Positions 1 through 64,000 of a stretch of 64,000 nucleotides of DNA are shown here, one piece after another (position 1 is the stretch's first letter; each line of letters starts with the position of its first letter). The notes below the pieces were generated by a model. It was not told the DNA's origin and did not search any database. It was given only the letters and a program-made list of their open reading frames with translations. This stretch comes from Thalassotalea nanhaiensis (GTDB taxonomy: Bacteria; Pseudomonadota; Gammaproteobacteria; Enterobacterales; Alteromonadaceae): contig NZ_CP134146.1 of assembly GCF_031583575.1 (NCBI RefSeq), positions 930,001 to 994,000 of the forward strand, given 5' to 3'. The position numbers were made by a program, and so were the translations under genes.

Positions 1-1148
1 ATGAAGAAGAAGAGGCGCCGGCCTTTGCCGAGTTAACTGAAATCGAAGCTTTATTTGAGCCTGAAGTTATCTGGGATGAAAGTATTGGTGATGGTGTTGA
101 GCATTATTTCTCACGTTTATCTCCTACAATCGCCTATGGCAAAGTGTATACCGCAGATAGATTAGGTGATGCATACGCGCTTGATTTAGCTACTGGTGAT
201 GAGGTTTGGTCTATCGATTTAAGTGACGTTAATGATGAACGTGGCTTTTTTGATGATCGCGTATCTGCTCGCATCGCAGGTGGAGCATCTACAGGTTATG
301 ACAAGGTTGTTTGGGGCAGTGAAAATGGCGATGTATTTGCCTTAAATGCTGAAACAGGCGAATTAGAATGGCAAGCGAAAGTTCCTGGAGAAGTAATTTC
401 TAAACCAGAGTTTGATAGTAATTTTGTTATCATCAATACGGCTTCTGGGGCTTTAGTCGCATTAGATGTAACAACCGGTGAAGAAGTATGGAAAGCAGAG
501 CAATCTGTTCCTCCGTTATCATTACGCGGTGTAAGTGGTGTAACCATTAATTCAGGCGGTATATTTGTTGGTTTAGCATCAGGTGAAGTTGGTGTTTATA
601 TTGTTGAAAATGGCCAGCAAGGCTGGGCAAAAGAAATAGGTGAACCAAGTGGTTCAACTGAATTACAACGTATCGTAGATGTTGACGTAACCCCGGTTAT
701 TTTCGGTGATAAAGTTTTTGCCATTTCATCAAACGGCAATTTAGCAGCAATTGACCTTCGCAGTGGTCGTGAGGTATGGAAGCGTAAATATTCGTCTTAC
801 CGTAAATTAACGGTTTCTGGAAATCAGATTTTTGCTACCGATATCCAAGGCCATTTGTATGCAATTAACCGTAATTCTGGTATGGAGTTATGGAGTAATC
901 TAGCGTTAACTAACCGAGGTACTACTGGCGCAGTAAGCGTTGGTGATTATGTCGTTGTTGGTGATTTTGAAGGTTATTTACATTGGATGAGCAAAACTGA
1001 CGGTACTATTGTTGCTCGTCATCAAGTTGATTCAAGTGGCATTTATGTAACGCCTGTTGTGCACGAAGGCTTGTTGTATGTACAAAGTCGAGATGGTGAT
1101 TTAGAAGTGATTAAAACACCTGAAATTATTAAGGCAAGTGCCGAGTAA
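1..1148 (+). CDS. bamB: Outer membrane protein assembly factor BamB (5' truncated by window edge)
   Basis: The reading frame is open from base 3 and runs to the TAA at 1146-1148, so the N-terminus with its lipoprotein signal lies outside the window. BamB is the eight-bladed beta-propeller lipoprotein of the BAM complex, which folds beta-barrel proteins into the outer membrane. The visible part shows repeated PQQ-like blade motifs of the type ALDLATGDEVWS, ALNAETGELEW, ALDVTTGEEVW, AIDLRSGREVW and AINRNSGMELW. Gene order bamB-der is the usual gammaproteobacterial one. A strong terminator follows, so der probably has its own promoter. The ATG-like codon at base 1 is in another frame and is not a start. 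Confidence 0.96.
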   Translation, partial: EEEEAPAFAELTEIEALFEPEVIWDESIGDGVEHYFSRLSPTIAYGKVYTADRLGDAYALDLATGDEVWSIDLSDVNDERGFFDDRVSARIAGGASTGYDKVVWGSENGDVFALNAETGELEWQAKVPGEVISKPEFDSNFVIINTASGALVALDVTTGEEVWKAEQSVPPLSLRGVSGVTINSGGIFVGLASGEVGVYIVENGQQGWAKEIGEPSGSTELQRIVDVDVTPVIFGDKVFAISSNGNLAAIDLRSGREVWKRKYSSYRKLTVSGNQIFATDIQGHLYAINRNSGMELWSNLALTNRGTTGAVSVGDYVVVGDFEGYLHWMSKTDGTIVARHQVDSSGIYVTPVVHEGLLYVQSRDGDLEVIKTPEIIKASAE

Positions 1149-1202
1149 AATTCGAAAGCGATAATTAATCTATCGTCTTTCTGACAATTTGCTAAAATTA
1201 TA

Positions 1203-1236
1203 AACGGCTCCGTATTTTTTACGGGGCCGTTATTTG
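1203..1236 (+). terminator. Rho-independent terminator after bamB
   Basis: AACGGCTCCGTA and TACGGGGCCGTT pair into a long stem around a T-rich loop, followed by a T-rich stretch. It lies 55 bases after the bamB stop. Confidence 0.85.
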
Positions 1237-1287
1237 TTTAATTTTATTGAGTTTTTATAGCTCAATATATTCATTTTTGAGGTAGCC

Positions 1288-2751
1288 ATGCTTCCTGTTG
1301 TAGCCCTAGTTGGGCGTCCAAATGTTGGTAAATCAACATTATTTAACCGCTTAACACGTACCCGAGATGCGTTAGTTGCTGATTACCCAGGACTAACCCG
1401 TGATCGTCAGTATGGTCAAGCGAACGTTGAAGGCTTGCCTTTTATTGTTATTGATACCGGTGGTATTGAAGGTAACGAGCAAGGTATTGATGCCAAAATG
1501 GCTGAGCAGTCATTATTAGCCATTGATGAAGCCGATGCTGTGCTATTTATGGTTGACGCTCGTACCGGTTCGACATCTGCTGATATTGCCATCAGTGAGC
1601 ATTTACGCAAACAAAGTAAAAAAGTATTTTTGGTTGCTAACAAAATTGATGGTGTTGATGCCGACTCTGCCGTTGCCGAATTTTATGACATTGGCCTAGG
1701 TGAAGTTCACCCTATTGCTGCGGCTCATAATCGCGGTGTTACGCAGTTAATTAATTTAGCCTTGGCACCTCACATTGAAGAGCTTTCTGCACAAGTTGAA
1801 GAAACTGAAATTATCGACCTAGCCGAAGGCGAAGAGTTTGATGATTCAGAAGAAACTCAACAAGATGACAAAATAAAGCTGGCTATCATAGGTAAGCCTA
1901 ATGTTGGTAAATCAACATTAACCAACCGTATCTTAGGTGAAGAACGTGTTGTTGTTTACGATATGCCAGGTACTACCCGTGATAGCGTATATATACCTAT
2001 GGAACGCGGCGATCGTGAATATACCCTTATTGACACCGCTGGTGTACGTCGTCGTAAAAATATGACTGACGCAGTTGAGAAGTTCTCGGTAATTAAAACT
2101 CTGCAAGCTATCCAAGATGCGAACGTTGTTATGTTACTTATCGATGCTCGTGATGGGATCACTGATCAAGATTTAAGTTTGTTAGGTTTTGTATTGGAAG
2201 CTGGCCGTTCATTAGTATTAGTGATTAATAAGTGGGATGGCTTAGACACAGATATAAAAGACAGAGTTAAATCTGAACTTGATCGCCGTTTAGGGTTTAT
2301 CGATTTTGCTCGTATTCATTTTATTTCAGCATTGCATGGTACTGGTGTAGGTAACTTGTTCGAATCAGTTGAGGAAGCATTTGACTCAGCAACGAAACGT
2401 ACCTCAACGGCCATGCTTACTAAAATTATGGAAATGGCGGCGTTTGATCATCAACCACCACTTATTCGCGGAAATCGAGTTAAACTGAAATATGCCCATG
2501 CTGGTGGTTATAACCCACCTCTGTATGTTATCCATGGCAACTTGGTAGATAGTTTACCGCAATCATACAAACGCTATTTAATTAACTACTTCCGTAAGTC
2601 TTTAAAGATTATGGGGACACCAATTAAAGTTGAGTTTAGAGGTACTGCCAACCCATTTGCTAACAAACGTAAGCTTACCTATACCGAGCGTAAGAAGAAA
2701 GCTCGCGAAACCCAAGGCTGGAGTGAAGAAGCAAAAGCCAACAAAAAATAA
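1288..2751 (+). CDS. der: Ribosome biogenesis GTPase Der (EngA)
   Basis: 487 residues, normal for Der. It has two tandem Era-like GTPase domains. G1 motifs GRPNVGKST (about residues 9-17) and GKPNVGKST (about 202-210) are both intact, as are the switch motifs YPGLTRD and MPGTTRDS and the DTAGVRRR motif. A C-terminal KH-like domain ends in a Lys-rich tail. Der acts in late assembly of the 50S ribosomal subunit. An acidic linker with many Glu and Asp joins the two G domains. The ATG follows a GAGGTAG ribosome binding site. It is transcribed alone between two terminators. Confidence 0.98.
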
Positions 2752-2756
2752 TTACG

Positions 2757-2787
2757 AAAAAGGCGACTGTAACAGTCGCCTTTTTTA
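2757..2787 (+). terminator. Rho-independent terminator after der
   Basis: AAAAAGGCGACTG, loop TAA, CAGTCGCCTTTTTT: a perfect stem with a U-tract starting 6 bases after the der stop. The A-rich left side could also make it bidirectional. Confidence 0.93.
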
Positions 2788-3204
2788 ATTCAGGGATGAA
2801 TTAACTTAGAATTGCCAAGGATGGCATTAATTCTGTTACATCAAGGATGATGGAATGCCGACTTGCCAAGGGCCATTCTTTCACATTCCTGCCATCAACA
2901 AGCTAACTTTTATACAGGTAAAAAAAATGCCACCTAAAGAGGTGGCATAAAAAAATATAGCATTTCAGGGAGGAAAACTATAAAAGTTAACTGTGATTAA
3001 TAATACACTAACTCAAAATTAACTCTGTTACCCAAATGTAAAAGTACGCAATAGTTTGTTGTGGGCAGTTTATATGTTGGTTTATTGGTTTGTTAATTCG
3101 TTTCGTTGTGAGGGTTCAGCGTACAGGTGTGCTTTGTTCGCCAGCAGTCAGGCGTTACAATAGGAGCATGTCTATCTTTCAAGTTAAATTTTAATGGAAC
3201 CAGT
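2788..3204. other. Non-coding stretch between der and the MaoC gene
   Basis: About 415 bases with no convincing gene. It contains small imperfect palindromes near 2812-2895 (TGCC..GGCA and GAATG..CATTC stems), then a second terminator-like hairpin (listed separately), then an AT-rich part that probably carries the promoter for the next gene. No RNA family was recognised. Confidence 0.5.
2921..2953. terminator. Bidirectional terminator-like hairpin
   Basis: GCCACC and GGTGGC pair around TAAAGA. The hairpin is flanked by an A-run upstream and ATAAAAAAAT downstream, so a U-tract exists on the minus-strand transcript. There is no obvious minus-strand gene to terminate. Confidence 0.55.
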
Positions 3205-3888
3205 ATGAACGTTGTCGAATTTATTCGCGAACAAAGGGAGCAGTTTCAGCAACGAAACAACGAATTTAGGGCCAGTTTACAGCCTAAGTTTAAAAACATT
3301 ACTGGTCTTTTGTCAGATAAATTTAAGCCGTTAACAAACACTCTAAATAACCCTTGGTTATCACGTGCAAGTTTTCAAGAACAAGACGAAGACCAAAAAA
3401 GTGAACAAGTTGTTCAAACCCCTGCGGCTGCCAAAGCGTATTGCCAATTAAGCGAACAAATAGGCGAAGAAACCCACTTAGGTGAGTGGTTCTCCTTAGA
3501 TCAAGAATGCATAAATCAATTTGCTAAAGTTACCCATGATGAACAGTGGATTCATACTGATCCTGAACGTGCTGCTAAAGAGTCGCCGTTTAAAGCAACT
3601 ATAGCGCATGGCTTTTTAACGTTATCGCTTATACCTAAGTTAACCAATACGGTCGAGCCAGAAGCTAATCCATACCCTGATGCTCGTATGGTGATTAATT
3701 TTGGTCTAAACCAAGTTCGTTTTCCCTTTCCTGTAAAGGCAAACTCGAGAGTTCGAGCTAGAACGCGATTAATTGAATTAAAACCAATGAAGAAAAGTAT
3801 TGAAGTCGTGAATGAAATTAGCGTTGAAGTAGAAGGCTCAAAACGCTTGGCCTGCGTTGCAGAAACCGTTTTAAGGCTGTATTACTAA
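3205..3888 (+). CDS. MaoC-like (R)-specific enoyl-CoA hydratase family protein
   Basis: The C-terminal part carries a MaoC/hotdog hydratase domain with the catalytic signature Asp-x-x-x-x-His in THDEQWIHTDPERA, followed by the conserved IAHGFLTLSLIP segment. This family hydrates trans-2-enoyl-CoA to (R)-3-hydroxyacyl-CoA, feeding PHA synthesis or fatty-acid oxidation. An N-terminal extension of about 90 residues, charged and Gln/Lys-rich, precedes the domain. An upstream GTG at 3127 would add 26 residues. The ATG at 3205 (MNVVEFIREQ) is preferred because the extra residues look non-conserved. It stands alone, so the physiological substrate cannot be told from context. Confidence 0.85.
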   Translation: MNVVEFIREQREQFQQRNNEFRASLQPKFKNITGLLSDKFKPLTNTLNNPWLSRASFQEQDEDQKSEQVVQTPAAAKAYCQLSEQIGEETHLGEWFSLDQECINQFAKVTHDEQWIHTDPERAAKESPFKATIAHGFLTLSLIPKLTNTVEPEANPYPDARMVINFGLNQVRFPFPVKANSRVRARTRLIELKPMKKSIEVVNEISVEVEGSKRLACVAETVLRLYY

Positions 3889-4000
3889 TAAATTGGGTGA
3901 TTTATAAACAAACAAAATAAATAACTGAGAAAATCATTGCCCTAAGTTATTTTTCTCGTATAATTTACCGCAATCAACAAGCGATTGTTGAGCACGTGTT

Positions 4001-4085
4001 GCCGGAGTGGTGGAATTGGTAGACACGACGGATTCAAAATCCGTTGCCTTCGGGCGTGCCGGTTCAAGTCCGGCTTCCGGTACCA
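4001..4085 (+). tRNA. tRNA-Leu (anticodon CAA)
   Basis: 85 bases including an encoded CCA. The acceptor stem is GCCGGAG/TTCCGGT with two G-T pairs. The D-arm contains TGGAATTGGTAGACACG, the anticodon loop reads TTCAAAA, a long class II variable arm (TGCCTTCGGGCG) follows, and the T-arm contains GGTTCAAGTCC. These features identify a leucine tRNA reading UUG. No integrase gene or duplicated 3' end was seen next to it. Confidence 0.97.
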
Positions 4086-4120
4086 TTTATTCTTGTCATT
4101 ACCACAGACAAGGAAACAAT

Positions 4121-4146
4121 AAACCAGCTTAATGCTGGTTTTTTTG
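4121..4146 (+). terminator. Rho-independent terminator after tRNA-Leu
   Basis: AAACCAGC, loop TTAAT, GCTGGTTTTTTT: perfect stem plus U-tract 35 bases after the tRNA. Confidence 0.9.
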
Positions 4147-4348
4147 TGTCTAAATTTTATCTTTACACCTTTAATTCAACATTTTAGTTGATAGTGCAGC
4201 TTATACATTCGAGCCTTGTTAGTACTTGTCTTTCAAACTTAATTTTGCTTAGTTACATCAGTGTTACACGCGTCTGATTGTATTGATATTTTAGCTGGTA
4301 AATAATGGGGATTATATAATCAAAAATAACTAAGGAACGTGGTAGCAA

Positions 4349-5710
4349 ATGAAACTAAACCTACCGCAAATATTATTAATACTTAGCGTTCTATTCTCAG
4401 CTAAAGTGTTCGCTGAAAATAAACAAATGGATTTTTACTTTTCTCCCAATTGGTCGCCGCTAAATTGGACTGATGAGCAAGGAAAACTACAGGGTATTAA
4501 TATTGACTTTGCCAACTTGATTTCGACTAAAGTTGGTTATAAAGCAAACATTTCTAAAGTACCATACTGGCCGCAAGTGCTAGAGAATATTGAATCAGCT
4601 AATGGAGACTTAACCTTAGGTGGTACTGCACACGATGATTGGGAAAAACAATTTCTGTTATCAAAGCCTTATGTTAGTTTTCCGCTAGCCATTGCATCAC
4701 GAAATCAATCTCAGTTTTTCGCCGACATTTCATTTTTAGCGGGAAAAAAAGTGGCCGTGGGTGCTACGTATACCGTTAGGCACATACTAGAAACAGACTA
4801 TCAAGATGTCATTATCGTGCCCGTTGCAACAACCTATCAAGGATTGGACTTATTAGAGCAAGGTCAAGTTGATGCAGTTTTAGATATTTTGCCGGTACTC
4901 ATGCAAAGGCTTAGGGATAAGTCTTACAAAAATATAGACATAGGAGGGGTTTTTTCTGAAAAGTTGGAATTGCTGGCTCTTATTAATAAAGATAAGCCTG
5001 AAGTGCTGCAGGTGGTTAACCAAGCAATTGATAACATCACAGTAGCAGAGAAAAAGGCGATATTAGACATTTGGTTGCACAATAAGTTACAGGTTGAACA
5101 CGACGATCAAATCGTTCATCTAATCGTATTAATCCTTTTATTGTTATTGATAGGGTTGTTTGTTCGACAAAGCAAACTAAAGAAAAAACACAGAGCATTA
5201 TCAAGTGCTTACATTAGAGATACGCTAACAAATACCTATAGCCGAGGTTATGCACAAGAGTTGCTAAGTCGCTGTTTTGCAGATGCTAAACGCAATAATA
5301 TTATTGCATCAGTTGTTATGTTTGACATTGATTACTTTAAAAACATAAACGACAGTTATAACCATGCCATTGGTGATAAAATTTTAATTGAATTTAGTCA
5401 ATTAATTGAAAAAAATATTGAGACCAATGACTCCTTCGGGCGATGGGGAGGAGAGGAATTTATCTTAATCTGCCCAAATACCAGCAGTCATCAAGCTGTA
5501 GTGTTATCTGAAAAACTGCGTAGCTTAGTGGAAAATCATACCTTTTCTAACGATATTAGGATCAGCTTCAGTGCTGGTGTGGTGCAACTTGATGCCGGTC
5601 TGACAATTAAGTTAGCGTTAGATATGGCTGATAACGCGCTATATCAATCGAAACGTAACGGTAGAAATCAGGTAACTCTAGCGAGTGAAGCTGTTACTGG
5701 TATTTCATAA
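4349..5710 (+). CDS. Diguanylate cyclase with periplasmic substrate-binding sensor domain
   Basis: 453 residues. A signal peptide (about 1-22, ending KVFA) leads to a bacterial extracellular solute-binding family 3 domain (about 25-245). One transmembrane helix (about 252-270, IVHLIVLILLLLLIGLFV) follows, then a GGDEF domain with motif GGEEF and the substrate-binding FDIDYFKNIND motif. The cyclase should therefore be active and make c-di-GMP in response to a small periplasmic ligand, probably an amino-acid-like compound. The usual RxxD inhibitory site ahead of GGEEF reads ETND, so product inhibition may be lost. It is transcribed alone. Confidence 0.92.
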   Translation: MKLNLPQILLILSVLFSAKVFAENKQMDFYFSPNWSPLNWTDEQGKLQGINIDFANLISTKVGYKANISKVPYWPQVLENIESANGDLTLGGTAHDDWEKQFLLSKPYVSFPLAIASRNQSQFFADISFLAGKKVAVGATYTVRHILETDYQDVIIVPVATTYQGLDLLEQGQVDAVLDILPVLMQRLRDKSYKNIDIGGVFSEKLELLALINKDKPEVLQVVNQAIDNITVAEKKAILDIWLHNKLQVEHDDQIVHLIVLILLLLLIGLFVRQSKLKKKHRALSSAYIRDTLTNTYSRGYAQELLSRCFADAKRNNIIASVVMFDIDYFKNINDSYNHAIGDKILIEFSQLIEKNIETNDSFGRWGGEEFILICPNTSSHQAVVLSEKLRSLVENHTFSNDIRISFSAGVVQLDAGLTIKLALDMADNALYQSKRNGRNQVTLASEAVTGIS

Positions 5711-5733
5711 TTGACCAACGATTTATAAAATTT

Positions 5734-5747
5734 TTGATCAAAATCAA
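5734..5747. promoter_or_regulatory. Perfect FNR-type site (TTGAT-N4-ATCAA)
   Basis: TTGATCAAAATCAA matches the FNR consensus exactly. A TATTTA hexamer at 5770-5775 could be a -10 element. It would place the start point near 5782 and the site centre at about -41.5, the class II activator position. The downstream gene starts at 5926, giving a leader of about 144 bases. TACCCTG and CAGGGTA (5777-5799) form a hairpin near that predicted 5' end. Confidence 0.6.
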
Positions 5748-5925
5748 GCGGAATTATCAATAACACTGCTATTTATTACCCTGGCTAAGAGACAGGGTAT
5801 GTGAATAAGTACCTATGTTATCTTGATTTGGTTACCCCCAACCAACTTAGTCAACTCCAATGACATCCGATTAATATGCGGACAACTGATAAACAAACCA
5901 ATTTGGTCAAATTTAAGGTTTAACG

Positions 5926-6258
5926 ATGAAACAACTACTACTTGTCCTTTTGTTAGGGACGACAACTTGCGTGATAGCAAAAACTGGCACGCCTGAGCAC
6001 TCTAAGGCGATCAAAATTGGAAAATGTTCAACGATAGCAGAACGGCTAGGATACAAAACCGAGGCCAATGAGCTTATCACTGCTGCGGTTAGTCTGGAAA
6101 TCAATGGGGCCATAACTGGGGATAATTACACTAGGGGTGTTTTGGACACAATTGAGCAAGGATTGATCACCGTAGACGAGTATCGCGAGTATTTAGGTAA
6201 TGAGTACAGCATGAATAGGTGTGAAACTTTACTCGATGAAATTAGAGGCAATAGATAA
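5926..6258 (+). CDS. Small secreted protein of unknown function
   Basis: 110 residues. An N-terminal signal peptide (about 1-18, MKQLLLVLLLGTTTCVIA) precedes a mature domain with two cysteines (KCSTIAE and NRCETLL) that could form a disulfide in the periplasm. The middle is mostly predicted helical with conserved-looking acidic positions. I do not recognise a family. An FNR-type site sits upstream, which suggests expression in low oxygen. The start is supported by an AAGG-type site in TTAAGGTTTAACG just upstream of ATG. Confidence 0.7.
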   Translation: MKQLLLVLLLGTTTCVIAKTGTPEHSKAIKIGKCSTIAERLGYKTEANELITAAVSLEINGAITGDNYTRGVLDTIEQGLITVDEYREYLGNEYSMNRCETLLDEIRGNR

Positions 6259-6441
6259 TAAAACTGGGTTTCAACATGCGTGATTGGCAATTTATTTGGC
6301 AATGTCTAAACGTTTTTGTTTAGCTTGTAAAACGCTCGGCCAATTACTCATGCATTTCTCAGGATATCCATAAGCACAATTAAAATGGCTTGATGAACAT
6401 CACCAGCAAGATGAAGTCGAGTCATTTTAATGTGAGAGGGA

Positions 6442-6660
6442 TTACTGGCTTAACTTTGCTACGGCTAACTTTGAAATATCATTAAGCCCTGAGCCATCAT
6501 TCTGATAATATTTTATCAAATCAGTTTTCATTGATTTAGCCCAAAATAGGGTTAAATGATTTACTACTTTATCTGCCGCTTGTGTTGGCGTTAGATGATG
6601 GCCAATATTATCGGATATTTGATTACACATTTTGATAATGTTGTTTAGTTTTGTGCTCAT
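6442..6660 (-). CDS. fdsD: NAD-dependent formate dehydrogenase delta subunit FdsD
   Basis: 72 residues, normal for this small subunit. It matches the family pattern: an N-terminal helix (LNNIIKMCNQISDNI), a pattern ending in TPTQAADKVVNHLTLFWAKSMK, and a C-terminal LNDISKLAVAKL segment. FdsD is needed for activity of soluble molybdenum formate dehydrogenases of the Cupriavidus type, though it carries no cofactor. It is the last gene of the fds operon, 31 bases after fdhD. Confidence 0.88.
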   Translation of the reverse strand: MSTKLNNIIKMCNQISDNIGHHLTPTQAADKVVNHLTLFWAKSMKTDLIKYYQNDGSGLNDISKLAVAKLSQ

Positions 6661-6691
6661 TAATGTACTTCTCTGAATGTGATCTGGTTAA

Positions 6692-7486
6692 CTAGCTTAT
6701 TGTGTTATCAGCATAGATAACTTGTCGGGTACTACTTGCAAATGCAATTAAGTTTAATTGATGTTGCTCAGCCCAATCAATTGCTTTACTTGTGGCTGCA
6801 GACATACTCACTAAATGATTAATACCCGCAGCAATGGTCTTATCGACCATTTCATAACTTGCTCTGCTGGACACTAATATAAATCCCTTATCAGGCGTCA
6901 ATTGCTGCTTATTTTTAACTAATGCACCAATTAACTTATCAAGAGAATTATGACGGCCCACATCTTCTCGAATTAACAGCACCTCACCCGTTTCGGTTGA
7001 GCAAAAAGCAGCGCCGTGTACACCGCCAACTTTCTGTCTAAGTACCTGCTTATCGATAAACTGCTCAATAGCATGTTGACACGCGGATAAAGTGATCAAT
7101 GAACTTTTCGGTAAACAGAGGCGTGATTTAACCGTTTGCTCTAATGACTCTACACCACACAAACCACAACCACTATTACCCGCTAAACTACGACGTTTGT
7201 TTTTTAAGGCAGAAAACTGTCTAGAGTTAAGGGTAATATTTAACTCTAGACCATTTGTTTGCTGTTTAACCTCAAAATCTAATAAGTCAGTTTCTCGTTC
7301 TATAATGCCTTCATTTAAACTAAACCCTAGAGCAAAATCGTGTAAATCATCAGGAGTGGCCATCATTACAGCATGCGAAATACCGTTATACACCAAAGCA
7401 ATAGCTTGCTCACTAATAACCCAGTCAGTGTCTACCTGAGTTTGTGTTGTCGTTCTTGTTTTTTTCGTTACTTGCTGAACATTCAT
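6692..7486 (-). CDS. fdhD: Formate dehydrogenase sulfurtransferase FdhD (FdsC)
   Basis: 264 residues. The protein passes sulfur from IscS to the molybdenum cofactor and is needed for active formate dehydrogenase. The conserved CxxC pair is present as GNSGCGLCGVES near residue 107, along with the GGVHGAAFC and EDVGRHNSLDKLIG motifs. The start overlaps the fdsA stop by 4 bases (ATGA), indicating translational coupling. In fds operons this position is usually called fdsC. Confidence 0.95.
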   Translation of the reverse strand: MNVQQVTKKTRTTTQTQVDTDWVISEQAIALVYNGISHAVMMATPDDLHDFALGFSLNEGIIERETDLLDFEVKQQTNGLELNITLNSRQFSALKNKRRSLAGNSGCGLCGVESLEQTVKSRLCLPKSSLITLSACQHAIEQFIDKQVLRQKVGGVHGAAFCSTETGEVLLIREDVGRHNSLDKLIGALVKNKQQLTPDKGFILVSSRASYEMVDKTIAAGINHLVSMSAATSKAIDWAEQHQLNLIAFASSTRQVIYADNTIS

Positions 7487-10374
7487 TGCGTTATTTTTTT
7501 CTTTTTGGGCAAGTAATTTGTTTGCTTAATATGGTGTTCTTGATTTCGCTCTTGCCATTTTGAAGGCGATGAAACCTTATTTACCTGTACAGCAGTCACT
7601 TTATATTCTGGACAGTTTGTGGCCCAATCTGAATTGTCGGTAGTAACCACATTGGCACCACTTTCAGGGTGATGAAATGTGGTATAAACAACACCAGGTT
7701 GCATACGCTCAGTAATTTTTGCAATAAGAACGGTATCACCAGAGCGACTATTTATGCCTAACCAATCGCCATCAACAATACCTCTTTCCTGAGCATCATG
7801 TGGATGAATTTCCAATACATCCTTGTCGTGCCAAGCTTGGTTGTCGGTACGTCGTGTTTGAGCACCTACATTGTATTGCGACAGTATGCGTCCAGTTGTT
7901 AATAGTAACGGAAATTTACGATTCGCTCGTTCACTTGTCGCGACATATTCTGTAATGGCAAATGTAGCTTTACCAATAGGGAAGTTATCTACATGCATGG
8001 TTGGTGTGCCAATTGGATTTTCATCATTACACGGCCACTGAATACTAGTTTGCTGCTCCAACTTTTCATAACTTACACCACTAAAGGTTGGTGTGAGCTG
8101 GGCAATTTCATCCATAATTTCACTTGGATGTTGGTAGTTCATTTCATAGCCAAGTGCATTTGAAAGTGCCATCGTCGCTTGCCAGTCAGCTAAGCCGGCA
8201 AGTGGAGTCATAACTTTTCTGACGCGGTTAATACGGCGTTCAGCATTGGTAAACGTACCATCTTTTTCTAAAAATGAAGACCCGGGTAAAAACACATGGG
8301 CAAATTTTGCCGTTTCGTTAAGGAAAATATCTTGTACGATCAAACATTCCAAAGAGCCTAATGCCGCTTGTACATGATGGGTATTAGGATCAGATTGTGC
8401 AATATCTTCACCTTGGCAATATAAACCTTTGAACGTGCCATCAATGGCAGCATCAAACATATTAGGAATACGCAGTCCTGGTTCAGAATCGATGGTAACT
8501 TGCCAATGCTGCTCAAATTTATCGCGCAATAAATCATTACTTACATGTTGGTATCCTGGTAGTTCATGAGGGAACGAGCCCATGTCGCATGAGCCCTGTA
8601 CGTTATTTTGACCACGTAATGGGTTAACGCCAACGCCTTCTCGGCCAATATTGCCGGTGAGTAATGCTAAGTTTGCTATGCCCATAACCATGCTTGAGCC
8701 TTGCGAATGCTCTGTCACTCCCAAGCCATAGTAAATGGCTGCATTGTTAGCATTGGCATATAAGCGGGCAGCCAGGCGTAATTCGTTAGCATCAATACCG
8801 GTAATTTCGGCAGTACGCTCTGGCGAATGACGAGAGTCTTTTATAAAGTTATACCATTGTTGGTAAGCGTCGGTTTGACAGCGTTGTGCAATAAAGTCTT
8901 TATCTTCTAAGCCTTCATCTACAATGACATGTGCCATTGCATTTATAAATGCTACATTGGTGCCAGGGCGTAAAGGTAGGTGATGGTCCAAATGCACATG
9001 TGGGCTTTTGCCTAAATCAATTTTACGAGGATCGGCAATAATAAGTTTTGCCCCTTGTCGTAATCGTTTCTTTAATAAAGAGCCAAATACTGGGTGAGCA
9101 TCGGTTGGGTTAGCGCCAATAACGATAATAGCATCAGCTTTCATTACCGAATCAAACGTTTGCGTACCAGCAGATTCTCCAAGTGTCGCTTTTAAGCCAA
9201 AACCGGTTGGTGAATGACATACTCGTGCACAGGTGTCGGTATTGTTGTTACCGAACGCAGCTCTAATCAACTTTTGTACTAGATAGGTTTCTTCATTGGT
9301 ACAACGAGAAGACGTAATACCACCAATACTATCTTTACCGTATTTTTGTTGAATGCCTTTTAGCTTAGAGGCGGCAAATTGAATTGCTTCTTCCCAGCTC
9401 ACTTCACGCCAAGGTTGGTCTATATGATCTCTAACCATAGGTGTGGTAATACGGTCTTGATGGGTGGCATAACCAAACGCAAAACGTCCCTTCACACAAG
9501 AATGGCCATGGTTGGCTTGGCCATCCTTTGACGGCACCATACGCACAACCTTTTCACCTTGCATATGTGCATCAAATGAACAACCAACACCGCAGTAAGC
9601 ACAAGTTGTGGTAACTTTATGTTCGGGTTGTCCTTGTTCAATAATGCTATTTTCCATTAAGGTTGATGTCGGGCAGGCTTGTATACAGGCGCCACAAGAA
9701 ACACAATCTGAACTGATAAAATCGTTGTTATATCCGGTTGATATTTTTGAGTCAAAGCCTCTACCATCAACGGTTAAAGCAAAGGTTCCCTGCACTTGCT
9801 CACAGGCACGGACACAACGAGAGCAAACAATACATTTGCTCGGCTCAAAGGTAAAATAAGGGTTAGACGTATCTTTAGCTGCACTAAGGTGATTATCACC
9901 ATCAAAACCATACCTTACTTCACGTAAACCAACCGTACCAGCCATGTCTTGTAATTCACAATCGCCATTACTTGCACAGGTTAAACAATCCAACGGGTGA
10001 TCAGAAATGTACAGTTCCATGATATTTTTACGCAGGCGCGCAATTTTGTCATTTTGCGTAGATACTTGCATGTCTTGTTCTACGGGAGTTGTACAGGAAG
10101 CAGGCATGCCTTTACGGCCCTCTATTTCCACTGCACAAAGTCGACATGAGCCAAATGATTCTAAATTATCTGAGGCACATAGTTTTGGGATGGCGATATT
10201 TAACAAGGCTGCTGCACGCATTACCGAGGTACCTTTGGGTACCGATATACTTTGACCATCTACTGTTAACGTAACCTGCTCAGCAGAATCAACAAATGGT
10301 GTTCCTAAATCAACAATGCTGCTCGAGTTTAACCCTTGGTTTTGCTCTGCTTTTGGATCATAAATAGCAACCAT
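7483..10374 (-). CDS. fdsA: NAD-dependent formate dehydrogenase alpha (catalytic) subunit FdsA
   Basis: 963 residues. Domains in order: NuoG-like [2Fe-2S] ferredoxin (CRLCAVEIEG region), His-Cys3 [4Fe-4S] site (HPLDCLTCASNGDC), two [4Fe-4S] sites (CIVCSRCVRAC and CVSCGACIQAC), the CAYCGVGC proximal cluster, then the molybdopterin oxidoreductase body and C-terminal dinucleotide-binding domain. The molybdenum ligand is the Cys of ARVCHSPTGFG, not selenocysteine. It oxidises formate to CO2 and passes electrons to NAD through FdsB/FdsG. The start codon shares one base with the fdsB stop. Confidence 0.96.
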   Translation of the reverse strand: MVAIYDPKAEQNQGLNSSSIVDLGTPFVDSAEQVTLTVDGQSISVPKGTSVMRAAALLNIAIPKLCASDNLESFGSCRLCAVEIEGRKGMPASCTTPVEQDMQVSTQNDKIARLRKNIMELYISDHPLDCLTCASNGDCELQDMAGTVGLREVRYGFDGDNHLSAAKDTSNPYFTFEPSKCIVCSRCVRACEQVQGTFALTVDGRGFDSKISTGYNNDFISSDCVSCGACIQACPTSTLMENSIIEQGQPEHKVTTTCAYCGVGCSFDAHMQGEKVVRMVPSKDGQANHGHSCVKGRFAFGYATHQDRITTPMVRDHIDQPWREVSWEEAIQFAASKLKGIQQKYGKDSIGGITSSRCTNEETYLVQKLIRAAFGNNNTDTCARVCHSPTGFGLKATLGESAGTQTFDSVMKADAIIVIGANPTDAHPVFGSLLKKRLRQGAKLIIADPRKIDLGKSPHVHLDHHLPLRPGTNVAFINAMAHVIVDEGLEDKDFIAQRCQTDAYQQWYNFIKDSRHSPERTAEITGIDANELRLAARLYANANNAAIYYGLGVTEHSQGSSMVMGIANLALLTGNIGREGVGVNPLRGQNNVQGSCDMGSFPHELPGYQHVSNDLLRDKFEQHWQVTIDSEPGLRIPNMFDAAIDGTFKGLYCQGEDIAQSDPNTHHVQAALGSLECLIVQDIFLNETAKFAHVFLPGSSFLEKDGTFTNAERRINRVRKVMTPLAGLADWQATMALSNALGYEMNYQHPSEIMDEIAQLTPTFSGVSYEKLEQQTSIQWPCNDENPIGTPTMHVDNFPIGKATFAITEYVATSERANRKFPLLLTTGRILSQYNVGAQTRRTDNQAWHDKDVLEIHPHDAQERGIVDGDWLGINSRSGDTVLIAKITERMQPGVVYTTFHHPESGANVVTTDNSDWATNCPEYKVTAVQVNKVSSPSKWQERNQEHHIKQTNYLPKKKKITQ

Positions 10375-11999
10375 TAGTTTATCTCCTTGGCATTGAATTT
10401 ATCAGCTGTAGCCACGAAGTCATCGCTAAAGTGATTCATAATACTGCGCACAGGGATAGGCGTCATACCTCCCATGGCACATAAAGAGCCATCGACCATT
10501 GTATCGCAAAGATCAACCAACAAGGTATTAAGCTCGGCAAGCTCTTCTGCTGAGTTTTCACTTTGTTGTTGAGCCTTTGTCATCTTATTAATAACTTCTA
10601 CGCCCCTTACCGAGCCAATGCGACATGGAGTACATTTTCCGCAGGATTCGGCTACACAAAATTCCATTGCAAAGCGGGCTTGAGCGGTCATGTCGACGGT
10701 ATCGTCAAACGCAACAATACCGCCATGACCTAACACAGCGTCAATTTTTGCAAACGCTTCGTAATCAAGTTCAGTAGCCCATTGATTTTCAGGAAGATAT
10801 GCACCAAGAGGGCCGCCTACTTGAATTGCTTTTAATGGGACTCCGCTATAACTTCCCGCTCCAAAATCATTAATCAATTCAGCTAACGTGGTACCAAATG
10901 CCAGTTCAACCAAACCACCTTGCTTTATATTTCCTGCCAATTGAAATGGTAGTGTGCCGCGCGATCGGCCAACGCCAAAATCTTGATAGTATTGAGCGCC
11001 TTGGGCAAGAATAGTCGGTATGGTCGCTAAGCTAATCACATTATTAACAATTGTTGGTTGGCCGAATAAGCCTTCAATTGCAGGCAATGGCGGTTTCGCC
11101 CGCACTAAACCTCGTTTACCTTCAAGGCTTTCCAGCAATGATGTTTCTTCACCACAGATGTATGCGCCAGCACCTATGCGCACTTCCAAATCAAATTTTT
11201 GGCCACTTTGTTGAATGTTATTACCTAGAAAATTCTGTTGGTAGGCGGTATTAATCGCTTGCTCTAAAATAATGTTAGCCTGTGGGTATTCCGAGCGTAA
11301 ATAAATATAACCTTGGTTGGCACCAACCGCTAAACCAGCGATGATCATCCCTTCAATTAAACTAAACGGATCGGCCTCCATTAATAAACGATCAGAAAAT
11401 GTTCCTGAGTCGCCTTCATCGGCATTACAAACAATGTATTTTTGTTGTGCTTCAGAGGTTGATTTGGCATCTAGTACGGTTTGCCATTTTATACCTGTCG
11501 GAAATGCCGCGCCGCCTCGTCCTCGTAAACCTGAGGTTTTTATTTCATCGACTATTTTTTGCTGGCCGTTGTCACTGCCTTGCTCAAACATTGCTAACGC
11601 TTTTGATAAGCCGGAAAAGCCTTCATGTTCGATATAATCGTTGATATTAATCGGGTCGATAATCCCCGCACGACTAAACGTTAAGCGCTGCTGTTTAGCA
11701 AGGTAGGGAATTTCTTCAGTCAAGCCTAAATATAAGGGATGATCGGAGTTTCCATTTAATAAACCTTGAGCAAGTAATGACTCAACATCTTCAATTTGCA
11801 CTGGCCCGTAAGCAACGCGCCCTTTTGGTGTAAGCACTTCTACTAGAGGTTCAAGATAAAACAAGCCCCTAGAGCCATTTCGCACTATTGTTACATCATC
11901 GGTTAAGTCTTGGCATTGAAACTTTAACGCTTGAACAACATCGTCCGCACCCATTGATAATGCTGAAGTATCTCGTGGAACAAATAGAGTAATAGCCAT
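10374..11999 (-). CDS. fdsB: NAD-dependent formate dehydrogenase beta subunit FdsB (NuoF-like)
   Basis: 541 residues. A short N-terminal thioredoxin-like region (about 1-110) precedes a NuoF-type domain. The NADH-binding glycine motif GLRGRGGAAFPTG, the FMN-site segment CNADEGDSGTF and the [4Fe-4S] ligands ESCGKCTPCRIG are present. It receives electrons from FdsA and reduces NAD to NADH in the cytoplasm. The gene follows fdsG with no gap. Confidence 0.95.
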   Translation of the reverse strand: MAITLFVPRDTSALSMGADDVVQALKFQCQDLTDDVTIVRNGSRGLFYLEPLVEVLTPKGRVAYGPVQIEDVESLLAQGLLNGNSDHPLYLGLTEEIPYLAKQQRLTFSRAGIIDPININDYIEHEGFSGLSKALAMFEQGSDNGQQKIVDEIKTSGLRGRGGAAFPTGIKWQTVLDAKSTSEAQQKYIVCNADEGDSGTFSDRLLMEADPFSLIEGMIIAGLAVGANQGYIYLRSEYPQANIILEQAINTAYQQNFLGNNIQQSGQKFDLEVRIGAGAYICGEETSLLESLEGKRGLVRAKPPLPAIEGLFGQPTIVNNVISLATIPTILAQGAQYYQDFGVGRSRGTLPFQLAGNIKQGGLVELAFGTTLAELINDFGAGSYSGVPLKAIQVGGPLGAYLPENQWATELDYEAFAKIDAVLGHGGIVAFDDTVDMTAQARFAMEFCVAESCGKCTPCRIGSVRGVEVINKMTKAQQQSENSAEELAELNTLLVDLCDTMVDGSLCAMGGMTPIPVRSIMNHFSDDFVATADKFNAKEIN

Positions 12000-12494
12000 C
12001 TATGCGAGCTCCCCAACATTTATTTTATAAGTGGCAAGCGTGTCGGTAAGCTTGGTAAATTTTTCACTGTTCATTCGGCCATATACTTTGTCAGCAACTT
12101 TTACTGAGGGAGCGCATGCACAGTTGCCTAGGCAGTAAACTGGCTCTAAGGTAAAGTTGTTGTCTTTAGTTGTTTGATTATATTCAATGTTAAGTTGAGA
12201 TTGAGCTGCAGCCTCTAATGCACCGGAGCCCATTGACTGACAAGCCTCGCCTCGGCATATTTCGATAACGTGACGACCTGTTTGTTTCATTCTAAAGTGA
12301 GCATAAAAGCTTATCACGCCAAAAATTTCAGCATCGCTTTGATTTAATGAATAAGCAACGATAGATATTGCTTGCTCAGGAATGAAGCCAAATTCATGTT
12401 GAATATCATGAAGAATAGGTAACAGAGCACCAGGTAAGTTTTTTTTATTATCAACAATCTGTTGAATTTTATAGTTTATTTCATCAGTGGTCAT
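12000..12494 (-). CDS. fdsG: NAD-dependent formate dehydrogenase gamma subunit FdsG (NuoE-like)
   Basis: 164 residues, the thioredoxin-fold [2Fe-2S] subunit. Four ligand cysteines are seen in ICRGEACQS and YCLGNCACAPS. The helical N-terminal part (ALLPILHDIQHEFGFIPEQA) is typical of NuoE. It is the first gene of the operon fdsG-fdsB-fdsA-fdhD-fdsD. That order matches the canonical fdsGBACD arrangement. Confidence 0.95.
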   Translation of the reverse strand: MTTDEINYKIQQIVDNKKNLPGALLPILHDIQHEFGFIPEQAISIVAYSLNQSDAEIFGVISFYAHFRMKQTGRHVIEICRGEACQSMGSGALEAAAQSQLNIEYNQTTKDNNFTLEPVYCLGNCACAPSVKVADKVYGRMNSEKFTKLTDTLATYKINVGELA

Positions 12495-12591
12495 GCTTAT
12501 ATCTCATCCTGAACCGATTAAATTATTCGGGCTTAATAATTTATTATATATCTTTTTTGATCCGATTGGTGAAAGCGTTAAATGCATATTT

Positions 12592-12615
12592 CATTAAAAT
12601 AACGTCGTTTTAATG
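12592..12615. promoter_or_regulatory. 24-bp imperfect palindrome in the fds/hydrolase divergent promoter region
   Basis: CATTAAAA and TTTTAATG form 8-base arms around a centre containing ACGT (only the TA/CG step mismatches). It lies 98 bases upstream of fdsG and 176 bases upstream of the divergent hydrolase gene. The position between divergent starts argues for an operator rather than a terminator. No regulator gene is adjacent. Confidence 0.45.
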
Positions 12616-12790
12616 TTTTTAAGAACAAAATTATAATTGTGAAAATAAAAAACAAGTAAACTAAACGTTAATTTTTTGTGGGGTATTCAGTCTGTGTTGA
12701 CTAAATTTTACAAAAATTGTACTAAAAAGTTGTACTAATAGTTAAAATCTACATGGTATGATGCCTCCTTGATTTTTTTATGGACCTTAC

Positions 12791-13600
12791 ATGAACACTG
12801 CAATGCTTTATCACAAAACTTATTTACACCCAGACAGCAAAGAATGGGTAGTTTTTGTGCATGGCGCTGGCGGCAGTTCTAGTATTTGGTTTAAGCAAAT
12901 CAAAGAATACAAAAAACACTTCAATTTGGTATTTATTGATTTACGCGGTCATGGCCGTTCGGCTGCGGTTTCCTTCAAAGAGATGCTAAAAAACGGTTAC
13001 ACCTTTAATGATGTTGCGCTGGATATTGTGCAAGTCCTTGATCACTTAAAAATTAAAGGCGCTCACTTTGTTGGTATTTCACTTGGTACAATATTAATTC
13101 AAAAGTTAGCTGAACTTGCACCTAACCGAGTTAAAACAATGGTGCTAGGTGGTGCCGTAACTCGCTTTGATTTTCGCTCGAATACACTGGTTAAAATTGG
13201 TGACTTCTTTAAGCATGTAATGCCTTATATGTGGTTATATCGATTATTCGCATATATTCTAATGCCTCAAAAGGGGCAGGTTGAATCTCGAGGCATGTTT
13301 ATTAAAGATGCAAAAAAACTGTGTCAAAAAGAGTTTAAGCGTTGGTTTAAGCTTGCCGCTGATGTGAACCCATTAATGAAGTACTACAAAGAGAATGAAA
13401 CCAATACGCCAACATTATATTTAATGGGAGAAAATGATCATATGTTCATGCGGCCTGTAAAAGAAATGGTTGCCAAGCATAGTCGTAGTCAATTAACAGA
13501 GATTAGTAATTGTGGGCATGTATGTAATGTAGAAAAACCACAAGAGTTTAATCAACACTCCATTGAATTCATTAAAAACAATGGCCAACAAAACAGTTAA
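12791..13600 (+). CDS. Alpha/beta hydrolase
   Basis: 269 residues with a complete alpha/beta-hydrolase fold. The oxyanion-hole motif is VHGAGGSSSIW, the nucleophile elbow is GISLG (Ser near residue 97), the acid is in LMGENDHMF, and the catalytic His is in SNCGHVCNVEKP. No signal peptide is seen, so it is cytoplasmic. The substrate cannot be named; the family includes esterases, lactonases and dehalogenases. Two direct TTGTACTAA repeats (12717-12725 and 12730-12738) lie upstream with a possible TATGAT -10 element. Confidence 0.88.
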   Translation: MNTAMLYHKTYLHPDSKEWVVFVHGAGGSSSIWFKQIKEYKKHFNLVFIDLRGHGRSAAVSFKEMLKNGYTFNDVALDIVQVLDHLKIKGAHFVGISLGTILIQKLAELAPNRVKTMVLGGAVTRFDFRSNTLVKIGDFFKHVMPYMWLYRLFAYILMPQKGQVESRGMFIKDAKKLCQKEFKRWFKLAADVNPLMKYYKENETNTPTLYLMGENDHMFMRPVKEMVAKHSRSQLTEISNCGHVCNVEKPQEFNQHSIEFIKNNGQQNS

Positions 13601-13602
13601 CG

Positions 13603-14325
13603 CTAGAATAAGTAACTAAGTCCAAGCAGTATTAACAAAGCCCCTAAATACTTACTAATAATCTCCCCTTTGGGTAAAGCCTTTTCCACCAACACCACTA
13701 GCGTAAGAATTAAAATCCATTGTAAGTTCATTACCCCGGTAACAAATAAAATTGCCATTAAAAACCAACAGCAACCCACGCAATAGCTGCCATGTTTTAT
13801 CCCTAAACTGACTGCACCTTTTATCCCTTCTTGCCAGTCTCCGGTTAACAGGGAAAGTGGCGAGCGGCACAAGTTTAAACATTGTTGTTTAAAAGCACTG
13901 AATTGATATATACCGGCAACGATAAGGATGAGGGCACTAAATTGTATATTCGCACTATCCATCATCGGGCTGAGCAACTCCAAGTGATGCAACCAGGTTT
14001 GAATGATGGTGATCAGAACACTATAAATAGCCCACGCAATTAGGTAGCCGATAGAAAAGAAAAATGTAGGTGTGAAGCTTGCTCCGTGCTGTTGACGTTG
14101 TTGGTTTATTTTATCAATAAGTAAAATAACAGGCAGGGCAGATGGCAACATCATGCCTGCCATCATAATGGCCCACATAATAAATAAAAGCCCAATATCA
14201 GCATATGACCAAGTAGCCACTGGCTCCATATTCATGGTCATCCCATAAAGCATATAATACCAACTCAAATATATGAGCAGCCCTATGGATACTAAAACCA
14301 ACCCTTTATTTACGATGCTTTGCAA
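13603..14325 (-). CDS. DUF2182 integral membrane protein, probable metal-binding
   Basis: 240 residues with about six transmembrane helices. It shows DUF2182 hallmarks: the Met-rich helix WAIMMAGMMLPSALPVI, the YQFSAFKQQCLNLCRSP segment, and GSYCVGCCWFLMA. The clustered Cys, Met and His residues in membrane helices suggest metal handling, but no function is established. It is immediately downstream of a DUF1326 gene on the same strand (24-base gap). These two families are commonly neighbours, so they probably act together. It converges on the hydrolase gene, 2 bases away. Confidence 0.85.
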   Translation of the reverse strand: MQSIVNKGLVLVSIGLLIYLSWYYMLYGMTMNMEPVATWSYADIGLLFIMWAIMMAGMMLPSALPVILLIDKINQQRQQHGASFTPTFFFSIGYLIAWAIYSVLITIIQTWLHHLELLSPMMDSANIQFSALILIVAGIYQFSAFKQQCLNLCRSPLSLLTGDWQEGIKGAVSLGIKHGSYCVGCCWFLMAILFVTGVMNLQWILILTLVVLVEKALPKGEIISKYLGALLILLGLSYLF

Positions 14326-14349
14326 CAGTACTATTAACCTTTATTTTAA

Positions 14350-14973
14350 TTAAGTAGGCCAATTAACAACAGCTTTGGCAGCAAATGTGTCTGAATAATT
14401 AAACGATAAATTGCCATGCTCTACTTTTAACGATGTTGTTTTTCCAACAAAACCATCATTCCACATAAAACCACCACTAGGAAAGGTAATGTGTACTTTA
14501 TTTTCATCACCTGTTACTGGGTTGATATGTGGCGCTTGTCCGGTTTCTAAAACACCTGAAATTGAAACGGTAGACTTATAATCTTGTGGATCCATTTCAA
14601 TATCGCTGATTATCGGTCCGTCAAATTCAGAAAACAATGTTGCGATAGCTTCAACTGGCATACCGCCTGCTTGGCCTGAGAAAATCGTCGCTAACGCTGT
14701 TACTTGCTCTTCACTTGCGGCTCTATCAATAAATAGTGCGCCTTTACCGTCGCCATCATGCATGGCTTTTGGCCACATAGCGACAAATACAGCTTTTAAA
14801 CCAGACAGATCTAAATCGTTAAAATGACCTTTTATTACCTGCCAACCTAAAATGGCATCACAGCCGCCATTCGCACTGCTCGGAAAGCCGCCAAATTGGC
14901 ATCCACATCCATGACTACAGCTACAACTTTCAATCTGGTGCATGGATAATGCCCAAGAATTTTCATCAGACAT
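14350..14973 (-). CDS. DUF1326 domain protein
   Basis: 207 residues, soluble, no signal peptide. The N-terminus has the dense Cys motif ESCSCSHGCGCQFGG (Cys at 17, 19, 23 and 25), typical of DUF1326 and suited to binding a metal ion. Further conserved-looking parts are FVAMWPKAMHDGDGKG and the C-terminal FMWNDGFVGKTTSLKVEHG. The function is unknown. The start is supported by AGGAG upstream. It forms a two-gene unit with the DUF2182 gene. Confidence 0.85.
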   Translation of the reverse strand: MSDENSWALSMHQIESCSCSHGCGCQFGGFPSSANGGCDAILGWQVIKGHFNDLDLSGLKAVFVAMWPKAMHDGDGKGALFIDRAASEEQVTALATIFSGQAGGMPVEAIATLFSEFDGPIISDIEMDPQDYKSTVSISGVLETGQAPHINPVTGDENKVHITFPSGGFMWNDGFVGKTTSLKVEHGNLSFNYSDTFAAKAVVNWPT

Positions 14974-15110
14974 AATAAACTCCTTTGTAAAAGTGGATTA
15001 AGTATAGTTCACTTTTACAAATTATTATTTTATCCGTCATAGTCACTTTTTCGACTTAAAACCAATATTATAAGTCGCTTCATTGTTCATTATGGCTGCT
15101 TAAAGGTTAA

Positions 15111-15482
15111 TTACTTTGCGGTAATATAGATAACTTTCACACCTTGATTTATTTGGCTTGGCGAATGTACAGCGACATTGCTAAATGAAGTTGAGTCCTT
15201 CCTATAGGCGTCAATGAATTTTGCCGTTCGTGTCGAGCTAAAAGAGTAAGCAAAGTCAGCTATATTTTGTTCATTACACTTAAGGTGATCTGCAATTACT
15301 TGATAAGTAAAGCCATGATGTTTTACTAATCTCATATAACGAAGTAGGTTGTTTTCGGCTGCAGCAATACATATTTTAGTATTTGGATCTTTGTCAGTAG
15401 CAACAAATTTATATTGGCTTGCTAAAGTTACAGGTGTGGCTCCAATTAATAGAGCTAAAATCGACAATTTGGTAAACGTCAT
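15111..15482 (-). CDS. Small secreted DUF3718-like protein
   Basis: 123 residues with a signal peptide (about 1-21, ending TLAS). The mature part resembles DUF3718 proteins of Alteromonadales: FVATDKDPNTKICIAAAENNL followed by a Cys in HLKCNEQ. Two cysteines could form a periplasmic disulfide. The function is unknown. The ribosome binding site AGGAGG sits just upstream of ATG. It is divergent from the DsrE-type gene. Confidence 0.7.
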   Translation of the reverse strand: MTFTKLSILALLIGATPVTLASQYKFVATDKDPNTKICIAAAENNLLRYMRLVKHHGFTYQVIADHLKCNEQNIADFAYSFSSTRTAKFIDAYRKDSTSFSNVAVHSPSQINQGVKVIYITAK

Positions 15483-15679
15483 AATACCCTCCTTTACCTA
15501 TTGTAAAAAATACACTGGCTTAGCAGGTGCAGAGAATAACCAAAGCACTGAAGCTAAGGGGTAGCTAAAGTATAGTAAAAAATTGTGCTTTTAAGATTTC
15601 CCTGTAGCTTAAGAGTTTTCATTGAGTTAAATTAGGTTTATTAAATGGTTGTATTTACTATTATTTTAAGAGCTGAACG

Positions 15680-16216
15680 ATGAAAAAAAATCTTATTATG
15701 TTGGTTACGCTATTGTTGTCATTCAATAGTTTTGCGGGCAAAGAAAACTTTACCAAAGGGCCTGTGTTTAAAAACTATGGTGAAAATGTTGCAATTAAAG
15801 GTGCGTTAATTCATCCAGAAAAACAAACATTTAAAGTAGTATTTGATATTGCCAATATTAATGAAAATGGGGGCGTTAACGGTAATTTTAATACGGTAGC
15901 TCGATTTATAAATATGCATGTTCGAGCAGGAGTCCCGTTAGAAAATATTGATGTGGCTATGGTGGTGCACGGAAAAGCTGGATTTGATTTAATGACAAAC
16001 GCAGCCTATAAAAACAAATTTGATCAAGATAATGTTAGTGCTGAATTAGTAAGTTTGTTGCTTGCTGCAGATGTTAAAATATACCTTTGCGGACAGTCGG
16101 CAAGTTATTTAGGTGTTGATAAGGTTGATTTAATACCTAGTGTTGAAATGGCGTTATCGGCAATGACGGCTAACGCTTTGCTGCAACAACAACGGTATAC
16201 TCTAAACCCATTTTAA
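15680..16216 (+). CDS. Periplasmic DsrE/DsrF-like protein
   Basis: 178 residues with a signal peptide (about 1-19, ending SFAG). The body matches the DsrE/TusD fold family: FKVVFDIANINENGGVN, RFINMHVRAGVPLENIDVAMVVHG, and the conserved Cys in DVKIYLCGQSASYLG. Cytoplasmic relatives relay sulfur. Exported versions like this one are common in marine gammaproteobacteria, with unknown partners. Monocistronic; a 17-bp perfect hairpin follows. Confidence 0.85.
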   Translation: MKKNLIMLVTLLLSFNSFAGKENFTKGPVFKNYGENVAIKGALIHPEKQTFKVVFDIANINENGGVNGNFNTVARFINMHVRAGVPLENIDVAMVVHGKAGFDLMTNAAYKNKFDQDNVSAELVSLLLAADVKIYLCGQSASYLGVDKVDLIPSVEMALSAMTANALLQQQRYTLNPF

Positions 16217-16246
16217 TTCGTTTTGAAAGTTATTCTATCTAACTAC

Positions 16247-16284
16247 GATTAATTTTAATTACTACTCAGTAATTAAAATTAATC
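16247..16284. terminator. Perfect 17-bp AT-rich hairpin between convergent genes
   Basis: GATTAATTTTAATTACT, a 4-base ACTC loop, then the exact reverse complement. It lies between the ends of two convergent genes and probably stops transcription from both sides. It lacks a long U-tract. Confidence 0.6.
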
Positions 16285-16324
16285 AGCACAGGGGGAGTAT
16301 TATCAGGAGGCTAAAATAGTAACA

Positions 16325-16585
16325 CTATTTAAGCAGTTCATGGCCCTCAGGCAGTTGCTTTTGAATCCATAATGCGAGTTTATGTTTCATACTTAGCAAG
16401 TCTTCTTTATCTTCAGGGAGAGGGTGAACCAATTTGTCCTGCACTAATAATCGATATAGTGCTTCAACCTTTTCTTTTGCTGCATCAGTTGCACCAAAGC
16501 TTTTAAAACCTCTATTTACTGCGTACTTTTCACCTACACTTAGGGCTATTTTTAATAAAGCCTGTTCATTTTTCATCTTTTTCAT
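16325..16585 (-). CDS. Small DUF5062-like protein
   Basis: 86 residues, cytoplasmic and mainly helical. The pattern KNEQALLKIALSVGEKYA, then AKEKVEALYRLLVQDKL, then MKHKLALWIQKQLPEGHELL, resembles DUF5062 proteins of Vibrio and Shewanella. No function is known. The assignment is from memory of the family and should be treated as tentative. Confidence 0.65.
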   Translation of the reverse strand: MKKMKNEQALLKIALSVGEKYAVNRGFKSFGATDAAKEKVEALYRLLVQDKLVHPLPEDKEDLLSMKHKLALWIQKQLPEGHELLK

Positions 16586-16624
16586 ACGCGTTCCAAATAA
16601 GGGAGAATGTTATACCAATTGGTA

Positions 16625-17314
16625 TTACTGTAAAAATTCACTGCGGGTCGCAGGATTAGTTTTAAAACAACCACTTAGGGCTGTTGTCGTGGTACTAGAG
16701 TTTGAGTCCATTACGCCACGAGCTTTCACACAATAATGCACGGCATTGATGGTTACCGCAACATGTTCTGTGTCTAGTAGTGCTTTTAATGAGATCAAAA
16801 TTTGCTGTGTTAAGCGCTCTTGTACTTGTGGTCGTTGGCCAAAGAAACGAACAAGTCGATTAATTTTAGACAAGCCGATAATTTTCTTTTTAGGAATGTA
16901 GGCAACTTTTGCCATACCATCAATCGTGACAAAATGATGTTCACACGTACTTGTCAGGTTAATGTCTTTAACCATGATCATTTCGTCATTAGCCATTTTA
17001 TTTTCAATGACCGTAATTTTTGGAAAGTTGCTGTAATCTAAGCCCGAGAAAATTTCTTGCACATACATTTTAGCAATGCGATGGGGCGTTTCTTGTAAGC
17101 TGTCATCGGTTAAATCTAACCCCAAGGTATCACATATATCAGTAAATGATTGTTTGATTTTTTGATACTTTTCATCATTACTGAGCTTGTCCGTAATCTG
17201 CATCGGAGTTTCTAAACCAGCATCAATTAATGCCTTTTGTACAATTTTAGCTGCTGGACTGCTCGCTTTATTGCTACTAATGCTGGCGAGTGTTTTTGCT
17301 TGCATGCTATTCAT
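16625..17314 (-). CDS. folE: GTP cyclohydrolase I FolE
   Basis: 229 residues. It converts GTP to 7,8-dihydroneopterin triphosphate. Zinc ligands are seen in [12 protein letters not shown] and [13 protein letters not shown], and the signature [26 protein letters not shown] is intact. The N-terminus is about 20 residues longer than a minimal FolE, rich in Ser and Ala. It follows folM by 38 bases on the same strand. The folX-folM-folE grouping points to the tetrahydromonapterin route rather than only folate synthesis. Confidence 0.96.
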
Positions 17315-17352
17315 AATAATTTTCTCAATAATTTACATCAGCCATTATGGTG

Positions 17353-18075
17353 TTAGGCTAAGTGTCTGCCGCCGTCTAAGTGTAGTGTATGACCAGTTAT
17401 ATACCTACTCTTTAGTAGGTATTGTACTGCTTCAACACCCTCCATTTCACCAGGGGCAATTTGCATTAACGACTTCTTTAAGGTTTTTTCTTTATAGCTG
17501 TCACTATCATCAATGTTAAACATTAATAGTGACGGTGCAATCGAGTTTACTTTTACTTTTGGCGCTAAAAGAGCAGAAAAAGAAAGCGTTAGGTTAGCCA
17601 ATGCCGCTTTACTTGCCGCGTAAGCTATGTGCTTTTTACTACCTTTATCTACTACGTAATCAGTTAAGTGAATTACATTAGCTGCACGATTCGTTTCTTG
17701 ATGAAAACGCTCTAATAATGGCTGAAACGCAAGGTTTAGTTGATAAGGTGTTTGCACATGAATTTGCATCATGGCTTTCATTATTAACGAAGGGGGCGTC
17801 TCGGTGTTTTCAGCGAGCCAATCGGAAGCATTATGTACAATTGCGCTTAATGAAGAACAATGATTTTTAACGTACTGGCTAAACGCGGCAATTCCTTCAT
17901 CAGAGGAAAAATCTGCTTGGACACAAGTGATGCCAAGGTTTTTCAGCTCGACTAGTGATGCTCGTTCAGTACGATAGGTTATTATTACCGGCGTTAATTT
18001 ACTGTGTAATGCTTTTGCTAACGCTAAACCTAAACGTTGGCTACCACCTGTAATAATTATTGCATGATCTATCAT
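17353..18075 (-). CDS. folM: Dihydromonapterin reductase FolM (SDR family)
   Basis: 240 residues, short-chain dehydrogenase fold. The NADPH-binding motif is IITGGSQRLGLALA. The pteridine reductase-like active site has Tyr and Lys in HIAYAASKAAL, and an NAS motif lies in IVHNASDWL. FolM reduces dihydromonapterin to tetrahydromonapterin, a cofactor of phenylalanine hydroxylase in many proteobacteria. It lies between folX and folE, 3 bases from the folX stop. Confidence 0.92.
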   Translation of the reverse strand: MIDHAIIITGGSQRLGLALAKALHSKLTPVIITYRTERASLVELKNLGITCVQADFSSDEGIAAFSQYVKNHCSSLSAIVHNASDWLAENTETPPSLIMKAMMQIHVQTPYQLNLAFQPLLERFHQETNRAANVIHLTDYVVDKGSKKHIAYAASKAALANLTLSFSALLAPKVKVNSIAPSLLMFNIDDSDSYKEKTLKKSLMQIAPGEMEGVEAVQYLLKSRYITGHTLHLDGGRHLA

Positions 18076-18078
18076 CGT

Positions 18079-18483
18079 TTATTGACGCTTGGCACTTAAT
18101 GTAAGAGAAACAGAGTCAGCAAAACGAAGCGCATGCGGTTTCTCTACGGTAACTTTTGCATAGGTAACCAGCTTGGAAGTCATGGCTATTTCTAATAAAT
18201 CTGATGTTAGTTTTTCGAGCAATTTAAAGTTGCCACTTTCGACATGACTGATCATCTTTTTTGTGATCGTTTTATAGTTTAATGCCTGAGCTGCCTCATC
18301 GGTAGTACAAGCATTACCTGCTGGATAACGAATTTGCGCATTAATAACAATATCTTGCTGTTTACTTATTTCTTCAGGGTTAAAACCAATATAAGTACGT
18401 AAACGTAAATTGATGATATCAATAGTTGCATCATCCATAATCAATGTATTGGTATTATTTTGTATATTTTGAACCGAGCTCAT
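18079..18483 (-). CDS. folX: Dihydroneopterin triphosphate 2'-epimerase FolX
   Basis: About 134 residues from the ATG at 18483 (MSSVQNIQN). An in-frame TTG at 18498 is possible but less likely because an AGAG site sits just upstream of the ATG. It shows the FolB/FolX fold with LRTYIGFNPEEISKQQDIVINAQI and the C-terminal VTVEKPHALRFADSVSL. It epimerises dihydroneopterin triphosphate to the monapterin form. FolB, its close paralog, has a similar sequence. The adjacent folM and folE favour FolX. Confidence 0.88.
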   Translation of the reverse strand: MSSVQNIQNNTNTLIMDDATIDIINLRLRTYIGFNPEEISKQQDIVINAQIRYPAGNACTTDEAAQALNYKTITKKMISHVESGNFKLLEKLTSDLLEIAMTSKLVTYAKVTVEKPHALRFADSVSLTLSAKRQ

Positions 18484-18606
18484 ACTTATCTCTAACAACG
18501 CTTTTATTTAGTATAACAACTTGTAGAAACAATTAAATGGTAAGGCGAACGAAAACAAGAGTAGAAAGATTAAAACTCTACTCTTATCAATCGTGTGGGA
18601 GTTGAT

Positions 18607-19479
18607 TTATACAGTATTCATTCCTGCAATTTGATGCCAATAACCATTCGAATGGTTTTTTGGTAATTGCTCAAATATAGGGTGCTGCTGTTTGGCAATA
18701 AAGTTATCTAATATGCTAAACGTATCTTCTGCTTGCGGGCTAATACGGATAATGTCTATCAAGTTTTTCATACTTTCTATGTCATTACTTAAGTTATAAC
18801 AATCGCCTGACATTGTTTGAATGCCGTTTAGCACAAACAGTTGCTTATCTTCCTGGCTATCGGCAATTCGGCCGCTTGGGTAATTGATACAACAAAGCTG
18901 GCAGTCATCTTTGCTTTTATTTTCACTTCTTGCGGTGAAGCAACGAGCCGAGTAGGCGAGAGGTAAATGGCCATAACATTGAGTTTCTACCTCAAATTTG
19001 TCTCGCAACCCTTGGTCTTCTAATTCACCCAAGGTTTGCTTTATCCAATCCCTACCCAGTTCCACCGGCGTCACCCAACGTTGCATTCCCATGCTAATTA
19101 GTCGTTTCAAAGCGGGAGCATTATAGGCATTTATTGCTTGACCACACACAAATTCAACATTGTTTTGGCGGCAAAACTCAATTGCACCAACATCATTGGC
19201 TTCAATAATAAATTCTCCGTTATCACAGTATTTTTTTAGAATTGAAACCTCAGATGGTGCTTCTAACAATGCCATGGTAGACAGTACTATTTGTTTGTTT
19301 GAATTTGCCAGATCTATGGCGAGCTCCAACCAGTCTTTTTGGCGAAGTTCACGCCGTTTGGAGCAAACAGTTTCACCAAGGTAAATAATATCGGCATTTG
19401 AACATGCTGCTTGTTGATAAAACTCTTCTACTTGTGCTTTGGGCCAATAAAATTGATTTGCGCCTAATGAATATTTCAT
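18607..19479 (-). CDS. ubiV: Ubiquinone biosynthesis protein UbiV (U32 peptidase-like)
   Basis: 290 residues from ATG at 19479 (MKYSLGANQFYW), which has an AGGAAAG site. Cys residues for a [4Fe-4S] cluster are visible in ETVCSKRREL and ARCFTARS followed by DDCQLCC. UbiV forms a complex with UbiU and hydroxylates the ubiquinone precursor without oxygen. The longer frame starting at 19557 would overlap ubiU and is rejected. It follows ubiU by 10 bases in the same operon. Confidence 0.93.
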   Translation of the reverse strand: MKYSLGANQFYWPKAQVEEFYQQAACSNADIIYLGETVCSKRRELRQKDWLELAIDLANSNKQIVLSTMALLEAPSEVSILKKYCDNGEFIIEANDVGAIEFCRQNNVEFVCGQAINAYNAPALKRLISMGMQRWVTPVELGRDWIKQTLGELEDQGLRDKFEVETQCYGHLPLAYSARCFTARSENKSKDDCQLCCINYPSGRIADSQEDKQLFVLNGIQTMSGDCYNLSNDIESMKNLIDIIRISPQAEDTFSILDNFIAKQQHPIFEQLPKNHSNGYWHQIAGMNTV

Positions 19480-19489
19480 TAACTTTCCT

Positions 19490-20485
19490 CTATTGCCAAT
19501 TACGGTGATAAGCACCGAGCGTTGTTTGTGAACCTTCAGAAATATTACCAAGCTCACTCATCCAAGCAGGATCCGCTTTATAGTTATCAGGATCTTTTTT
19601 GTAGGAGTCGATGGCTTGTCGCCATAACCGCGTTACGGTGGCCACATATGCTGGACTGCGTTGTCGTCCTTCAATTTTTACTGAAGCAATATTGGCTTTG
19701 GCAAGCTCTGGAATTAAATCGATTGTATTTAAGCTCGTTGGCTCTTCCAGGGCATGATAAATATTATCATTAACTTTAAATCGGCCTTTGCACAGAGTAG
19801 GGTAGCCGGCATTTTCATCGTCTCTATAGCGATCAATTAATACATCATTAAGTCGTGACTCCAAACCCGTGTCGGTTTGTTTCCAGTCTACATATTTTGC
19901 CGGAGAGCAAGCACCTACTGTATTTGGGCTTTCTCCGGTTAAATAGGAAGATAAATAACAGCGCCCCTCGGCCATAATGCATAAGCTACCAAAAGCAAAC
20001 ACTTCAAGTTCAATGTCGGTTTGCCTAGAGAGTTGCTTAACTTGCTGAAGTGATAATACTCGAGGTAAAACAACTCGATGAATATTGAAGTTATTACGGT
20101 AAAAATCGATAGCCGCTTTATTGGTGGCTGAAGCTTGTACTGAAAGATGAATTTCGGCATCAGGGTATTTATCTGCGGCGTAATCAAGCACCGCCATATC
20201 AGCAATAATTAATGCTTTTGCACCAATGTCTACGGCTTTGTCTACTGTATATTGCCATGATTTAAACTCACCAGGTTTGGCAAAGGTATTAATAGCAATA
20301 TGTAAGTCTTTATTTTGTTGGTTGATTAAATTGGCCGCTTGTAAAATGCGTTTATCGTTAAAATTAAGTCCGGCAAAATGACGGGCATTAGTTTCATTAT
20401 TCATGCCAATAAATATTGCATCAGCGCCATGCTCCAGCGCTGTTTTTACTGCAGGCAGACTACCTGCCGGGCAAAGTAATTCCAT
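19490..20485 (-). CDS. ubiU: Ubiquinone biosynthesis protein UbiU (U32 peptidase-like)
   Basis: 331 residues from the ATG at 20485, where the conserved MELLCPAGSLPAVK begins. An ATG 12 bases upstream would add MILT. Iron-sulfur cysteines appear in FGSLCIMAEGRCYLSSY, VGACSPAKYVDW and PTLCKGRFKV, and the U32 signature is intact. With UbiV it carries out oxygen-independent hydroxylation in ubiquinone synthesis. It is divergent from ubiT, and an FNR-like site lies between the two. Confidence 0.94.
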   Translation of the reverse strand: MELLCPAGSLPAVKTALEHGADAIFIGMNNETNARHFAGLNFNDKRILQAANLINQQNKDLHIAINTFAKPGEFKSWQYTVDKAVDIGAKALIIADMAVLDYAADKYPDAEIHLSVQASATNKAAIDFYRNNFNIHRVVLPRVLSLQQVKQLSRQTDIELEVFAFGSLCIMAEGRCYLSSYLTGESPNTVGACSPAKYVDWKQTDTGLESRLNDVLIDRYRDDENAGYPTLCKGRFKVNDNIYHALEEPTSLNTIDLIPELAKANIASVKIEGRQRSPAYVATVTRLWRQAIDSYKKDPDNYKADPAWMSELGNISEGSQTTLGAYHRNWQ

Positions 20486-20550
20486 GGTTAAGATCATACT
20501 CTTAGTTATTATTATGCCAGATTATTTTATCTTTTTAGCAAGGCAGATAT

Positions 20551-20564
20551 TTGATATGGATTAA
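20551..20564. promoter_or_regulatory. FNR-like site between ubiU and ubiT
   Basis: TTGATATGGATTAA differs from TTGAT-N4-ATCAA at one base. It is 60 bases upstream of ubiT and 66 bases upstream of ubiU. Anaerobic control of ubiUV by FNR is known in Escherichia coli, which makes the site plausible. Confidence 0.55.
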
Positions 20565-20623
20565 ATAAAAGATATTTTTAATTTGTTATCGTTGAATTAT
20601 TAAAATTTACCGCAAGAGTCGTT

Positions 20624-21097
20624 ATGAATTTACCTAGCAAACTGTCAGTAATCCTGCCTAAAATAGCTCATATATCAAGCCATATCGTACCTGAATCTAT
20701 TCAAAATAAAGTTATCGAGGTTGCACTTAACAATGTGTTAAAAGAGCAACTCATTGATGGTGAATTAGACTTTCTTGAACAAGTGTTTTTAGAAATCAAA
20801 GTTACTGATCTTAATAAGTCTTGGTTTTTTAGTGTTGAAGATGAAAAAATATTGGTGAGTCACGCTAGCATCACCACACAAAGTAGTGACGTTGTGATCA
20901 GCGGTGAGTTTAACTCCTTCGTGCTATTAGCATCACAAACGATTGATCCAGACACTTTGTTTTTTAAAAGAAAGTTGCTGATAGAAGGTGATGTTGAATT
21001 AGGTTTAGCCGTTAAAAACTTGCTTGATCGGGTTGAGCTTAGCCAACTGCCAGAGTTAATAACTAAACCAATTAATGCCTATGCGCAGATACTGTAA
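20624..21097 (+). CDS. ubiT: Ubiquinone anaerobic biosynthesis accessory factor UbiT (SCP2 domain)
   Basis: 157 residues, an SCP2 sterol-carrier-like lipid-binding protein. The pattern LDFLEQVFLEIKVTDLNKSWFFSVEDEKI, then SDVVISGEFNSFVLLASQTIDPDTLFFKRKLLIEGDVELG, fits YhbT/UbiT. It is thought to bind hydrophobic ubiquinone intermediates for the oxygen-independent pathway with UbiU and UbiV, whose genes are divergent next door. Confidence 0.92.
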   Translation: MNLPSKLSVILPKIAHISSHIVPESIQNKVIEVALNNVLKEQLIDGELDFLEQVFLEIKVTDLNKSWFFSVEDEKILVSHASITTQSSDVVISGEFNSFVLLASQTIDPDTLFFKRKLLIEGDVELGLAVKNLLDRVELSQLPELITKPINAYAQIL

Positions 21098-21239
21098 TTG
21101 TTAATCGTCGCACCTGCTTTTCCGCTTTATAAACAAAAATGTTGGCAACGGAGTATTCTTCTGTATAATAGATTTTTCATTTAGACGTCTATACATCTAA
21201 ATTGACGAATTAATAACATTATATTTATAGGTAAAGCCA

Positions 21240-21914
21240 ATGCGCTTATTTGACATTTTAGGGGTTCTTTACGAACCAATTAACAGCCTTGATAACCATG
21301 ATCATTTGTTAACTTATATTGAACCTGAGTTAAACGAAGATGGCACGTGTCCAATCTATAAAGTTGCTGGTAACACCTATGACTTAATGCAGTATGTTGA
21401 TAGCGAAGAGCAAAAAGCAAATTTGCTGGATCTACTCGCTCGTTTAAATCGTTTAGTACGCTGGATCCACATTAAAAGTGATGTTCTTTGGTTTGGTATA
21501 TACCTTCGCCATGGTGACAAACTGGTTAAGTACGTATACAACGGCGAAATGAGTAAAGCTGAATTTGAGATCTCAGAGGAGCATTTGGAAAAATCAATTA
21601 ATACCCGCGTGATCATGGAAAAGCAGCAATATTATATTCCTGATGTCGATACCCACGTAGGTCCATATTATCGTTGTGATGCAAAAGTGAAATCAGAACT
21701 ATGTTGTCCGATATTTGGCCCTGATGGAGATGTGATAGGAATTTTTGATTCTGAAGATCATCGTAAACATTTCTTCGACGACAAAATTGATTTCATTGGC
21801 AATAAAGTAAAGCGTGCCATTGAAATATTCTTAGAAGATCATCCTTATATGACCCACTCTAAAGAGTTCGATATCAATGAAGATGACTACTCTAAAGAGA
21901 TAAAAGCCAACTAA
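21240..21914 (+). CDS. GAF domain protein, distantly like free methionine-(R)-sulfoxide reductase
   Basis: 224 residues, cytoplasmic. A GAF domain occupies about 60-200. The segment YYRCDAKVKSELCCPIFGPDGDVIGIFDSED resembles the fRMsr (MsrC) region where the catalytic Cys lies in a HxxCD context. An N-terminal 50-residue extension and an acidic C-terminal tail (DINEDDYSKEIKAN) are not part of that enzyme. It may be a redox GAF protein rather than a true reductase. The stop overlaps the convergent SRAP gene by 4 bases. Confidence 0.7.
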   Translation: MRLFDILGVLYEPINSLDNHDHLLTYIEPELNEDGTCPIYKVAGNTYDLMQYVDSEEQKANLLDLLARLNRLVRWIHIKSDVLWFGIYLRHGDKLVKYVYNGEMSKAEFEISEEHLEKSINTRVIMEKQQYYIPDVDTHVGPYYRCDAKVKSELCCPIFGPDGDVIGIFDSEDHRKHFFDDKIDFIGNKVKRAIEIFLEDHPYMTHSKEFDINEDDYSKEIKAN

Positions 21915-22495
21915 TTATTATCTGCCGCAGTTATCTGAAAAGGTTGCTCAATTGTTGTTAGCAGTGGCGTAACTAAGTCAATGTCTTTGCTAAACCATTC
22001 GTTAATCGAATTTTTCGGCACCAATAGCGGCATTCTGCTGTGGTATTGGCCGCATTGCTCAGTTGGTTTAGTGGTTAAGGTGACTAATAGCGGTGTGTCA
22101 GAGTCTTTGGCTTGGTAATATATCCCGGCCATTAACAATGGCGTTTGTTGATCATCAACAAACTGATATTTTTGTTTTTTGCCTTGCTCGTCTGTTTTCC
22201 ACTCAAACCAACTAGAAAATGGAATAACACAGCGTCTATGTTTAAACGCCTGCTTAAATGTTGGTTTTTCAGTAATGCTTTCCGCTTGACCATTAATTAA
22301 TAATTTATTTGCCCATGCGGGCTTTATTCCCCATAGTGCATCTTGCTGACACAGATTATCTTCTGTTTGTATTATGGTGCTTACTGTCTGACTAGGACAT
22401 AAATCGTTGTTTTCTACACAGGTAAATGGGCTGAGCAAATTGCTTGTAACCCAAGTTTCAACCTGTTGTTTATTTACTGAGAATCGTCCACACAT
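21911..22495 (-). CDS. SOS response-associated peptidase (SRAP/YedK, HMCES-like)
   Basis: 194 residues. Starts with MCGRFS, so the catalytic Cys2 is exposed after Met removal. The conserved pattern ALWGIKPAWANK, then ESITEKPTFKQAFKHRRCVIPFSSWFEWK and CGQYHSRMPLLV (with the His that completes the site), is present. SRAP proteins trap abasic sites in single-stranded DNA as a thiazolidine crosslink. It is somewhat shorter than YedK at the C-terminus but has all key residues. Confidence 0.93.
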   Translation of the reverse strand: MCGRFSVNKQQVETWVTSNLLSPFTCVENNDLCPSQTVSTIIQTEDNLCQQDALWGIKPAWANKLLINGQAESITEKPTFKQAFKHRRCVIPFSSWFEWKTDEQGKKQKYQFVDDQQTPLLMAGIYYQAKDSDTPLLVTLTTKPTEQCGQYHSRMPLLVPKNSINEWFSKDIDLVTPLLTTIEQPFQITAADNN

Positions 22496-22530
22496 AATTG
22501 CATACCTAAATTTATTAAGCCGAGTTCAGG

Positions 22531-24693
22531 TTATTTAGCTATAGGTAAGGTAAGTATAAACCTTACACCAGTATTATCAGCTAAGTTTTCAGCAATTATA
22601 GTACCCTTATGATGATCGCTGATCAGTTTACAAATATATAAGCCAATGCCTAAATGAGGCTGTTTTTTCTGCTCTTCATTACGAACTGACACCATGGCAT
22701 CAAAAATATTCGCCTGCATCTTTTGAGGTAACAAAGCGCCTTTATTTTCTACCGTTAACATCACCTGTTTTTTGCTATTGTCTAATGCCAAATTAACGTT
22801 AATATCATCACCATTGTCACTAAATTCAACCGCATTTGATATTAGCTTGTCGAACAGTTGCGCGATATGCTCGTCACAGCCATTAATAAATATGGGTTTG
22901 TTGGTGATGTTAATATCGAAGTTTTGTTGTTGATAAATTTGTTGATAGCTTTGACCGCAACCTTCAACTAACGCAGCAAGATCAAATTTTTCGCTTTCAG
23001 ATGTTGCCAATGCCTGCTCTAAATGTGTCGCCTCACTCATTGCCATTAACATTGAATTCAAACGGTTAATGCCATCTTTAGCACGTTTCATATATACCTT
23101 ACTGTCATGGGGCAAGTGCTGATTTTCCATCATTTCAAGCGATGATCGCACAACTGAAATTGGGGTTTTCAGCTCATGCGACAAACGTGACGACATATTT
23201 TGCAAATAATTATTGTACTGGCTTAGTTGGCTTATTATGTTGGTAAAGCTTTTTGATAAATCACCAATCTCATCATTTATTTTTGTACTGGGTAAATTCG
23301 CTTTTATTTTGCCTTGTTCATCAACAACGGCATCGGTTTGATTGCGTAATTTTCTAATTCTATATGAAAGCCTTAGGGTATATAGAAACAATGCAGCAAC
23401 GGATAAATAAATGAAAATACTGGTCAGTAATATCCCTTCAACCGCTTTATTACGAATACTGCGAATACCATGAGTTGTTTCTTCAACAATTACTGCGCCC
23501 TTTATTTGATTATCAACATAAATTGGGTGAGCAGCAGACAGAATTACTGCTTTATTGTCATTGGTAGTCCACCATAAAGAGGTTAGCTTTCCGGTATTTA
23601 TTGCGGTTTGAACATGACGGTTCTTATGACGACGATTTTCAAATTGCTCAATGGTAAATGTCTTTGGCGGCTTAGTTAAAAAGTATTGGTAAAAAGGGTT
23701 TATGATCAAGTTTCTTATTTGACTGAACCATGTATCCTGCTCCAGGTAAAAATTATTATCTGACCAATCTCCTGCGGCATTTTGAATATCGCCATGTTCA
23801 GTTAAAAGCTGCTGATGCTTATCTACGACTCGAATTTTTGAATGACTGCGGCCCATAGCTTTTATAATACTTTCAATTTGAGGCGAGGGTACCGTAAGAG
23901 TACCTAAATCATTTGAGTTTTGAGTATCGGCAGTACCAATGACTACTTTTTCAATTGGCTGGGCGAAAGAGTCAATGTCGGTAATACTAAAACCAACCTT
24001 TTCTCCCAGTAATGATTTTTTAATTCGAAGCTCAACAATGTAACCGTCTTTTGTTAATTGCCATTGACCCTGTATTGCCGTCTCATTTTCTGGATGCGTT
24101 TCAGAGCCTGCTGGCGGCATTTTGAATGCGCTGATCCAGCCTACGCCATGGTTACTGATAACATAGCGAGAAAACTCTTGGTTTTGATCGAGTGTGGCTA
24201 TTTCAATATGATCATTTTCAACAACCGATAACGCATTGCTCGGTCGAAAGAGCACACTATCGTCAGATACTTTTAGTAATGCGTATACATAGTCTTTATA
24301 TCGACCTATTTGAGAACTAAAGTTTAAACTAACCTCAGCTTCGCTGAACGTCGAGTTTATTTGGTTTAAGTGGTTGTAATAGTTGATGCTTTTTGTGTTG
24401 GCATGTTCTAGCCAATCATTATCAAGCCCGTCCAGTTTAATTGCTTTAGTAATTTCACTTGGAAAAAAATCTTTACCTTTCACCAATGCATCTTTATAGC
24501 TTGCCTGAGTATTAAATAAATTTTCCCGTTCATGCAGTGCGGTTGCCAATGCTTTGGCATTGTTCATTAAGGTTTGCTCTTGGCCTTTGCGCAAGTGTTT
24601 TTCCATGTCCCAAATATAGTTGTAACCTATCATTGGAATAGCCAGTAAAAAACTGGCAAAAAACATTAACTTTACGGTGATATTTAAGCGCAA
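22531..24693 (-). CDS. pdsS: Proteobacterial dedicated sortase system histidine kinase PdsS
   Basis: 720 residues. TM1 (about 7-25), a large periplasmic region (about 26-415), TM2 (about 415-440), HAMP-like linker, HisKA with phospho-acceptor His in SRLSHELKTPIS (about 507), then HATPase_c with GIGLYICKLI. Residues about 80-240 look like a CBM9/DOMON beta-sandwich (KLDGLDNDWLEH at the start and DHIEIATL in the middle). Kinases of this shape accompany the PdsO-sortase locus. It sits 12 bases after pdsR and presumably phosphorylates it. Confidence 0.88.
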   Translation of the reverse strand: MRLNITVKLMFFASFLLAIPMIGYNYIWDMEKHLRKGQEQTLMNNAKALATALHERENLFNTQASYKDALVKGKDFFPSEITKAIKLDGLDNDWLEHANTKSINYYNHLNQINSTFSEAEVSLNFSSQIGRYKDYVYALLKVSDDSVLFRPSNALSVVENDHIEIATLDQNQEFSRYVISNHGVGWISAFKMPPAGSETHPENETAIQGQWQLTKDGYIVELRIKKSLLGEKVGFSITDIDSFAQPIEKVVIGTADTQNSNDLGTLTVPSPQIESIIKAMGRSHSKIRVVDKHQQLLTEHGDIQNAAGDWSDNNFYLEQDTWFSQIRNLIINPFYQYFLTKPPKTFTIEQFENRRHKNRHVQTAINTGKLTSLWWTTNDNKAVILSAAHPIYVDNQIKGAVIVEETTHGIRSIRNKAVEGILLTSIFIYLSVAALFLYTLRLSYRIRKLRNQTDAVVDEQGKIKANLPSTKINDEIGDLSKSFTNIISQLSQYNNYLQNMSSRLSHELKTPISVVRSSLEMMENQHLPHDSKVYMKRAKDGINRLNSMLMAMSEATHLEQALATSESEKFDLAALVEGCGQSYQQIYQQQNFDINITNKPIFINGCDEHIAQLFDKLISNAVEFSDNGDDINVNLALDNSKKQVMLTVENKGALLPQKMQANIFDAMVSVRNEEQKKQPHLGIGLYICKLISDHHKGTIIAENLADNTGVRFILTLPIAK

Positions 24694-24705
24694 TTCGATT
24701 ATTCC

Positions 24706-25398
24706 CTATTGCTCATCATGCCAGCGATAACCCATACCATATACGGTATCGATACAATTAAAAGAGCTGTCTTGAGCATTAAATTTTTTGCGAATGCGCT
24801 TGATGTGAGCAGTAACTGTATTGTCATCAACAACGATGTTGGCGTCGCTCATTAACTGCTCTTTATTTTTAACATGACCCGGATTTAGCGCTAATGAATA
24901 AACCATCCAAAATTCAGTAATGGTGGTATTAATTAATTTATCTCGCCAATGAATACTTAACCTATCTTTATTAATGCTAAGCTCACCGCGCTCTACTTTG
25001 TTTTCAATAATAGGCTTATCGATAAATTTAAGGTAATTCAAAATGGCATGAATGCGAGCACTTAAATTTGCAAAACTCATCGTTTTACTAACGTAGTCAT
25101 TAGCGCCCAAACGCAGGCCACTAATTAAGTCGGCATCTGAATCTCGTGCGGTTAAAAATATTATCGGTAATGTTTCAGACTTGTCTCGAAGGTATCGGCA
25201 TAAATCAAACCCGCCATCATATTCATCTTCAAGTCCAATATCTAAAATGGCCAAATGCGGCAACGATAAATCAAAAGCATCTAATGCTGTTTGTTTATTT
25301 TTATAGGTTTGCACAACAAAACCTTGCTTACGCAAGGCATCGGCATAGTTTTCTCTAATTGCTTCATCATCTTCAACAATTGCAATTCGTTTGCTCAT
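24706..25398 (-). CDS. pdsR: Proteobacterial dedicated sortase system response regulator PdsR
   Basis: 230 residues, OmpR/PhoB family. Receiver domain with VEDDEA, phospho-acceptor Asp in LAILDIGLEDE (about 54) and the conserved Lys in NDYVSKTMSF. A winged-helix DNA-binding domain (about 130-228) ends in DTVYGMGYRWHDEQ. It probably controls the sortase substrate and accessory genes. It is divergent from pdsO, and a direct repeat suitable for an OmpR-family dimer lies between them. Confidence 0.93.
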   Translation of the reverse strand: MSKRIAIVEDDEAIRENYADALRKQGFVVQTYKNKQTALDAFDLSLPHLAILDIGLEDEYDGGFDLCRYLRDKSETLPIIFLTARDSDADLISGLRLGANDYVSKTMSFANLSARIHAILNYLKFIDKPIIENKVERGELSINKDRLSIHWRDKLINTTITEFWMVYSLALNPGHVKNKEQLMSDANIVVDDNTVTAHIKRIRKKFNAQDSSFNCIDTVYGMGYRWHDEQ

Positions 25399-25475
25399 AT
25401 CTTTTCTTTTTCTTTGGACTGTTTGAAATCAATATATCAATAAAAAGCATAATGTTAAGGATAACAGGCTAATCA

Positions 25476-25494
25476 TCATAATTGGTCATAATTG
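25476..25494. promoter_or_regulatory. Candidate PdsR box: tandem TCATAATTG repeats
   Basis: TCATAATTG at 25476-25484 and again at 25486-25494, a 10-base period as used by OmpR-family dimers. A weaker half (GCATAATG) lies at 25448-25455. The pair is about 80 bases from pdsR and 116 bases from pdsO. The same word recurs at 27876 upstream of the sortase substrate. Confidence 0.55.
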
Positions 25495-25609
25495 TGCGTT
25501 AAAAGTTCATTTTAGAATAAATAGATTGTCATTTTTATTGGGTTTAATGAAGTCATTGAAAGGTTACGGCCTGAACGATTTATTTATATTAACAAAAAAG
25601 GTAAACACT

Positions 25610-26377
25610 ATGAAAAAGACAATGACAGCAATAACCCTTAGTACGGTATTATTAACTACAGCATTTATTACTCCACAAGCGTACGCTGAAGAGAAGAACA
25701 TTATTGAGCACATTGAAGAAATCCCAACGGAAGAAAAAGTAGGGGTAAGTATAGGTGCAATTATTGGCGGTATTTTTGGTGGACCTCCTGGCGCATTCAT
25801 TACAGCTATAGCCGGCGACTTCATCGCTAAAAATATGATTAATGAAGAAGAAATAAGTGCGTTAGAAACACAAGTTGAACAGCAAAAACTTAGTGCGACC
25901 AATGCAAAGCACAAGTATAAAGGCGAAATTAAAAACCTTGAAATGCAATATCAGCAAGAGGTGATGAACATTGCCAACAGCTATGAAAACAGTGAAAAAG
26001 CGCAAGTAGAAAACATTTTAGTAAGCTTAATGTTTAGAACCGGTTCGAGCGTAATTGAACCGCATTATGAACAACAGGTGCAGGCTTTAGCGAAAGTATT
26101 ACAGCGTTCGCCGCACTTAAATATTGACCTGTCAGGCTATACCGATAAACAGGGCGATGAACAACGCAACCTGCAATTGGCCGAACAGCGTATTGCCAGT
26201 GTTAAACAATTATTACTGGATGAAGGGATAGAAGAACAACGAATCTTTACCAATGCATTTGGAGAGTTGGCACCGGTAGATGCAACTGTTGCCTCTGAAG
26301 TAAATTACTTTGATCGACGTGTTGTAATGAAACTGAAAGTTGATAGTGAGGAGGTGGCAAAGCAAGCAAACTTATAA
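25610..26377 (+). CDS. pdsO: Sortase-associated OmpA-like protein PdsO
   Basis: 255 residues from ATG at 25610, which has an AAAGG site. The longer frame from 25526 is rejected. Signal peptide (about 1-26, ending AYA), a Gly/Ala-rich hydrophobic segment (IGAIIGGIFGGPPGAFITAIAGDFIA), a coiled coil (about 80-140), and an OmpA C-terminal peptidoglycan-binding domain with LSGYTDKQGDEQRNLQLAEQRI. This architecture is that of PdsO. The protein probably anchors or scaffolds the sortase substrate in the cell envelope. Confidence 0.9.
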   Translation: MKKTMTAITLSTVLLTTAFITPQAYAEEKNIIEHIEEIPTEEKVGVSIGAIIGGIFGGPPGAFITAIAGDFIAKNMINEEEISALETQVEQQKLSATNAKHKYKGEIKNLEMQYQQEVMNIANSYENSEKAQVENILVSLMFRTGSSVIEPHYEQQVQALAKVLQRSPHLNIDLSGYTDKQGDEQRNLQLAEQRIASVKQLLLDEGIEEQRIFTNAFGELAPVDATVASEVNYFDRRVVMKLKVDSEEVAKQANL

Positions 26378-26416
26378 ATTGATTTTTTAAACATCTAAAT
26401 AACCCCCGCCAAGTAG

Positions 26417-26449
26417 AAGCCATTTTTCAGCAGAATTATGGCTTTTTTT
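26417..26449 (+). terminator. Rho-independent terminator after pdsO
   Basis: AAGCCAT and ATGGCTT pair around a 14-base loop, followed by TTTTT. It separates pdsO from the ECF gene group. Confidence 0.8.
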
Positions 26450-26469
26450 GCTCATGGAAGAGCTATATG

Positions 26470-26498
26470 CAGAAAATACATGGATGTATAATTTTCTG
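26470..26498. other. AT-rich hairpin upstream of the ECF gene group
   Basis: CAGAAAATACAT, GG, ATGT then ATA bulge, ATTTTCTG: about 12 paired bases. It lies between the pdsO terminator and the next gene. It could be an operator or leader structure; its role is not clear. Confidence 0.3.
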
Positions 26499-26657
26499 TT
26501 TTGCTCAGGGAGAAGGAATGCAAACTGCCATGGAGTTAATAAGTTAATATTGAATTAGTAGCTTTAATAAATTTATTTTCAATCGCTGCATCTAAAACCA
26601 TCTTTTAACACCTCTTATTAAATAACACACATTATTTTTAAATTATTGGAGTTTATT

Positions 26658-27008
26658 ATGCACGGCAATCTTATCCCTATCGTATTATTTATCATGTTAG
26701 GCGTTATTGGCTTTTCATTCTTTTTCTTTTCTTTTAAAGGCAAGCAAGCGTTACATCAAACCTTGCAAGTAGCATTTGAAAAAGGCCAGTCTATGTCCCC
26801 TGAAAGTATTGAAAAAATACTGCAAGGTCAGAAAAATCCGCACGCTGATTTTAAACGCGGTGTACTGTTAGTTAGTTTAGCTGTAGCCATTGGTATATAT
26901 GGTCTTATTAATCCATATGGCATCGACATGGTCGGGTTCTCATTATTCCCATTAGCAATTGGAATTGGCTACCTAGTCGTTTGGAAGTTTGGTCCAAAAG
27001 ACGCTTAA
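26658..27008 (+). CDS. Small membrane protein, DUF6249-like
   Basis: 116 residues from ATG at 26658, preceded by GGAG at good spacing; the TTG at 26646 is rejected. An N-terminal TM helix (PIVLFIMLGVIGFSFFFFSF), a cytoplasmic stretch containing LHQTLQVAFEKGQSMSPESIEKIL, then two more helices. The pattern fits DUF6249, small membrane proteins often encoded next to ECF sigma factors. That association suggests a role in sigma-factor control. The ECF gene follows 24 bases later. Confidence 0.7.
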   Translation: MHGNLIPIVLFIMLGVIGFSFFFFSFKGKQALHQTLQVAFEKGQSMSPESIEKILQGQKNPHADFKRGVLLVSLAVAIGIYGLINPYGIDMVGFSLFPLAIGIGYLVVWKFGPKDA

Positions 27009-27032
27009 GCAATGATGTGATACGCTAACCTT

Positions 27033-27551
27033 ATGCTAGACAAATTAATCGCTAAGTTTACAAAGCAAAATGACCAGCATGCATTTACTGAAATAGTAAA
27101 GGCATGCCAGTCAGATTTGCGCGGCTATTGCCGGCGATTAACCGCTGGCGACCATGCTCTTGCTGATGACATCGCTCAAGAAAGCTTAATTACTGCTTAT
27201 CAACAATTAGGTAAATTAAATAATATCCAGGCGTTTAAATCATGGTTATATCGTATTGCCTATCGTAATTTTTTAAATCAAATAGCAAAAAATAAAGAGC
27301 AAGTGCAAGAGGCATTACCAGAAATTGCAATTACTGATAATTGTGAAAACGAACACATGGTAATGCAATTAATGCAGTTTTTAAGTAACGAGCAAAGAGC
27401 AGTGCTAACCCTGAATATGACGCTGGGTTATGGTCATGATGAAATTGCTTCAATCTTAAACATGCCTTTAGGTACGGTAAAGTCGCACTGCAAACGCGGC
27501 AAGGATAAATTATTATCTATCGGCCAACAATTACAATTAGGAGCAGCATAA
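27033..27551 (+). CDS. ECF-type RNA polymerase sigma factor
   Basis: 172 residues with sigma-70 region 2 (about 15-85; ALADDIAQESLITAYQQL, FKSWLYRIAYRNFLNQI) and region 4 (about 115-165; LSNEQRAVLTLNMTLGYGHDEIASILNMPLGTVKSHCKRGKDKL). It is clearly distinct from RpoE at 53.5 kb. The gene sits inside the sortase locus, flanked by two small membrane proteins. It may direct transcription of the locus. Its start is not preceded by a strong Shine-Dalgarno sequence. Confidence 0.92.
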   Translation: MLDKLIAKFTKQNDQHAFTEIVKACQSDLRGYCRRLTAGDHALADDIAQESLITAYQQLGKLNNIQAFKSWLYRIAYRNFLNQIAKNKEQVQEALPEIAITDNCENEHMVMQLMQFLSNEQRAVLTLNMTLGYGHDEIASILNMPLGTVKSHCKRGKDKLLSIGQQLQLGAA

Positions 27552-27865
27552 TGTGCCCTTTTAATGAGCAGCAACTAGAATCGCTTTTCAGTAAGCCTAT
27601 GCCAACAGTCGATTCTAAAGAATTTGTTCAACAAACTCTTGATAAAGCCAACAAACGTAACTTTAAACGATTTTTTATTTTACAATTGTTTGCGCTTATC
27701 GCGTTAATCCCCTTGTTGTATTTCTTACCTACAACGATGATTATAAACTCAATCAGCCAATTTAAAATTTATGAATTAGCAAGTATTCAGTCCGTGTTAT
27801 TAAGCTCTGTACCGTTATTCATTGTTGCGTTGGTGTGTTATTTCATTAACGATGAACTCGCTTAG
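27551..27865 (+). CDS. Small membrane protein coupled to the ECF sigma factor, possible anti-sigma factor
   Basis: 104 residues. A cytoplasmic N-terminal part (about 1-38, charged) is followed by two TM helices (about 42-62 and 82-98). The start overlaps the ECF stop by one base (TAATG), so the two are translationally coupled. That arrangement and topology fit an anti-sigma factor, but there is no ZAS zinc motif and no sequence match I recognise. Confidence 0.7.
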   Translation: MCPFNEQQLESLFSKPMPTVDSKEFVQQTLDKANKRNFKRFFILQLFALIALIPLLYFLPTTMIINSISQFKIYELASIQSVLLSSVPLFIVALVCYFINDELA

Positions 27866-27875
27866 AACAGCTAAT

Positions 27876-27894
27876 TCATAATTGATCATTTTTT
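27876..27894. promoter_or_regulatory. Second candidate PdsR box upstream of the sortase substrate
   Basis: TCATAATTG at 27876-27884 followed at the same 10-base period by the weaker half TCATTTTTT (27886-27894). It is about 81 bases upstream of the substrate ATG. The first half is identical to both halves of the repeat in the pdsR/pdsO intergenic region. Confidence 0.5.
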
Positions 27895-27974
27895 ATAGGA
27901 CTAAGGTCACTTTTTACTAGCCCTATTGTCATAAAGTTTCGCTTAAATTGAATCACAATTTATGGAGAAACTTT

Positions 27975-30194
27975 ATGACACCTAAACCCTCATTCAAACA
28001 TTATTTAACCGGTTCAGCACTCTGGCTTACCTACCTTATTGTTGGCTCTATGCTTGTTAGTAGCTTTGTTGTATACGCGAGTACAAATTCCAACTCAAAC
28101 CAGATTACAAGCCAATATTCAAAAACTATAGACTATAACAACATTGAATCAGGCAGCTTATTTCTTAAAAGTGAGCAGGGAATAACGCATTCCTTAGTTA
28201 CGGCAAGTGACTATAACGTTGATGTGAATGCCATGATGGCAAGGGTGGTTCTGACTCAAAGTTTCACCAACACATCACCTGATTGGGTAGAAGGAATATA
28301 TGTGTTTCCCCTGACTGAAGGTGTCGCCGTTGATGATATGGAAATGTGGATTGGGGAGCGGTTTATTAAAGCCGAAATACAAGAGCGAAAACAGGCAAAG
28401 AAAACTTACGAAGCTGCCAAAAAAGCAGGAAAGAAAGCCAGCTTAGTCGAGCAAGAAAGACCTAATCTGTTTACTACCTCGGTCGCAAATATTCCCCCTG
28501 GAGAGTCGATCAAAATTAAAATCAGCTACTTGCAACAAGTACCGTTACTTGCCAACACATTTAGCTTACGCCTGCCATTAACAATAACCCCCCGATATAT
28601 TCCACAAGAGTACACCGAGGCGAAACTGGAATATGAACATCATCAAACAGCTCAGCAAATAGAACAACAAACTACCCCCATTGATATAAAACAAGGGCTT
28701 GGCTGGTCAGTGAATACTTTTACCGTACCTGATGCATCTCGAATCACGCCATTTCAAGTGTCTGAGAGCTTAGGTCAAAAAGCAGCTATCTCAGTAAATT
28801 TGAATGTTGGCTTGCCCTTGTCAAAAGTTGAAAGCGAACACCATAAGATTAATCACTCAGCCGTTGAACAAACTCATAAAATTTCGCTAGACAGTAGCAG
28901 AGTGGAAATGAATCGTGATTTTGTACTAAATTGGACGATACAAGAAAGTGCTAGACCGCAAGCTGCGTACTTTAAAGAAAGCAAGCAAGGCTTTGATTAT
29001 GGTTTATTCATGATAACTCCGCCAACAGCGCCGCAAACTAATATCAATATTCCAAAAGAGATGATTTATATCATTGATACTTCTGGCTCAATGGGAGGGG
29101 TTGCAATTGAGCAGGCAAAATTAGCGTTAGACTTTGCTGTTAAGCAATTAACGCCTACGGATAAATTTAACATTATTGAATTCAATTCAACTTATACAAC
29201 ACTGTTTAATCAATCTGAAGTTGCTTCAAAAGCGTCGGTGAATCGAGCGATTAATTGGATTAGCCACCTGCATGCAAACGGCGGCACTGAAATGGTCGGT
29301 GCATTAAACGCCGCAACCGGGCATTCTGCTGCTTCTGGCTTTATTAGACAAATAGTGTTTATTACCGATGGTAGTGTGGGCAACGAAGAGCAATTGTTTC
29401 GAATCATTAAATCTAAGCTCTATGATTCCAGATTACACACCGTTGGCATTGGCAGTGCACCAAATAGTCATTTTATGGAGCGTGCAGCTGAACTAGGCAG
29501 AGGGTCTTTTAATTACATTGGTGATATCGGTTCCGTCCAGCAAAAAATGAGTGAATTATTTAATCGTATTGCCCAGCCTATGCTAACTGATATTACGATT
29601 AATTGGCCCAGTGAACAGGTTGAACTATTACCGAAAAAAATTCCTGACTTATATGCGACAGAGCCACTCATCATAAGCGCTCGTTGGCCTTCAAACTCTT
29701 TACTAAATAACTCTGCAAAGATGACTGTAAGTGGTGAAATCAACCAACAACTTTGGTTACAAGATATGCCCGTTAATAATGCAATGACACAATCAGGAAT
29801 AGCAACATGGTGGGCGAGACAAAAAATAAAACATCTCAATTACGAACTATATGACACGGATGAAAAAAATGAGAAGCAAGGCATCATTAATAAAATTACA
29901 GACATAGCAATTAGTAACCGTTTGCTTTCCAAGTACACCAGTTTTGTTGCCGTGGAAAAAACGCCAAGCAGAACGCTTGCTGACATTTTGAAAAAACGCC
30001 CTGTGGCTAATGCTATGCCAAAAGGTTCAACTCAAAAAATCCCATTAGCTCAAACCGCAACCAATGCTAATGTTTTATTTAAAGTAGGGTTGTTAATGTT
30101 ATTGATCACCGGCTTATGCATGTTAGCAACTCGAACGAGGCGTCAATACCAGCAATTAACTCTGAGCAACAAATCAAAGAAGATTAAGGAATAA
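27975..30194 (+). CDS. Marine proteobacterial sortase target protein (VIT and vWA domains)
   Basis: 739 residues from ATG at 27975, which has a GGAG site; the TTG at 27948 is rejected. Signal peptide/TM (about 12-35), a VIT (vault/inter-alpha-trypsin) domain (about 50-190), then a vWA domain with MIDAS motif DTSGSMGG (about 370). The C-terminus has a sorting signal: LAQTA at about 691-695, a hydrophobic helix (VGLLMLLITGLCML) and basic TRTRRQ. The class GN sortase next door should cleave here. The motif differs from the LPXTG-like form by Ala for Pro. Confidence 0.93.
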   Translation: MTPKPSFKHYLTGSALWLTYLIVGSMLVSSFVVYASTNSNSNQITSQYSKTIDYNNIESGSLFLKSEQGITHSLVTASDYNVDVNAMMARVVLTQSFTNTSPDWVEGIYVFPLTEGVAVDDMEMWIGERFIKAEIQERKQAKKTYEAAKKAGKKASLVEQERPNLFTTSVANIPPGESIKIKISYLQQVPLLANTFSLRLPLTITPRYIPQEYTEAKLEYEHHQTAQQIEQQTTPIDIKQGLGWSVNTFTVPDASRITPFQVSESLGQKAAISVNLNVGLPLSKVESEHHKINHSAVEQTHKISLDSSRVEMNRDFVLNWTIQESARPQAAYFKESKQGFDYGLFMITPPTAPQTNINIPKEMIYIIDTSGSMGGVAIEQAKLALDFAVKQLTPTDKFNIIEFNSTYTTLFNQSEVASKASVNRAINWISHLHANGGTEMVGALNAATGHSAASGFIRQIVFITDGSVGNEEQLFRIIKSKLYDSRLHTVGIGSAPNSHFMERAAELGRGSFNYIGDIGSVQQKMSELFNRIAQPMLTDITINWPSEQVELLPKKIPDLYATEPLIISARWPSNSLLNNSAKMTVSGEINQQLWLQDMPVNNAMTQSGIATWWARQKIKHLNYELYDTDEKNEKQGIINKITDIAISNRLLSKYTSFVAVEKTPSRTLADILKKRPVANAMPKGSTQKIPLAQTATNANVLFKVGLLMLLITGLCMLATRTRRQYQQLTLSNKSKKIKE

Positions 30195-30196
30195 GT

Positions 30197-30925
30197 ATGA
30201 GTGATATTAAATTTATTCCAGTAACCGATTTGTCAAAATTGAATTGCAGCTCAGCCAGTCAGAAATCGACTGAAACAAAAAACATAAGCGCTGCCAAAAT
30301 AATGAAGATTTTATCTGTATTAATTTCGTTAGGTTGTATCGCCAGTGCGTCTTTCATTCACATTAAGGCGTATACGGCTCAGTATCTATTAAGCCAGGCT
30401 TGGCAAAAAAGTGACGTCAGCAACGTTGCAAAGCCATGGCCTTGGTTTGACAGCCATCCTGTGGCAAAAATTCACTTTCCAACCTTAGATGATGAGCATA
30501 TTGTTTTGGCGGGAGACTCGGGACAAGCTTTGGCTTTTGGTCCTGGCTTAAGTCACTTAAGTGCACAACCCGGTGAAGAGGGCACTTTAGTCATCTCTGG
30601 ACACCGAGATACTCATTTTAGTTTATTGCAATATTTAAACCCAACAGAAAATGTAGTACTTGAAAGTATGTCTGGCGTACAGCATCGCTATAAAATAAAT
30701 AAGATCAGCGTGATTGATATTAACAAAGATGACATTGTACAAACTGATTTTGAACGATTATTACTGGTAACTTGTTTTCCATTTGATAGCGATGATGCTA
30801 ATACTCCATTAAGATATGTAATTGAAGCTTTTCCTGTTGATAATAATCAACCCTCACAACTCATTGCCAAGCAAATGTCAGTGCCAGTAAAGGTATATAG
30901 TAAAAGTGCACCAATAACGTTCTAA
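30197..30925 (+). CDS. Class GN sortase
   Basis: 242 residues. An N-terminal TM helix (about 35-52, IMKILSVLISLGCIASASFI) anchors a periplasmic sortase domain. Catalytic residues are visible: His in ISGHRDTHF (about 135), Cys in LLLVTCFPF (about 192) and Arg in TPLRYVIE (about 205). It is the transpeptidase for the preceding substrate, 2 bases upstream, and probably attaches it to an envelope partner. Sortases are rare in Gram-negative bacteria. This one-substrate arrangement is the proteobacterial dedicated type. Confidence 0.95.
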   Translation: MSDIKFIPVTDLSKLNCSSASQKSTETKNISAAKIMKILSVLISLGCIASASFIHIKAYTAQYLLSQAWQKSDVSNVAKPWPWFDSHPVAKIHFPTLDDEHIVLAGDSGQALAFGPGLSHLSAQPGEEGTLVISGHRDTHFSLLQYLNPTENVVLESMSGVQHRYKINKISVIDINKDDIVQTDFERLLLVTCFPFDSDDANTPLRYVIEAFPVDNNQPSQLIAKQMSVPVKVYSKSAPITF

Positions 30926-31057
30926 TTTAACATTTAACACCTTTCTTTAAAGTCAGCTAATGCCAATTTTATTTTTAAATGAACTTGGTATTTAACGCTG
31001 GCTTTTTCTATTTTTAATCACGGCAGTTTACAAATTGTAAATTAATTGTTAACGTAT

Positions 31058-31073
31058 ATGTAAGCGCTTACAT
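31058..31073. promoter_or_regulatory. LacI-family operator upstream of the first GPH transporter operon
   Basis: ATGTAAGCGCTTACAT is a perfect 16-bp palindrome with the central CG typical of LacI-family operators. It lies 30 bases upstream of the transporter ATG. Two near copies (ATGAAAGCGCTTACAT) lie at 41529 and 41589. The LacI gene at 38 kb is the likely regulator. Confidence 0.8.
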
Positions 31074-31102
31074 TTTGTGTTTAATAAATTAGTGAACAAT
31101 CA

Positions 31103-32482
31103 ATGAACTCACAACAAAATAATAAATTTTCAATAAAAGAGAGTGCAGGTTATGCCTGTGGCGATGTTGCGTCTAATTTCTATTGGCGCGTTTTTGACGT
31201 ATTTCTCTTCATTTTCTATACCGATGTATTTGGGCTATCTGCTGCTGCTGTAGGTACCATGATGCTGGTAACCCGGTTAATTGATGCGTTTTCTGATCCA
31301 TTGATGGGCGCTGTAGCTGACCGAACAAAAACTCGCTGGGGAAAATTCAGGCCATACTTACTTTGGGGAATTATTCCAATCGCAGCCGCTGGCGTATTAA
31401 CCTTCACAGTACCTGACTTAGATGACAGTGGTAAGTTAATTTGGGCCTATTGTACTTATATATTCATGATGTTGGCCTATACGTTTATTAATGTGCCATA
31501 CGGTGCGTTGCTTGGTGTGATCACCGGTGATAGTCAACAGCGTACGCTGTTAACCAGCTTTCGCTTTATTGGTGCCTTTTCAGGAGGAAGTTTAGTTGCG
31601 TATTTAACGCCGGAGCTAGTGAGCTTTTATGGCGGTAATGATCAAGTGTTAGGTTGGCAATTAACCATGCTAACCTACGGCATCGTTGCCGGTGTTCTGT
31701 TTTTTATCAGTTTTATTTCTACCACTGAACGTATTCAACCAGTAGCCACTAAAAGCACACCCGTGCTCCAAGACATCAAAGACTTATTCAATAATAAACC
31801 TTGGCTGATATTATTTTCATTGGCATTAATTATCATGATGACCATTACGTTGCGCGGTAGTTCTGGCACGTTTTATTTTAAGTATTTTGTTGAACGAGAA
31901 GACTTAATTGGTAGCTTCAGCTTAGCGTATATGTTGTCTTTGGCTGTAGGTGCTGCGAGCACGCCATTACTGACCAAACTTTGTGATAAAAAAACATTAC
32001 TGTTCATTTTGATGATTGCGGTTACCGTATTGTCGACATTGTTTTATTTTGTGTCAAAAGATCAGCTCTGGCTTATATTTACCCTGCAAATTGGCATTGG
32101 TTTTTGTTTAGGGCCTAAGTCACCATTAGTCTTTTCTATGTATGCCGATACTGCTGATTTTTCTGAATGGAAAACCGGGCGCAGAGCAACGGCAATGATT
32201 TTTTCAGCAGCCGCTTTTGCACAAAAGTTAGGGGGCGCATTGGCTGGGGCTATGATGGGATGGTTACTCGCGAGTTTAGGCTATGTTGCCAATCAAGTTC
32301 AAAGCTTGGAGTCACAGCACGGCATTGTATTATTAATGACGTTATTGCCTGCAATGTTTGCGTTAATTTCAGTGTTTGTGATCCGCTTTTATCCATTAAG
32401 CGATCGTAATGTTGTCGATATACAAGACAAGCTTAATATGCAAAAACATACCATAGCGAAAGAGCTTGCCAAGAATGTATAA
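31103..32482 (+). CDS. MFS sugar transporter, GPH (glycoside-pentoside-hexuronide):cation symporter type
   Basis: 459 residues with about 12 TM helices. GPH family signs: YACGDVASNFYWRVFDVFLFIFYTDVFG at the N-terminus, the RLIDAFSDPLMGAVADRTKTRWGKFRPYLLWG loop, and DTADFSEWKTGRRATAM in the second half. It probably imports a disaccharide or aldobionate with Na+ or H+. It is first in an operon with the GH94-gluconokinase gene, whose ATG lies 8 bases before this stop. Cellobionate is therefore a reasonable guess for its substrate. Confidence 0.9.
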   Translation: MNSQQNNKFSIKESAGYACGDVASNFYWRVFDVFLFIFYTDVFGLSAAAVGTMMLVTRLIDAFSDPLMGAVADRTKTRWGKFRPYLLWGIIPIAAAGVLTFTVPDLDDSGKLIWAYCTYIFMMLAYTFINVPYGALLGVITGDSQQRTLLTSFRFIGAFSGGSLVAYLTPELVSFYGGNDQVLGWQLTMLTYGIVAGVLFFISFISTTERIQPVATKSTPVLQDIKDLFNNKPWLILFSLALIIMMTITLRGSSGTFYFKYFVEREDLIGSFSLAYMLSLAVGAASTPLLTKLCDKKTLLFILMIAVTVLSTLFYFVSKDQLWLIFTLQIGIGFCLGPKSPLVFSMYADTADFSEWKTGRRATAMIFSAAAFAQKLGGALAGAMMGWLLASLGYVANQVQSLESQHGIVLLMTLLPAMFALISVFVIRFYPLSDRNVVDIQDKLNMQKHTIAKELAKNV

Positions 32483-35354
32483 ACCAACAAATAAACTGGT
32501 TTTTGTAGATGACACAAGACAACGAATAGAGCTGTACAGCCCAACAAAAATGCCTGAAGCAGGCAGTTTTTTGTGGAATAAACAAATGATGGTGCAATTT
32601 AATTGTCGTGGTTATGCTGTTGGACAGTTTATGCAACCAGAGCCAAGTAAATACGCTTATGCCCCAAATTTGGAAGCTAAAACCTTTATGCAGCCAGAGC
32701 ATGCGTATTATGCAAATCATCCGGGTCGATTTTTTTATATTAAAGATGAAGATACTGGTGAAGTATTTTCAGCACCTTTTGCTCCTGCCAAAATGTCTCT
32801 CGATTATTTTTGTTTTTCGGCTGGTCAACATGACATTAGTTGGCACATCGAAGCGCTGAATATTTCCGTTAAAATCACGGTAAGCCTTAGTGAATCTGAT
32901 GCGATTGAAATGTGGGAATTAACGGTAAGCAACTTAGACAGTAAAGCTCGAAACGTAAGTATTTACCCTTATTTTACTGTTGGTTATATGTCATGGATGA
33001 ATCAATCAGCAGATTTTCTGCCTGAATTAAATGCCATTGTAGCGACTTGTATCAGCCCATACCAAAAGGTTGAAGAATACTTTGAACGAACAAATTTAAA
33101 AGATAAAACTTATTTAATCGCTGATACCAAGCCTACATCATGGTGCTGTAATCAGAAGGTGTTTGAGGGCAATAGCGACGTATCTTTTCCTGAAGGTATA
33201 AAAGCAGAGACATTAGAGCAAATTAATTCATTGTACGAAGTACCTGCCGCGGTGATGCAATATCAAGAAAGTTTCAAAGCTAAGCAAAGTAAGAGTTATC
33301 GCTTTTTATTTGGGCCTGCAGAACATAACCAACAAATTGCTGATATAAGGGATAAATACTTTGGTACATCAAACTTGTTCGAGCAAGAAAAACATAATTA
33401 TGAACAATATATAAAGCAAAGCTCTGGACCAATAAATATTGAATCTGGCGATACGGTTTTCGATCAGTTTGTCAATTATTGGCTGCCCAGACAGGTGTTT
33501 TATCATGGTGATGTAAACCGCTTAACAACCGATCCGCAAACTCGTAATTATTTACAAGATAATCTGGGCATGAGCTATATTTCGCCTCAAACAGCTCGTC
33601 AGGCATTCATTACTGCATTAAGCCAACAAAATCAGACAGGAGAGATGCCAGATGGTATTTTGATCCACCCTGATGCCAGCTTAAAATACATTAATCAAGT
33701 GCCACATACCGATCATTGTGTATGGCTGCCAATTTGCATTCAAGCATATTTAAATGAAACCAATGACATTAGCTTATTAGATGAATTAGTGCCCTTTGCT
33801 GATAATAAAAGTACCCAAACCATTAAACAGCATATTGAGCTGGCGTTAGACTGGTTAGTCGCCTCATGTGATGAACGAGGGCTTAGTTATATTGCTCAGG
33901 GGGATTGGTGCGACCCGATGAATATGGTTGGCTATAAAGGTAAAGGAGTATCTACTTGGCTTACCTTAGCAAGCGCTTATGCGATAAATACTTGGGTTGA
34001 TGTTTGTGCTGACTATCAAATTGACATCAATCTAAAATACAGTTTTTTTGCTGGTTTCCTTAATCAAGCGGTGAATAAACATTGTTGGGAAGGGCAGTGG
34101 TATAGCAGGGGGATCTCCGATGATAATATTAGCTTTGGCGTTGGCGATGACACAGAAGGGAGAATTTATCTTAATCCACAAAGTTGGGCAATACTTTCAG
34201 GAGCAGTTTCTACTGAGAATAAAGCTAAATTGCTTGCTCAAATAGAACTGCAATTAAACACTCCATTTGGCACAATGATGTTGGCGCCGAGTTATACCAA
34301 AATGCGCGAAAACGTTGGCAGGCTTACTCAAAAGTTTCCGGGCACCGCCGAAAACGGCTCTATCTATAACCATGCGGCAATTTTTTACGCATACAGTCTA
34401 TTTAAAATTGGCGAAGCTGAAAAAGCGTTTTCGGTAATGAGAAAAATGCTACCGGACGATAATTTTATCCAGCGTGGACAATTACCTAATTTTATTCCTA
34501 ATTATTATCGCGGGGCTTTTTATCAACACCCAAGAACTGCAGGGCGTTCAAGTCAGTTATTTAATACGGGGACAGTATCTTGGTTCTATCGCTGTGTGAT
34601 TGAAGGTATAGCAGGTCTGGTGGGCAACAAAGGCGATTTACTGATCAAGCCACAACTACCAAATCAATGGTCAAAATTAAACGTTATTCGAGCGTTTAAC
34701 GGGGCTACCTTTAATGTAGAAATTTTAAAAACAAAAAAAGTAAGCCAACAAACAGTCCACATCAACGGTAATTATGAAGCATCTAATCGTATTGCTAACA
34801 TTACCGCAGGTAAGACCTATCAAGTACAAGTGTTACTACCATTGCCACCAGAGCTGATCATTATAATGGGAGTTAGTGGTTGTGGTAAATCAACTATTGG
34901 CAGGCAAATTAGCAAACAGTGTAGTTATAAGTATTTTGAAGCAGATGATTTTCATTCTGAAGAGGCTATCGAATTAATGGCGCAGGGCATACCGCTAACA
35001 GATAAACAACGGGAACCCTGGATAGATGAAATGTGCACCTGCTTAGAAACAGAGTTTATTAAGAAAAATGATTGCGTGTTGGCATACTCTGGCCTTAGAG
35101 CAGAGCACCGGGAAAAATTTAGACAGCTGGGTTTTAATACCCGTTTTGTTTTTTTAGACGTGGATGAACAACAGTTACAGGTACGGTTGAAAAATAGACC
35201 CTCACATTTCTTTAAAGAGGAGTTACTTGCAAGCCAGTTTTCTGCCTTGCAACGTCCCAATGATGAGAGTGATGTTTTTGTTGTTGATGCTAATCACTCG
35301 CAAGCGTCTGTTTTAGGGCAGATTGTTTCTTATATTAAAAATGGAGAAGCATGA
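32475..35354 (+). CDS. Fusion: GH94 phosphorylase (probable cellobionic acid phosphorylase) plus gluconokinase
   Basis: 959 residues from ATG at 32475; a TTG at 32466 is rejected. Residues about 1-790 form a GH94 glycoside phosphorylase with a DWxD catalytic-acid signature, GDWCDPMNMVGYKGKG (Asp at about 477 and 480). The conserved TAENGSIYNHAAIF segment follows. Residues about 794-955 form a complete GntK-type gluconokinase: P-loop MGVSGCGKS (799-806), DDFHSEEAIELMAQGIPLTD, and SHFFKEELLASQFSALQRP. Phosphorolysis of cellobionate gives glucose-1-phosphate and gluconate, which the second domain would phosphorylate to 6-phosphogluconate. The GH94 subtype is inferred partly from the fusion itself. 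Confidence 0.82.
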   Translation: MYKPTNKLVFVDDTRQRIELYSPTKMPEAGSFLWNKQMMVQFNCRGYAVGQFMQPEPSKYAYAPNLEAKTFMQPEHAYYANHPGRFFYIKDEDTGEVFSAPFAPAKMSLDYFCFSAGQHDISWHIEALNISVKITVSLSESDAIEMWELTVSNLDSKARNVSIYPYFTVGYMSWMNQSADFLPELNAIVATCISPYQKVEEYFERTNLKDKTYLIADTKPTSWCCNQKVFEGNSDVSFPEGIKAETLEQINSLYEVPAAVMQYQESFKAKQSKSYRFLFGPAEHNQQIADIRDKYFGTSNLFEQEKHNYEQYIKQSSGPINIESGDTVFDQFVNYWLPRQVFYHGDVNRLTTDPQTRNYLQDNLGMSYISPQTARQAFITALSQQNQTGEMPDGILIHPDASLKYINQVPHTDHCVWLPICIQAYLNETNDISLLDELVPFADNKSTQTIKQHIELALDWLVASCDERGLSYIAQGDWCDPMNMVGYKGKGVSTWLTLASAYAINTWVDVCADYQIDINLKYSFFAGFLNQAVNKHCWEGQWYSRGISDDNISFGVGDDTEGRIYLNPQSWAILSGAVSTENKAKLLAQIELQLNTPFGTMMLAPSYTKMRENVGRLTQKFPGTAENGSIYNHAAIFYAYSLFKIGEAEKAFSVMRKMLPDDNFIQRGQLPNFIPNYYRGAFYQHPRTAGRSSQLFNTGTVSWFYRCVIEGIAGLVGNKGDLLIKPQLPNQWSKLNVIRAFNGATFNVEILKTKKVSQQTVHINGNYEASNRIANITAGKTYQVQVLLPLPPELIIIMGVSGCGKSTIGRQISKQCSYKYFEADDFHSEEAIELMAQGIPLTDKQREPWIDEMCTCLETEFIKKNDCVLAYSGLRAEHREKFRQLGFNTRFVFLDVDEQQLQVRLKNRPSHFFKEELLASQFSALQRPNDESDVFVVDANHSQASVLGQIVSYIKNGEA

Positions 35355-36115
35355 TGAAAGTACCGTCATTAAACCAAGTGATAGTTTTGTCAGGCTTATT
35401 TATTTCAACACTAGGTGTTGCTGACGAAAATCTAGTAAGTGTGAACAAAGCCGAATCTGCAATTGTGATTGATGGTGTTGCCACTGAACCAGCTTGGAAA
35501 AATGCCCCATGGTTAGCGTTAGATAAACATATTGTTGGGGAGTACCCTAGCTCTGATGACTTCTCTGGGCGGTATAAATTGCTTTGGGATGAACAGTATT
35601 TATATTTAATGGCTGAACTTAACGACGATGTATTGTTCGATCAATACGCAAACCCCACTGAAAAGTATTGGGATGATGACAGCTTAGAGGTTTTTATCGA
35701 TGAAGATGCCTCTGGTGGAAACCATCAATTTAGTTTTAATGCTTTTGCTTATCATGTCGCATTAGACAATCAAGTAGCTGATATAGGCCCCAATAATCCC
35801 GACGGCAGTACCAACTTCATTTTGCTTAATGAACATGTGCAAAGTAGGTGGCAGCGCAGCGAAACAAAGCCCTATTCGATTACCTGGGAGCTTGCCATAA
35901 GTTTATACGATGATAGTTTCAGCTTAACGGGTAAGCATACGCCAGTGACTTTATCGAAAGGTAAGGTGGTTGGTTTTATGTTGGCCTATTGTGATAATGA
36001 TGGCAGCAAGGTACGTGAACATTTTGTTGGCTCACATGATATTAAACCGAAAAATGGCGATAAAAACTTAGGTTATATCGATGCCAGCGTATTTGCTAAA
36101 GTTAAACTGCAATAA
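35351..36115 (+). CDS. CBM9-like carbohydrate-binding protein, secreted
   Basis: 254 residues with a signal peptide (about 1-24, ending GVAD). A single CBM9/DOMON-like beta-sandwich follows: IVIDGVATEPAWKNAPW, LLWDEQYLYLMAELNDD, WDDDSLEVFIDEDASGG and the C-terminal VVGFMLAYCDNDG. Such proteins bind sugar ends in the periplasm or outside. It overlaps the fusion gene by 4 bases (ATGA), so it is part of the same operon. A second ATG at 35354 is equally possible. Confidence 0.87.
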   Translation: MMKVPSLNQVIVLSGLFISTLGVADENLVSVNKAESAIVIDGVATEPAWKNAPWLALDKHIVGEYPSSDDFSGRYKLLWDEQYLYLMAELNDDVLFDQYANPTEKYWDDDSLEVFIDEDASGGNHQFSFNAFAYHVALDNQVADIGPNNPDGSTNFILLNEHVQSRWQRSETKPYSITWELAISLYDDSFSLTGKHTPVTLSKGKVVGFMLAYCDNDGSKVREHFVGSHDIKPKNGDKNLGYIDASVFAKVKLQ

Positions 36116-36156
36116 TCATTCATTTTATTTAACCGATTGAACATTGAGGTTGTTAG

Positions 36157-37527
36157 ATGAACGTATTTAAAAGTATCCTTTATTTTACTTTCCTCAATGC
36201 TATTTGGGCTTGCTCAGATCACAATGATACTCATCAATTAAAACCAACGGCTGAAACAATTGTCATTAAAAAGAGTGAATATAAGGAAAAGTTGCACGGT
36301 TTTTGGCTAGGGCAAAATATCGCCAATTGGACCGGATTAATTACTGAAATGGATAAAGTCGGCACACCTGATACTATGCCATTTTATACCGATACTGACT
36401 GGGGAAGAAAAGATTTACCGGCAATATGGGGTGAGGGAGTGCCCCATTCAGATATTATTGATTTTTACTTTCAACAAGAAGGTAAACCATGGGGGGCTGA
36501 CGACGATACAGATATAGAGTATATGTATCAGTATTTACATGAACAGCACAAGACTAGTTTGCTCAGTGCAGAGCAGATACGAAAGGGCTGGTTAACACAT
36601 ATCTATTCTGAAACAGATGCTCCACTTTTTAAAAAGTTTGCTGACTCAAAACCGATGCAAGAAAACTTTTTATGGGAATCAAATCAACAAGCTAGGATTT
36701 TAATGGAGCAAGGCATGCTACCGCCTCATACTAGCGAACCTGAAAATAATAACAAATATATGATGATAGATGCGCAATTAACAACCGAGGTTTTTGGCTT
36801 GTTAGCACCTGCGAGAGCTGATGTGGCATTAAAAATTGCTCATTTGCCAATAAGAACATCTGCTAAATATGATGCTCAGTTGGCCGCAGAATTTTATGTT
36901 GTTATGCATTCTTTGGCTGCTAATGTTGATAATCGTCAATCGATGAAAACGCAAACTCAATGGCTTGCTAAGCAAGCAAGACAATATTTGCCAGACTCCT
37001 CTGTTGTTGCAAAAATGTATGACTTTATTAAAGAATCATATGACACCAACCCAGATAAAAATAACTGGGAAAAAACCCGCGACGCTGTTTACTTACGTTA
37101 TCAAATAGAAAAACTTGATGGATATAATTATAAAGACCCATTCGAGTCTGGAATTAATTTTGCGGCAAGTTTAGTGAGCCTTTTCTATGGTGAAGGTGAT
37201 ATAAAGCGTACGATTCAAATTGGTACTTTAGTTGGTTGGGATTCTGATAACCCAACGGCAACTTGGGGCGGATTATTAGGGTTTATGATAGGTAAAAAAA
37301 GTGTTGAAAAAGCATTCGAACAATATCATTTGTCAGATACGTATTGGATACACAGAACACGGCGTAACTTTAAGGATAGAACGCCAAACATAGACGGTGA
37401 AGATACCCTTCATGGTATGGCTGATCGAGGTTTAAGTATTGTTGACCGTGTTGTTATAGAGCAAATGAACGGAAAACTAAATGATGCAGGCGATGCATGG
37501 GAAATACCGCTACATCAGCCTGATTAA
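36157..37527 (+). CDS. ADP-ribosylglycohydrolase-fold lipoprotein
   Basis: 456 residues. A short signal peptide ends in a lipobox-like NAIWAC (Cys 19), so the protein is probably lipidated and periplasmic. The body shows ADP-ribosylglycohydrolase hallmarks: FWLGQNIANWTG, the acidic metal motif WGADDDTDIEY, and near the end VGWDSDNPTATWGGLLGFMIG. Exported members in sugar loci cannot reach cytoplasmic ADP-ribosyl proteins, so a glycan substrate is more likely. Last gene of the operon, 41 bases after the CBM9 gene. Confidence 0.85.
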   Translation: MNVFKSILYFTFLNAIWACSDHNDTHQLKPTAETIVIKKSEYKEKLHGFWLGQNIANWTGLITEMDKVGTPDTMPFYTDTDWGRKDLPAIWGEGVPHSDIIDFYFQQEGKPWGADDDTDIEYMYQYLHEQHKTSLLSAEQIRKGWLTHIYSETDAPLFKKFADSKPMQENFLWESNQQARILMEQGMLPPHTSEPENNNKYMMIDAQLTTEVFGLLAPARADVALKIAHLPIRTSAKYDAQLAAEFYVVMHSLAANVDNRQSMKTQTQWLAKQARQYLPDSSVVAKMYDFIKESYDTNPDKNNWEKTRDAVYLRYQIEKLDGYNYKDPFESGINFAASLVSLFYGEGDIKRTIQIGTLVGWDSDNPTATWGGLLGFMIGKKSVEKAFEQYHLSDTYWIHRTRRNFKDRTPNIDGEDTLHGMADRGLSIVDRVVIEQMNGKLNDAGDAWEIPLHQPD

Positions 37528-37569
37528 ACACATTTATAATAAATATGGTATTTGCTTTTAAATAACAAA

Positions 37570-38565
37570 TTACTTGGTAGCGATAGAGTTTCGAGTTATG
37601 AGTTTTGGCTCAAACACATTTTGAATAGCAATATCATCTTGTTTATAAACGTTTTTCAATATGATATCAGTTGCCATCTTACCCATTAAATATGCCGAGT
37701 TATCTATGGTGGTTAGCTCAGGATATAAATAGCTGGCAAACATGTTGTTATCAAATCCAACGATAGATAAGTCTTTAGGTAAATTTAAGCCTTGCTTTCT
37801 AGCTGCTTTCATCGCACCTGATGCCATTTCATCGTTACCACATGCAATCGCTGTAAACTTTGTCGGCGCGGCGGTTAGCTCGTTATAGCCTTCAAAACCA
37901 GTACCTTCATTAAAATCACCTTGATAAAAAAGATCATTTTGATAGGTAATGTCATGTTCGGCAAGTGCTCGTTGGTGACCTACAAGGCGATCATGAGAGT
38001 CAACTTTCCAGTCTGGACCAGAAATATAGGCAATATCTTTATGCCCTTTTTCTATCAATGCTTTTGTCGCTAAATAACCACCTAGTTCGTTATTTAAACT
38101 GATGCAGTTTTGGGCCATTTCATCAACTTTTCGGTTAACAAGTACTGTAGGAATAGTTTTAGAAATACTAACAAGGTAATCATCATCCACTGAGTCTGTT
38201 AGTAAAATTAACGCATCGCATTTTCGACTAATTAAAAACTCAATGGCACTTTTTTCTTGAGCTTCATCACTATGGCCGGTGGTAATAATAATGTGTTTGT
38301 TGGCTAAGCGCAGTTCGTTTTCAATACCGTCCATAATGAATCCGAAGAAGCCACCATGTAATTCTGAAACTAACACACCAACACTGTTGGTACGGTTAGA
38401 TGCTAACGACTGCGCAATTGAGTTAGGACGGTAACCTAACTCATCCATGGCCTGTAATACTTTAGTTCGTGTTTTTTCACTTACCTTTGCATTGTTATTC
38501 ATTACTCGCGAAACTGTTGCAAGTGACACACCTGCTAATTCCGAGACTTCATAAATTGTGGCCAT
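37570..38565 (-). CDS. LacI-family transcriptional regulator
   Basis: 331 residues. N-terminal HTH (about 1-50; TIYEVSELAGVSLATVSRVMNNNAKVSEKTR), hinge helix (RPNSIAQSLASNRTNSVGVLV), then a periplasmic-binding-protein-like sensor domain (IACGNDEMASGAMKAARKQG, DLSIVGFDNN). It very likely binds the three TGxAAGCGCTTACA palindromes at 31.06, 41.53 and 41.59 kb. It converges with the ADP-ribosylglycohydrolase gene and is followed on the same strand by the second GPH transporter. No such palindrome is seen upstream of its own start. Confidence 0.93.
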   Translation of the reverse strand: MATIYEVSELAGVSLATVSRVMNNNAKVSEKTRTKVLQAMDELGYRPNSIAQSLASNRTNSVGVLVSELHGGFFGFIMDGIENELRLANKHIIITTGHSDEAQEKSAIEFLISRKCDALILLTDSVDDDYLVSISKTIPTVLVNRKVDEMAQNCISLNNELGGYLATKALIEKGHKDIAYISGPDWKVDSHDRLVGHQRALAEHDITYQNDLFYQGDFNEGTGFEGYNELTAAPTKFTAIACGNDEMASGAMKAARKQGLNLPKDLSIVGFDNNMFASYLYPELTTIDNSAYLMGKMATDIILKNVYKQDDIAIQNVFEPKLITRNSIATK

Positions 38566-38653
38566 TTAACGCTATTCCTTAGAGTTATTAAATAATTATT
38601 AGAAAAACTACAACCTTATTTTTGTTCGACACTGTACCATGTTTGCTGCCAAA

Positions 38654-39982
38654 TTAACTAGTGGCCTGGTTAAGTTGCTGATGTATATCCGCAACTTTTT
38701 TGTCATCCAAAATATACCAGCGCATAATGAATGCAACCAATAGTGACCCTATTGCAGGAAATAAAGTAAACGATAGCAATATGCCTTGTTTAGTTTCTTC
38801 CGTTTGTTCCATATCTGCTTGGTAGCCATAATATGCAAGTGCCCAGCCTGCGAGTGCCCCACCAAGTGCTAAACCTAGTTTTATAAAGAACACTACTGAC
38901 GAGTAGACAATACCGGTAATTCTAACGCCGGTTTTCCATTGGCCATAATCAATGGTGTCGGCCATTTTAGCCCATAATAATGGAGTCGCCATCTCAAGGA
39001 AAAAGCGCCATAAGAAAAACACCACAAATGCCAAGGTGATTTGCTCGCTACCAATAAAGTAACTCAAGGCACAAATTATTGCGGCAATGGTTTGTAAGGT
39101 TATGTAGGCCTTAATTTTACAGACTTTTTTGGCTAACGGTTGAGCAATAGCAACACCTGCGATACTACCAATCATCCCTAAAGTGATAAAAGCAGACACT
39201 AAATCTTCACGCCCAAGAAAATATTTTACGTAATAAACAGATAACGAAAAACGCAATATTTGCCCGGTTAGTAAAGACACTGCAGCTAAACATAAAACAC
39301 GCCATTGATCATTTTGCCAAAGTGATTTGAAGTCTTCTTTAAAGCTTGATTTTTGACTAATCGGTGTGACGATACGTTCTTTAGTTCCGGCGAAACAGAG
39401 TAAAAACATAATGACGCCCATGATGCTCATTACGATCATGGTGTATTGATAGCCTTTGGCATTGTCGCCATTACCAAAGTACTCTACCATTGGCATAGTA
39501 CATGCGGCGATAAACGCTCCACCCAACATGGCAAAAATAAAACGATAAGTTTGTACCGTAACTCGCTCTTTAGGATCGGCAGTAAGCACACCACCTAAAG
39601 CCGAGTAAGGGATATTAATAGCAGTGTAAACCATCATTAATAATGTGTAGGTTACAAATGCATATATTAAACGACCACTTTCTGAAAAATCAGGTGTGGT
39701 AAAGGCAAGTACACTAATTAAACCAAACGGAAGAGCCAGCCATACTAGGTAAGGGCGAAACTGACCATACTTTGTGCGCGTTCTGTCGGCAACAGCGCCC
39801 ATTAATGGATCTGTTATAGCATCAACAACACGTACCAATAAAAACATGGTACCAACGGCAGCAGGGGCCAAGCCTACAACATCGGTATAATAAACCAATA
39901 AAAACATCATTACCGTTTGCCAAATAATATTACTGGCGGTGTCACCTAATCCATAAGCAACTTTTTCTTTTACTGATAGCAT
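38654..39982 (-). CDS. Second MFS GPH-type sugar:cation symporter
   Basis: 442 residues with about 12 TM helices. Same family as the transporter at 31.1 kb (SVKEKVAYGLGDTASNIIWQTVMMFLLVYYTDVVG, DAITDPLMGAVADRTRTKYGQFRPYLVW, DTIDYGQWKTGVRITGIVY), but clearly diverged. It lies just downstream of the GH1 beta-glucosidase gene on the same strand, with 47 bases between them. It probably imports a beta-glucoside for that enzyme. Confidence 0.9.
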   Translation of the reverse strand: MLSVKEKVAYGLGDTASNIIWQTVMMFLLVYYTDVVGLAPAAVGTMFLLVRVVDAITDPLMGAVADRTRTKYGQFRPYLVWLALPFGLISVLAFTTPDFSESGRLIYAFVTYTLLMMVYTAINIPYSALGGVLTADPKERVTVQTYRFIFAMLGGAFIAACTMPMVEYFGNGDNAKGYQYTMIVMSIMGVIMFLLCFAGTKERIVTPISQKSSFKEDFKSLWQNDQWRVLCLAAVSLLTGQILRFSLSVYYVKYFLGREDLVSAFITLGMIGSIAGVAIAQPLAKKVCKIKAYITLQTIAAIICALSYFIGSEQITLAFVVFFLWRFFLEMATPLLWAKMADTIDYGQWKTGVRITGIVYSSVVFFIKLGLALGGALAGWALAYYGYQADMEQTEETKQGILLSFTLFPAIGSLLVAFIMRWYILDDKKVADIHQQLNQATS

Positions 39983-40029
39983 TTCAGCCCCTTTGTATTT
40001 TAATTATTATATGTTTTATACCAAGCTGG

Positions 40030-41361
40030 TTACGATCTTTGCGCAAGTAGGTCGCTGTATGCTTGACCGCTTGCCTTCACAGTACGCTGCTGAGTTTCAT
40101 AATCTACATAGACTATACCAAAACGTTTACTGTAGCCTAGAGCCCATTCAAAATTATCCATTAAACTCCAAGCAAAATAACCTTTTACGTTAACGCCTTG
40201 TTCTATGGCGTCATGCAATGCATTTAAATGTTGTTGGTAATATGCAATGCGGTTTTGATCGTCGACCTGCTCGTTTTCAATGGTGTCAGGCATAGCACAA
40301 CCATTTTCAGTGATATAAATAGGCGGCAGCTGATATTTTTCATTTAAACTGGTTAACAACTCAGTAAACGCTTGCGGGTATATTTCCCAGCCCATATCTG
40401 TAAGGGGAACATTCTCTGGCGGAATAACCATAAATGGTTCAACTGCATCTGCTTTAAACACTTCTCTGGTATAAAAGTTAACGCCTAAGAAGTCCATTTT
40501 TTTACAAATGATGTCCATATCTCCGTCAACGATGTCAGGCTTATGAGCATCGTCTAGCAAATCAATAGTATCAGGATAACGGCCATCAAATAACGGCTTG
40601 ATATACCATTGATTGTTATAATCGTCAGCAAATTTAGTTGCCGCTAGATCTTCTGGAGAGTCAGTTGCAGGGTAAGCAGGAGTAAAGTTTAAAACGATAC
40701 CATTCATGCTGTCAGGGCTATATTTATTAAGCACATCCATGGCTAAACCATGAGCAAGTAAAATATGATGAGCAGCCTTACGGCCATATTCTTTACCAAC
40801 TTTTCCCGGTGCATGAACACCAACTTCATAACCTAGATATGCACTACAAAATGGTTCGTTAAATGTAGCGTAGGAATGTACTCGGTTACCTAATGCTGTT
40901 GTTACCAACTTGGCATACTCAGCAAACTTATAGGCTGTTTCTCTGTTTAGCCAACCACCGGTATCTTCTAAATATTGAGGTAAATCCCAATGATAAAGCG
41001 TTACAAAAGGTTTAATGCCTTTGGCATTAAGGCCATCTAATAATTTAATATAAAAATCTAAGCCTTGTTGGTTAGCGCTACCATCTTGATTCATAACTCT
41101 TGGCCAAGAGATAGATAATCGATATGCATCAACGCCTAACTTGTCAATAAGCTCTATATCTTGTTGCCATAAATTGTAATGATCACAAGCAATGCTGCCA
41201 TCACTTTTGTCTGAAATTGTGCCTTCTTTTTGGCAGAAGGTGTCCCAAATACATGGCAATCGAGAATTAATGCCTCCCTCTATCTGAAAAGATGCAGTAG
41301 CAACACCATAGAGAAAATTTTTGCTTAGCATTTTTGAGCGTTGTGGTAACGAGATTTTCAT
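40030..41361 (-). CDS. GH1 family beta-glucosidase
   Basis: About 443 residues from ATG at 41361; an in-frame TTG at 41373 would add four. No signal peptide, so cytoplasmic. GH1 features: N-terminal FLYGVATASFQIEGG, acid/base Glu in YATFNEPFCSAYLG (about 170), nucleophile Glu in IYITENGCAMP (about 352), and the WSLMDNFEWALGYSKRFGIVYVDY end. It hydrolyses cellobiose-type beta-glucosides to glucose. Two LacI-type palindromes lie in the upstream divergent region. Confidence 0.95.
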   Translation of the reverse strand: MKISLPQRSKMLSKNFLYGVATASFQIEGGINSRLPCIWDTFCQKEGTISDKSDGSIACDHYNLWQQDIELIDKLGVDAYRLSISWPRVMNQDGSANQQGLDFYIKLLDGLNAKGIKPFVTLYHWDLPQYLEDTGGWLNRETAYKFAEYAKLVTTALGNRVHSYATFNEPFCSAYLGYEVGVHAPGKVGKEYGRKAAHHILLAHGLAMDVLNKYSPDSMNGIVLNFTPAYPATDSPEDLAATKFADDYNNQWYIKPLFDGRYPDTIDLLDDAHKPDIVDGDMDIICKKMDFLGVNFYTREVFKADAVEPFMVIPPENVPLTDMGWEIYPQAFTELLTSLNEKYQLPPIYITENGCAMPDTIENEQVDDQNRIAYYQQHLNALHDAIEQGVNVKGYFAWSLMDNFEWALGYSKRFGIVYVDYETQQRTVKASGQAYSDLLAQRS

Positions 41362-41528
41362 ATCAGACGACAAGTCCTGTTTTAATTTATTATAAATTAT
41401 TCCTAGACCATCAAACCTGTAAACAGTCTAGGAATATTAGCGTCTTACGGCTCAACAGTAGCTAGGTAAATGCTAGCTAGGTACGTAAGTTTATTATTGT
41501 TGTCATTCTTATTATTGTTATATAACTC

Positions 41529-41544
41529 ATGAAAGCGCTTACAT
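41529..41544. promoter_or_regulatory. LacI-family operator copy 2
   Basis: ATGAAAGCGCTTACAT, one base different from the perfect palindrome at 31058. It lies 168 bases upstream of the GH1 start. Confidence 0.75.
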
Positions 41545-41588
41545 TATCTTGTTAAAAAAAATTGCTATTGAGCAATTTTGTGGTATAA

Positions 41589-41604
41589 ATGAAAGCGCTT
41601 ACAT
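41589..41604. promoter_or_regulatory. LacI-family operator copy 3
   Basis: ATGAAAGCGCTTACAT, identical to copy 2 and exactly 60 bases from it. It lies 124 bases upstream of the glucose-type transporter ATG. The paired sites could support looping or separate control of the two directions. Confidence 0.75.
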
Positions 41605-41727
41605 GTTTGAGGTTAACGTTAAAATAACAAAAGGTCAACATTTAACCGCAAACAAACGCTAAAAACTGGGTAAACATCTTTTTTACCTTATATTTGAGAC
41701 CCAAGCAGAGGTTACAGAGGAAACATT

Positions 41728-42996
41728 ATGGCTGGTGCAACGATTCCGTCAACGGAAAGTAACATATCATCTCAATCTACAGGCAACTACAATTTTGCCC
41801 TAGTATCCCTAACATCATTATTTTTTATGTGGGGTTTTATCACCTGTTTAAATGATATTTTAATTCCGCATTTAAAAGGAATATTTGATTTATCATATGC
41901 ACAAGCGATGTTGGTGCAATTTTGCTTTTTTGGCGCTTACTTTATTGTTTCAATTCCAGCTGGCAAAGTCGTTAAAAGCTTTGGCTTTCAACGCGGTATT
42001 GTTATCGGTTTGATGATTGCTGCACTAGGTTGTTTAGGGTTTTATCCCGCTGCTTCAATGCACAGTTACCCAGTATTTTTGATGGCGTTCTTTGTGTTAG
42101 CGTCTGGCATTACTTTATTACAGGTTTCAGCCAACCCTTATGTAAGTAGCTTAGGTAACCCTAAAACAGCATCTTCCCGTTTAACACTTACTCAGGCGTT
42201 TAATTCTTTAGGTACAACTGTTGCTCCTTATTTTGGTGTTTACTTAATTTTAAATGAAGCTGTTGAAGGGGTTGCTAGTGCTCAAGAAAAAGCAGCTGCA
42301 GTGCAAATGCCTTACGTTATGTTAGCGGCAATGCTATTAATATTGGCGGCAGTTTTTGCTTGGTTAAAGCTTCCTCATATTGCCGCCGAAGAAGAAACTG
42401 AAGAAAAACCGCAAATAGATGGTAGTGCTTTACAGTTTTCTCACCTTGCTTTAGGTGCGGTAGGTATATTCGTTTATGTCGGTGCTGAAGTCTCTATTGG
42501 CAGTTTTTTAGTTAACTTTTTAGGAGAAACACACATTGCTGGTTTAGAAGAAGCTGAAGCCGCGAAGTATATAGTTTATTACTTTGGCGGTGCAATGGCA
42601 GGCCGGTTTTTAGGTGCCTTGGTAATGCAATTTTTACCTGCAGGTAAAGTCTTAGCCTTTAATGCGTTTGCGGCTTGTGTACTTGTATTAATGGCGATGT
42701 TAGGGTCTGGCGCACTTGCTATGTGGTCTATCATATTGGTTGGTTTCGCTAACTCAATTATGTTCCCTACAATCTTCAGCTTAGCGGTTATCGGTTTAGG
42801 TAAACACACCTCACAAGGCTCAGGAATTTTATGTATGGCAATTGTGGGGGGAGCTTTAGTACCCGTTCTACAGGGCGTTTTTGCTGATTCAATTGGCTTA
42901 CAAGCGTCTTTCTTCTTACCAATTATTTGTTATGTATTCATTGCATATTATGGTTTGGTCGGTTCAAAACCCAAAGCAACATTAATCGCAGAATAG
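41728..42996 (+). CDS. Sugar MFS transporter, FHS family (glucose/galactose type, GluP-like)
   Basis: 422 residues with about 12 TM helices. FHS family signs: [30 protein letters not shown], the [19 protein letters not shown] loop, [14 protein letters not shown] and [17 protein letters not shown]. It probably imports glucose released by the GH3 enzyme encoded 12 bases downstream. The divergent gene is the GH1 beta-glucosidase. Confidence 0.92.
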
Positions 42997-43008
42997 CAGA
43001 GCTAAATT

Positions 43009-45564
43009 ATGAAAAATTTAAAATTAAAATTATTACTACCTACTCTTATTATCGCTGTTGTTGGTTGCTCTAAAGAGCAGTCAGAAGAAAGTCATGTTGA
43101 GAGAACAGACGATGCTGCAGCTAAACTTCAGCATAATATTGATATTTGGCCAACGCTCGATATACCCGTTAAACGAGATGATGTCCTTGAGCAAAAAATA
43201 AAAGACATATTGTCAACTATGACACTTGAGCAAAAGGTCGCGCAGATGATCCAACCGGAAATTCGCGATATCACGGTAGAAGATATGCGCACCTACGGGT
43301 TTGGCTCTTATTTAAATGGTGGTGGCGCATTTCCTAATAACGATAAACATGCAACCCCAAGTGATTGGATTAAACTAGCAGAAGATATGTATCAAGCATC
43401 AATCGACGATTCGATAGATGGCAATAGTATCCCAACCATATGGGGCACAGATGCAGTGCATGGCCATAACAATGTTATTGGTGCTACGTTATTTCCACAC
43501 AATATTGGTTTAGGAGCTGCCAACCATCCAGAGCTTATCGAGAAAATTGCTGCAATAACAGCTACCGAGGTTATGGTTACCGGTATTGACTGGGTGTTCG
43601 CGCCAACGGTAGCCGTTGTTAGAGATGACCGTTGGGGACGCACCTACGAAGGATACTCGGAAGATCCTGAGATTGTTCGTGAATATTCCGCATCAATAGT
43701 GAAAGGGTTACAAGGGCATCCTGATAAAGACTTTTTAGGTGATAGTCGCGTAATATCTACGGTTAAGCATTTCTTGGGTGATGGCGGCACTGAAGGCGGC
43801 GATGATCAAGGTAACAATATTGCCAGTGAGCAAGAATTATTTGATATTCATGGTCAGGGATATGTTGGCGGTTTAACTGCTGGTGCACAGTCTGTTATGG
43901 CATCTTTTAATAGCTGGCATGGTGAAAAAAATCACGGCAATAAATACCTTTTAACCACGGTTTTAAAAGACAAAATGGGCTTTGATGGGTTTGTTGTTGG
44001 TGATTGGAACGGTCATGGACAAATCCCTGGTTGTACGAATGAAAACTGTAGTCAAACCATTAATGCCGGTTTAGATATTTTTATGGTACCAACCGATGCG
44101 TGGAAACCATTGTATGAAAACACTATCTCGCAAGTTAAATCAGGCGAAATCCCACAAGCACGTATTGATGATGCTGTAAGTCGTATCTTAAGAGTAAAAC
44201 TGCGTGCTGGAATATTTGACAAGCCGAGCCCAGCGAATAGAGCTGTGTCAGGTAAGGTGGAATTAATTGGTGCGCAAGCGCATAGAGATGTTGCTCGCCA
44301 AGCCGTAAGAGAATCGTTAGTGTTACTGAAAAACCAAGGCAATATACTACCACTGAACCCTAAAACAAATATTTTGGTTGCGGGTGATGGCGCCGATAAT
44401 ATCGGTAAGCAATCCGGGGGTTGGTCTATAACATGGCAAGGTACTGGTAATGAAAACTCAGACTTCCCTGGTGGAAGCTCTATTTACAGTGGCTTTGAAC
44501 AAGTGGTAAGTGCTGCTGGCGGTAACATTGAATTGTCGGTTGAAGGTGAATATACAGCTAAACCTGATGTTGCCATTGTTGTATTTGGTGAAGAGCCATA
44601 TGCAGAAGGCACAGGCGATATAGATAATTTAGATTATCAGCGTGGTAATAAAACAGACTTAGCATTATTAAACAAACTAAAAGCACAAGGTATACCCGTT
44701 GTGTCAGTGTTTATTTCTGGTCGTCCTATGTGGGTAAATGCTGAATTAAACGCTTCAAATGCTTTTGTTGCTGCCTGGTTGCCAGGAAGTGAAGGAGCTG
44801 GGGTGAGTGAAGTATTATTTACTAAAGCTGATGGATCTATCAATTATGACTTTACCGGTAAGTTGTCTTTTTCATGGCCAAACTCAGCAACTCAAGCTGT
44901 GCTAAACCGACATGATGAAAACTATAAGCCATTATTACCATATGGTTTTGGTTTGAAATACGGCGACGAAAATGTCTTGGAAAGTGATCTTAACGAGGTT
45001 GTAGCGCAAGCAAACAACGTTAATAAAGAGTTGGTGTTATTTGAACAAACTGCAAAAGCGCCGTGGCAATTGACTGTTTCTTCAGATGAACAATCTGAAC
45101 CGGTAACAAGCTCTATTATTGAGTTACCGGCAATAACACTTAAAACCATGGATAAAGATATCCAAGAAGATGCACGCACGGTTACGTTTACAGGCAATGG
45201 CAAAGGCGAGGTAAGTTTAGCAAGCAATTTTGTTGAAGATTTACGCTCGTATGTAGAAAGCGAGGCTGCAATTTCATTCGCAATTCGCAAAGAAGATGTA
45301 ACTACGGCTAAGGTAATGCTCGAAATGCACTGTGAAGAAGACTGCTTCGGCGCTGTAGATATTAGTTCACAATTTGCTGCTATGGCTGTAAACGAGTGGC
45401 AAGAATTCAGTGTTGATTTAAACTGCTTTATTCAAAATGGTACTAATATGGCAAGAGTAAATAAGGCTTTTGTAATATCGAGTAACGATGAAGTATCGCT
45501 ATCATTCGCCGGTATTAAACTTGAGCCAAACTCTGCACAAAACGCTGATATTAATTGCCAATAA
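43009..45564 (+). CDS. GH3 family exo-beta-glucanase/beta-glucosidase lipoprotein
   Basis: 851 residues. A lipoprotein signal ends IAVVGCSKEQ (Cys 20). The GH3 N-terminal barrel contains WGTDAVHGHNNVIGATLFPHN, the RWGRTYEGYSEDPE motif, VKHFLGDGGTEGG, and nucleophile Asp in FVVGDWNGHGQI. The C-terminal GH3 domain has RESLVLLKNQGNILPL and GEEPYAEGTGD. The last about 180 residues form an ExoP-like beta-sandwich. This architecture matches exo-1,3/1,4-beta-D-glucan glucohydrolases. It would release glucose in the periplasm or outside, for the transporter upstream. Confidence 0.94.
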   Translation: MKNLKLKLLLPTLIIAVVGCSKEQSEESHVERTDDAAAKLQHNIDIWPTLDIPVKRDDVLEQKIKDILSTMTLEQKVAQMIQPEIRDITVEDMRTYGFGSYLNGGGAFPNNDKHATPSDWIKLAEDMYQASIDDSIDGNSIPTIWGTDAVHGHNNVIGATLFPHNIGLGAANHPELIEKIAAITATEVMVTGIDWVFAPTVAVVRDDRWGRTYEGYSEDPEIVREYSASIVKGLQGHPDKDFLGDSRVISTVKHFLGDGGTEGGDDQGNNIASEQELFDIHGQGYVGGLTAGAQSVMASFNSWHGEKNHGNKYLLTTVLKDKMGFDGFVVGDWNGHGQIPGCTNENCSQTINAGLDIFMVPTDAWKPLYENTISQVKSGEIPQARIDDAVSRILRVKLRAGIFDKPSPANRAVSGKVELIGAQAHRDVARQAVRESLVLLKNQGNILPLNPKTNILVAGDGADNIGKQSGGWSITWQGTGNENSDFPGGSSIYSGFEQVVSAAGGNIELSVEGEYTAKPDVAIVVFGEEPYAEGTGDIDNLDYQRGNKTDLALLNKLKAQGIPVVSVFISGRPMWVNAELNASNAFVAAWLPGSEGAGVSEVLFTKADGSINYDFTGKLSFSWPNSATQAVLNRHDENYKPLLPYGFGLKYGDENVLESDLNEVVAQANNVNKELVLFEQTAKAPWQLTVSSDEQSEPVTSSIIELPAITLKTMDKDIQEDARTVTFTGNGKGEVSLASNFVEDLRSYVESEAAISFAIRKEDVTTAKVMLEMHCEEDCFGAVDISSQFAAMAVNEWQEFSVDLNCFIQNGTNMARVNKAFVISSNDEVSLSFAGIKLEPNSAQNADINCQ

Positions 45565-45579
45565 TTTAATATTAATAAA

Positions 45580-45606
45580 TACGTAACTCCCGAAAGGGAG
45601 TTCGTA
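45580..45606 (+). terminator. Hairpin after the GH3 gene
   Basis: AACTCCC, GAAA tetraloop, GGGAGTT, with TACG/CGTA extending the stem past a one-base bulge. No U-tract follows, so termination strength is uncertain. Confidence 0.5.
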
Positions 45607-45652
45607 CATTGGAGAACACATTAATGGTATTGTGGGTATGAAAGTTTTGGCC

Positions 45653-45674
45653 TCCTGAACTTGTTTTAGGATCT
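45653..45674. repeat. REP-like palindrome copy
   Basis: TCCTGAACTTGTTTTAGGATC resembles both arms of the inverted repeat before acpS at 62.43-62.51 kb (one base differs). It sits just outside the 89-bp inverted repeat that bounds the orphan gene segment. Confidence 0.6.
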
Positions 45675-45723
45675 ACAATATGCCCCGAGCGGAAGTAGAG
45701 AAAGTACGCCGTCATATAAAGTA

Positions 45724-45812
45724 AGTAGAGAAAATACTCCGTCATCCCCCACGAGTGGAACGAGATGAGGGACCTCCTTCAGTGATGCTGTGGGTCCGCT
45801 AAGTGCCATTAG
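45724..45812. repeat. Left 89-bp inverted repeat bounding the orphan gene segment
   Basis: Pairs with 49102-49190 in opposite orientation; by hand alignment 82 of 89 bases match with no gaps. The core GTCATCCCCCACGAG and ATGAGGGACCTCC is itself REP-like. Just before it, about 24 bases (45692-45715) form an extra imperfect copy of its outer end, so the left boundary has a 30-base duplication. Confidence 0.85.
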
Positions 45813-45828
45813 GAGGCGGTTTTAAAGC

Positions 45829-46182
45829 TCACTTGCAAGGGACAAAATTGAGAGAATTACGTATAATTGATTTGGTTTTCTCCGATATATCATCATCTTT
45901 TAAATAACTACTGATACTGTCTTTATAAAGCTCTAAAGCTAGAATTAAAACTTCATTTTCGTTTCCATTCACGCCCTTTTGTGGGCATTCGATATCTTTC
46001 AAAAGCCTATAATACCGTGCCTTATCAACAATCTTATCTTCTTGACTTTGGATAAAGTAATTATAAAGAAGCTCTTTTTTATCTCGCTCTTTATCAAGAA
46101 TGTTTGAGTAATAAGCCGCAATACAAATCATAGGGATAATTAAGACAATAATATCCACGATTCTCTTTTTAATCTTAGTCAT
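45829..46182 (-). CDS. Hypothetical single-pass membrane protein
   Basis: 117 residues. One N-terminal TM helix (IVDIIVLIIPMICIAAYYSNIL, about 8-28) after a basic start (MTKIKKR), then a charged helical domain with Lys, Asp and Glu rich stretches. Only two cysteines, one at the extreme C-terminus. I do not recognise a family. It lies inside the inverted-repeat-bounded segment. Confidence 0.6.
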   Translation of the reverse strand: MTKIKKRIVDIIVLIIPMICIAAYYSNILDKERDKKELLYNYFIQSQEDKIVDKARYYRLLKDIECPQKGVNGNENEVLILALELYKDSISSYLKDDDISEKTKSIIRNSLNFVPCK

Positions 46183-46242
46183 TAATAATCCTTTATAAAA
46201 TTCCGCTTATCGCTCTATTTAGGCAATTAATAGATGACCAAC

Positions 46243-46710
46243 CTAAAAAAATAAATTATTAATGAGCTTCTGAAAAGGGCTAGCCGAAGAAGGGAGCTGA
46301 AAATTTGAACATTCATTTGGCTTAAGGTACTCATAGGCTACTAATACACAGGCCAGAAATAAGCTTAGTTCTGAATATAGAAGCACTGGCATATCTAAAG
46401 GATTGTTTCCAAAGTACATAAACTCTGCGAAAATGAAAAATAATCCACCACCAATAACACAAGAGATAAAAGTTAAATTCGATATTTTGGGAAATTGAAG
46501 AACAGATTTTATTGCCATGACAATTAATGCTATTCCAATAGAACTGAGCGAAAGTAAAAACAAGATTCCAAGTAAATCTTCAAAACCAAAAGTTCCATTA
46601 AATCTATTGGGGATAAACCACAACAGCAATATACACATTAGCAACGATATTATGCATGCGGGCAATAATAGAACGGCATAAATCCCTCTTTTTATTTTTT
46701 CAAGATTCAA
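46243..46710 (-). CDS. Hypothetical four-TM membrane protein
   Basis: 155 residues with about four hydrophobic helices (about 10-32, 43-66, 79-97 and 107-128) and a polar C-terminal tail of about 25 residues. No catalytic motif or known family is apparent. It precedes the single-pass protein gene on the same strand by 60 bases. The upstream region holds a hairpin-ended 108-bp inverted repeat. Confidence 0.6.
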   Translation of the reverse strand: MNLEKIKRGIYAVLLLPACIISLLMCILLLWFIPNRFNGTFGFEDLLGILFLLSLSSIGIALIVMAIKSVLQFPKISNLTFISCVIGGGLFFIFAEFMYFGNNPLDMPVLLYSELSLFLACVLVAYEYLKPNECSNFQLPSSASPFQKLINNLFF

Positions 46711-46749
46711 ATGATACCCCTTCTCTGGTAGTTTTTGAATGACTCCGAA

Positions 46750-46857
46750 TCGCTCAAAGTTGCCCGTGGCAACTTCAGGAAATTGTATTAAAGTACAATA
46801 ACATCATGTATTGTAATTACAAATGTTTTAAGTTTTGCCTCAGGCAACTTTGAGCGA
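46750..46857. repeat. 108-bp hairpin-ended inverted repeat element
   Basis: TCGCTCAAAGTTGCC at 46750-46764 and its exact complement at 46843-46857. Each arm continues into its own small hairpin (GTTGCC-CGT-GGCAAC and TTGCC-TCA-GGCAA). A TTGTAATTACAA palindrome lies near the middle. It separates divergent orphan genes. Confidence 0.7.
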
Positions 46858-46888
46858 GTATGAGTTACTCATTAATAGGAATTAAGTA

Positions 46889-47164
46889 ATGGATTTTCTA
46901 AAGCTATTGATGTTGTTAATTGTGTTAGCAATATTTTACAATGCATATCGACATTACAAGGGCGTAGCAACTAAAGGCTTTTGGCAGGGCTATTCTGCTA
47001 AAGGGCAATTTTTCACTGGCGTTGCATTCACTTTTGCTTTTTCGTCATTTTATATTGCTGACTTAACTGGTGTTTTTTATCTGTATCCTACCTTCATGTT
47101 TGTATATCTATTGTTAGTGGCTTATTCGGCAAAAATAGAATTAGCCGCAAAAAGCCAAGGGTAA
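46889..47164 (+). CDS. Hypothetical small membrane protein
   Basis: 91 residues with three predicted TM helices (about 2-18, 38-57 and 62-80). Loop YRHYKGVATKGFWQGYSAKGQ is basic. An AGGAATTAAGT site precedes the ATG. No recognised family. Confidence 0.55.
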   Translation: MDFLKLLMLLIVLAIFYNAYRHYKGVATKGFWQGYSAKGQFFTGVAFTFAFSSFYIADLTGVFYLYPTFMFVYLLLVAYSAKIELAAKSQG

Positions 47165-47229
47165 GAATAAGCGATTAAAAGGCTATCAAAATCCAACTAC
47201 ATATATGGAATAATTAAAGCTAATTGAAT

Positions 47230-47541
47230 ATGGATATCATCAAAAACAACTTCAACGGAAAGAACAAATTATGGCAAGTGTTTTGGATTCAGAACATTTT
47301 AATCGGAGCCATATTAAACTTTTCTGTTGAAAATATAGCACCTGGTTTAGGACATTTTTCTATTATTCTTTTAATCGTATTTAGCATCGCTTACAGTATT
47401 TGGGTAGCCGTTGGTATGTGGCAGTGTGCGTTTAATGCAAGTTGGGTCGGATGGGGATATATCGTTAGAGGTCTATTGATAGCTGTTATATTGATTATCT
47501 TAGTTTCTTCGGTATCTTTAGCTATGAATTATAATACATAG
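47230..47541 (+). CDS. Hypothetical small membrane protein
   Basis: 103 residues from ATG at 47230 (MDIIKNNFNG); a TTG at 47224 is less likely. Three predicted TM helices and the pattern WQVFWIQNILIGAILN, WVAVGMWQCAFNASWVGWGYIVRGLLIA. Such a Trp/Cys pattern occurs in short uncharacterised bacterial membrane proteins; I cannot name it. The next gene starts 20 bases after. Confidence 0.6.
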   Translation: MDIIKNNFNGKNKLWQVFWIQNILIGAILNFSVENIAPGLGHFSIILLIVFSIAYSIWVAVGMWQCAFNASWVGWGYIVRGLLIAVILIILVSSVSLAMNYNT

Positions 47542-47560
47542 CTAAAGTTGACTGGCAGAT

Positions 47561-48019
47561 ATGAGCGAACAAGAGACGGATAGGTTAAGGGAATTCAGAA
47601 TGTTTAAATGGATATTTCGAAATAGAAAGATTGCTGATTTAATAAGAACTACTACCCCTAAATTAGTCAAAAAGTTTGGTAATGCAGAATACTACACAGT
47701 TGAAGAAATCGATTCAGTAGTAAAGTGTTCGGATATAGAAAATCATGAATACATTCATTTCATTTATGCAATGAATTGCGATATAAACCAATTTTACTCA
47801 ATGTTTGATAAGCATAAATTTGAATATAATAAGTTGCGACTTAAAGTGTCTAAAATTTGCTTTGGTTCAGAAATGCTTTTCACCTCAAAGTTTTTAACTC
47901 GCTTTTCTTCTGGTGAAAACATGAAAGGTAATTATCGCCTTGCTAGGTATACAGGCGGTTATTCAGGGGGGAACGGAAGCGACATTACTGGTGGCGGCGG
48001 TGGAGATGGTGGCTTCTAA
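47561..48019 (+). CDS. DUF6559-like protein with Gly-rich C-terminus
   Basis: 152 residues. The core FRMFKWIFRNRKIADLIRTTTPKLVKKFG followed by YYTVEEIDSVVKCSDIENHEYIHFIYAMNCD matches my memory of DUF6559, small cytoplasmic proteins of unknown role. The last about 25 residues are Gly-rich (YSGGNGSDITGGGGGDGGF), an uncommon low-complexity tail. A start at an internal Met (MFKW) is also possible. Confidence 0.65.
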   Translation: MSEQETDRLREFRMFKWIFRNRKIADLIRTTTPKLVKKFGNAEYYTVEEIDSVVKCSDIENHEYIHFIYAMNCDINQFYSMFDKHKFEYNKLRLKVSKICFGSEMLFTSKFLTRFSSGENMKGNYRLARYTGGYSGGNGSDITGGGGGDGGF

Positions 48020-48152
48020 CAATTACCTTAAGTTTGTCGCTTATATCACAATGGTATTGAGTTGAACTTAAGCATTTGAAAGGTTAAGGTCGCTTAAGAG
48101 CGAGAAGCAGCCCTAGTTATATCTAAATTTTTGCACAGCAAATAACAAAAAG

Positions 48153-48177
48153 AAGCGGCAATTAGGCCGCTTAAAAA
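48153..48177. terminator. Bidirectional terminator
   Basis: AAGCGGC, loop AATTAG, GCCGCTT. On the minus strand a CTTTTTG run follows; on the plus strand the stem is followed by AAAAAATT. It serves the outer membrane protein gene ending at 48187 and perhaps the DUF6559-like gene. Confidence 0.75.
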
Positions 48178-48186
48178 ATTGTTAAA

Positions 48187-48834
48187 TTAAAATGAAACTC
48201 TTAGATGAATATTAGTTTCATCAAAATCGTCATAGGTAAGATAAGTTGTACCCGCAGCAAACCAATCACTAAAATGATAAAGAATTGAACCACCGATACC
48301 AGTATTCCCTTCAATAACATCTTTATGGTTCAAAATTAAACTTCCTTCCCAAGACTCATTAAATCGGTATACAGCACCAATGTTCAAATCATAGCCTGTA
48401 TCGTCTTCTTTAAACTTTACTGTTTCCATAGGTTCTTCATTAAAGAAATCACCTAGAACTTCACCACTTTTCACTTCAATATTAGCAATTGCTAAATGAA
48501 CAAATATTTCTGTTTTTTCATTAAAAGTATAGGTATAGCCTGCACCTAATGAAATCTCCGTTTGATCTACACCAAGGTCATCAAAGAAGATATCGATATC
48601 ATCAGATAAACTAATATATTCTGCTGTAATATAAATGTTTTCAGTAACTTTTTTTGAACCTAAAAGACTATACCCACTTAAACTCAGGTATTCATCATAG
48701 TCAGTTTGTTCGTATGAAGCTTGGATAAAATCACGATTTGTAATTTGTTCACTGGCATTGGCATTGGCATTGGCACAAATATTAACAATAATACCTGAAA
48801 GTAGAAGTGGAATTAATTTACGTTTATTTTTCAT
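48187..48834 (-). CDS. Outer membrane beta-barrel protein
   Basis: 215 residues. The signal peptide (about 1-27) ends in an unusual ANANANAS repeat. The mature part consists of alternating beta strands separated by acidic turns, e.g. FIQASYEQTDYDEYLSL, EISLGAGYTYTFNEKTEIFVHLAIANIEV and YDLNIGAVYRFNESWEGSLIL, and it ends in an aromatic residue (LRVSF), as outer membrane barrels do. It fits the OmpW/porin-like 8-strand class, function unknown. Confidence 0.8.
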   Translation of the reverse strand: MKNKRKLIPLLLSGIIVNICANANANASEQITNRDFIQASYEQTDYDEYLSLSGYSLLGSKKVTENIYITAEYISLSDDIDIFFDDLGVDQTEISLGAGYTYTFNEKTEIFVHLAIANIEVKSGEVLGDFFNEEPMETVKFKEDDTGYDLNIGAVYRFNESWEGSLILNHKDVIEGNTGIGGSILYHFSDWFAAGTTYLTYDDFDETNIHLRVSF

Positions 48835-49101
48835 TGTTATTCCTTAATACAACATTCCATTCATGTACAAGCGTACATAATTAAGCGATTAACTTAATGA
48901 AATAACAGAATAACTTCAATCAATGGTCATCTGTTTTGAGGCGTAACGGATCGTTTTGAGAGAATTGACAAGATTTTTATTTCTTTTAACATGACAGTAT
49001 TGTTTAATAATAAGTCCAGTCGCCTTGCCCCATTTTCGATTGTTCAGTATACGTTTAATTTAAGTTTTATTTGATATAGGGTCAAAACTAACGACTGACA
49101 G
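48835..49101. other. Non-coding region upstream of the beta-barrel gene
   Basis: AT-rich stretch between the barrel gene start and the right inverted repeat. It probably contains the barrel gene promoter. No gene, tRNA or clear operator seen. Confidence 0.4.
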
Positions 49102-49190
49102 CTAATGGCACTTAACAGACCCTCAGCATCACTAAAGGAGGTCCCTCATCTCGTTCCACTCGTGGGGGATGACAGAGCATTTTCTTTACT
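49102..49190. repeat. Right 89-bp inverted repeat bounding the orphan gene segment
   Basis: Reverse-complement partner of 45724-45812. Continues outward with CCGCTTATGG, matching the outer tandem copy at the left boundary. The two copies are about 92% identical. Confidence 0.85.
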
Positions 49191-49204
49191 TCCGCTTATG
49201 GTAT

Positions 49205-49241
49205 AAAAAAGCCCTAAGTATATTGTTAATACTTAGGGCTT
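49205..49241 (-). terminator. Rho-independent terminator after slyD
   Basis: AAGCCCTAAGTAT, 7-base loop, ATACTTAGGGCTT, then a T-run on the minus strand. It lies 31 bases after the slyD stop. Confidence 0.92.
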
Positions 49242-49271
49242 ACTTTAAATTAAAGTAATTGCTAACAGCAA

Positions 49272-49760
49272 TTAATGGTCGTGACCACAGCCACCTTCAG
49301 CATGAACATGACCATGAGCTATTTCTTCTTCAGTGGCATCACGTACTTCTAAAATTTCAACATCAAATTTTAAATCGACACCAGCAAGAGGGTGGTTGCC
49401 ATCAACGGTAATTTCGTCATCTTCCATACCAATAACAATAACAGTTTGCTCACCGTCATCAGTTTGAGCACGAAGTTGCATGCCCACATCTAAATCTTCA
49501 ATACCTTGGAACAATGACTTTGGTACAGTTTGTACGTATTCATCATGGCGAGTGCCGTATGCATTTTCTGCATCTACATCTACGATAAACTTATCGCCTA
49601 CGGCTTTATCATTTAATTCGGTTTCTAGGCCAGGAATTAAAAATCCGGCGCCTTGAATAAAGGCTAGAGGTTTTGAGTCGTATGAGCTGTCGATTAATGT
49701 CTCTTCGCTGTCCATTACTGCGTAATGCATTACAACAACTTTATTGTTAGCAATTTTCAT
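49272..49760 (-). CDS. slyD: FKBP-type peptidyl-prolyl isomerase SlyD
   Basis: 162 residues. FKBP domain with insert-in-flap topology: VVVMHYAVMDSEETLIDSS, FIQGAGFLIPGLETELNDK, YGTRHDEYVQTVP, and NHPLAGVDLKFDVEI. The metal-binding His-rich tail is short but present (AHGHVHAEGGCGHDH). It acts as a cytoplasmic folding helper and nickel-binding protein. It is preceded by ygfZ on the same strand. Confidence 0.94.
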   Translation of the reverse strand: MKIANNKVVVMHYAVMDSEETLIDSSYDSKPLAFIQGAGFLIPGLETELNDKAVGDKFIVDVDAENAYGTRHDEYVQTVPKSLFQGIEDLDVGMQLRAQTDDGEQTVIVIGMEDDEITVDGNHPLAGVDLKFDVEILEVRDATEEEIAHGHVHAEGGCGHDH

Positions 49761-49792
49761 AAAATTTCCTGACTGGGGTTAAGTGTTAATTT

Positions 49793-50785
49793 TTAAGATT
49801 CTTCAATTATTGAATATGGTAATGCCATTAAACTAAATTTAATACCATTGTGATGTTTTAGACGTAAGTGAGCATCTTGCTCGGTATCATTAGCAAGCAC
49901 TGCTTGGATATAAATACTGCCATCATCAGCTTCGTAGTGACTAATAATGTCTCCACCTTTGCGCCAATTTTCACCCATTTGTTTTTCTAAAACAGATTCG
50001 TCGTTAATGCCTGCTTCTGCTTGCCATTTGGCTTCGCCTTCGCTTTTTAGGGTAAATAATGCTTTTTTATTTCGACCTAAATATTTCATTCTAGCGACAG
50101 TTTCTTGGCCCAGGTAGCAACCTTTGCTAAAGCTGATGCCATTTACAAATTGTAAATTTAACATTTGCGGCACGTATTCACCAACAGCGGTTTCATTCAT
50201 ATGGACAAAACCTGATTGAATTTCGAGTAGAGTCCATAGGGCACTTGGGAATATATCGATGGTCAAAGACTCTGCCATTTTATTTATGTGGCCAGCGGGA
50301 GCAACGACCAAGTAGCGGTTCGTTGTTCCACAAACATAAATAACAGACACTTCATCTTGAGTTACCACCGGCGTAAATGAGTCTGGTACGGCGTTAAACG
50401 TGTTTTGAATGAACTCTACACCTTTACTTCCCGTTAATGCTAAATAACTTAAATCGTCCGCTTCACTTATATCTACTTTTGCGAAAACACCAAACTTTTG
50501 TAACTCTTTCATTGAACTTGCCAATGACCCCTTGCTTTGTATAAGCAAGCGACGATCACAATGATTGATTAAGCGAAATGCTGAAAACATTTTTCCTTTG
50601 GCATCACAATGACCACCAACCAGTAATTTATTATTAGCTAGTTGGTCTACGTCACATGTTAATTGACCTTGTAGGTATTTGTCTGCTTCATCACCGGTAA
50701 CTGATATGGCACTGATATTATCAACAAGAACAGCAAAGCTTTCTGGCAGCTGTTCAATATTAGGAAGAGAAGTTTGAAGATTCAT
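49793..50785 (-). CDS. ygfZ: tRNA-modifying protein YgfZ (folate-binding, Fe-S cluster repair)
   Basis: 330 residues, GcvT-like folate-binding fold. The signature KGCYLGQETVARMKYLG with its conserved Cys is present near residue 230. YgfZ supports iron-sulfur enzymes such as MiaB. The gene is divergent from sdhE, as in other gammaproteobacteria. A start at ATG 50785 gives MNLQTSLPNIEQLP. Confidence 0.94.
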   Translation of the reverse strand: MNLQTSLPNIEQLPESFAVLVDNISAISVTGDEADKYLQGQLTCDVDQLANNKLLVGGHCDAKGKMFSAFRLINHCDRRLLIQSKGSLASSMKELQKFGVFAKVDISEADDLSYLALTGSKGVEFIQNTFNAVPDSFTPVVTQDEVSVIYVCGTTNRYLVVAPAGHINKMAESLTIDIFPSALWTLLEIQSGFVHMNETAVGEYVPQMLNLQFVNGISFSKGCYLGQETVARMKYLGRNKKALFTLKSEGEAKWQAEAGINDESVLEKQMGENWRKGGDIISHYEADDGSIYIQAVLANDTEQDAHLRLKHHNGIKFSLMALPYSIIEES

Positions 50786-50943
50786 AGGGTTCTACTATTG
50801 TTTAGTTAGTATCTTAATAGGGACGGTATAACTTGATTTCAAGGCATAGATATAAATTATAGAGTATTTGTGGCTAGTCATCAGGTTTTTGAAAAGCTAC
50901 AATAGCGATTCAAATAATTCCCTTTTTAAATGTTGGATGGAAA

Positions 50944-51195
50944 ATGTCGTTATCCGAGAATAAACCTAGATTACGTTGGGCGTGTCGTCGTGGCATGTTA
51001 GAGCTAGATGTATTATTTATGCCATTTGTTGAAGAAGCATGGGATGACTTGACGAAACAGCAAAAACAAGACTTTGATCGATTACTTGAGTGTGATGATC
51101 CTGAGTTGTTTGCTTGGTTTATGGGTCACGAGGAATGCAAGGATGAAGCCCTCAACGCAATGGTGCAAATTATACTCAATCGAGTCAAAGTATAG
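50944..51195 (+). CDS. sdhE: FAD assembly factor SdhE
   Basis: 83 residues, full length. It contains the defining RGMLELD motif (WACRRGMLELDVLF) and the EEAWDDLTKQQKQDFDRLLECDDPELFAWFM helical bundle. SdhE attaches FAD to succinate dehydrogenase SdhA. The gene is divergent from ygfZ and overlaps ygfX. Confidence 0.96.
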   Translation: MSLSENKPRLRWACRRGMLELDVLFMPFVEEAWDDLTKQQKQDFDRLLECDDPELFAWFMGHEECKDEALNAMVQIILNRVKV

Positions 51196-51643
51196 TTTTA
51201 CCCTTCAAAAATCTACACTCGCAAAACAAGTCCCGTATTTTCTGGCGGGACTGATATTCATCGTCTTAATTATAATTTTAGCTAACTTTGGCTTACACCT
51301 GAGCTATCAAACAATTTTTGTTTGTTCGGCAATTACTGCGCTTTGTACATTTACATTAGCCCGTTTTTCAACGTTAAATACTTTTGCTATCACCGCTTTT
51401 GTTATTAGCGATGATGGCATAATAACGTTAGCGGCTGATAAAAAGTATCTTTTAACGAAGGGATGTTTAGTTTACAGCTTCGGCTGTGCATTATCGTTGA
51501 CTGAAATAACACCACAAGTGCTCAATAAACGAAAACAAAATAAACGTCTGAACAGGTTTATTTTCAAAGATGAGTTAAAAGAAAAAGACTATCGACGCTT
51601 GTGTCGAATTGTTCTTCGCCGAAACTCATTGAAAGAACGTTAA
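51143..51643 (+). CDS. ygfX: YgfX-like membrane protein
   Basis: About 166 residues from ATG at 51143, which has GAGGA upstream; this overlaps sdhE by 53 bases. The frame extends to an ATG at 51074, but that would overlap sdhE even more. Two TM helices (about 30-75; PYFLAGLIFIVLIIILANF and TIFVCSAITALCTFTLARF) are followed by a cytoplasmic domain. YgfX partners with SdhE in E. coli and has been called a toxin of cell division. Sequence conservation is low, so the call rests partly on position. Confidence 0.75.
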   Translation: MKPSTQWCKLYSIESKYSFTLQKSTLAKQVPYFLAGLIFIVLIIILANFGLHLSYQTIFVCSAITALCTFTLARFSTLNTFAITAFVISDDGIITLAADKKYLLTKGCLVYSFGCALSLTEITPQVLNKRKQNKRLNRFIFKDELKEKDYRRLCRIVLRRNSLKER

Positions 51644-51644
51644 T

Positions 51645-53252
51645 TTAGCTTTTAGGTGTTTTTCTTGAAGGCTTTAATATTGTCGGGCCAGAATTTTCAT
51701 GCTGCTCTGGGTAATCCAGAGTGTAGTGTAAGCCGCGACTTTCCTTTCGTTCCATTGCGCACATTATCATTAGCTCAGCTACCTGTACTAAATTTCTCAG
51801 CTCGAGTAAGTTATTACTTACTCTAAAGTGGCGATAATATTCTTGAATTTCAGCTTGCAGAAGTTTTACCCTTGAAAGCGCTCTTTCTAAGCGTTTGGTT
51901 GTACGAACAATACCAACATAGTCCCACATAAATAAGCGCAGCTCATGCCAGTTATGTTGAATAACTACCTCTTCGTCAGAGTTTGCCACTCGGCTTTCAT
52001 CCCAAGCTGGAATGCGCTTTATTCTTTGTTTGCTATCAAGGTTATTTTTAATATGATTCGCTGCCGCTCGGGCAAATACGATACATTCTAGTAAGGAGTT
52101 ACTGGCCATTCTATTCGCGCCGTGTAAACCGGTATAAGAAACCTCACCTATGGCGTATAAGTTGTTTATATCGGTTTGACCATGTTCATTTACCATCACG
52201 CCACCACAGGTATAGTGCGCAGCGGGCACTACAGGCAATGGCTCTTTAGTCATATCAAAACCAAACTTTTTAGTTTTTTCAAAAATGGTTGGAAAATGAT
52301 GTTTGATAAAATCAGCGTCTTTATGGCTAATATCTAAAAACATACAATCGGCGCCAAGGCGCTTCATTTCAAAATCTATTGCTCTGGCAACCACATCTCT
52401 AGGGGCAAGCTCAGCACGCTCATCAAATTCAGGCATAAATCGGCTGCCATCTGGGCGTCTTAGTATTGCACCTTCGCCGCGTAAAGCTTCGGTTATTAAA
52501 AACGTTCCTGCTTTAGGGTGGAATAAACAAGTTGGATGAAATTGATTAAATTCCATGTTGGCAACACGACATCCAGCACGCCAAGCCATAGCTATACCAT
52601 CACCACTGGCTATGTCGGGGTTAGAGGTATATTGATAAACTTTACTGGCCCCACCGGTTGCTAAAATTGTTTTTTGCGCATGAATAGATTCAACTTTTTC
52701 ACTATTACGGTTCCATATATAGGCACCAATACATTGCGTTTCACCGTTAACATTATTATTGATTAAATCAACAGCATTAGAGCGTTCAAATACCCTTATT
52801 CTAGAGTGGCGCTTTACTTTTTCGGCTAGGGTTAGTTGTACTGATTTTCCGGTTGCGTCTGCAGCATGTAAAATTCTGCGGTGGCTATGGCCGCCTTCAC
52901 GGGTTAAATGATAGTGGGTTTTTCCATTGCCATCTTCTTCCTGATCAAAATCAACACCTTGGGATATTAACCATTGCATCGATTCTTTTGCACTTTGTGC
53001 GGTAAAACGAACTACGTTTTCATCACAAATGCCGTTACCGGCAATTAGTGTGTCAGAAACGTGTGAATCTATGGAATCATTTTCATCAAATACTGCCGCA
53101 ATACCACCTTGGGCATAATAGGTAGAACCTTCATTAATAGGGCCTTTACTCAACAGGATAACGTCAGCATTGGCTGCAAGTTTTAATGCTAAGGTTAAAC
53201 CGGCAGCTCCACTGCCAATGATCAGAACGTCACAGTTATGTTGTTGATTCAT
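51645..53252 (-). CDS. nadB: L-aspartate oxidase NadB
   Basis: 535 residues. FAD-binding [16 protein letters not shown] at the N-terminus, substrate-site [24 protein letters not shown], and [44 protein letters not shown]. It oxidises L-aspartate to iminoaspartate for NAD synthesis. The close sdhE-ygfX-nadB-rpoE arrangement is typical of gammaproteobacteria. Convergent with ygfX, one base apart. Confidence 0.97.
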
Positions 53253-53396
53253 AGATTGGTTTATTTTATTGATCTTGTTAAAGGCTGAATTTTAACTTAC
53301 TTTAAAGGGAATTGGCAAAAATAGGCTTAAATATTAGCTTAAAGATGAATTTTTACGCAAAAAAACTGTTTTTTTACTTTTTTTTCATCTTTATGC

Positions 53397-53424
53397 GAAC
53401 TTTTTACAAAACACTCAGTCCTAA
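53397..53424 (+). promoter_or_regulatory. Candidate sigma-E promoter of rpoE
   Basis: GAACTT at 53397-53402, 16-base spacer, TCCTAA at 53419-53424. This matches the sigma-E pattern (GAACTT...TCnnA) and would give autoregulation, as known for rpoE. The rpoE ATG is 85 bases downstream. An inverted AAAGATGAA..TTCATCTTT repeat (about 53342-53392) lies just upstream. Confidence 0.65.
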
Positions 53425-53508
53425 TTGATGTGTTTGCCTGAGCTGAAACAAACATTGGGATAAGATTTTAACCAAATAGTATTTGGTTTTTTAGGAGTAA
53501 CGGCTCAG

Positions 53509-54087
53509 ATGAGCGAACAGAATGTAGACCAAATGTTGGTTCAACAGGTACAAAATGGCGATAAAAATGCTTTCAACCTGTTAGTAAAGAAGTACCAGCA
53601 AAAGGTAATGAATCTGGTATCGCGCTATGTGAAAAATCAAGCGGATGTAGCTGATGTTACTCAAGAAGCGTTTATTAAAGCGTATCGAGCGTTAGGAAAC
53701 TTTCGCGGTGACAGTGCATTTTACACATGGCTATACCGTATTGCAGTTAATACAGCAAAAAATCATTTAATGGCTGGTTCAAGAAAACCACCAGGAAGTG
53801 ACATCGATGTTGAAGAAGCTGAATTTTACGATAGTGGCGACGCATTGCGAGAAAATGCCTCACCAGAAAAATTATTGTTAACTGATGAGATTCGTCAGCT
53901 AATTTTTAAAACCATAGAACAATTGCCAGAAGAGTTGCGTACAGCAATAAATTTGCGAGAGTTGGATGGTTTAAGCTATGAAGAAATAGCTAACGTAATG
54001 GATTGCCCGGTAGGTACCGTACGTTCTCGAATATTTCGAGCTCGAGATGCGGTAGATAAAAAAATAAAACCTTTATTACAAAAGTAG
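53509..54087 (+). CDS. rpoE: RNA polymerase sigma factor RpoE (sigma-24)
   Basis: 192 residues, almost invariant with E. coli-type RpoE: QNGDKNAFNLLVKKYQQKV, VADVTQEAFIKAYRALGNFRGDSAFYTWLYRIAVNTAKNHL, and region 4 ELRTAINLRELDGLSYEEIANVMDCPVGTVRSRIFRARDAVD. It directs the envelope stress response. Followed by its regulators rseA-rseB-rseC in order. Confidence 0.98.
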   Translation: MSEQNVDQMLVQQVQNGDKNAFNLLVKKYQQKVMNLVSRYVKNQADVADVTQEAFIKAYRALGNFRGDSAFYTWLYRIAVNTAKNHLMAGSRKPPGSDIDVEEAEFYDSGDALRENASPEKLLLTDEIRQLIFKTIEQLPEELRTAINLRELDGLSYEEIANVMDCPVGTVRSRIFRARDAVDKKIKPLLQK

Positions 54088-54147
54088 GTTATTTACTTTG
54101 AGTAAATTTAGGTTAATGTATAACAGCGCTAGCAATGAGTACTATAT

Positions 54148-54738
54148 ATGAATGAAAATAAGTTTGAGTCTCTATCAGCATTACTTGATAACGATAATGT
54201 CGAACAAGCATTATTAGATGAAGTATCGCATGATGATAAACTAAGCGACACCTGGAGCCGATATCATTTAATTGGTGATATTATGCGTGGCGACAGTAGC
54301 GACTTTATTGACCGTGATTTAAGTGAAAATATCGCAGTGGCAATAGCTGCAGAGCCTACGGTACTAGCACCTGTTGCTCGTCCAACAGTAACACAGCGTG
54401 TTAAAGCTAAAGTTATTCAAATGTCTAGACCTGTAGGTCAATTTGCTATTGCAGCGTCTGCCGCAGGCTTAATGGTCCTAGGTGTACAACAAGCCAATGT
54501 TTCTGATGAAGGGCAAGTCGTTCCTACTCAAGTTTGGCAACCATTACCAATGGGTGGTGTTGCAAATCCGGTAAGTTATAATTATTCAACTCAAAGTTTA
54601 CCTACTCAAAAACAGTCAAATGTTGAGCGTCAACAGCGCTTACAAGCTTTATTAGCCGATCATAATATGCAAATTAAATTACATTCAAAAATTGAAAGTA
54701 AAGACTCGGAAGAATTAGCCGAAAACCAACCTGAATAG
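54148..54738 (+). CDS. rseA: Anti-sigma-E factor RseA
   Basis: 196 residues. Cytoplasmic N-terminal anti-sigma domain (FESLSALLDNDNVEQALLDEVSHDDKLSDTWSRYHLIGDIMRGD), one TM helix (about 93-110, FAIAASAAGLMVLGV), and a Gln-rich periplasmic domain. RseA holds RpoE at the membrane until DegS/RseP cleavage. It lies 60 bases after rpoE. Confidence 0.95.
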   Translation: MNENKFESLSALLDNDNVEQALLDEVSHDDKLSDTWSRYHLIGDIMRGDSSDFIDRDLSENIAVAIAAEPTVLAPVARPTVTQRVKAKVIQMSRPVGQFAIAASAAGLMVLGVQQANVSDEGQVVPTQVWQPLPMGGVANPVSYNYSTQSLPTQKQSNVERQQRLQALLADHNMQIKLHSKIESKDSEELAENQPE

Positions 54739-54743
54739 AATTA

Positions 54744-55751
54744 ATGAAATTATTTACAAATTTATTTTTACTGGCGTTAATTTCAACGCCAGTTTTTTCT
54801 CAAGATGCTGAATCAGACTTACCTACCAATACTGTACCTGCCGAATTAAATACTTCTGTCACGGAAACTGTGCAACCTCCAACAGCGTTGCAATGGTTAC
54901 AACGGTTATCAAACTCTATGAAGACGTTAAATTTTGATACCTCATTTGTGGTTGTTAGAAATAATAGAGCAGAGCCATATCGTTGGCTACATGGTATTGA
55001 AAATAATCGAGAACTTGAACTTATTACCCTATTAAATGGTCCTCGTAAAGAAGCGATCAGAATAGATAATGTAGTTAGTTATTTTGAATCTGATCACTCA
55101 CCATACTCTGTAAATAATAATAGTATTAGTGGACCAATACCTGCTGCACTATTTGGTGATATTGAAAAGCTGCAATTGATTTATGACTTTATCGGTGTTG
55201 GCAAAAGTCGAATATTGGGCAGACCTGCACAATTAGTACGCTTGGAAAGTAAAGATAAGCAAAGGTTTGGCTACTGGCTTTGGTTAGATATTGAAAGCGG
55301 CTTGTTATTAAAAGCGGCAGTAATATCCCGTCAAGGCGAATTATTAGAACAAATTCAATTTACCCATTTAATGATTACACAGCAGTCTAATGATATTTTG
55401 AAACAAATCACTGAAGCAAAGTTACCAGAGCCGCATATGCTCAATACTGCTGAAGTTACACTACCTTGGCAAGTTAATTGGTTACCAACAGGTTTCGAGT
55501 TAGTGAAAACCAGTAAAAGAAAAATCCAGAAAGTGGCGGGGCAAGTTGAGTCGTTAATGTTTAACGATGGCTTAGTCGATGTTTCAGTTTATGTTATTGC
55601 CAGTGATGAGCCTCCAAGACAACCTACGATTAATCAAACTGGGGCAACTGTGTTATTATCAAGCTTAAGAGATGGCTACGAAATTACCGTAGTAGGGCAA
55701 GTACCTGCGAAAACCGCTGCAAATATTGCCCAATCAATTAGCTTTAATTAA
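54744..55751 (+). CDS. rseB: Sigma-E factor regulatory protein RseB
   Basis: 335 residues with a signal peptide (about 1-19). MucB/RseB N-terminal lipid-binding-like domain (ALQWLQRLSNSMKTLNFDTSFVVVRNN) and C-terminal domain (VNWLPTGFELVKTSKRK, MFNDGLVDVSVYVI). It protects RseA in the periplasm from DegS. Five bases after rseA. Confidence 0.94.
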   Translation: MKLFTNLFLLALISTPVFSQDAESDLPTNTVPAELNTSVTETVQPPTALQWLQRLSNSMKTLNFDTSFVVVRNNRAEPYRWLHGIENNRELELITLLNGPRKEAIRIDNVVSYFESDHSPYSVNNNSISGPIPAALFGDIEKLQLIYDFIGVGKSRILGRPAQLVRLESKDKQRFGYWLWLDIESGLLLKAAVISRQGELLEQIQFTHLMITQQSNDILKQITEAKLPEPHMLNTAEVTLPWQVNWLPTGFELVKTSKRKIQKVAGQVESLMFNDGLVDVSVYVIASDEPPRQPTINQTGATVLLSSLRDGYEITVVGQVPAKTAANIAQSISFN

Positions 55752-55909
55752 TACCAATTTCATTAAGTTATTGCCCACGTATGTTGGTTAAAATAATCCA
55801 AGGCGGCGTTGCTCTCAATCCCAATAGCCAGCTATTGGTCAATCGAGCGCCTTGCCCTGATTTATTTTCCCTACGCAAAGCAAGATCACAAACTTAATGA
55901 AACTGGTAT
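55751..55909. repeat. MITE-like palindromic element between rseB and rseC
   Basis: ATACCAATTTCATTAAGTT at 55751-55769 and the near-exact complement (18 of 19) at 55891-55909 end a 159-bp element. Internal stems (AGGCG..CGCCT and AATAGCCAGCTATT) suggest a folded RNA. The left end starts on the last base of the rseB stop. No ORF inside. Confidence 0.8.
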
Positions 55910-55938
55910 AACACTGTAATCTTAAAACGAGTATTTAA

Positions 55939-56409
55939 ATGATAGAAGAAACTGCCACTGTTGTTGCGGTTGATGGAAACCAAGTTATTGTTAAAAGTAC
56001 AATAAAGTCTACTTGTCATAGCTGCAACCAACAAGATGATTGCGGCAGTGGCCAAATTGCAAAAGCTATTCCTCACAAAGCGCTGACAACCCGCTTTGAA
56101 AATACTACTCAGTTAAAAATAGGCGATGAAGTTGTTATCGGCTTATCTGAGCGAAGTGTGATAAGCAGCGCCTTGCAAGTGTATATGTTGCCGTTGTTTG
56201 CGATGATATTATTTGCCGCAATAGGGCAATTTATTCTAGTTGAACAACATCAAATGCATGAGTTGTTGGCATTGGCCTTAGCCATTTCTGGTGGTTATTT
56301 AGGTCACATATTTGCCAAAACCTTACAAACCAAACAGCAAACTCAACACAATTTACAACCTAAATTACTGCGCAAATGCAGTGATGTGATCATCTCTAAA
56401 ACGCTGTAA
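55939..56409 (+). CDS. rseC: SoxR reducing system / sigma-E regulator RseC
   Basis: 156 residues. N-terminal Cys motif CHSCNQQDDCGSG (four cysteines, redox or Fe-S), then two TM helices (about 78-96 and 104-121). RseC modulates sigma-E and helps reduce SoxR. It is separated from rseB by 187 bases, most of it the palindromic element, so coupling within the operon may be changed. Confidence 0.93.
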   Translation: MIEETATVVAVDGNQVIVKSTIKSTCHSCNQQDDCGSGQIAKAIPHKALTTRFENTTQLKIGDEVVIGLSERSVISSALQVYMLPLFAMILFAAIGQFILVEQHQMHELLALALAISGGYLGHIFAKTLQTKQQTQHNLQPKLLRKCSDVIISKTL

Positions 56410-56569
56410 ATTTACTCAATTAGCTATTATTTTTATCTTTGAAACATTATTTAACTGTTTTAATAGTGAATTATGTTTAAAAAGGCAACTAAAGATAGCG
56501 ACAGGCGTCGAAATTAGCTAAAATCACGGCATTATTATTTAAATTTAATTATCTGTATTTAAGCTCTTT

Positions 56570-58360
56570 ATGAAGCACATTCGAAATTTCTCTATTATTG
56601 CCCACATCGATCACGGTAAATCAACGTTATCGGACCGATTAATTCAACATTGTGGCGGTCTATCTGATCGCGAAATGCAAGCCCAAGTTTTAGATTCTAT
56701 GGATCTTGAAAAAGAGCGTGGCATAACAATCAAAGCGCAAAGTGTTACTTTGGATTATAAAGCCAGAGATGGTGAAACTTACCAACTTAACTTCATCGAC
56801 ACACCTGGCCACGTAGATTTTTCTTATGAAGTATCTCGTTCATTGGCTTCATGTGAAGGTGCACTGTTAGTTGTAGATGCCGGCCAAGGTGTTGAGGCGC
56901 AAACATTAGCAAACTGCTATACCGCCCTTGATATGGATTTGGAAGTTGTTCCAATTCTAAACAAAATTGATTTACCACAAGCTGATCCAGATCGTGTCGC
57001 AGAAGAAATTGAAGATATAATCGGCATTGATGCCACTGATGCTGTGCAGTGTTCAGCAAAAACGGGTATTGGTATTGAAGAAGTATTAGAAAGTATTGTT
57101 GCTAATATTCCGCCTCCAGAGGGAAATACCAACGATGACCTACAAGCTCTAATTGTTGATTCATGGTTTGATAATTACCAAGGCGTAGTGTCACTGGTGC
57201 GAGTAATGCATGGTGAAATTCGCAAAGGCGATAAAATGACTGTTATGTCTACTGGGCAAAGTCATATTATTGATAAAGTAGGTATTTTCTCTCCTAAGCA
57301 AACAGACACGGGTATTTTAAAAACAGGTGAAGTTGGTTTTATCATTGCAGGGATCAAAGAAATTCACGGTGCTCCAGTAGGTGATACGTTAACACTAACG
57401 CGTCAACCTGCAGAGCAACCATTACCCGGCTTTAAAAAAGTAACACCACAAGTTTATGCGGGTATTTTCCCAATTAGCTCTGATGATTTTGAAAACTTCC
57501 GTGATGCGCTTAATAAGCTTAGCCTTAATGATGCTTCATTATTTTTCGAGCCAGAAAGCTCTGGTGCGTTAGGTTTTGGTTTCCGTGTTGGCTTCTTAGG
57601 AATGCTGCACATGGAAATAATTCAAGAGCGTTTAGCGCGTGAATATGATCTTGATCTAATCGCTACCGCACCTACTGTAAATTACGAGGTTGTACGTACA
57701 GATGGCGCGGTTATTACTATTGATAACCCTGGTGAATTACCAGCAGTTAACGAAATAGAAGAGATCAGAGAGCCAATTGTTGAAGCAAATATTTTGGTGC
57801 CACAAGAGCATTTAGGTAATGTTATTACCTTGTGTATTGAAAAACGTGGTGTACAAAAGAATTTAACCTACCATGGAAACCAAGTTGCGGTTCAATATGA
57901 GTTGCCAATGGCTGAAGTGGTTATGGACTTTTTCGATAAATTAAAATCAACCAGTCGTGGTTATGCGTCGTTAGACTACCATTTTGTTCGTTTTGAAGCG
58001 TCTGATATGGTGCGCTGTGATGTATTAATTAACGGCGATCGAGTTGATGCTTTAGCAATGATCACTCACCGTACTAACTCTGTTTCTCGTGGTCGTCAAT
58101 TAGTAGATAAATTAAAAGATCTTATTCACCGACAAATGTTTGATGTAGCAATTCAGGCTGCTATTGGTAATAACGTTATTGCCAGAACAACAGTTAAACA
58201 ATTACGCAAAAACGTAATTGCTAAATGTTATGGTGGTGATATTTCTCGTAAGAAGAAATTACTACAGAAACAAAAAGAAGGTAAAAAACGCATGAAACAA
58301 GTTGGTAATGTAGAAGTACCACAAGAGGCGTTTTTAGCTGTATTAAAACTAGGGAAGTAA
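56570..58360 (+). CDS. lepA: Elongation factor 4 (LepA)
   Basis: 596 residues. Translation GTPase with G1 [15 protein letters not shown]3 [12 protein letters not shown] and G4 [13 protein letters not shown]-like domains, and the LepA-specific C-terminal domain ending [23 protein letters not shown]. It acts on stalled or misplaced ribosomes. First gene of a lepA-lepB-rnc-era-recO run. Confidence 0.98.
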
Positions 58361-58369
58361 ATAGAACTT

Positions 58370-59290
58370 ATGGCGATGTATTTTTCATTATTTTTAGTTA
58401 TTATCACGATTGTAACTGGCATAGTTTATTTTTTAGATAAATTTATTTATGCGCCTAAACGGCAATTAAATTTAGAGGCAACACAGGAACAATGTTCTCA
58501 GCCTTTGGATGAAGTTGCTATCGAGAAAATTACTACGCCAAATGCTTGGGTTGACACTTCAGTTCAAGTATTCCCTGTTATCGCCTTTGTATTAATCTTA
58601 CGGTCATTTATTTACGAACCATTTCAAATACCATCAGGATCAATGATGCCAACATTGCTTGATGGCGATTTTATTTTAGTAAATAAATTTAACTATGGAT
58701 TACGAGAGCCTGTTGCTCGCAATAAGTTTGTAGATATTGGCGCGCCGGAGCGTGGTGATGTCGTTGTTTTTAAATACCCATTACAACCTGAGATTGATTA
58801 TATCAAGCGTGTTGTCGGTTTACCGGGTGATAGAATTATTTATCGCAACAAGTCTTTATATATTCAGAAAAAATGCACAGATACTAGTGTCGAATGTCCT
58901 AAAATGGAACAGGTATTGACCACGTTTAAACAAACGGGTGAATATCAACAAATGGGCATGCCATTAACGCGTTATGAATCGGCAATGCCGAATAAAACAC
59001 ATGAAATTCTAGTGAACAATAATACTTATCCGCAAAATCACCGTTTTTACAATCAACCAGGCCTGAAAAAAGGCGAGTGGCTAGTACCAGAAGGTGGGTA
59101 TTTAGTAATGGGTGATAACCGTGATAATAGTACTGACGGTCGCTTTTGGGGCTTTGTTCCTGAAGAGAATTTAGTGGGTGAAGCTGTTGCAATTTGGATG
59201 AGTTTCGACTTTGAGCGCCAACCAGAAGACTTTATACCTACATGGGTTCCTTCTGGTGTTCGCTTATCACGTATAGGTGGAATTAATTAA
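58370..59290 (+). CDS. lepB: Signal peptidase I LepB
   Basis: 306 residues. Two N-terminal membrane segments, then the catalytic Ser in IPSGSMMPTLLDGDFI and Lys in YIKRVVGLPGDRI. Box E GDNRDNSTDGRFWGFVPEENLVG is intact. It removes signal peptides on the periplasmic side of the inner membrane. The gene follows lepA by 9 bases and abuts rnc. Confidence 0.97.
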   Translation: MAMYFSLFLVIITIVTGIVYFLDKFIYAPKRQLNLEATQEQCSQPLDEVAIEKITTPNAWVDTSVQVFPVIAFVLILRSFIYEPFQIPSGSMMPTLLDGDFILVNKFNYGLREPVARNKFVDIGAPERGDVVVFKYPLQPEIDYIKRVVGLPGDRIIYRNKSLYIQKKCTDTSVECPKMEQVLTTFKQTGEYQQMGMPLTRYESAMPNKTHEILVNNNTYPQNHRFYNQPGLKKGEWLVPEGGYLVMGDNRDNSTDGRFWGFVPEENLVGEAVAIWMSFDFERQPEDFIPTWVPSGVRLSRIGGIN

Positions 59291-59974
59291 TTGTCTAAAC
59301 CACTGCATTTAAACCGCCTGCAAAACAAGCTTGGCTATCAATTTAATAATGAACAATTACTTGTTCAAGCATTAACTCACCGTAGCGCAAAAGGTGACAA
59401 TAATGAACGCCTGGAATTTCTCGGTGATTCTATCTTAGGTTATGTTGTTGCTCGAGTATTATTTGAAAAATTCCCAACGGCTTCTGAAGGTGAACTTACC
59501 CGTATGCGTTCAACGTTAGTGCGCGGTGTAACTCTTGCTGAAATTGGCCGAGCATTTGATTTAGGTGAATATTTGGTGCTGGGTCCTGGTGAGCTAAAAA
59601 GTGGTGGATTTCGCCGAGATTCTATTTTAGAAGATGCTATTGAAGCAATCATTGGCGCAGTATTTTTAGACTCAGATTTACACACATCCAGAGCATTAGT
59701 ATTAACTTGGTTTACTGAACGATTAGATAAAATAAATCCTAATCAAAGCCAAAAAGACCCCAAAACTCGCTTGCAGGAATACTTGCAAGGACGCAGATTG
59801 CCATTACCACTTTACGACGTAATTGGAACAACTGGTCAATCTCATAATCAACAATTTACCATTAGCTGTGTTATAGAAACCGTAGCAGAGCCTATAATTA
59901 GTAAAGGTACGTCGCGCAGAAAAGCTGAACAAGCTGCGGCGCAGCAAGCGTTGGAGTTACTCAATGTTAAATAA
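59291..59974 (+). CDS. rnc: Ribonuclease III
   Basis: 227 residues. RNase III signature [16 protein letters not shown], catalytic [14 protein letters not shown], and a C-terminal dsRNA-binding domain ([20 protein letters not shown]). It processes rRNA and mRNA. The start is TTG at 59291, directly after the lepB stop. No in-frame ATG with a binding site lies nearby, and the N-terminus [17 protein letters not shown] fits the family. Confidence 0.95.
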
Positions 59975-60902
59975 AGAAGATTTTTTAAGTGATGGCCACA
60001 GCGATAATAATTGTGGTTTAGTTGCGTTGGTCGGCCGTCCTAATGTTGGAAAATCAACATTATTAAATGCATTGCTAGGTCAAAAAATAAGTATTACTTC
60101 TCGTAAGCCACAAACCACTCGTCATCGTATTTTGGGTATTCTAACTGAAGGAACCCGTCAAGCGGTTCTAGTAGATACTCCCGGTTTACATACTGAAGAA
60201 AAACGTGCCATCAACCGTTTGATGAACCGAGCGGCAAGTAGTTCGATCGCAGAAGTTGAGTTAATTGTATTTTTAGTAGAAGGTACTAAGTGGACTGAAG
60301 ATGATGAATTAGTCCTTAGCAAAGTGAAACAGTCTGGTCGCCCGACCATCTTAGCAGTAAACAAAATTGATAATGTTCAAGATAAAGAAGAGCTTTTACC
60401 ACACCTGCAAAAAATAGCTGCAATGCATGACTTTCAAGACATAGTACCGATCAGCGCAGTTAAAGGTGACAAAGTAGATAAAATCAGAGAGCTGTGTCTG
60501 TCGTCATTACCTGAAGGGGATTTTTGGTTTCCTGAAGATCACATTACCGATCGTTCATCACGTTTTATGGCCTCTGAAATTGTTCGTGAAAAGCTTATCC
60601 GCTTTACCGGCGATGAATTGCCATACTCTACAACGGTTGAAATTGAGCAGTTTAAAACCGATCAAAAAGGTATATTGCATATAAATGCGTTAATTCTTGT
60701 AGAGAGAAACTCACAAAAACGCATGGTTATCGGTAATAAAGGCGAAAAATTAAAAGTTATCGGTCGTGAAGCGCGTAAAGATATGGAAGCGTTATTTGAA
60801 CGGCAAGTATTTTTAGAAACCTGGGTTAAAGTCAAATCTGGTTGGGCCGATGATGAACGTGCACTTCGTAGTTTAGGTTACGGAGATGATTACTCGGGCT
60901 AA
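59964..60902 (+). CDS. era: GTPase Era
   Basis: 312 residues. G domain with [56 protein letters not shown] and NKIDNV, then a KH domain with [21 protein letters not shown]. It helps 30S assembly by binding 16S rRNA. It overlaps rnc by 11 bases. Confidence 0.97.
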
Positions 60903-60924
60903 CAGCTAGCTTGGTATAAAGTAG

Positions 60925-61650
60925 ATGACAGCCAATAAGGACATTAACTTACAACAGGCATATCTGCTGCATTCTCGACCTTATCGAGACAACAGCATGT
61001 TAGTTAATTTACTTACTGAACAAAATGGTCACGTAAGTGCAGTTGTTTATATTGGCAAAGGTAAAAAATCAAATAAAAAAGGGCTTTTACAGCCCTTTGC
61101 TAATTTGCATGTAGAGATAAAAGGCAAAAATGACTTAAAAAACTTATCTCGCATTGAACATGCAGAAAAAACTATGCAACTCAGTGGTAATTACTTATTT
61201 AGTGGCTTTTACCTCAATGAACTTATGGTTCGCCTGCTCCCTGAAAATATTCCATTAGAAAACTTGTTTCATCTCTACCAGAAGAGCCTTGAACAATTGT
61301 TGGCACAAGATAAATTAGAGCCACTACTTCGCCGCTTTGAAATGAATTTACTGGCAGAGTTAGGGTTGTCTTTAGATTTTTCTGAATTAACAGTACCATC
61401 GTCAGATGTAACAGAGCCGCATTGTGAAGACGTGTATTTTATTCAGGAACAAGGGTTTGTTAGTGCCGACTACCAATGCAATTTACCCAGCTATAAGCGT
61501 TCACATTTAATTACTATTGGTGATGGAAAATTAGAGCAAGCCGAAGTACTATTAACCTGTAAACGTTTGATGCGACAAGTATTAAAAAGCTATTTAGGGA
61601 ACAAACCCTTAAATAGCAGAAAACTTTTTATTAATAAATTAGCTAGATAA
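60925..61650 (+). CDS. recO: DNA repair protein RecO
   Basis: 241 residues. N-terminal OB fold ([39 protein letters not shown]) and C-terminal helical part with [10 protein letters not shown]. Some zinc-site cysteines of other RecO proteins are not seen, as usual in gammaproteobacteria. It loads RecA with RecR. 22 bases after era. Confidence 0.93.
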
Positions 61651-61667
61651 GCAATAAGAGAATTTTT

Positions 61668-62417
61668 ATGAGTGATATTTTATTAGGTGTGAATGTTGAC
61701 CATATTGCAACATTACGCCAGGCGCGTGGCACAACCTATCCTGATCCTGCCCATGCAGCATCGGTTGCTGAACATGCTGGAGCTGACGGTATCACCATAC
61801 ACTTGCGTGAAGACCGTCGCCATATCAATGATCGTGACGTTACTGTTATGGCCGAAACCATTCAATCTAGAATGAATCTTGAAATGGCTGTCACTAATGA
61901 AATGCTAGATATCGCTTGTCGCACAAAACCAGTGTTTTGTTGCTTGGTTCCTGAGAAACGTGAAGAGCTCACCACTGAAGGTGGCTTAGATGTAGCTGGA
62001 CAGATGGATAAAATTTCTGATGCTGTAGAACGTTTGTCAGAAGCGAATATTTTAGTCAGTCTATTTATTGATGCCGACCCTATTCAAATTGAAGCGGCAA
62101 AAGCATCTGGCGCGCCTTTCATTGAAATTCATACTGGCCATTATGCCGATGCTGCTACTGAAGATGAGCAATTAAAAGAATTAGCACGCTTAACTGACGG
62201 CATAAAATATGCCCACAGTTTAGGCTTAAAGGTTAATGCTGGACACGGATTGAATTACTTCAACGTAAAACCAATTGCCGCGATTGAAGAAATTATTGAG
62301 CTGAATATTGGCCATGCAATTATTGCTCGTGCAGCCATTGATGGTCTAGATAAAGCCGTACGTGATATGAAGCGTTTAATGGTTGAAGCTAGAGAATCAG
62401 CTAAAAACAAAAACTAA
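61668..62417 (+). CDS. pdxJ: Pyridoxine 5'-phosphate synthase PdxJ
   Basis: 249 residues. Hallmarks [48 protein letters not shown] and [14 protein letters not shown]. It makes pyridoxine 5'-phosphate from 1-deoxyxylulose 5-phosphate and 3-amino-2-oxopropyl phosphate. Located between recO and acpS, the conserved order. Confidence 0.97.
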
Positions 62418-62428
62418 AGGCGAAGAGC

Positions 62429-62508
62429 AGATCCTGAAACAAGTTCAGGAATTGGGTAGGTTATTTCGTTTGACACACTAGTGTCTTCCTGAACTTGTTT
62501 CAGGATCT
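62429..62508. repeat. REP-like element: perfect 23-bp inverted repeat before acpS
   Basis: Arms 62429-62451 and 62486-62508 are exact reverse complements (core ATCCTGAAACAAGTTCAGGA), with a 34-base loop containing the palindrome ACACTAGTGT. It fills most of the pdxJ-acpS gap and would form a strong mRNA hairpin. A single similar arm lies at 45653. Confidence 0.8.
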
Positions 62509-62530
62509 AGAGGTAGTAAAAAAGGTAAAT

Positions 62531-62911
62531 ATGTCGGTAGTAGGGATCGGTAACGATATTGTTGAAATCAGCCGTATAGCAAATATGGCTGACAAAGCAC
62601 GCGCACGTTTAGCGTTAAGAGTACTAACTCCGCGAGAACATGCGCATTACCTTACGTTAAAGCAACCCGAAAGATTTCTTGCGAAACGTTGGGCCGGCAA
62701 AGAGGCTGCTGCGAAAGCCTTGGGACGCGGTATTGCCGATGGTATTTCTTTTCAGCACTTCGATATTGTAAGTTTATCCACAGGTCAGCCGACACTTGAA
62801 ATATCAGGTCGAGCACTAGAAGTCGCCAAAACCCTGAACGCTAATTCATGGCACATCAGCTTGTCTGATGAACAAGAATATGCGTTAGCCTTTGTTGTTT
62901 TATCTAATTAG
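62531..62911 (+). CDS. acpS: Holo-[acyl-carrier-protein] synthase AcpS
   Basis: 126 residues from ATG at 62531 (MSVVGIGNDIVEI) with an AAGG site. The longer frame from TTG at 62495 starts inside the REP-like repeat and is rejected. Motifs GIGNDIVEISRI (metal Asp) and RFLAKRWAGKEAAAKALG are intact. It adds phosphopantetheine to acyl carrier protein. The repeat upstream may affect its expression within the operon. Confidence 0.95.
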   Translation: MSVVGIGNDIVEISRIANMADKARARLALRVLTPREHAHYLTLKQPERFLAKRWAGKEAAAKALGRGIADGISFQHFDIVSLSTGQPTLEISGRALEVAKTLNANSWHISLSDEQEYALAFVVLSN

Positions 62912-62932
62912 CCCACTATACGGCGATTTATC

Positions 62933-64000
62933 ATGAAAAAAGTATTAGTCATCGGTTATGTTTGGCCTGAGCCAAATTCATCGGCTGCAGGCACTCATAT
63001 GATGTCAATTTTGCGTTTGTATAAACAGCAAGGTTGGCAGGTTGAGTTTGCTACGCCTGCTCAAAAAACTGAGCATATGATTGATTTAGACAGTGAAAAT
63101 ATTTCTAGTCAAACCATTAGCCTAAACTGTGACTCTTTTGATGCCTACATTAGCGCTTTGCAACCTGATATTGTGATGTTTGATCGTTTTATGATGGAAG
63201 AACAGTTCGGTTGGCGAGTTGAAAAGAATTGCCCTTCGGCATTGAAAATATTAGACACTGAAGACTTACAATGTTTACGGCACGCTCGCCATCAAGCGCT
63301 CAAAGCAAACAAAGAATTAGATCATTCATTTCTATTTAATGATTTAGCCAAGCGTGAAATTGCAGCAATTTTGCGTTGTGATATTTCATTGATAATTTCT
63401 AGTTTTGAAATGGATTTGTTGATCAATACCTTTAACGTTGATGAGCAATTATTACATCATTTGCCGTTTATGGTTGAATTGAACAAGCTGCCACAAAATA
63501 CATTAGCCTTTAGTGAACGTAAAAATTTCATGACTATTGGTAATTTTCGCCATGCGCCAAATTGGGATGCTGTTCTTTATTTACAATCCATTTGGCCATT
63601 GATCAAAAAGCAATTACCAGACGCTGAGCTGCATATTTATGGTTCTTATCCTCCTCCTAAAGCAACAGCGTTAAACAACCCTAAAACCGGCTTTATTATT
63701 AAAGGTTGGTGTGAGGACGCATTAGCAGTAATGGAGCAAGCTCGTGTTTGTCTAGCACCTATACGATTTGGTGCTGGTATCAAAGGTAAGCTTTTAGATG
63801 CAATGATAATGCAAACACCTAATGTTACCACGTCTGTCGGTAGTGAGGGTATGCATAAAGGTAATCCATGGCCTGGTGTTATTAGCGATGATATTAATAA
63901 CTTTGCTGATGCCGCTGTTGATTTATATAACAACGAACAAACATGGCAAACCGCTCAAAATAATGCTCATAGCTTGCTTAACTCTATATACGATAGCGCA
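62933..64000 (+). CDS. Glycosyltransferase (3' truncated by window edge)
   Basis: Open from ATG at 62933 to the window end (356 codons, no stop). The N-terminus KKVLVIGYVWPEPNSSAAGTHMMSILRLYKQQGW is a GT-B Rossmann start. The C-terminal half has TIGNFRHAPNWDAVLYL, ELHIYGSYPP and the nucleotide-sugar site pattern CLAPIRFGAGIKGKLLDAM with TTSVGSEGM. It resembles GT4-type family enzymes. Acceptor and donor cannot be told. It starts 21 bases after acpS. Confidence 0.88.
   Translation, partial: MKKVLVIGYVWPEPNSSAAGTHMMSILRLYKQQGWQVEFATPAQKTEHMIDLDSENISSQTISLNCDSFDAYISALQPDIVMFDRFMMEEQFGWRVEKNCPSALKILDTEDLQCLRHARHQALKANKELDHSFLFNDLAKREIAAILRCDISLIISSFEMDLLINTFNVDEQLLHHLPFMVELNKLPQNTLAFSERKNFMTIGNFRHAPNWDAVLYLQSIWPLIKKQLPDAELHIYGSYPPPKATALNNPKTGFIIKGWCEDALAVMEQARVCLAPIRFGAGIKGKLLDAMIMQTPNVTTSVGSEGMHKGNPWPGVISDDINNFADAAVDLYNNEQTWQTAQNNAHSLLNSIYDSA

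Follow-up and report, generated by a model that had tools for sequence, protein, structure and literature searches.

A natural fusion of a predicted cellobionic acid phosphorylase with a GntK-family gluconokinase in Thalassotalea nanhaiensis

Within the window, a 64,000-nucleotide stretch of the Thalassotalea nanhaiensis genome (NZ_CP134146.1, positions 930,001 to 994,000), one gene joins a GH94 phosphorylase to a gluconokinase. Is this gene a real fusion, which substrate do its two halves share and how did they come to be joined? Judged from sequence, the protein is very probably a bifunctional enzyme of cellobionate catabolism, with a cellobionic acid phosphorylase (CBAP) followed by a GntK-type kinase. 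The features on which the argument rests, together with the surrounding genes, are collected in Table 1.

Table 1. The fused gene, its motifs and its neighbours in the window (+, forward strand; -, reverse strand).
Feature	Position	Strand	Basis
Fused gene, predicted cellobionic acid phosphorylase and GntK gluconokinase	32475..35354	+	959 codons and stop; translation, domain profiles, structure matches
Phosphorylase part, residues 1-790, GH94, predicted CBAP type	32475..34844	+	Residues 15-790 match 4zle (SdCBAP), 1095 bits
GDWCD, residues 476-480 (D477, W478, C479, D480)	33900..33914	+	G, D, W and D in 130/130 CBAP sequences
RLTQK, residues 616-620	34320..34334	+	Counterparts in SdCBAP: R609 (of R616), K613 (of K620)
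Gluconokinase part, residues 791-959, GntK family	34845..35351	+	TIGR01313; E. coli GntK structure match
P-loop GVSGCGKS, residues 799-806	34869..34892	+	Translation, family alignment
GPH-type sugar:cation symporter, probable importer	31103..32482	+	Domain profiles; stop overlaps fused gene start
CBM9-like protein, N-terminus reads by eye like a signal peptide	35351..36115	+	Start overlaps fused gene stop
ADP-ribosylglycohydrolase-fold protein, probable accessory	36157..37527	+	Pfam
LacI/GalR-type regulator, probable regulator of the cluster	37570..38565	-	Domain profiles, locus comparison
Second GPH symporter	38654..39982	-	Domain profiles
GH1 beta-glucosidase	40030..41373	-	Domain profiles
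GluP-type glucose/galactose transporter	41728..42996	+	NCBIfam
GH3 beta-glucosidase with Exop_C domain	43009..45564	+	Pfam

Translation of the gene gives 959 residues and a single terminal stop, and an in-frame TTG upstream at 32466 would add 3 residues. The GH94 domain occupies residues ~15-790 and a complete GntK-type gluconokinase residues ~794-957, with almost no linker between them. Pfam places the GH94 supersandwich at residues 80-280 (72.5 bits, cut-off 23) and the GH94 catalytic domain at 320-714 (204.8 bits, cut-off 27), and the NCBIfam model TIGR01313 for GntK matches residues 795-953 (135 bits, cut-off 113.75). Translation and domain search therefore bear out the sequence-only reading, which had described a single frame of 959 codons with GH94 followed by a C-terminal GntK; its DWxD motif at 477-480 and P-loop at 799-806 lie where it had placed them.

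In 39 of 130 distinct CBAP sequences, gntK is a separate gene that abuts or overlaps CBAP downstream, an arrangement from which a sequencing or assembly error might have joined two genes. We give this reading next to no weight, and other genomes already refute it: the intact fused frame is found in 13 of the 130 distinct sequences, from different genomes, and four of the fusion-carrying genomes (G000, G002, G005 and G010) are single contigs. Four of the 13 belong to relatives in the same genus (G005, G010, G007 and G013); their frames run uninterrupted over the whole length and are 65-79% identical to the window protein, which excludes chance or the frameshift that had been named as a danger to the fusion. 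In one further congener (G011) the copy is broken: its CBAP is not intact, and the kinase gives a partial match. Across four pairs of the window gene and a relative, with synonymous sites near saturation, pN is 0.105-0.219 against a pS of 0.61-0.75 in the phosphorylase half and 0.157-0.324 against 0.73-0.80 in the kinase half. Purifying selection seems to act on both halves.

The phosphorylase half is assigned to the CBAP type on pairwise scores and acceptor-site residues, not on a tree of all characterised GH94 enzymes. It scores 1095 bits against SdCBAP (4zle) and at most 191.5 bits against any other GH94 structure, and its scores to phosphorylases of other types are 165.7 (chitobiose), 123.9 (cellobiose), 45.6 (cellodextrin) and 38.7 bits (laminaribiose). 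The general-acid Asp within the GDWxD motif, which we take to be D480, is present. R616 and K620 have equivalents in all 130 CBAP sequences and in none of four other GH94 sequences; in SdCBAP they correspond to R609 and K613, presumably the contacts of the gluconate carboxylate. The window protein also has, as Q355, the counterpart of SdCBAP Q347, a residue that extends to the +2 region (PMC5309861); it is likewise kept in 130/130 CBAP sequences. Scores and residues thus side with a cellobionate-type enzyme, as had been proposed, and not with the neutral-disaccharide phosphorylases.

Where would the cellobionate come from? A profile search for LPMO_10 matched 0/14 genus genomes (its control matched in 1/14 known genomes), and GH5 cellulase was found in 3/14 genomes across the genus and not in the organism's own. 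BBE-domain matches occur in 7/14 genus genomes, including its own (frames of 1018-1067 aa, 21.7-24.7 bits); considered as cellobiose oxidases, these proteins were rejected, as they read like large FAD oxidases instead. The search covered LPMO_10, GH5 and the BBE domain. The suggestion that the organism's own LPMO supplies the substrate is weakened by these results: such a source is unlikely, and with no LPMO_10 in the 14 genus genomes and no GH5 of its own, cellobionate scavenged from elsewhere is more likely. The same absence of LPMO_10 and GH5 matches from its own genome could also mean that the phosphorylase acts mainly on another glucosyl-aldonate, perhaps of algal beta-glucan origin, which it would split into glucose 1-phosphate and an aldonate. 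The GH1 and the Exop_C-bearing GH3 enzymes of the cluster would fit such a diet, as would the fused relatives that carry genus names, which are Thalassotalea, Thalassomonas and Psychrosphaera, all marine genera. Set against this are the strong similarity to SdCBAP and the acceptor-site residues retained in 130/130 CBAP sequences, and we see only a small chance that cellobionate is not the main substrate.

The kinase half retains the residues of the GntK family (G799-K805, D824, H827, R846, W849, S872, R879, R908, H911 and Q921), which, with a TIGR01313 score above cut-off, agrees with the earlier description of an intact gluconokinase; family and residues likewise support the predicted step from gluconate to 6-phosphogluconate. 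The equivalog cut-offs are missed (NF007336, 110.7 of 304 bits; NF008583, 106.8 of 265 bits), and by its profile matches the kinase belongs to the broader TIGR01313 subfamily and not to the narrow E. coli-type equivalogs. The S-A-L-K of E. coli GntK is S-G-L-R in the window kinase; the S-G-L motif of CBAP-linked kinases contrasts with other kinases. The kinase diverges faster than the phosphorylase (50-72% against 68-81% identity in the four pairs), as might be seen if this half were dead or merely a structural or regulatory appendage. We regard that as very improbable: the family motif residues are retained, kinase pN is well under pS, and neither a second GntK nor an FGGY gluconokinase exceeds its cut-off in the genome. 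More precisely, the kinase half is the sole GntK above the family cut-off in its own genome, and FGGY-type gluconokinases reach their cut-off in 0/15 genus genomes. Sub-cut-off FGGY kinases are present in 15/15 (65.4 bits for the best in its own genome), and a second gluconokinase among them is conceivable.

Beside the 13 fused sequences and the 39 with an abutting or overlapping gntK, the kinase is neither fused nor directly downstream in the remaining 78 of the 130 distinct CBAP sequences, partly because some loci hold only ~1.5 kb of flank. Of the genus, 15 genomes were compared: 8 carry an intact CBAP, and these 8 and no others have a GntK above cut-off, which is lacking in the 6 without CBAP. 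CBAP and gntK lie far apart in G009, indicating that fusion is not needed. A search for other GH94-GntK fusions, as had been suggested, found them in relatives within a few related genera. The remark that no protein of such architecture had been described holds in part: no paper announcing a CBAP-GntK fusion was found among the titles and abstract openings listed by open-access searches, but the fusion itself is present in other public genomes. The neighbours recur as well. Out of 85 distinct loci of at least 10 kb, 65 have a GPH gene before CBAP, counting only the genes of the window cluster; in loci of this size a CBM9-like gene follows the fused gene in 12/12 cases and gntK in 10/21 unfused CBAP-gntK loci. 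The ADP-ribosylglycohydrolase-fold gene is also found at the G010 and G009 loci and is absent from the G005 locus.

The frequency with which gntK abuts or overlaps CBAP indicates that the fusion arose from a coupled pair of neighbouring operon genes. The fused state takes 4 changes on each of four trees: on the CBAP trees of 99/130 and 40/130 sequences the starred branches force at least 1 and at least 2 of them, on the kinase tree of 52 sequences at least 1, and on the concatenated tree of 41/52 sequences at least 2. Holding all fused sequences together is not rejected (p-AU 0.422), nor are two smaller unions of them (p-AU 0.435 and 0.409), and the concatenated set favours the constrained tree by 22.8 log units (p-AU 0.789). 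Between one and four origins are possible; since a single grouping of the fused sequences survives the AU tests, we do not claim several. Read-through was considered for three loci in which the genes are in frame with each other and separated by just one stop codon (L035, L059 and L088), and was rejected because an ATG follows the stop after 12, 18 and 21 bases, so that plain neighbouring genes suffice.

Taken together, these data suggest the following pathway. Cellobionate would be imported by the adjoining GPH symporter and, by close homology to assayed enzymes, split by the GH94 part with phosphate into alpha-glucose 1-phosphate and D-gluconate. The GntK part would then convert gluconate and ATP to 6-phosphogluconate, which could enter the Entner-Doudoroff route, as Edd is present in the genome (990 bits); G012 has CBAP and an adjacent gntK, yet its Edd is not above cut-off. 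Saccharomyces cerevisiae carrying the Neurospora crassa CAP and transporter is reported to consume cellobionate once gluconokinase is added (PMC4537572). Against the pathway stands another report, in which the tested Thalassotalea strains, which may or may not carry CBAP, did not use D-gluconate (PMC10237450). At the level of sequence the two enzymes are tethered in one chain, and the likeliest gain would be that the two activities are always supplied 1:1, together with a quick removal of gluconate that pulls the reversible phosphorolysis forward. True channelling between the two active sites, which the sequence-only reading had implied in its direct passage of gluconate, is no more than a possibility. 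It is doubtful, though conceivable, that an oligomeric fusion hands gluconate from site to site without free exchange and lets marine bacteria without their own LPMO live efficiently on the cellobionate of others.

A natural CBAP-gluconokinase fusion beside relatives with abutting genes links two metabolic steps from genome sequences only, and lends weight to the substrate assigned to a set of GH94 genes. A genus that holds the pair fused, adjacent and far apart offers a clean test of the value of tethering consecutive enzymes. The fusion also draws attention to bacteria that would scavenge oxidation products of cellulose and in which no AA10-type LPMO is detected. Where production strains are to be fed on oxidised cellulose, it may supply a component that is already assembled.

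Each half has a close counterpart among known enzymes. SdCBAP of Saccharophagus degradans (Sde_0906; GH94; PDB 4ZLE, 4ZLF, 4ZLG and 4ZLI) aligns over nearly the whole phosphorylase part, and its catalytic and acceptor-site residues are retained in the window protein; unlike the latter, its PDB chain of 796 residues is without a kinase. E. coli GntK (PDB 1KNQ and others; TIGR01313) aligns with the kinase over 164 residues at 97.8 bits, but the solved enzyme is a separate chain of 175 residues and not a C-terminal domain. The N. crassa pathway of CBT-1, CAP and gluconokinase (PMC4537572) likewise places transporter, phosphorylase and gluconokinase activities in series, whereas its proteins are fungal and separate, and the main text of that report does not mention fusion. 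There are also unfused operons, such as those of Colwellia sp. DT_20 (L092) and Shewanella kaireitica (L134), in which symporter, CBAP, gntK and CBM9 genes follow one another as here, with CBAP and gntK as separate overlapping or abutting genes. The fusion is thus a natural variant of a known pathway, built from two enzymes known separately, and not a new kind of system.

The gene at 32475-35354 translates into 959 residues with a single terminal stop, and domain and family-model searches placed GH94 domains and a C-terminal gluconokinase on this one protein (see table). The uninterrupted 959-codon frame, joining GH94 to a C-terminal GntK-like kinase, that had been read from the sequence alone is thereby borne out, and we consider the fusion real. 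The T. nanhaiensis genome (G000) is a single contig of 4.31 Mb containing the window at G000:C1:930001-994000, and a search of it with the whole fused protein returned the fused gene as the sole match at E 0.001. Upstream lies a GPH symporter gene whose stop overlaps the start of the fused gene, and at the other end the start of a CBM9-like gene overlaps the fused gene's stop.

Features of the fused gene and of the surrounding window
Feature	Window position	Strand	Residues	Observation
Fused gene	32475-35354	+	1-959	
GH94 supersandwich domain			80-280	domain search
GH94 catalytic domain			320-714	domain search
GntK-type gluconokinase			795-953	family-model search
S-G-L motif	35085-35099		871-875	S-A-L in E. 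coli GntK
CBM9-like protein	35351-36115	+		probably exported
ADP-ribosylglycohydrolase-fold protein	36157-37527	+		PF03747, 74 bits; N-terminus lipoprotein-like by eye
Large protein, then 242-aa protein	27948-30925	+		by eye, the first like a marine sortase target, the second like its sortase
Genes resembling NAD-type formate dehydrogenase cluster	6692-12494	-		by eye

The closest solved structure to the phosphorylase part is the cellobionic acid phosphorylase (CBAP) of Saccharophagus degradans (4zle; 1095 bits over residues 15-790), identified as SdCBAP in a review table (PMC8950772). All remaining GH94 structures scored at most 191.5 bits against the fused protein, namely cyclic glucan synthase (191.5), chitobiose phosphorylase (165.7), cellobiose phosphorylase (123.9), cellodextrin phosphorylase (45.6) and laminaribiose phosphorylase (38.7). 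We aligned 130 distinct CBAP sequences and four other GH94 sequences, the latter taken from the genomes of relatives and not from characterised enzymes. Residues G476, D477, W478 and D480 are kept in all 130 CBAP sequences. At the positions of SdCBAP R609 and K613 the fused protein has R616 and K620, residues that we take to bind the gluconate carboxylate and that are present in 130/130 CBAP sequences and in 0/4 of the other, uncharacterised ones. Q355, also found in all 130, aligns with SdCBAP Q347, a residue placed in the +2 region in a passage of PMC5309861. The gap in score between SdCBAP and the rest of GH94, together with these acceptor-site residues, upholds the earlier assignment to a cellobionate-type phosphorylase.

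The kinase part matches E. coli GntK at 97.8 bits, 3t61 (labelled gluconokinase) at 90.9 bits and 4eun (labelled thermoresistant glucokinase) at 80.9 bits. It falls below the cut-offs of the narrow equivalogs NF007336 and NF008583 and is therefore a member of the broad GntK subfamily. The P-loop is retained, as are D824, H827, R846, W849, S872, R879, R908, H911 and Q921, in line with the complete kinase initially proposed; each of these nine single residues is present in 13/13 distinct fused sequences. The S-G-L form of the motif occurs in 13/13 fused, 28/39 adjacent and 17/23 other kinases of CBAP loci, and in 1/10 distinct kinases from loci without CBAP, all counted with kinship ignored. Judging from these sequences, S-G-L may mark a CBAP-linked kinase group.

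Within the genus, six of the 15 genomes carry intact fused genes (G000, G002, G005, G007, G010 and G013), one (G012) has CBAP and gntK as adjacent genes, one (G009) has gntK distant from CBAP, and six lack CBAP. In the remaining genome, G011, the fused gene is broken (locus L172), with the phosphorylase spread over several frames and the kinase truncated; this may reflect either decay or sequencing error, in an assembly that is 87% complete. In the family sample, 103/395 genomes match at E 1e-60, and an intact fused frame was seen in 13 of these 103: the six genus members and G206, G074, G114, G237, G169, G151 and G193. For matches without locus sequence, the fused state was judged from match span and open frame only. 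The order sample gave matches in 36/394 genomes, with fusion by span in G000 and G151 only, and the class sample in 5/369, with fusion in G000 only. A scan of named genomes yielded 512 relatives, and among the best 80 of these 512 five are fused, from a Thalassotalea sp. MAG (L084), Thalassomonas sp. M1454 (L085), Psychrosphaera saromensis (L087), Psychrosphaera sp. B3R10 (L099) and a gammaproteobacterial MAG (L089).

The 130 distinct CBAP sequences comprise 13 fused, 39 with gntK directly downstream (same strand, -130 to 300 bases between stop-to-stop frames, start codons not being fixed) and 78 with neither arrangement. Gene order was counted over 85 distinct loci of at least 10 kb, tracking only genes resembling those of the window. 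A GPH gene precedes CBAP in 65/85 loci; gntK comes after CBAP in 21/85, with CBM9 next in 10 of those 21; and CBM9 directly follows the fused gene in all 12 fused loci of this length. On these gene-order and adjacency counts, the fusion most likely arose when two genes lying side by side in a common operon were joined. At three loci (L035, L059 and L088), CBAP and gntK lie in the same reading frame, separated by just a single stop codon, an arrangement one step from fusion. Trees require four changes for the fused state and do not reject a single clade of fused sequences; fusion may have occurred once or up to four times. The two domain matches are separated by 0-11 residues in fused proteins, except in G002 (L173 / L014, same genus), where the linker has 75 residues, possibly marking a separate fusion event.

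Downstream, the CBM9-like protein weakly matches the CBM9 of xylanases, and may bind aldonate-ended sugars. The ADP-ribosylglycohydrolase-fold gene sits within the sugar-use cluster, and G010 and G009 also carry it at their CBAP loci; a sequence search up to E 1 gave no solved relative of its product.

In raw counts that ignore kinship, GntK exceeds its cut-off in 8/15 genus genomes, the same eight that have an intact CBAP. None of the six CBAP-free genomes has GntK over the cut-off (weak matches of 20.9-25.5 bits in four, none in two), and G011 gives a partial kinase match of 61.9 bits. FGGY-type gluconokinase is over its cut-off in 0/15 genomes, with weaker FGGY matches in 15/15, and in G000 the fused domain is the sole gluconokinase called by the GntK and FGGY models. 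From this co-occurrence and the absence of FGGY-type enzymes over the cut-off, gluconokinase in the genus appears to serve the CBAP pathway. The Entner-Doudoroff enzyme Edd is over its cut-off in 12/14 genus genomes (990 bits in G000); the two others include G012, where both CBAP and gntK are present.

The functional reading of the fused protein is well supported. The neighbouring symporter would import cellobionate, the GH94 part would phosphorolyse it, the GntK part would phosphorylate the gluconate released, and the product would enter the Entner-Doudoroff route. Cellobionate phosphorolysis followed by gluconate kinase spends one ATP and yields two phosphorylated products. Direct transfer of gluconate between the two parts, as initially proposed, is a hypothetical addition to this scheme. 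LPMO_10 had no match in 14/14 genus genomes and GH5 was not found in G000; judged from these two enzyme families, the likeliest source of cellobionate is the activity of other microbes. By analogy with SdCBAP, entered as a dimer in the review table (PMC8950772), the fused protein may be dimeric.

In the titles and abstract openings returned by open-access literature searches, no CBAP-gluconokinase fusion is described. The word 'fusion' is absent from the main text of PMC4537572 and PMC8950772, the passages of PMC7178133 on 'fused' and 'kinase domain' describe no such enzyme, and 'phosphorylase' is absent from the main text of two Thalassotalea genome papers. In yeast carrying the Neurospora crassa pathway, gluconokinase was limiting according to the authors' conclusion (PMC4537572), which fits a benefit of tethering the kinase to the phosphorylase. 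The fused protein is a natural two-domain form of a known two-step pathway, present in a few related genera.
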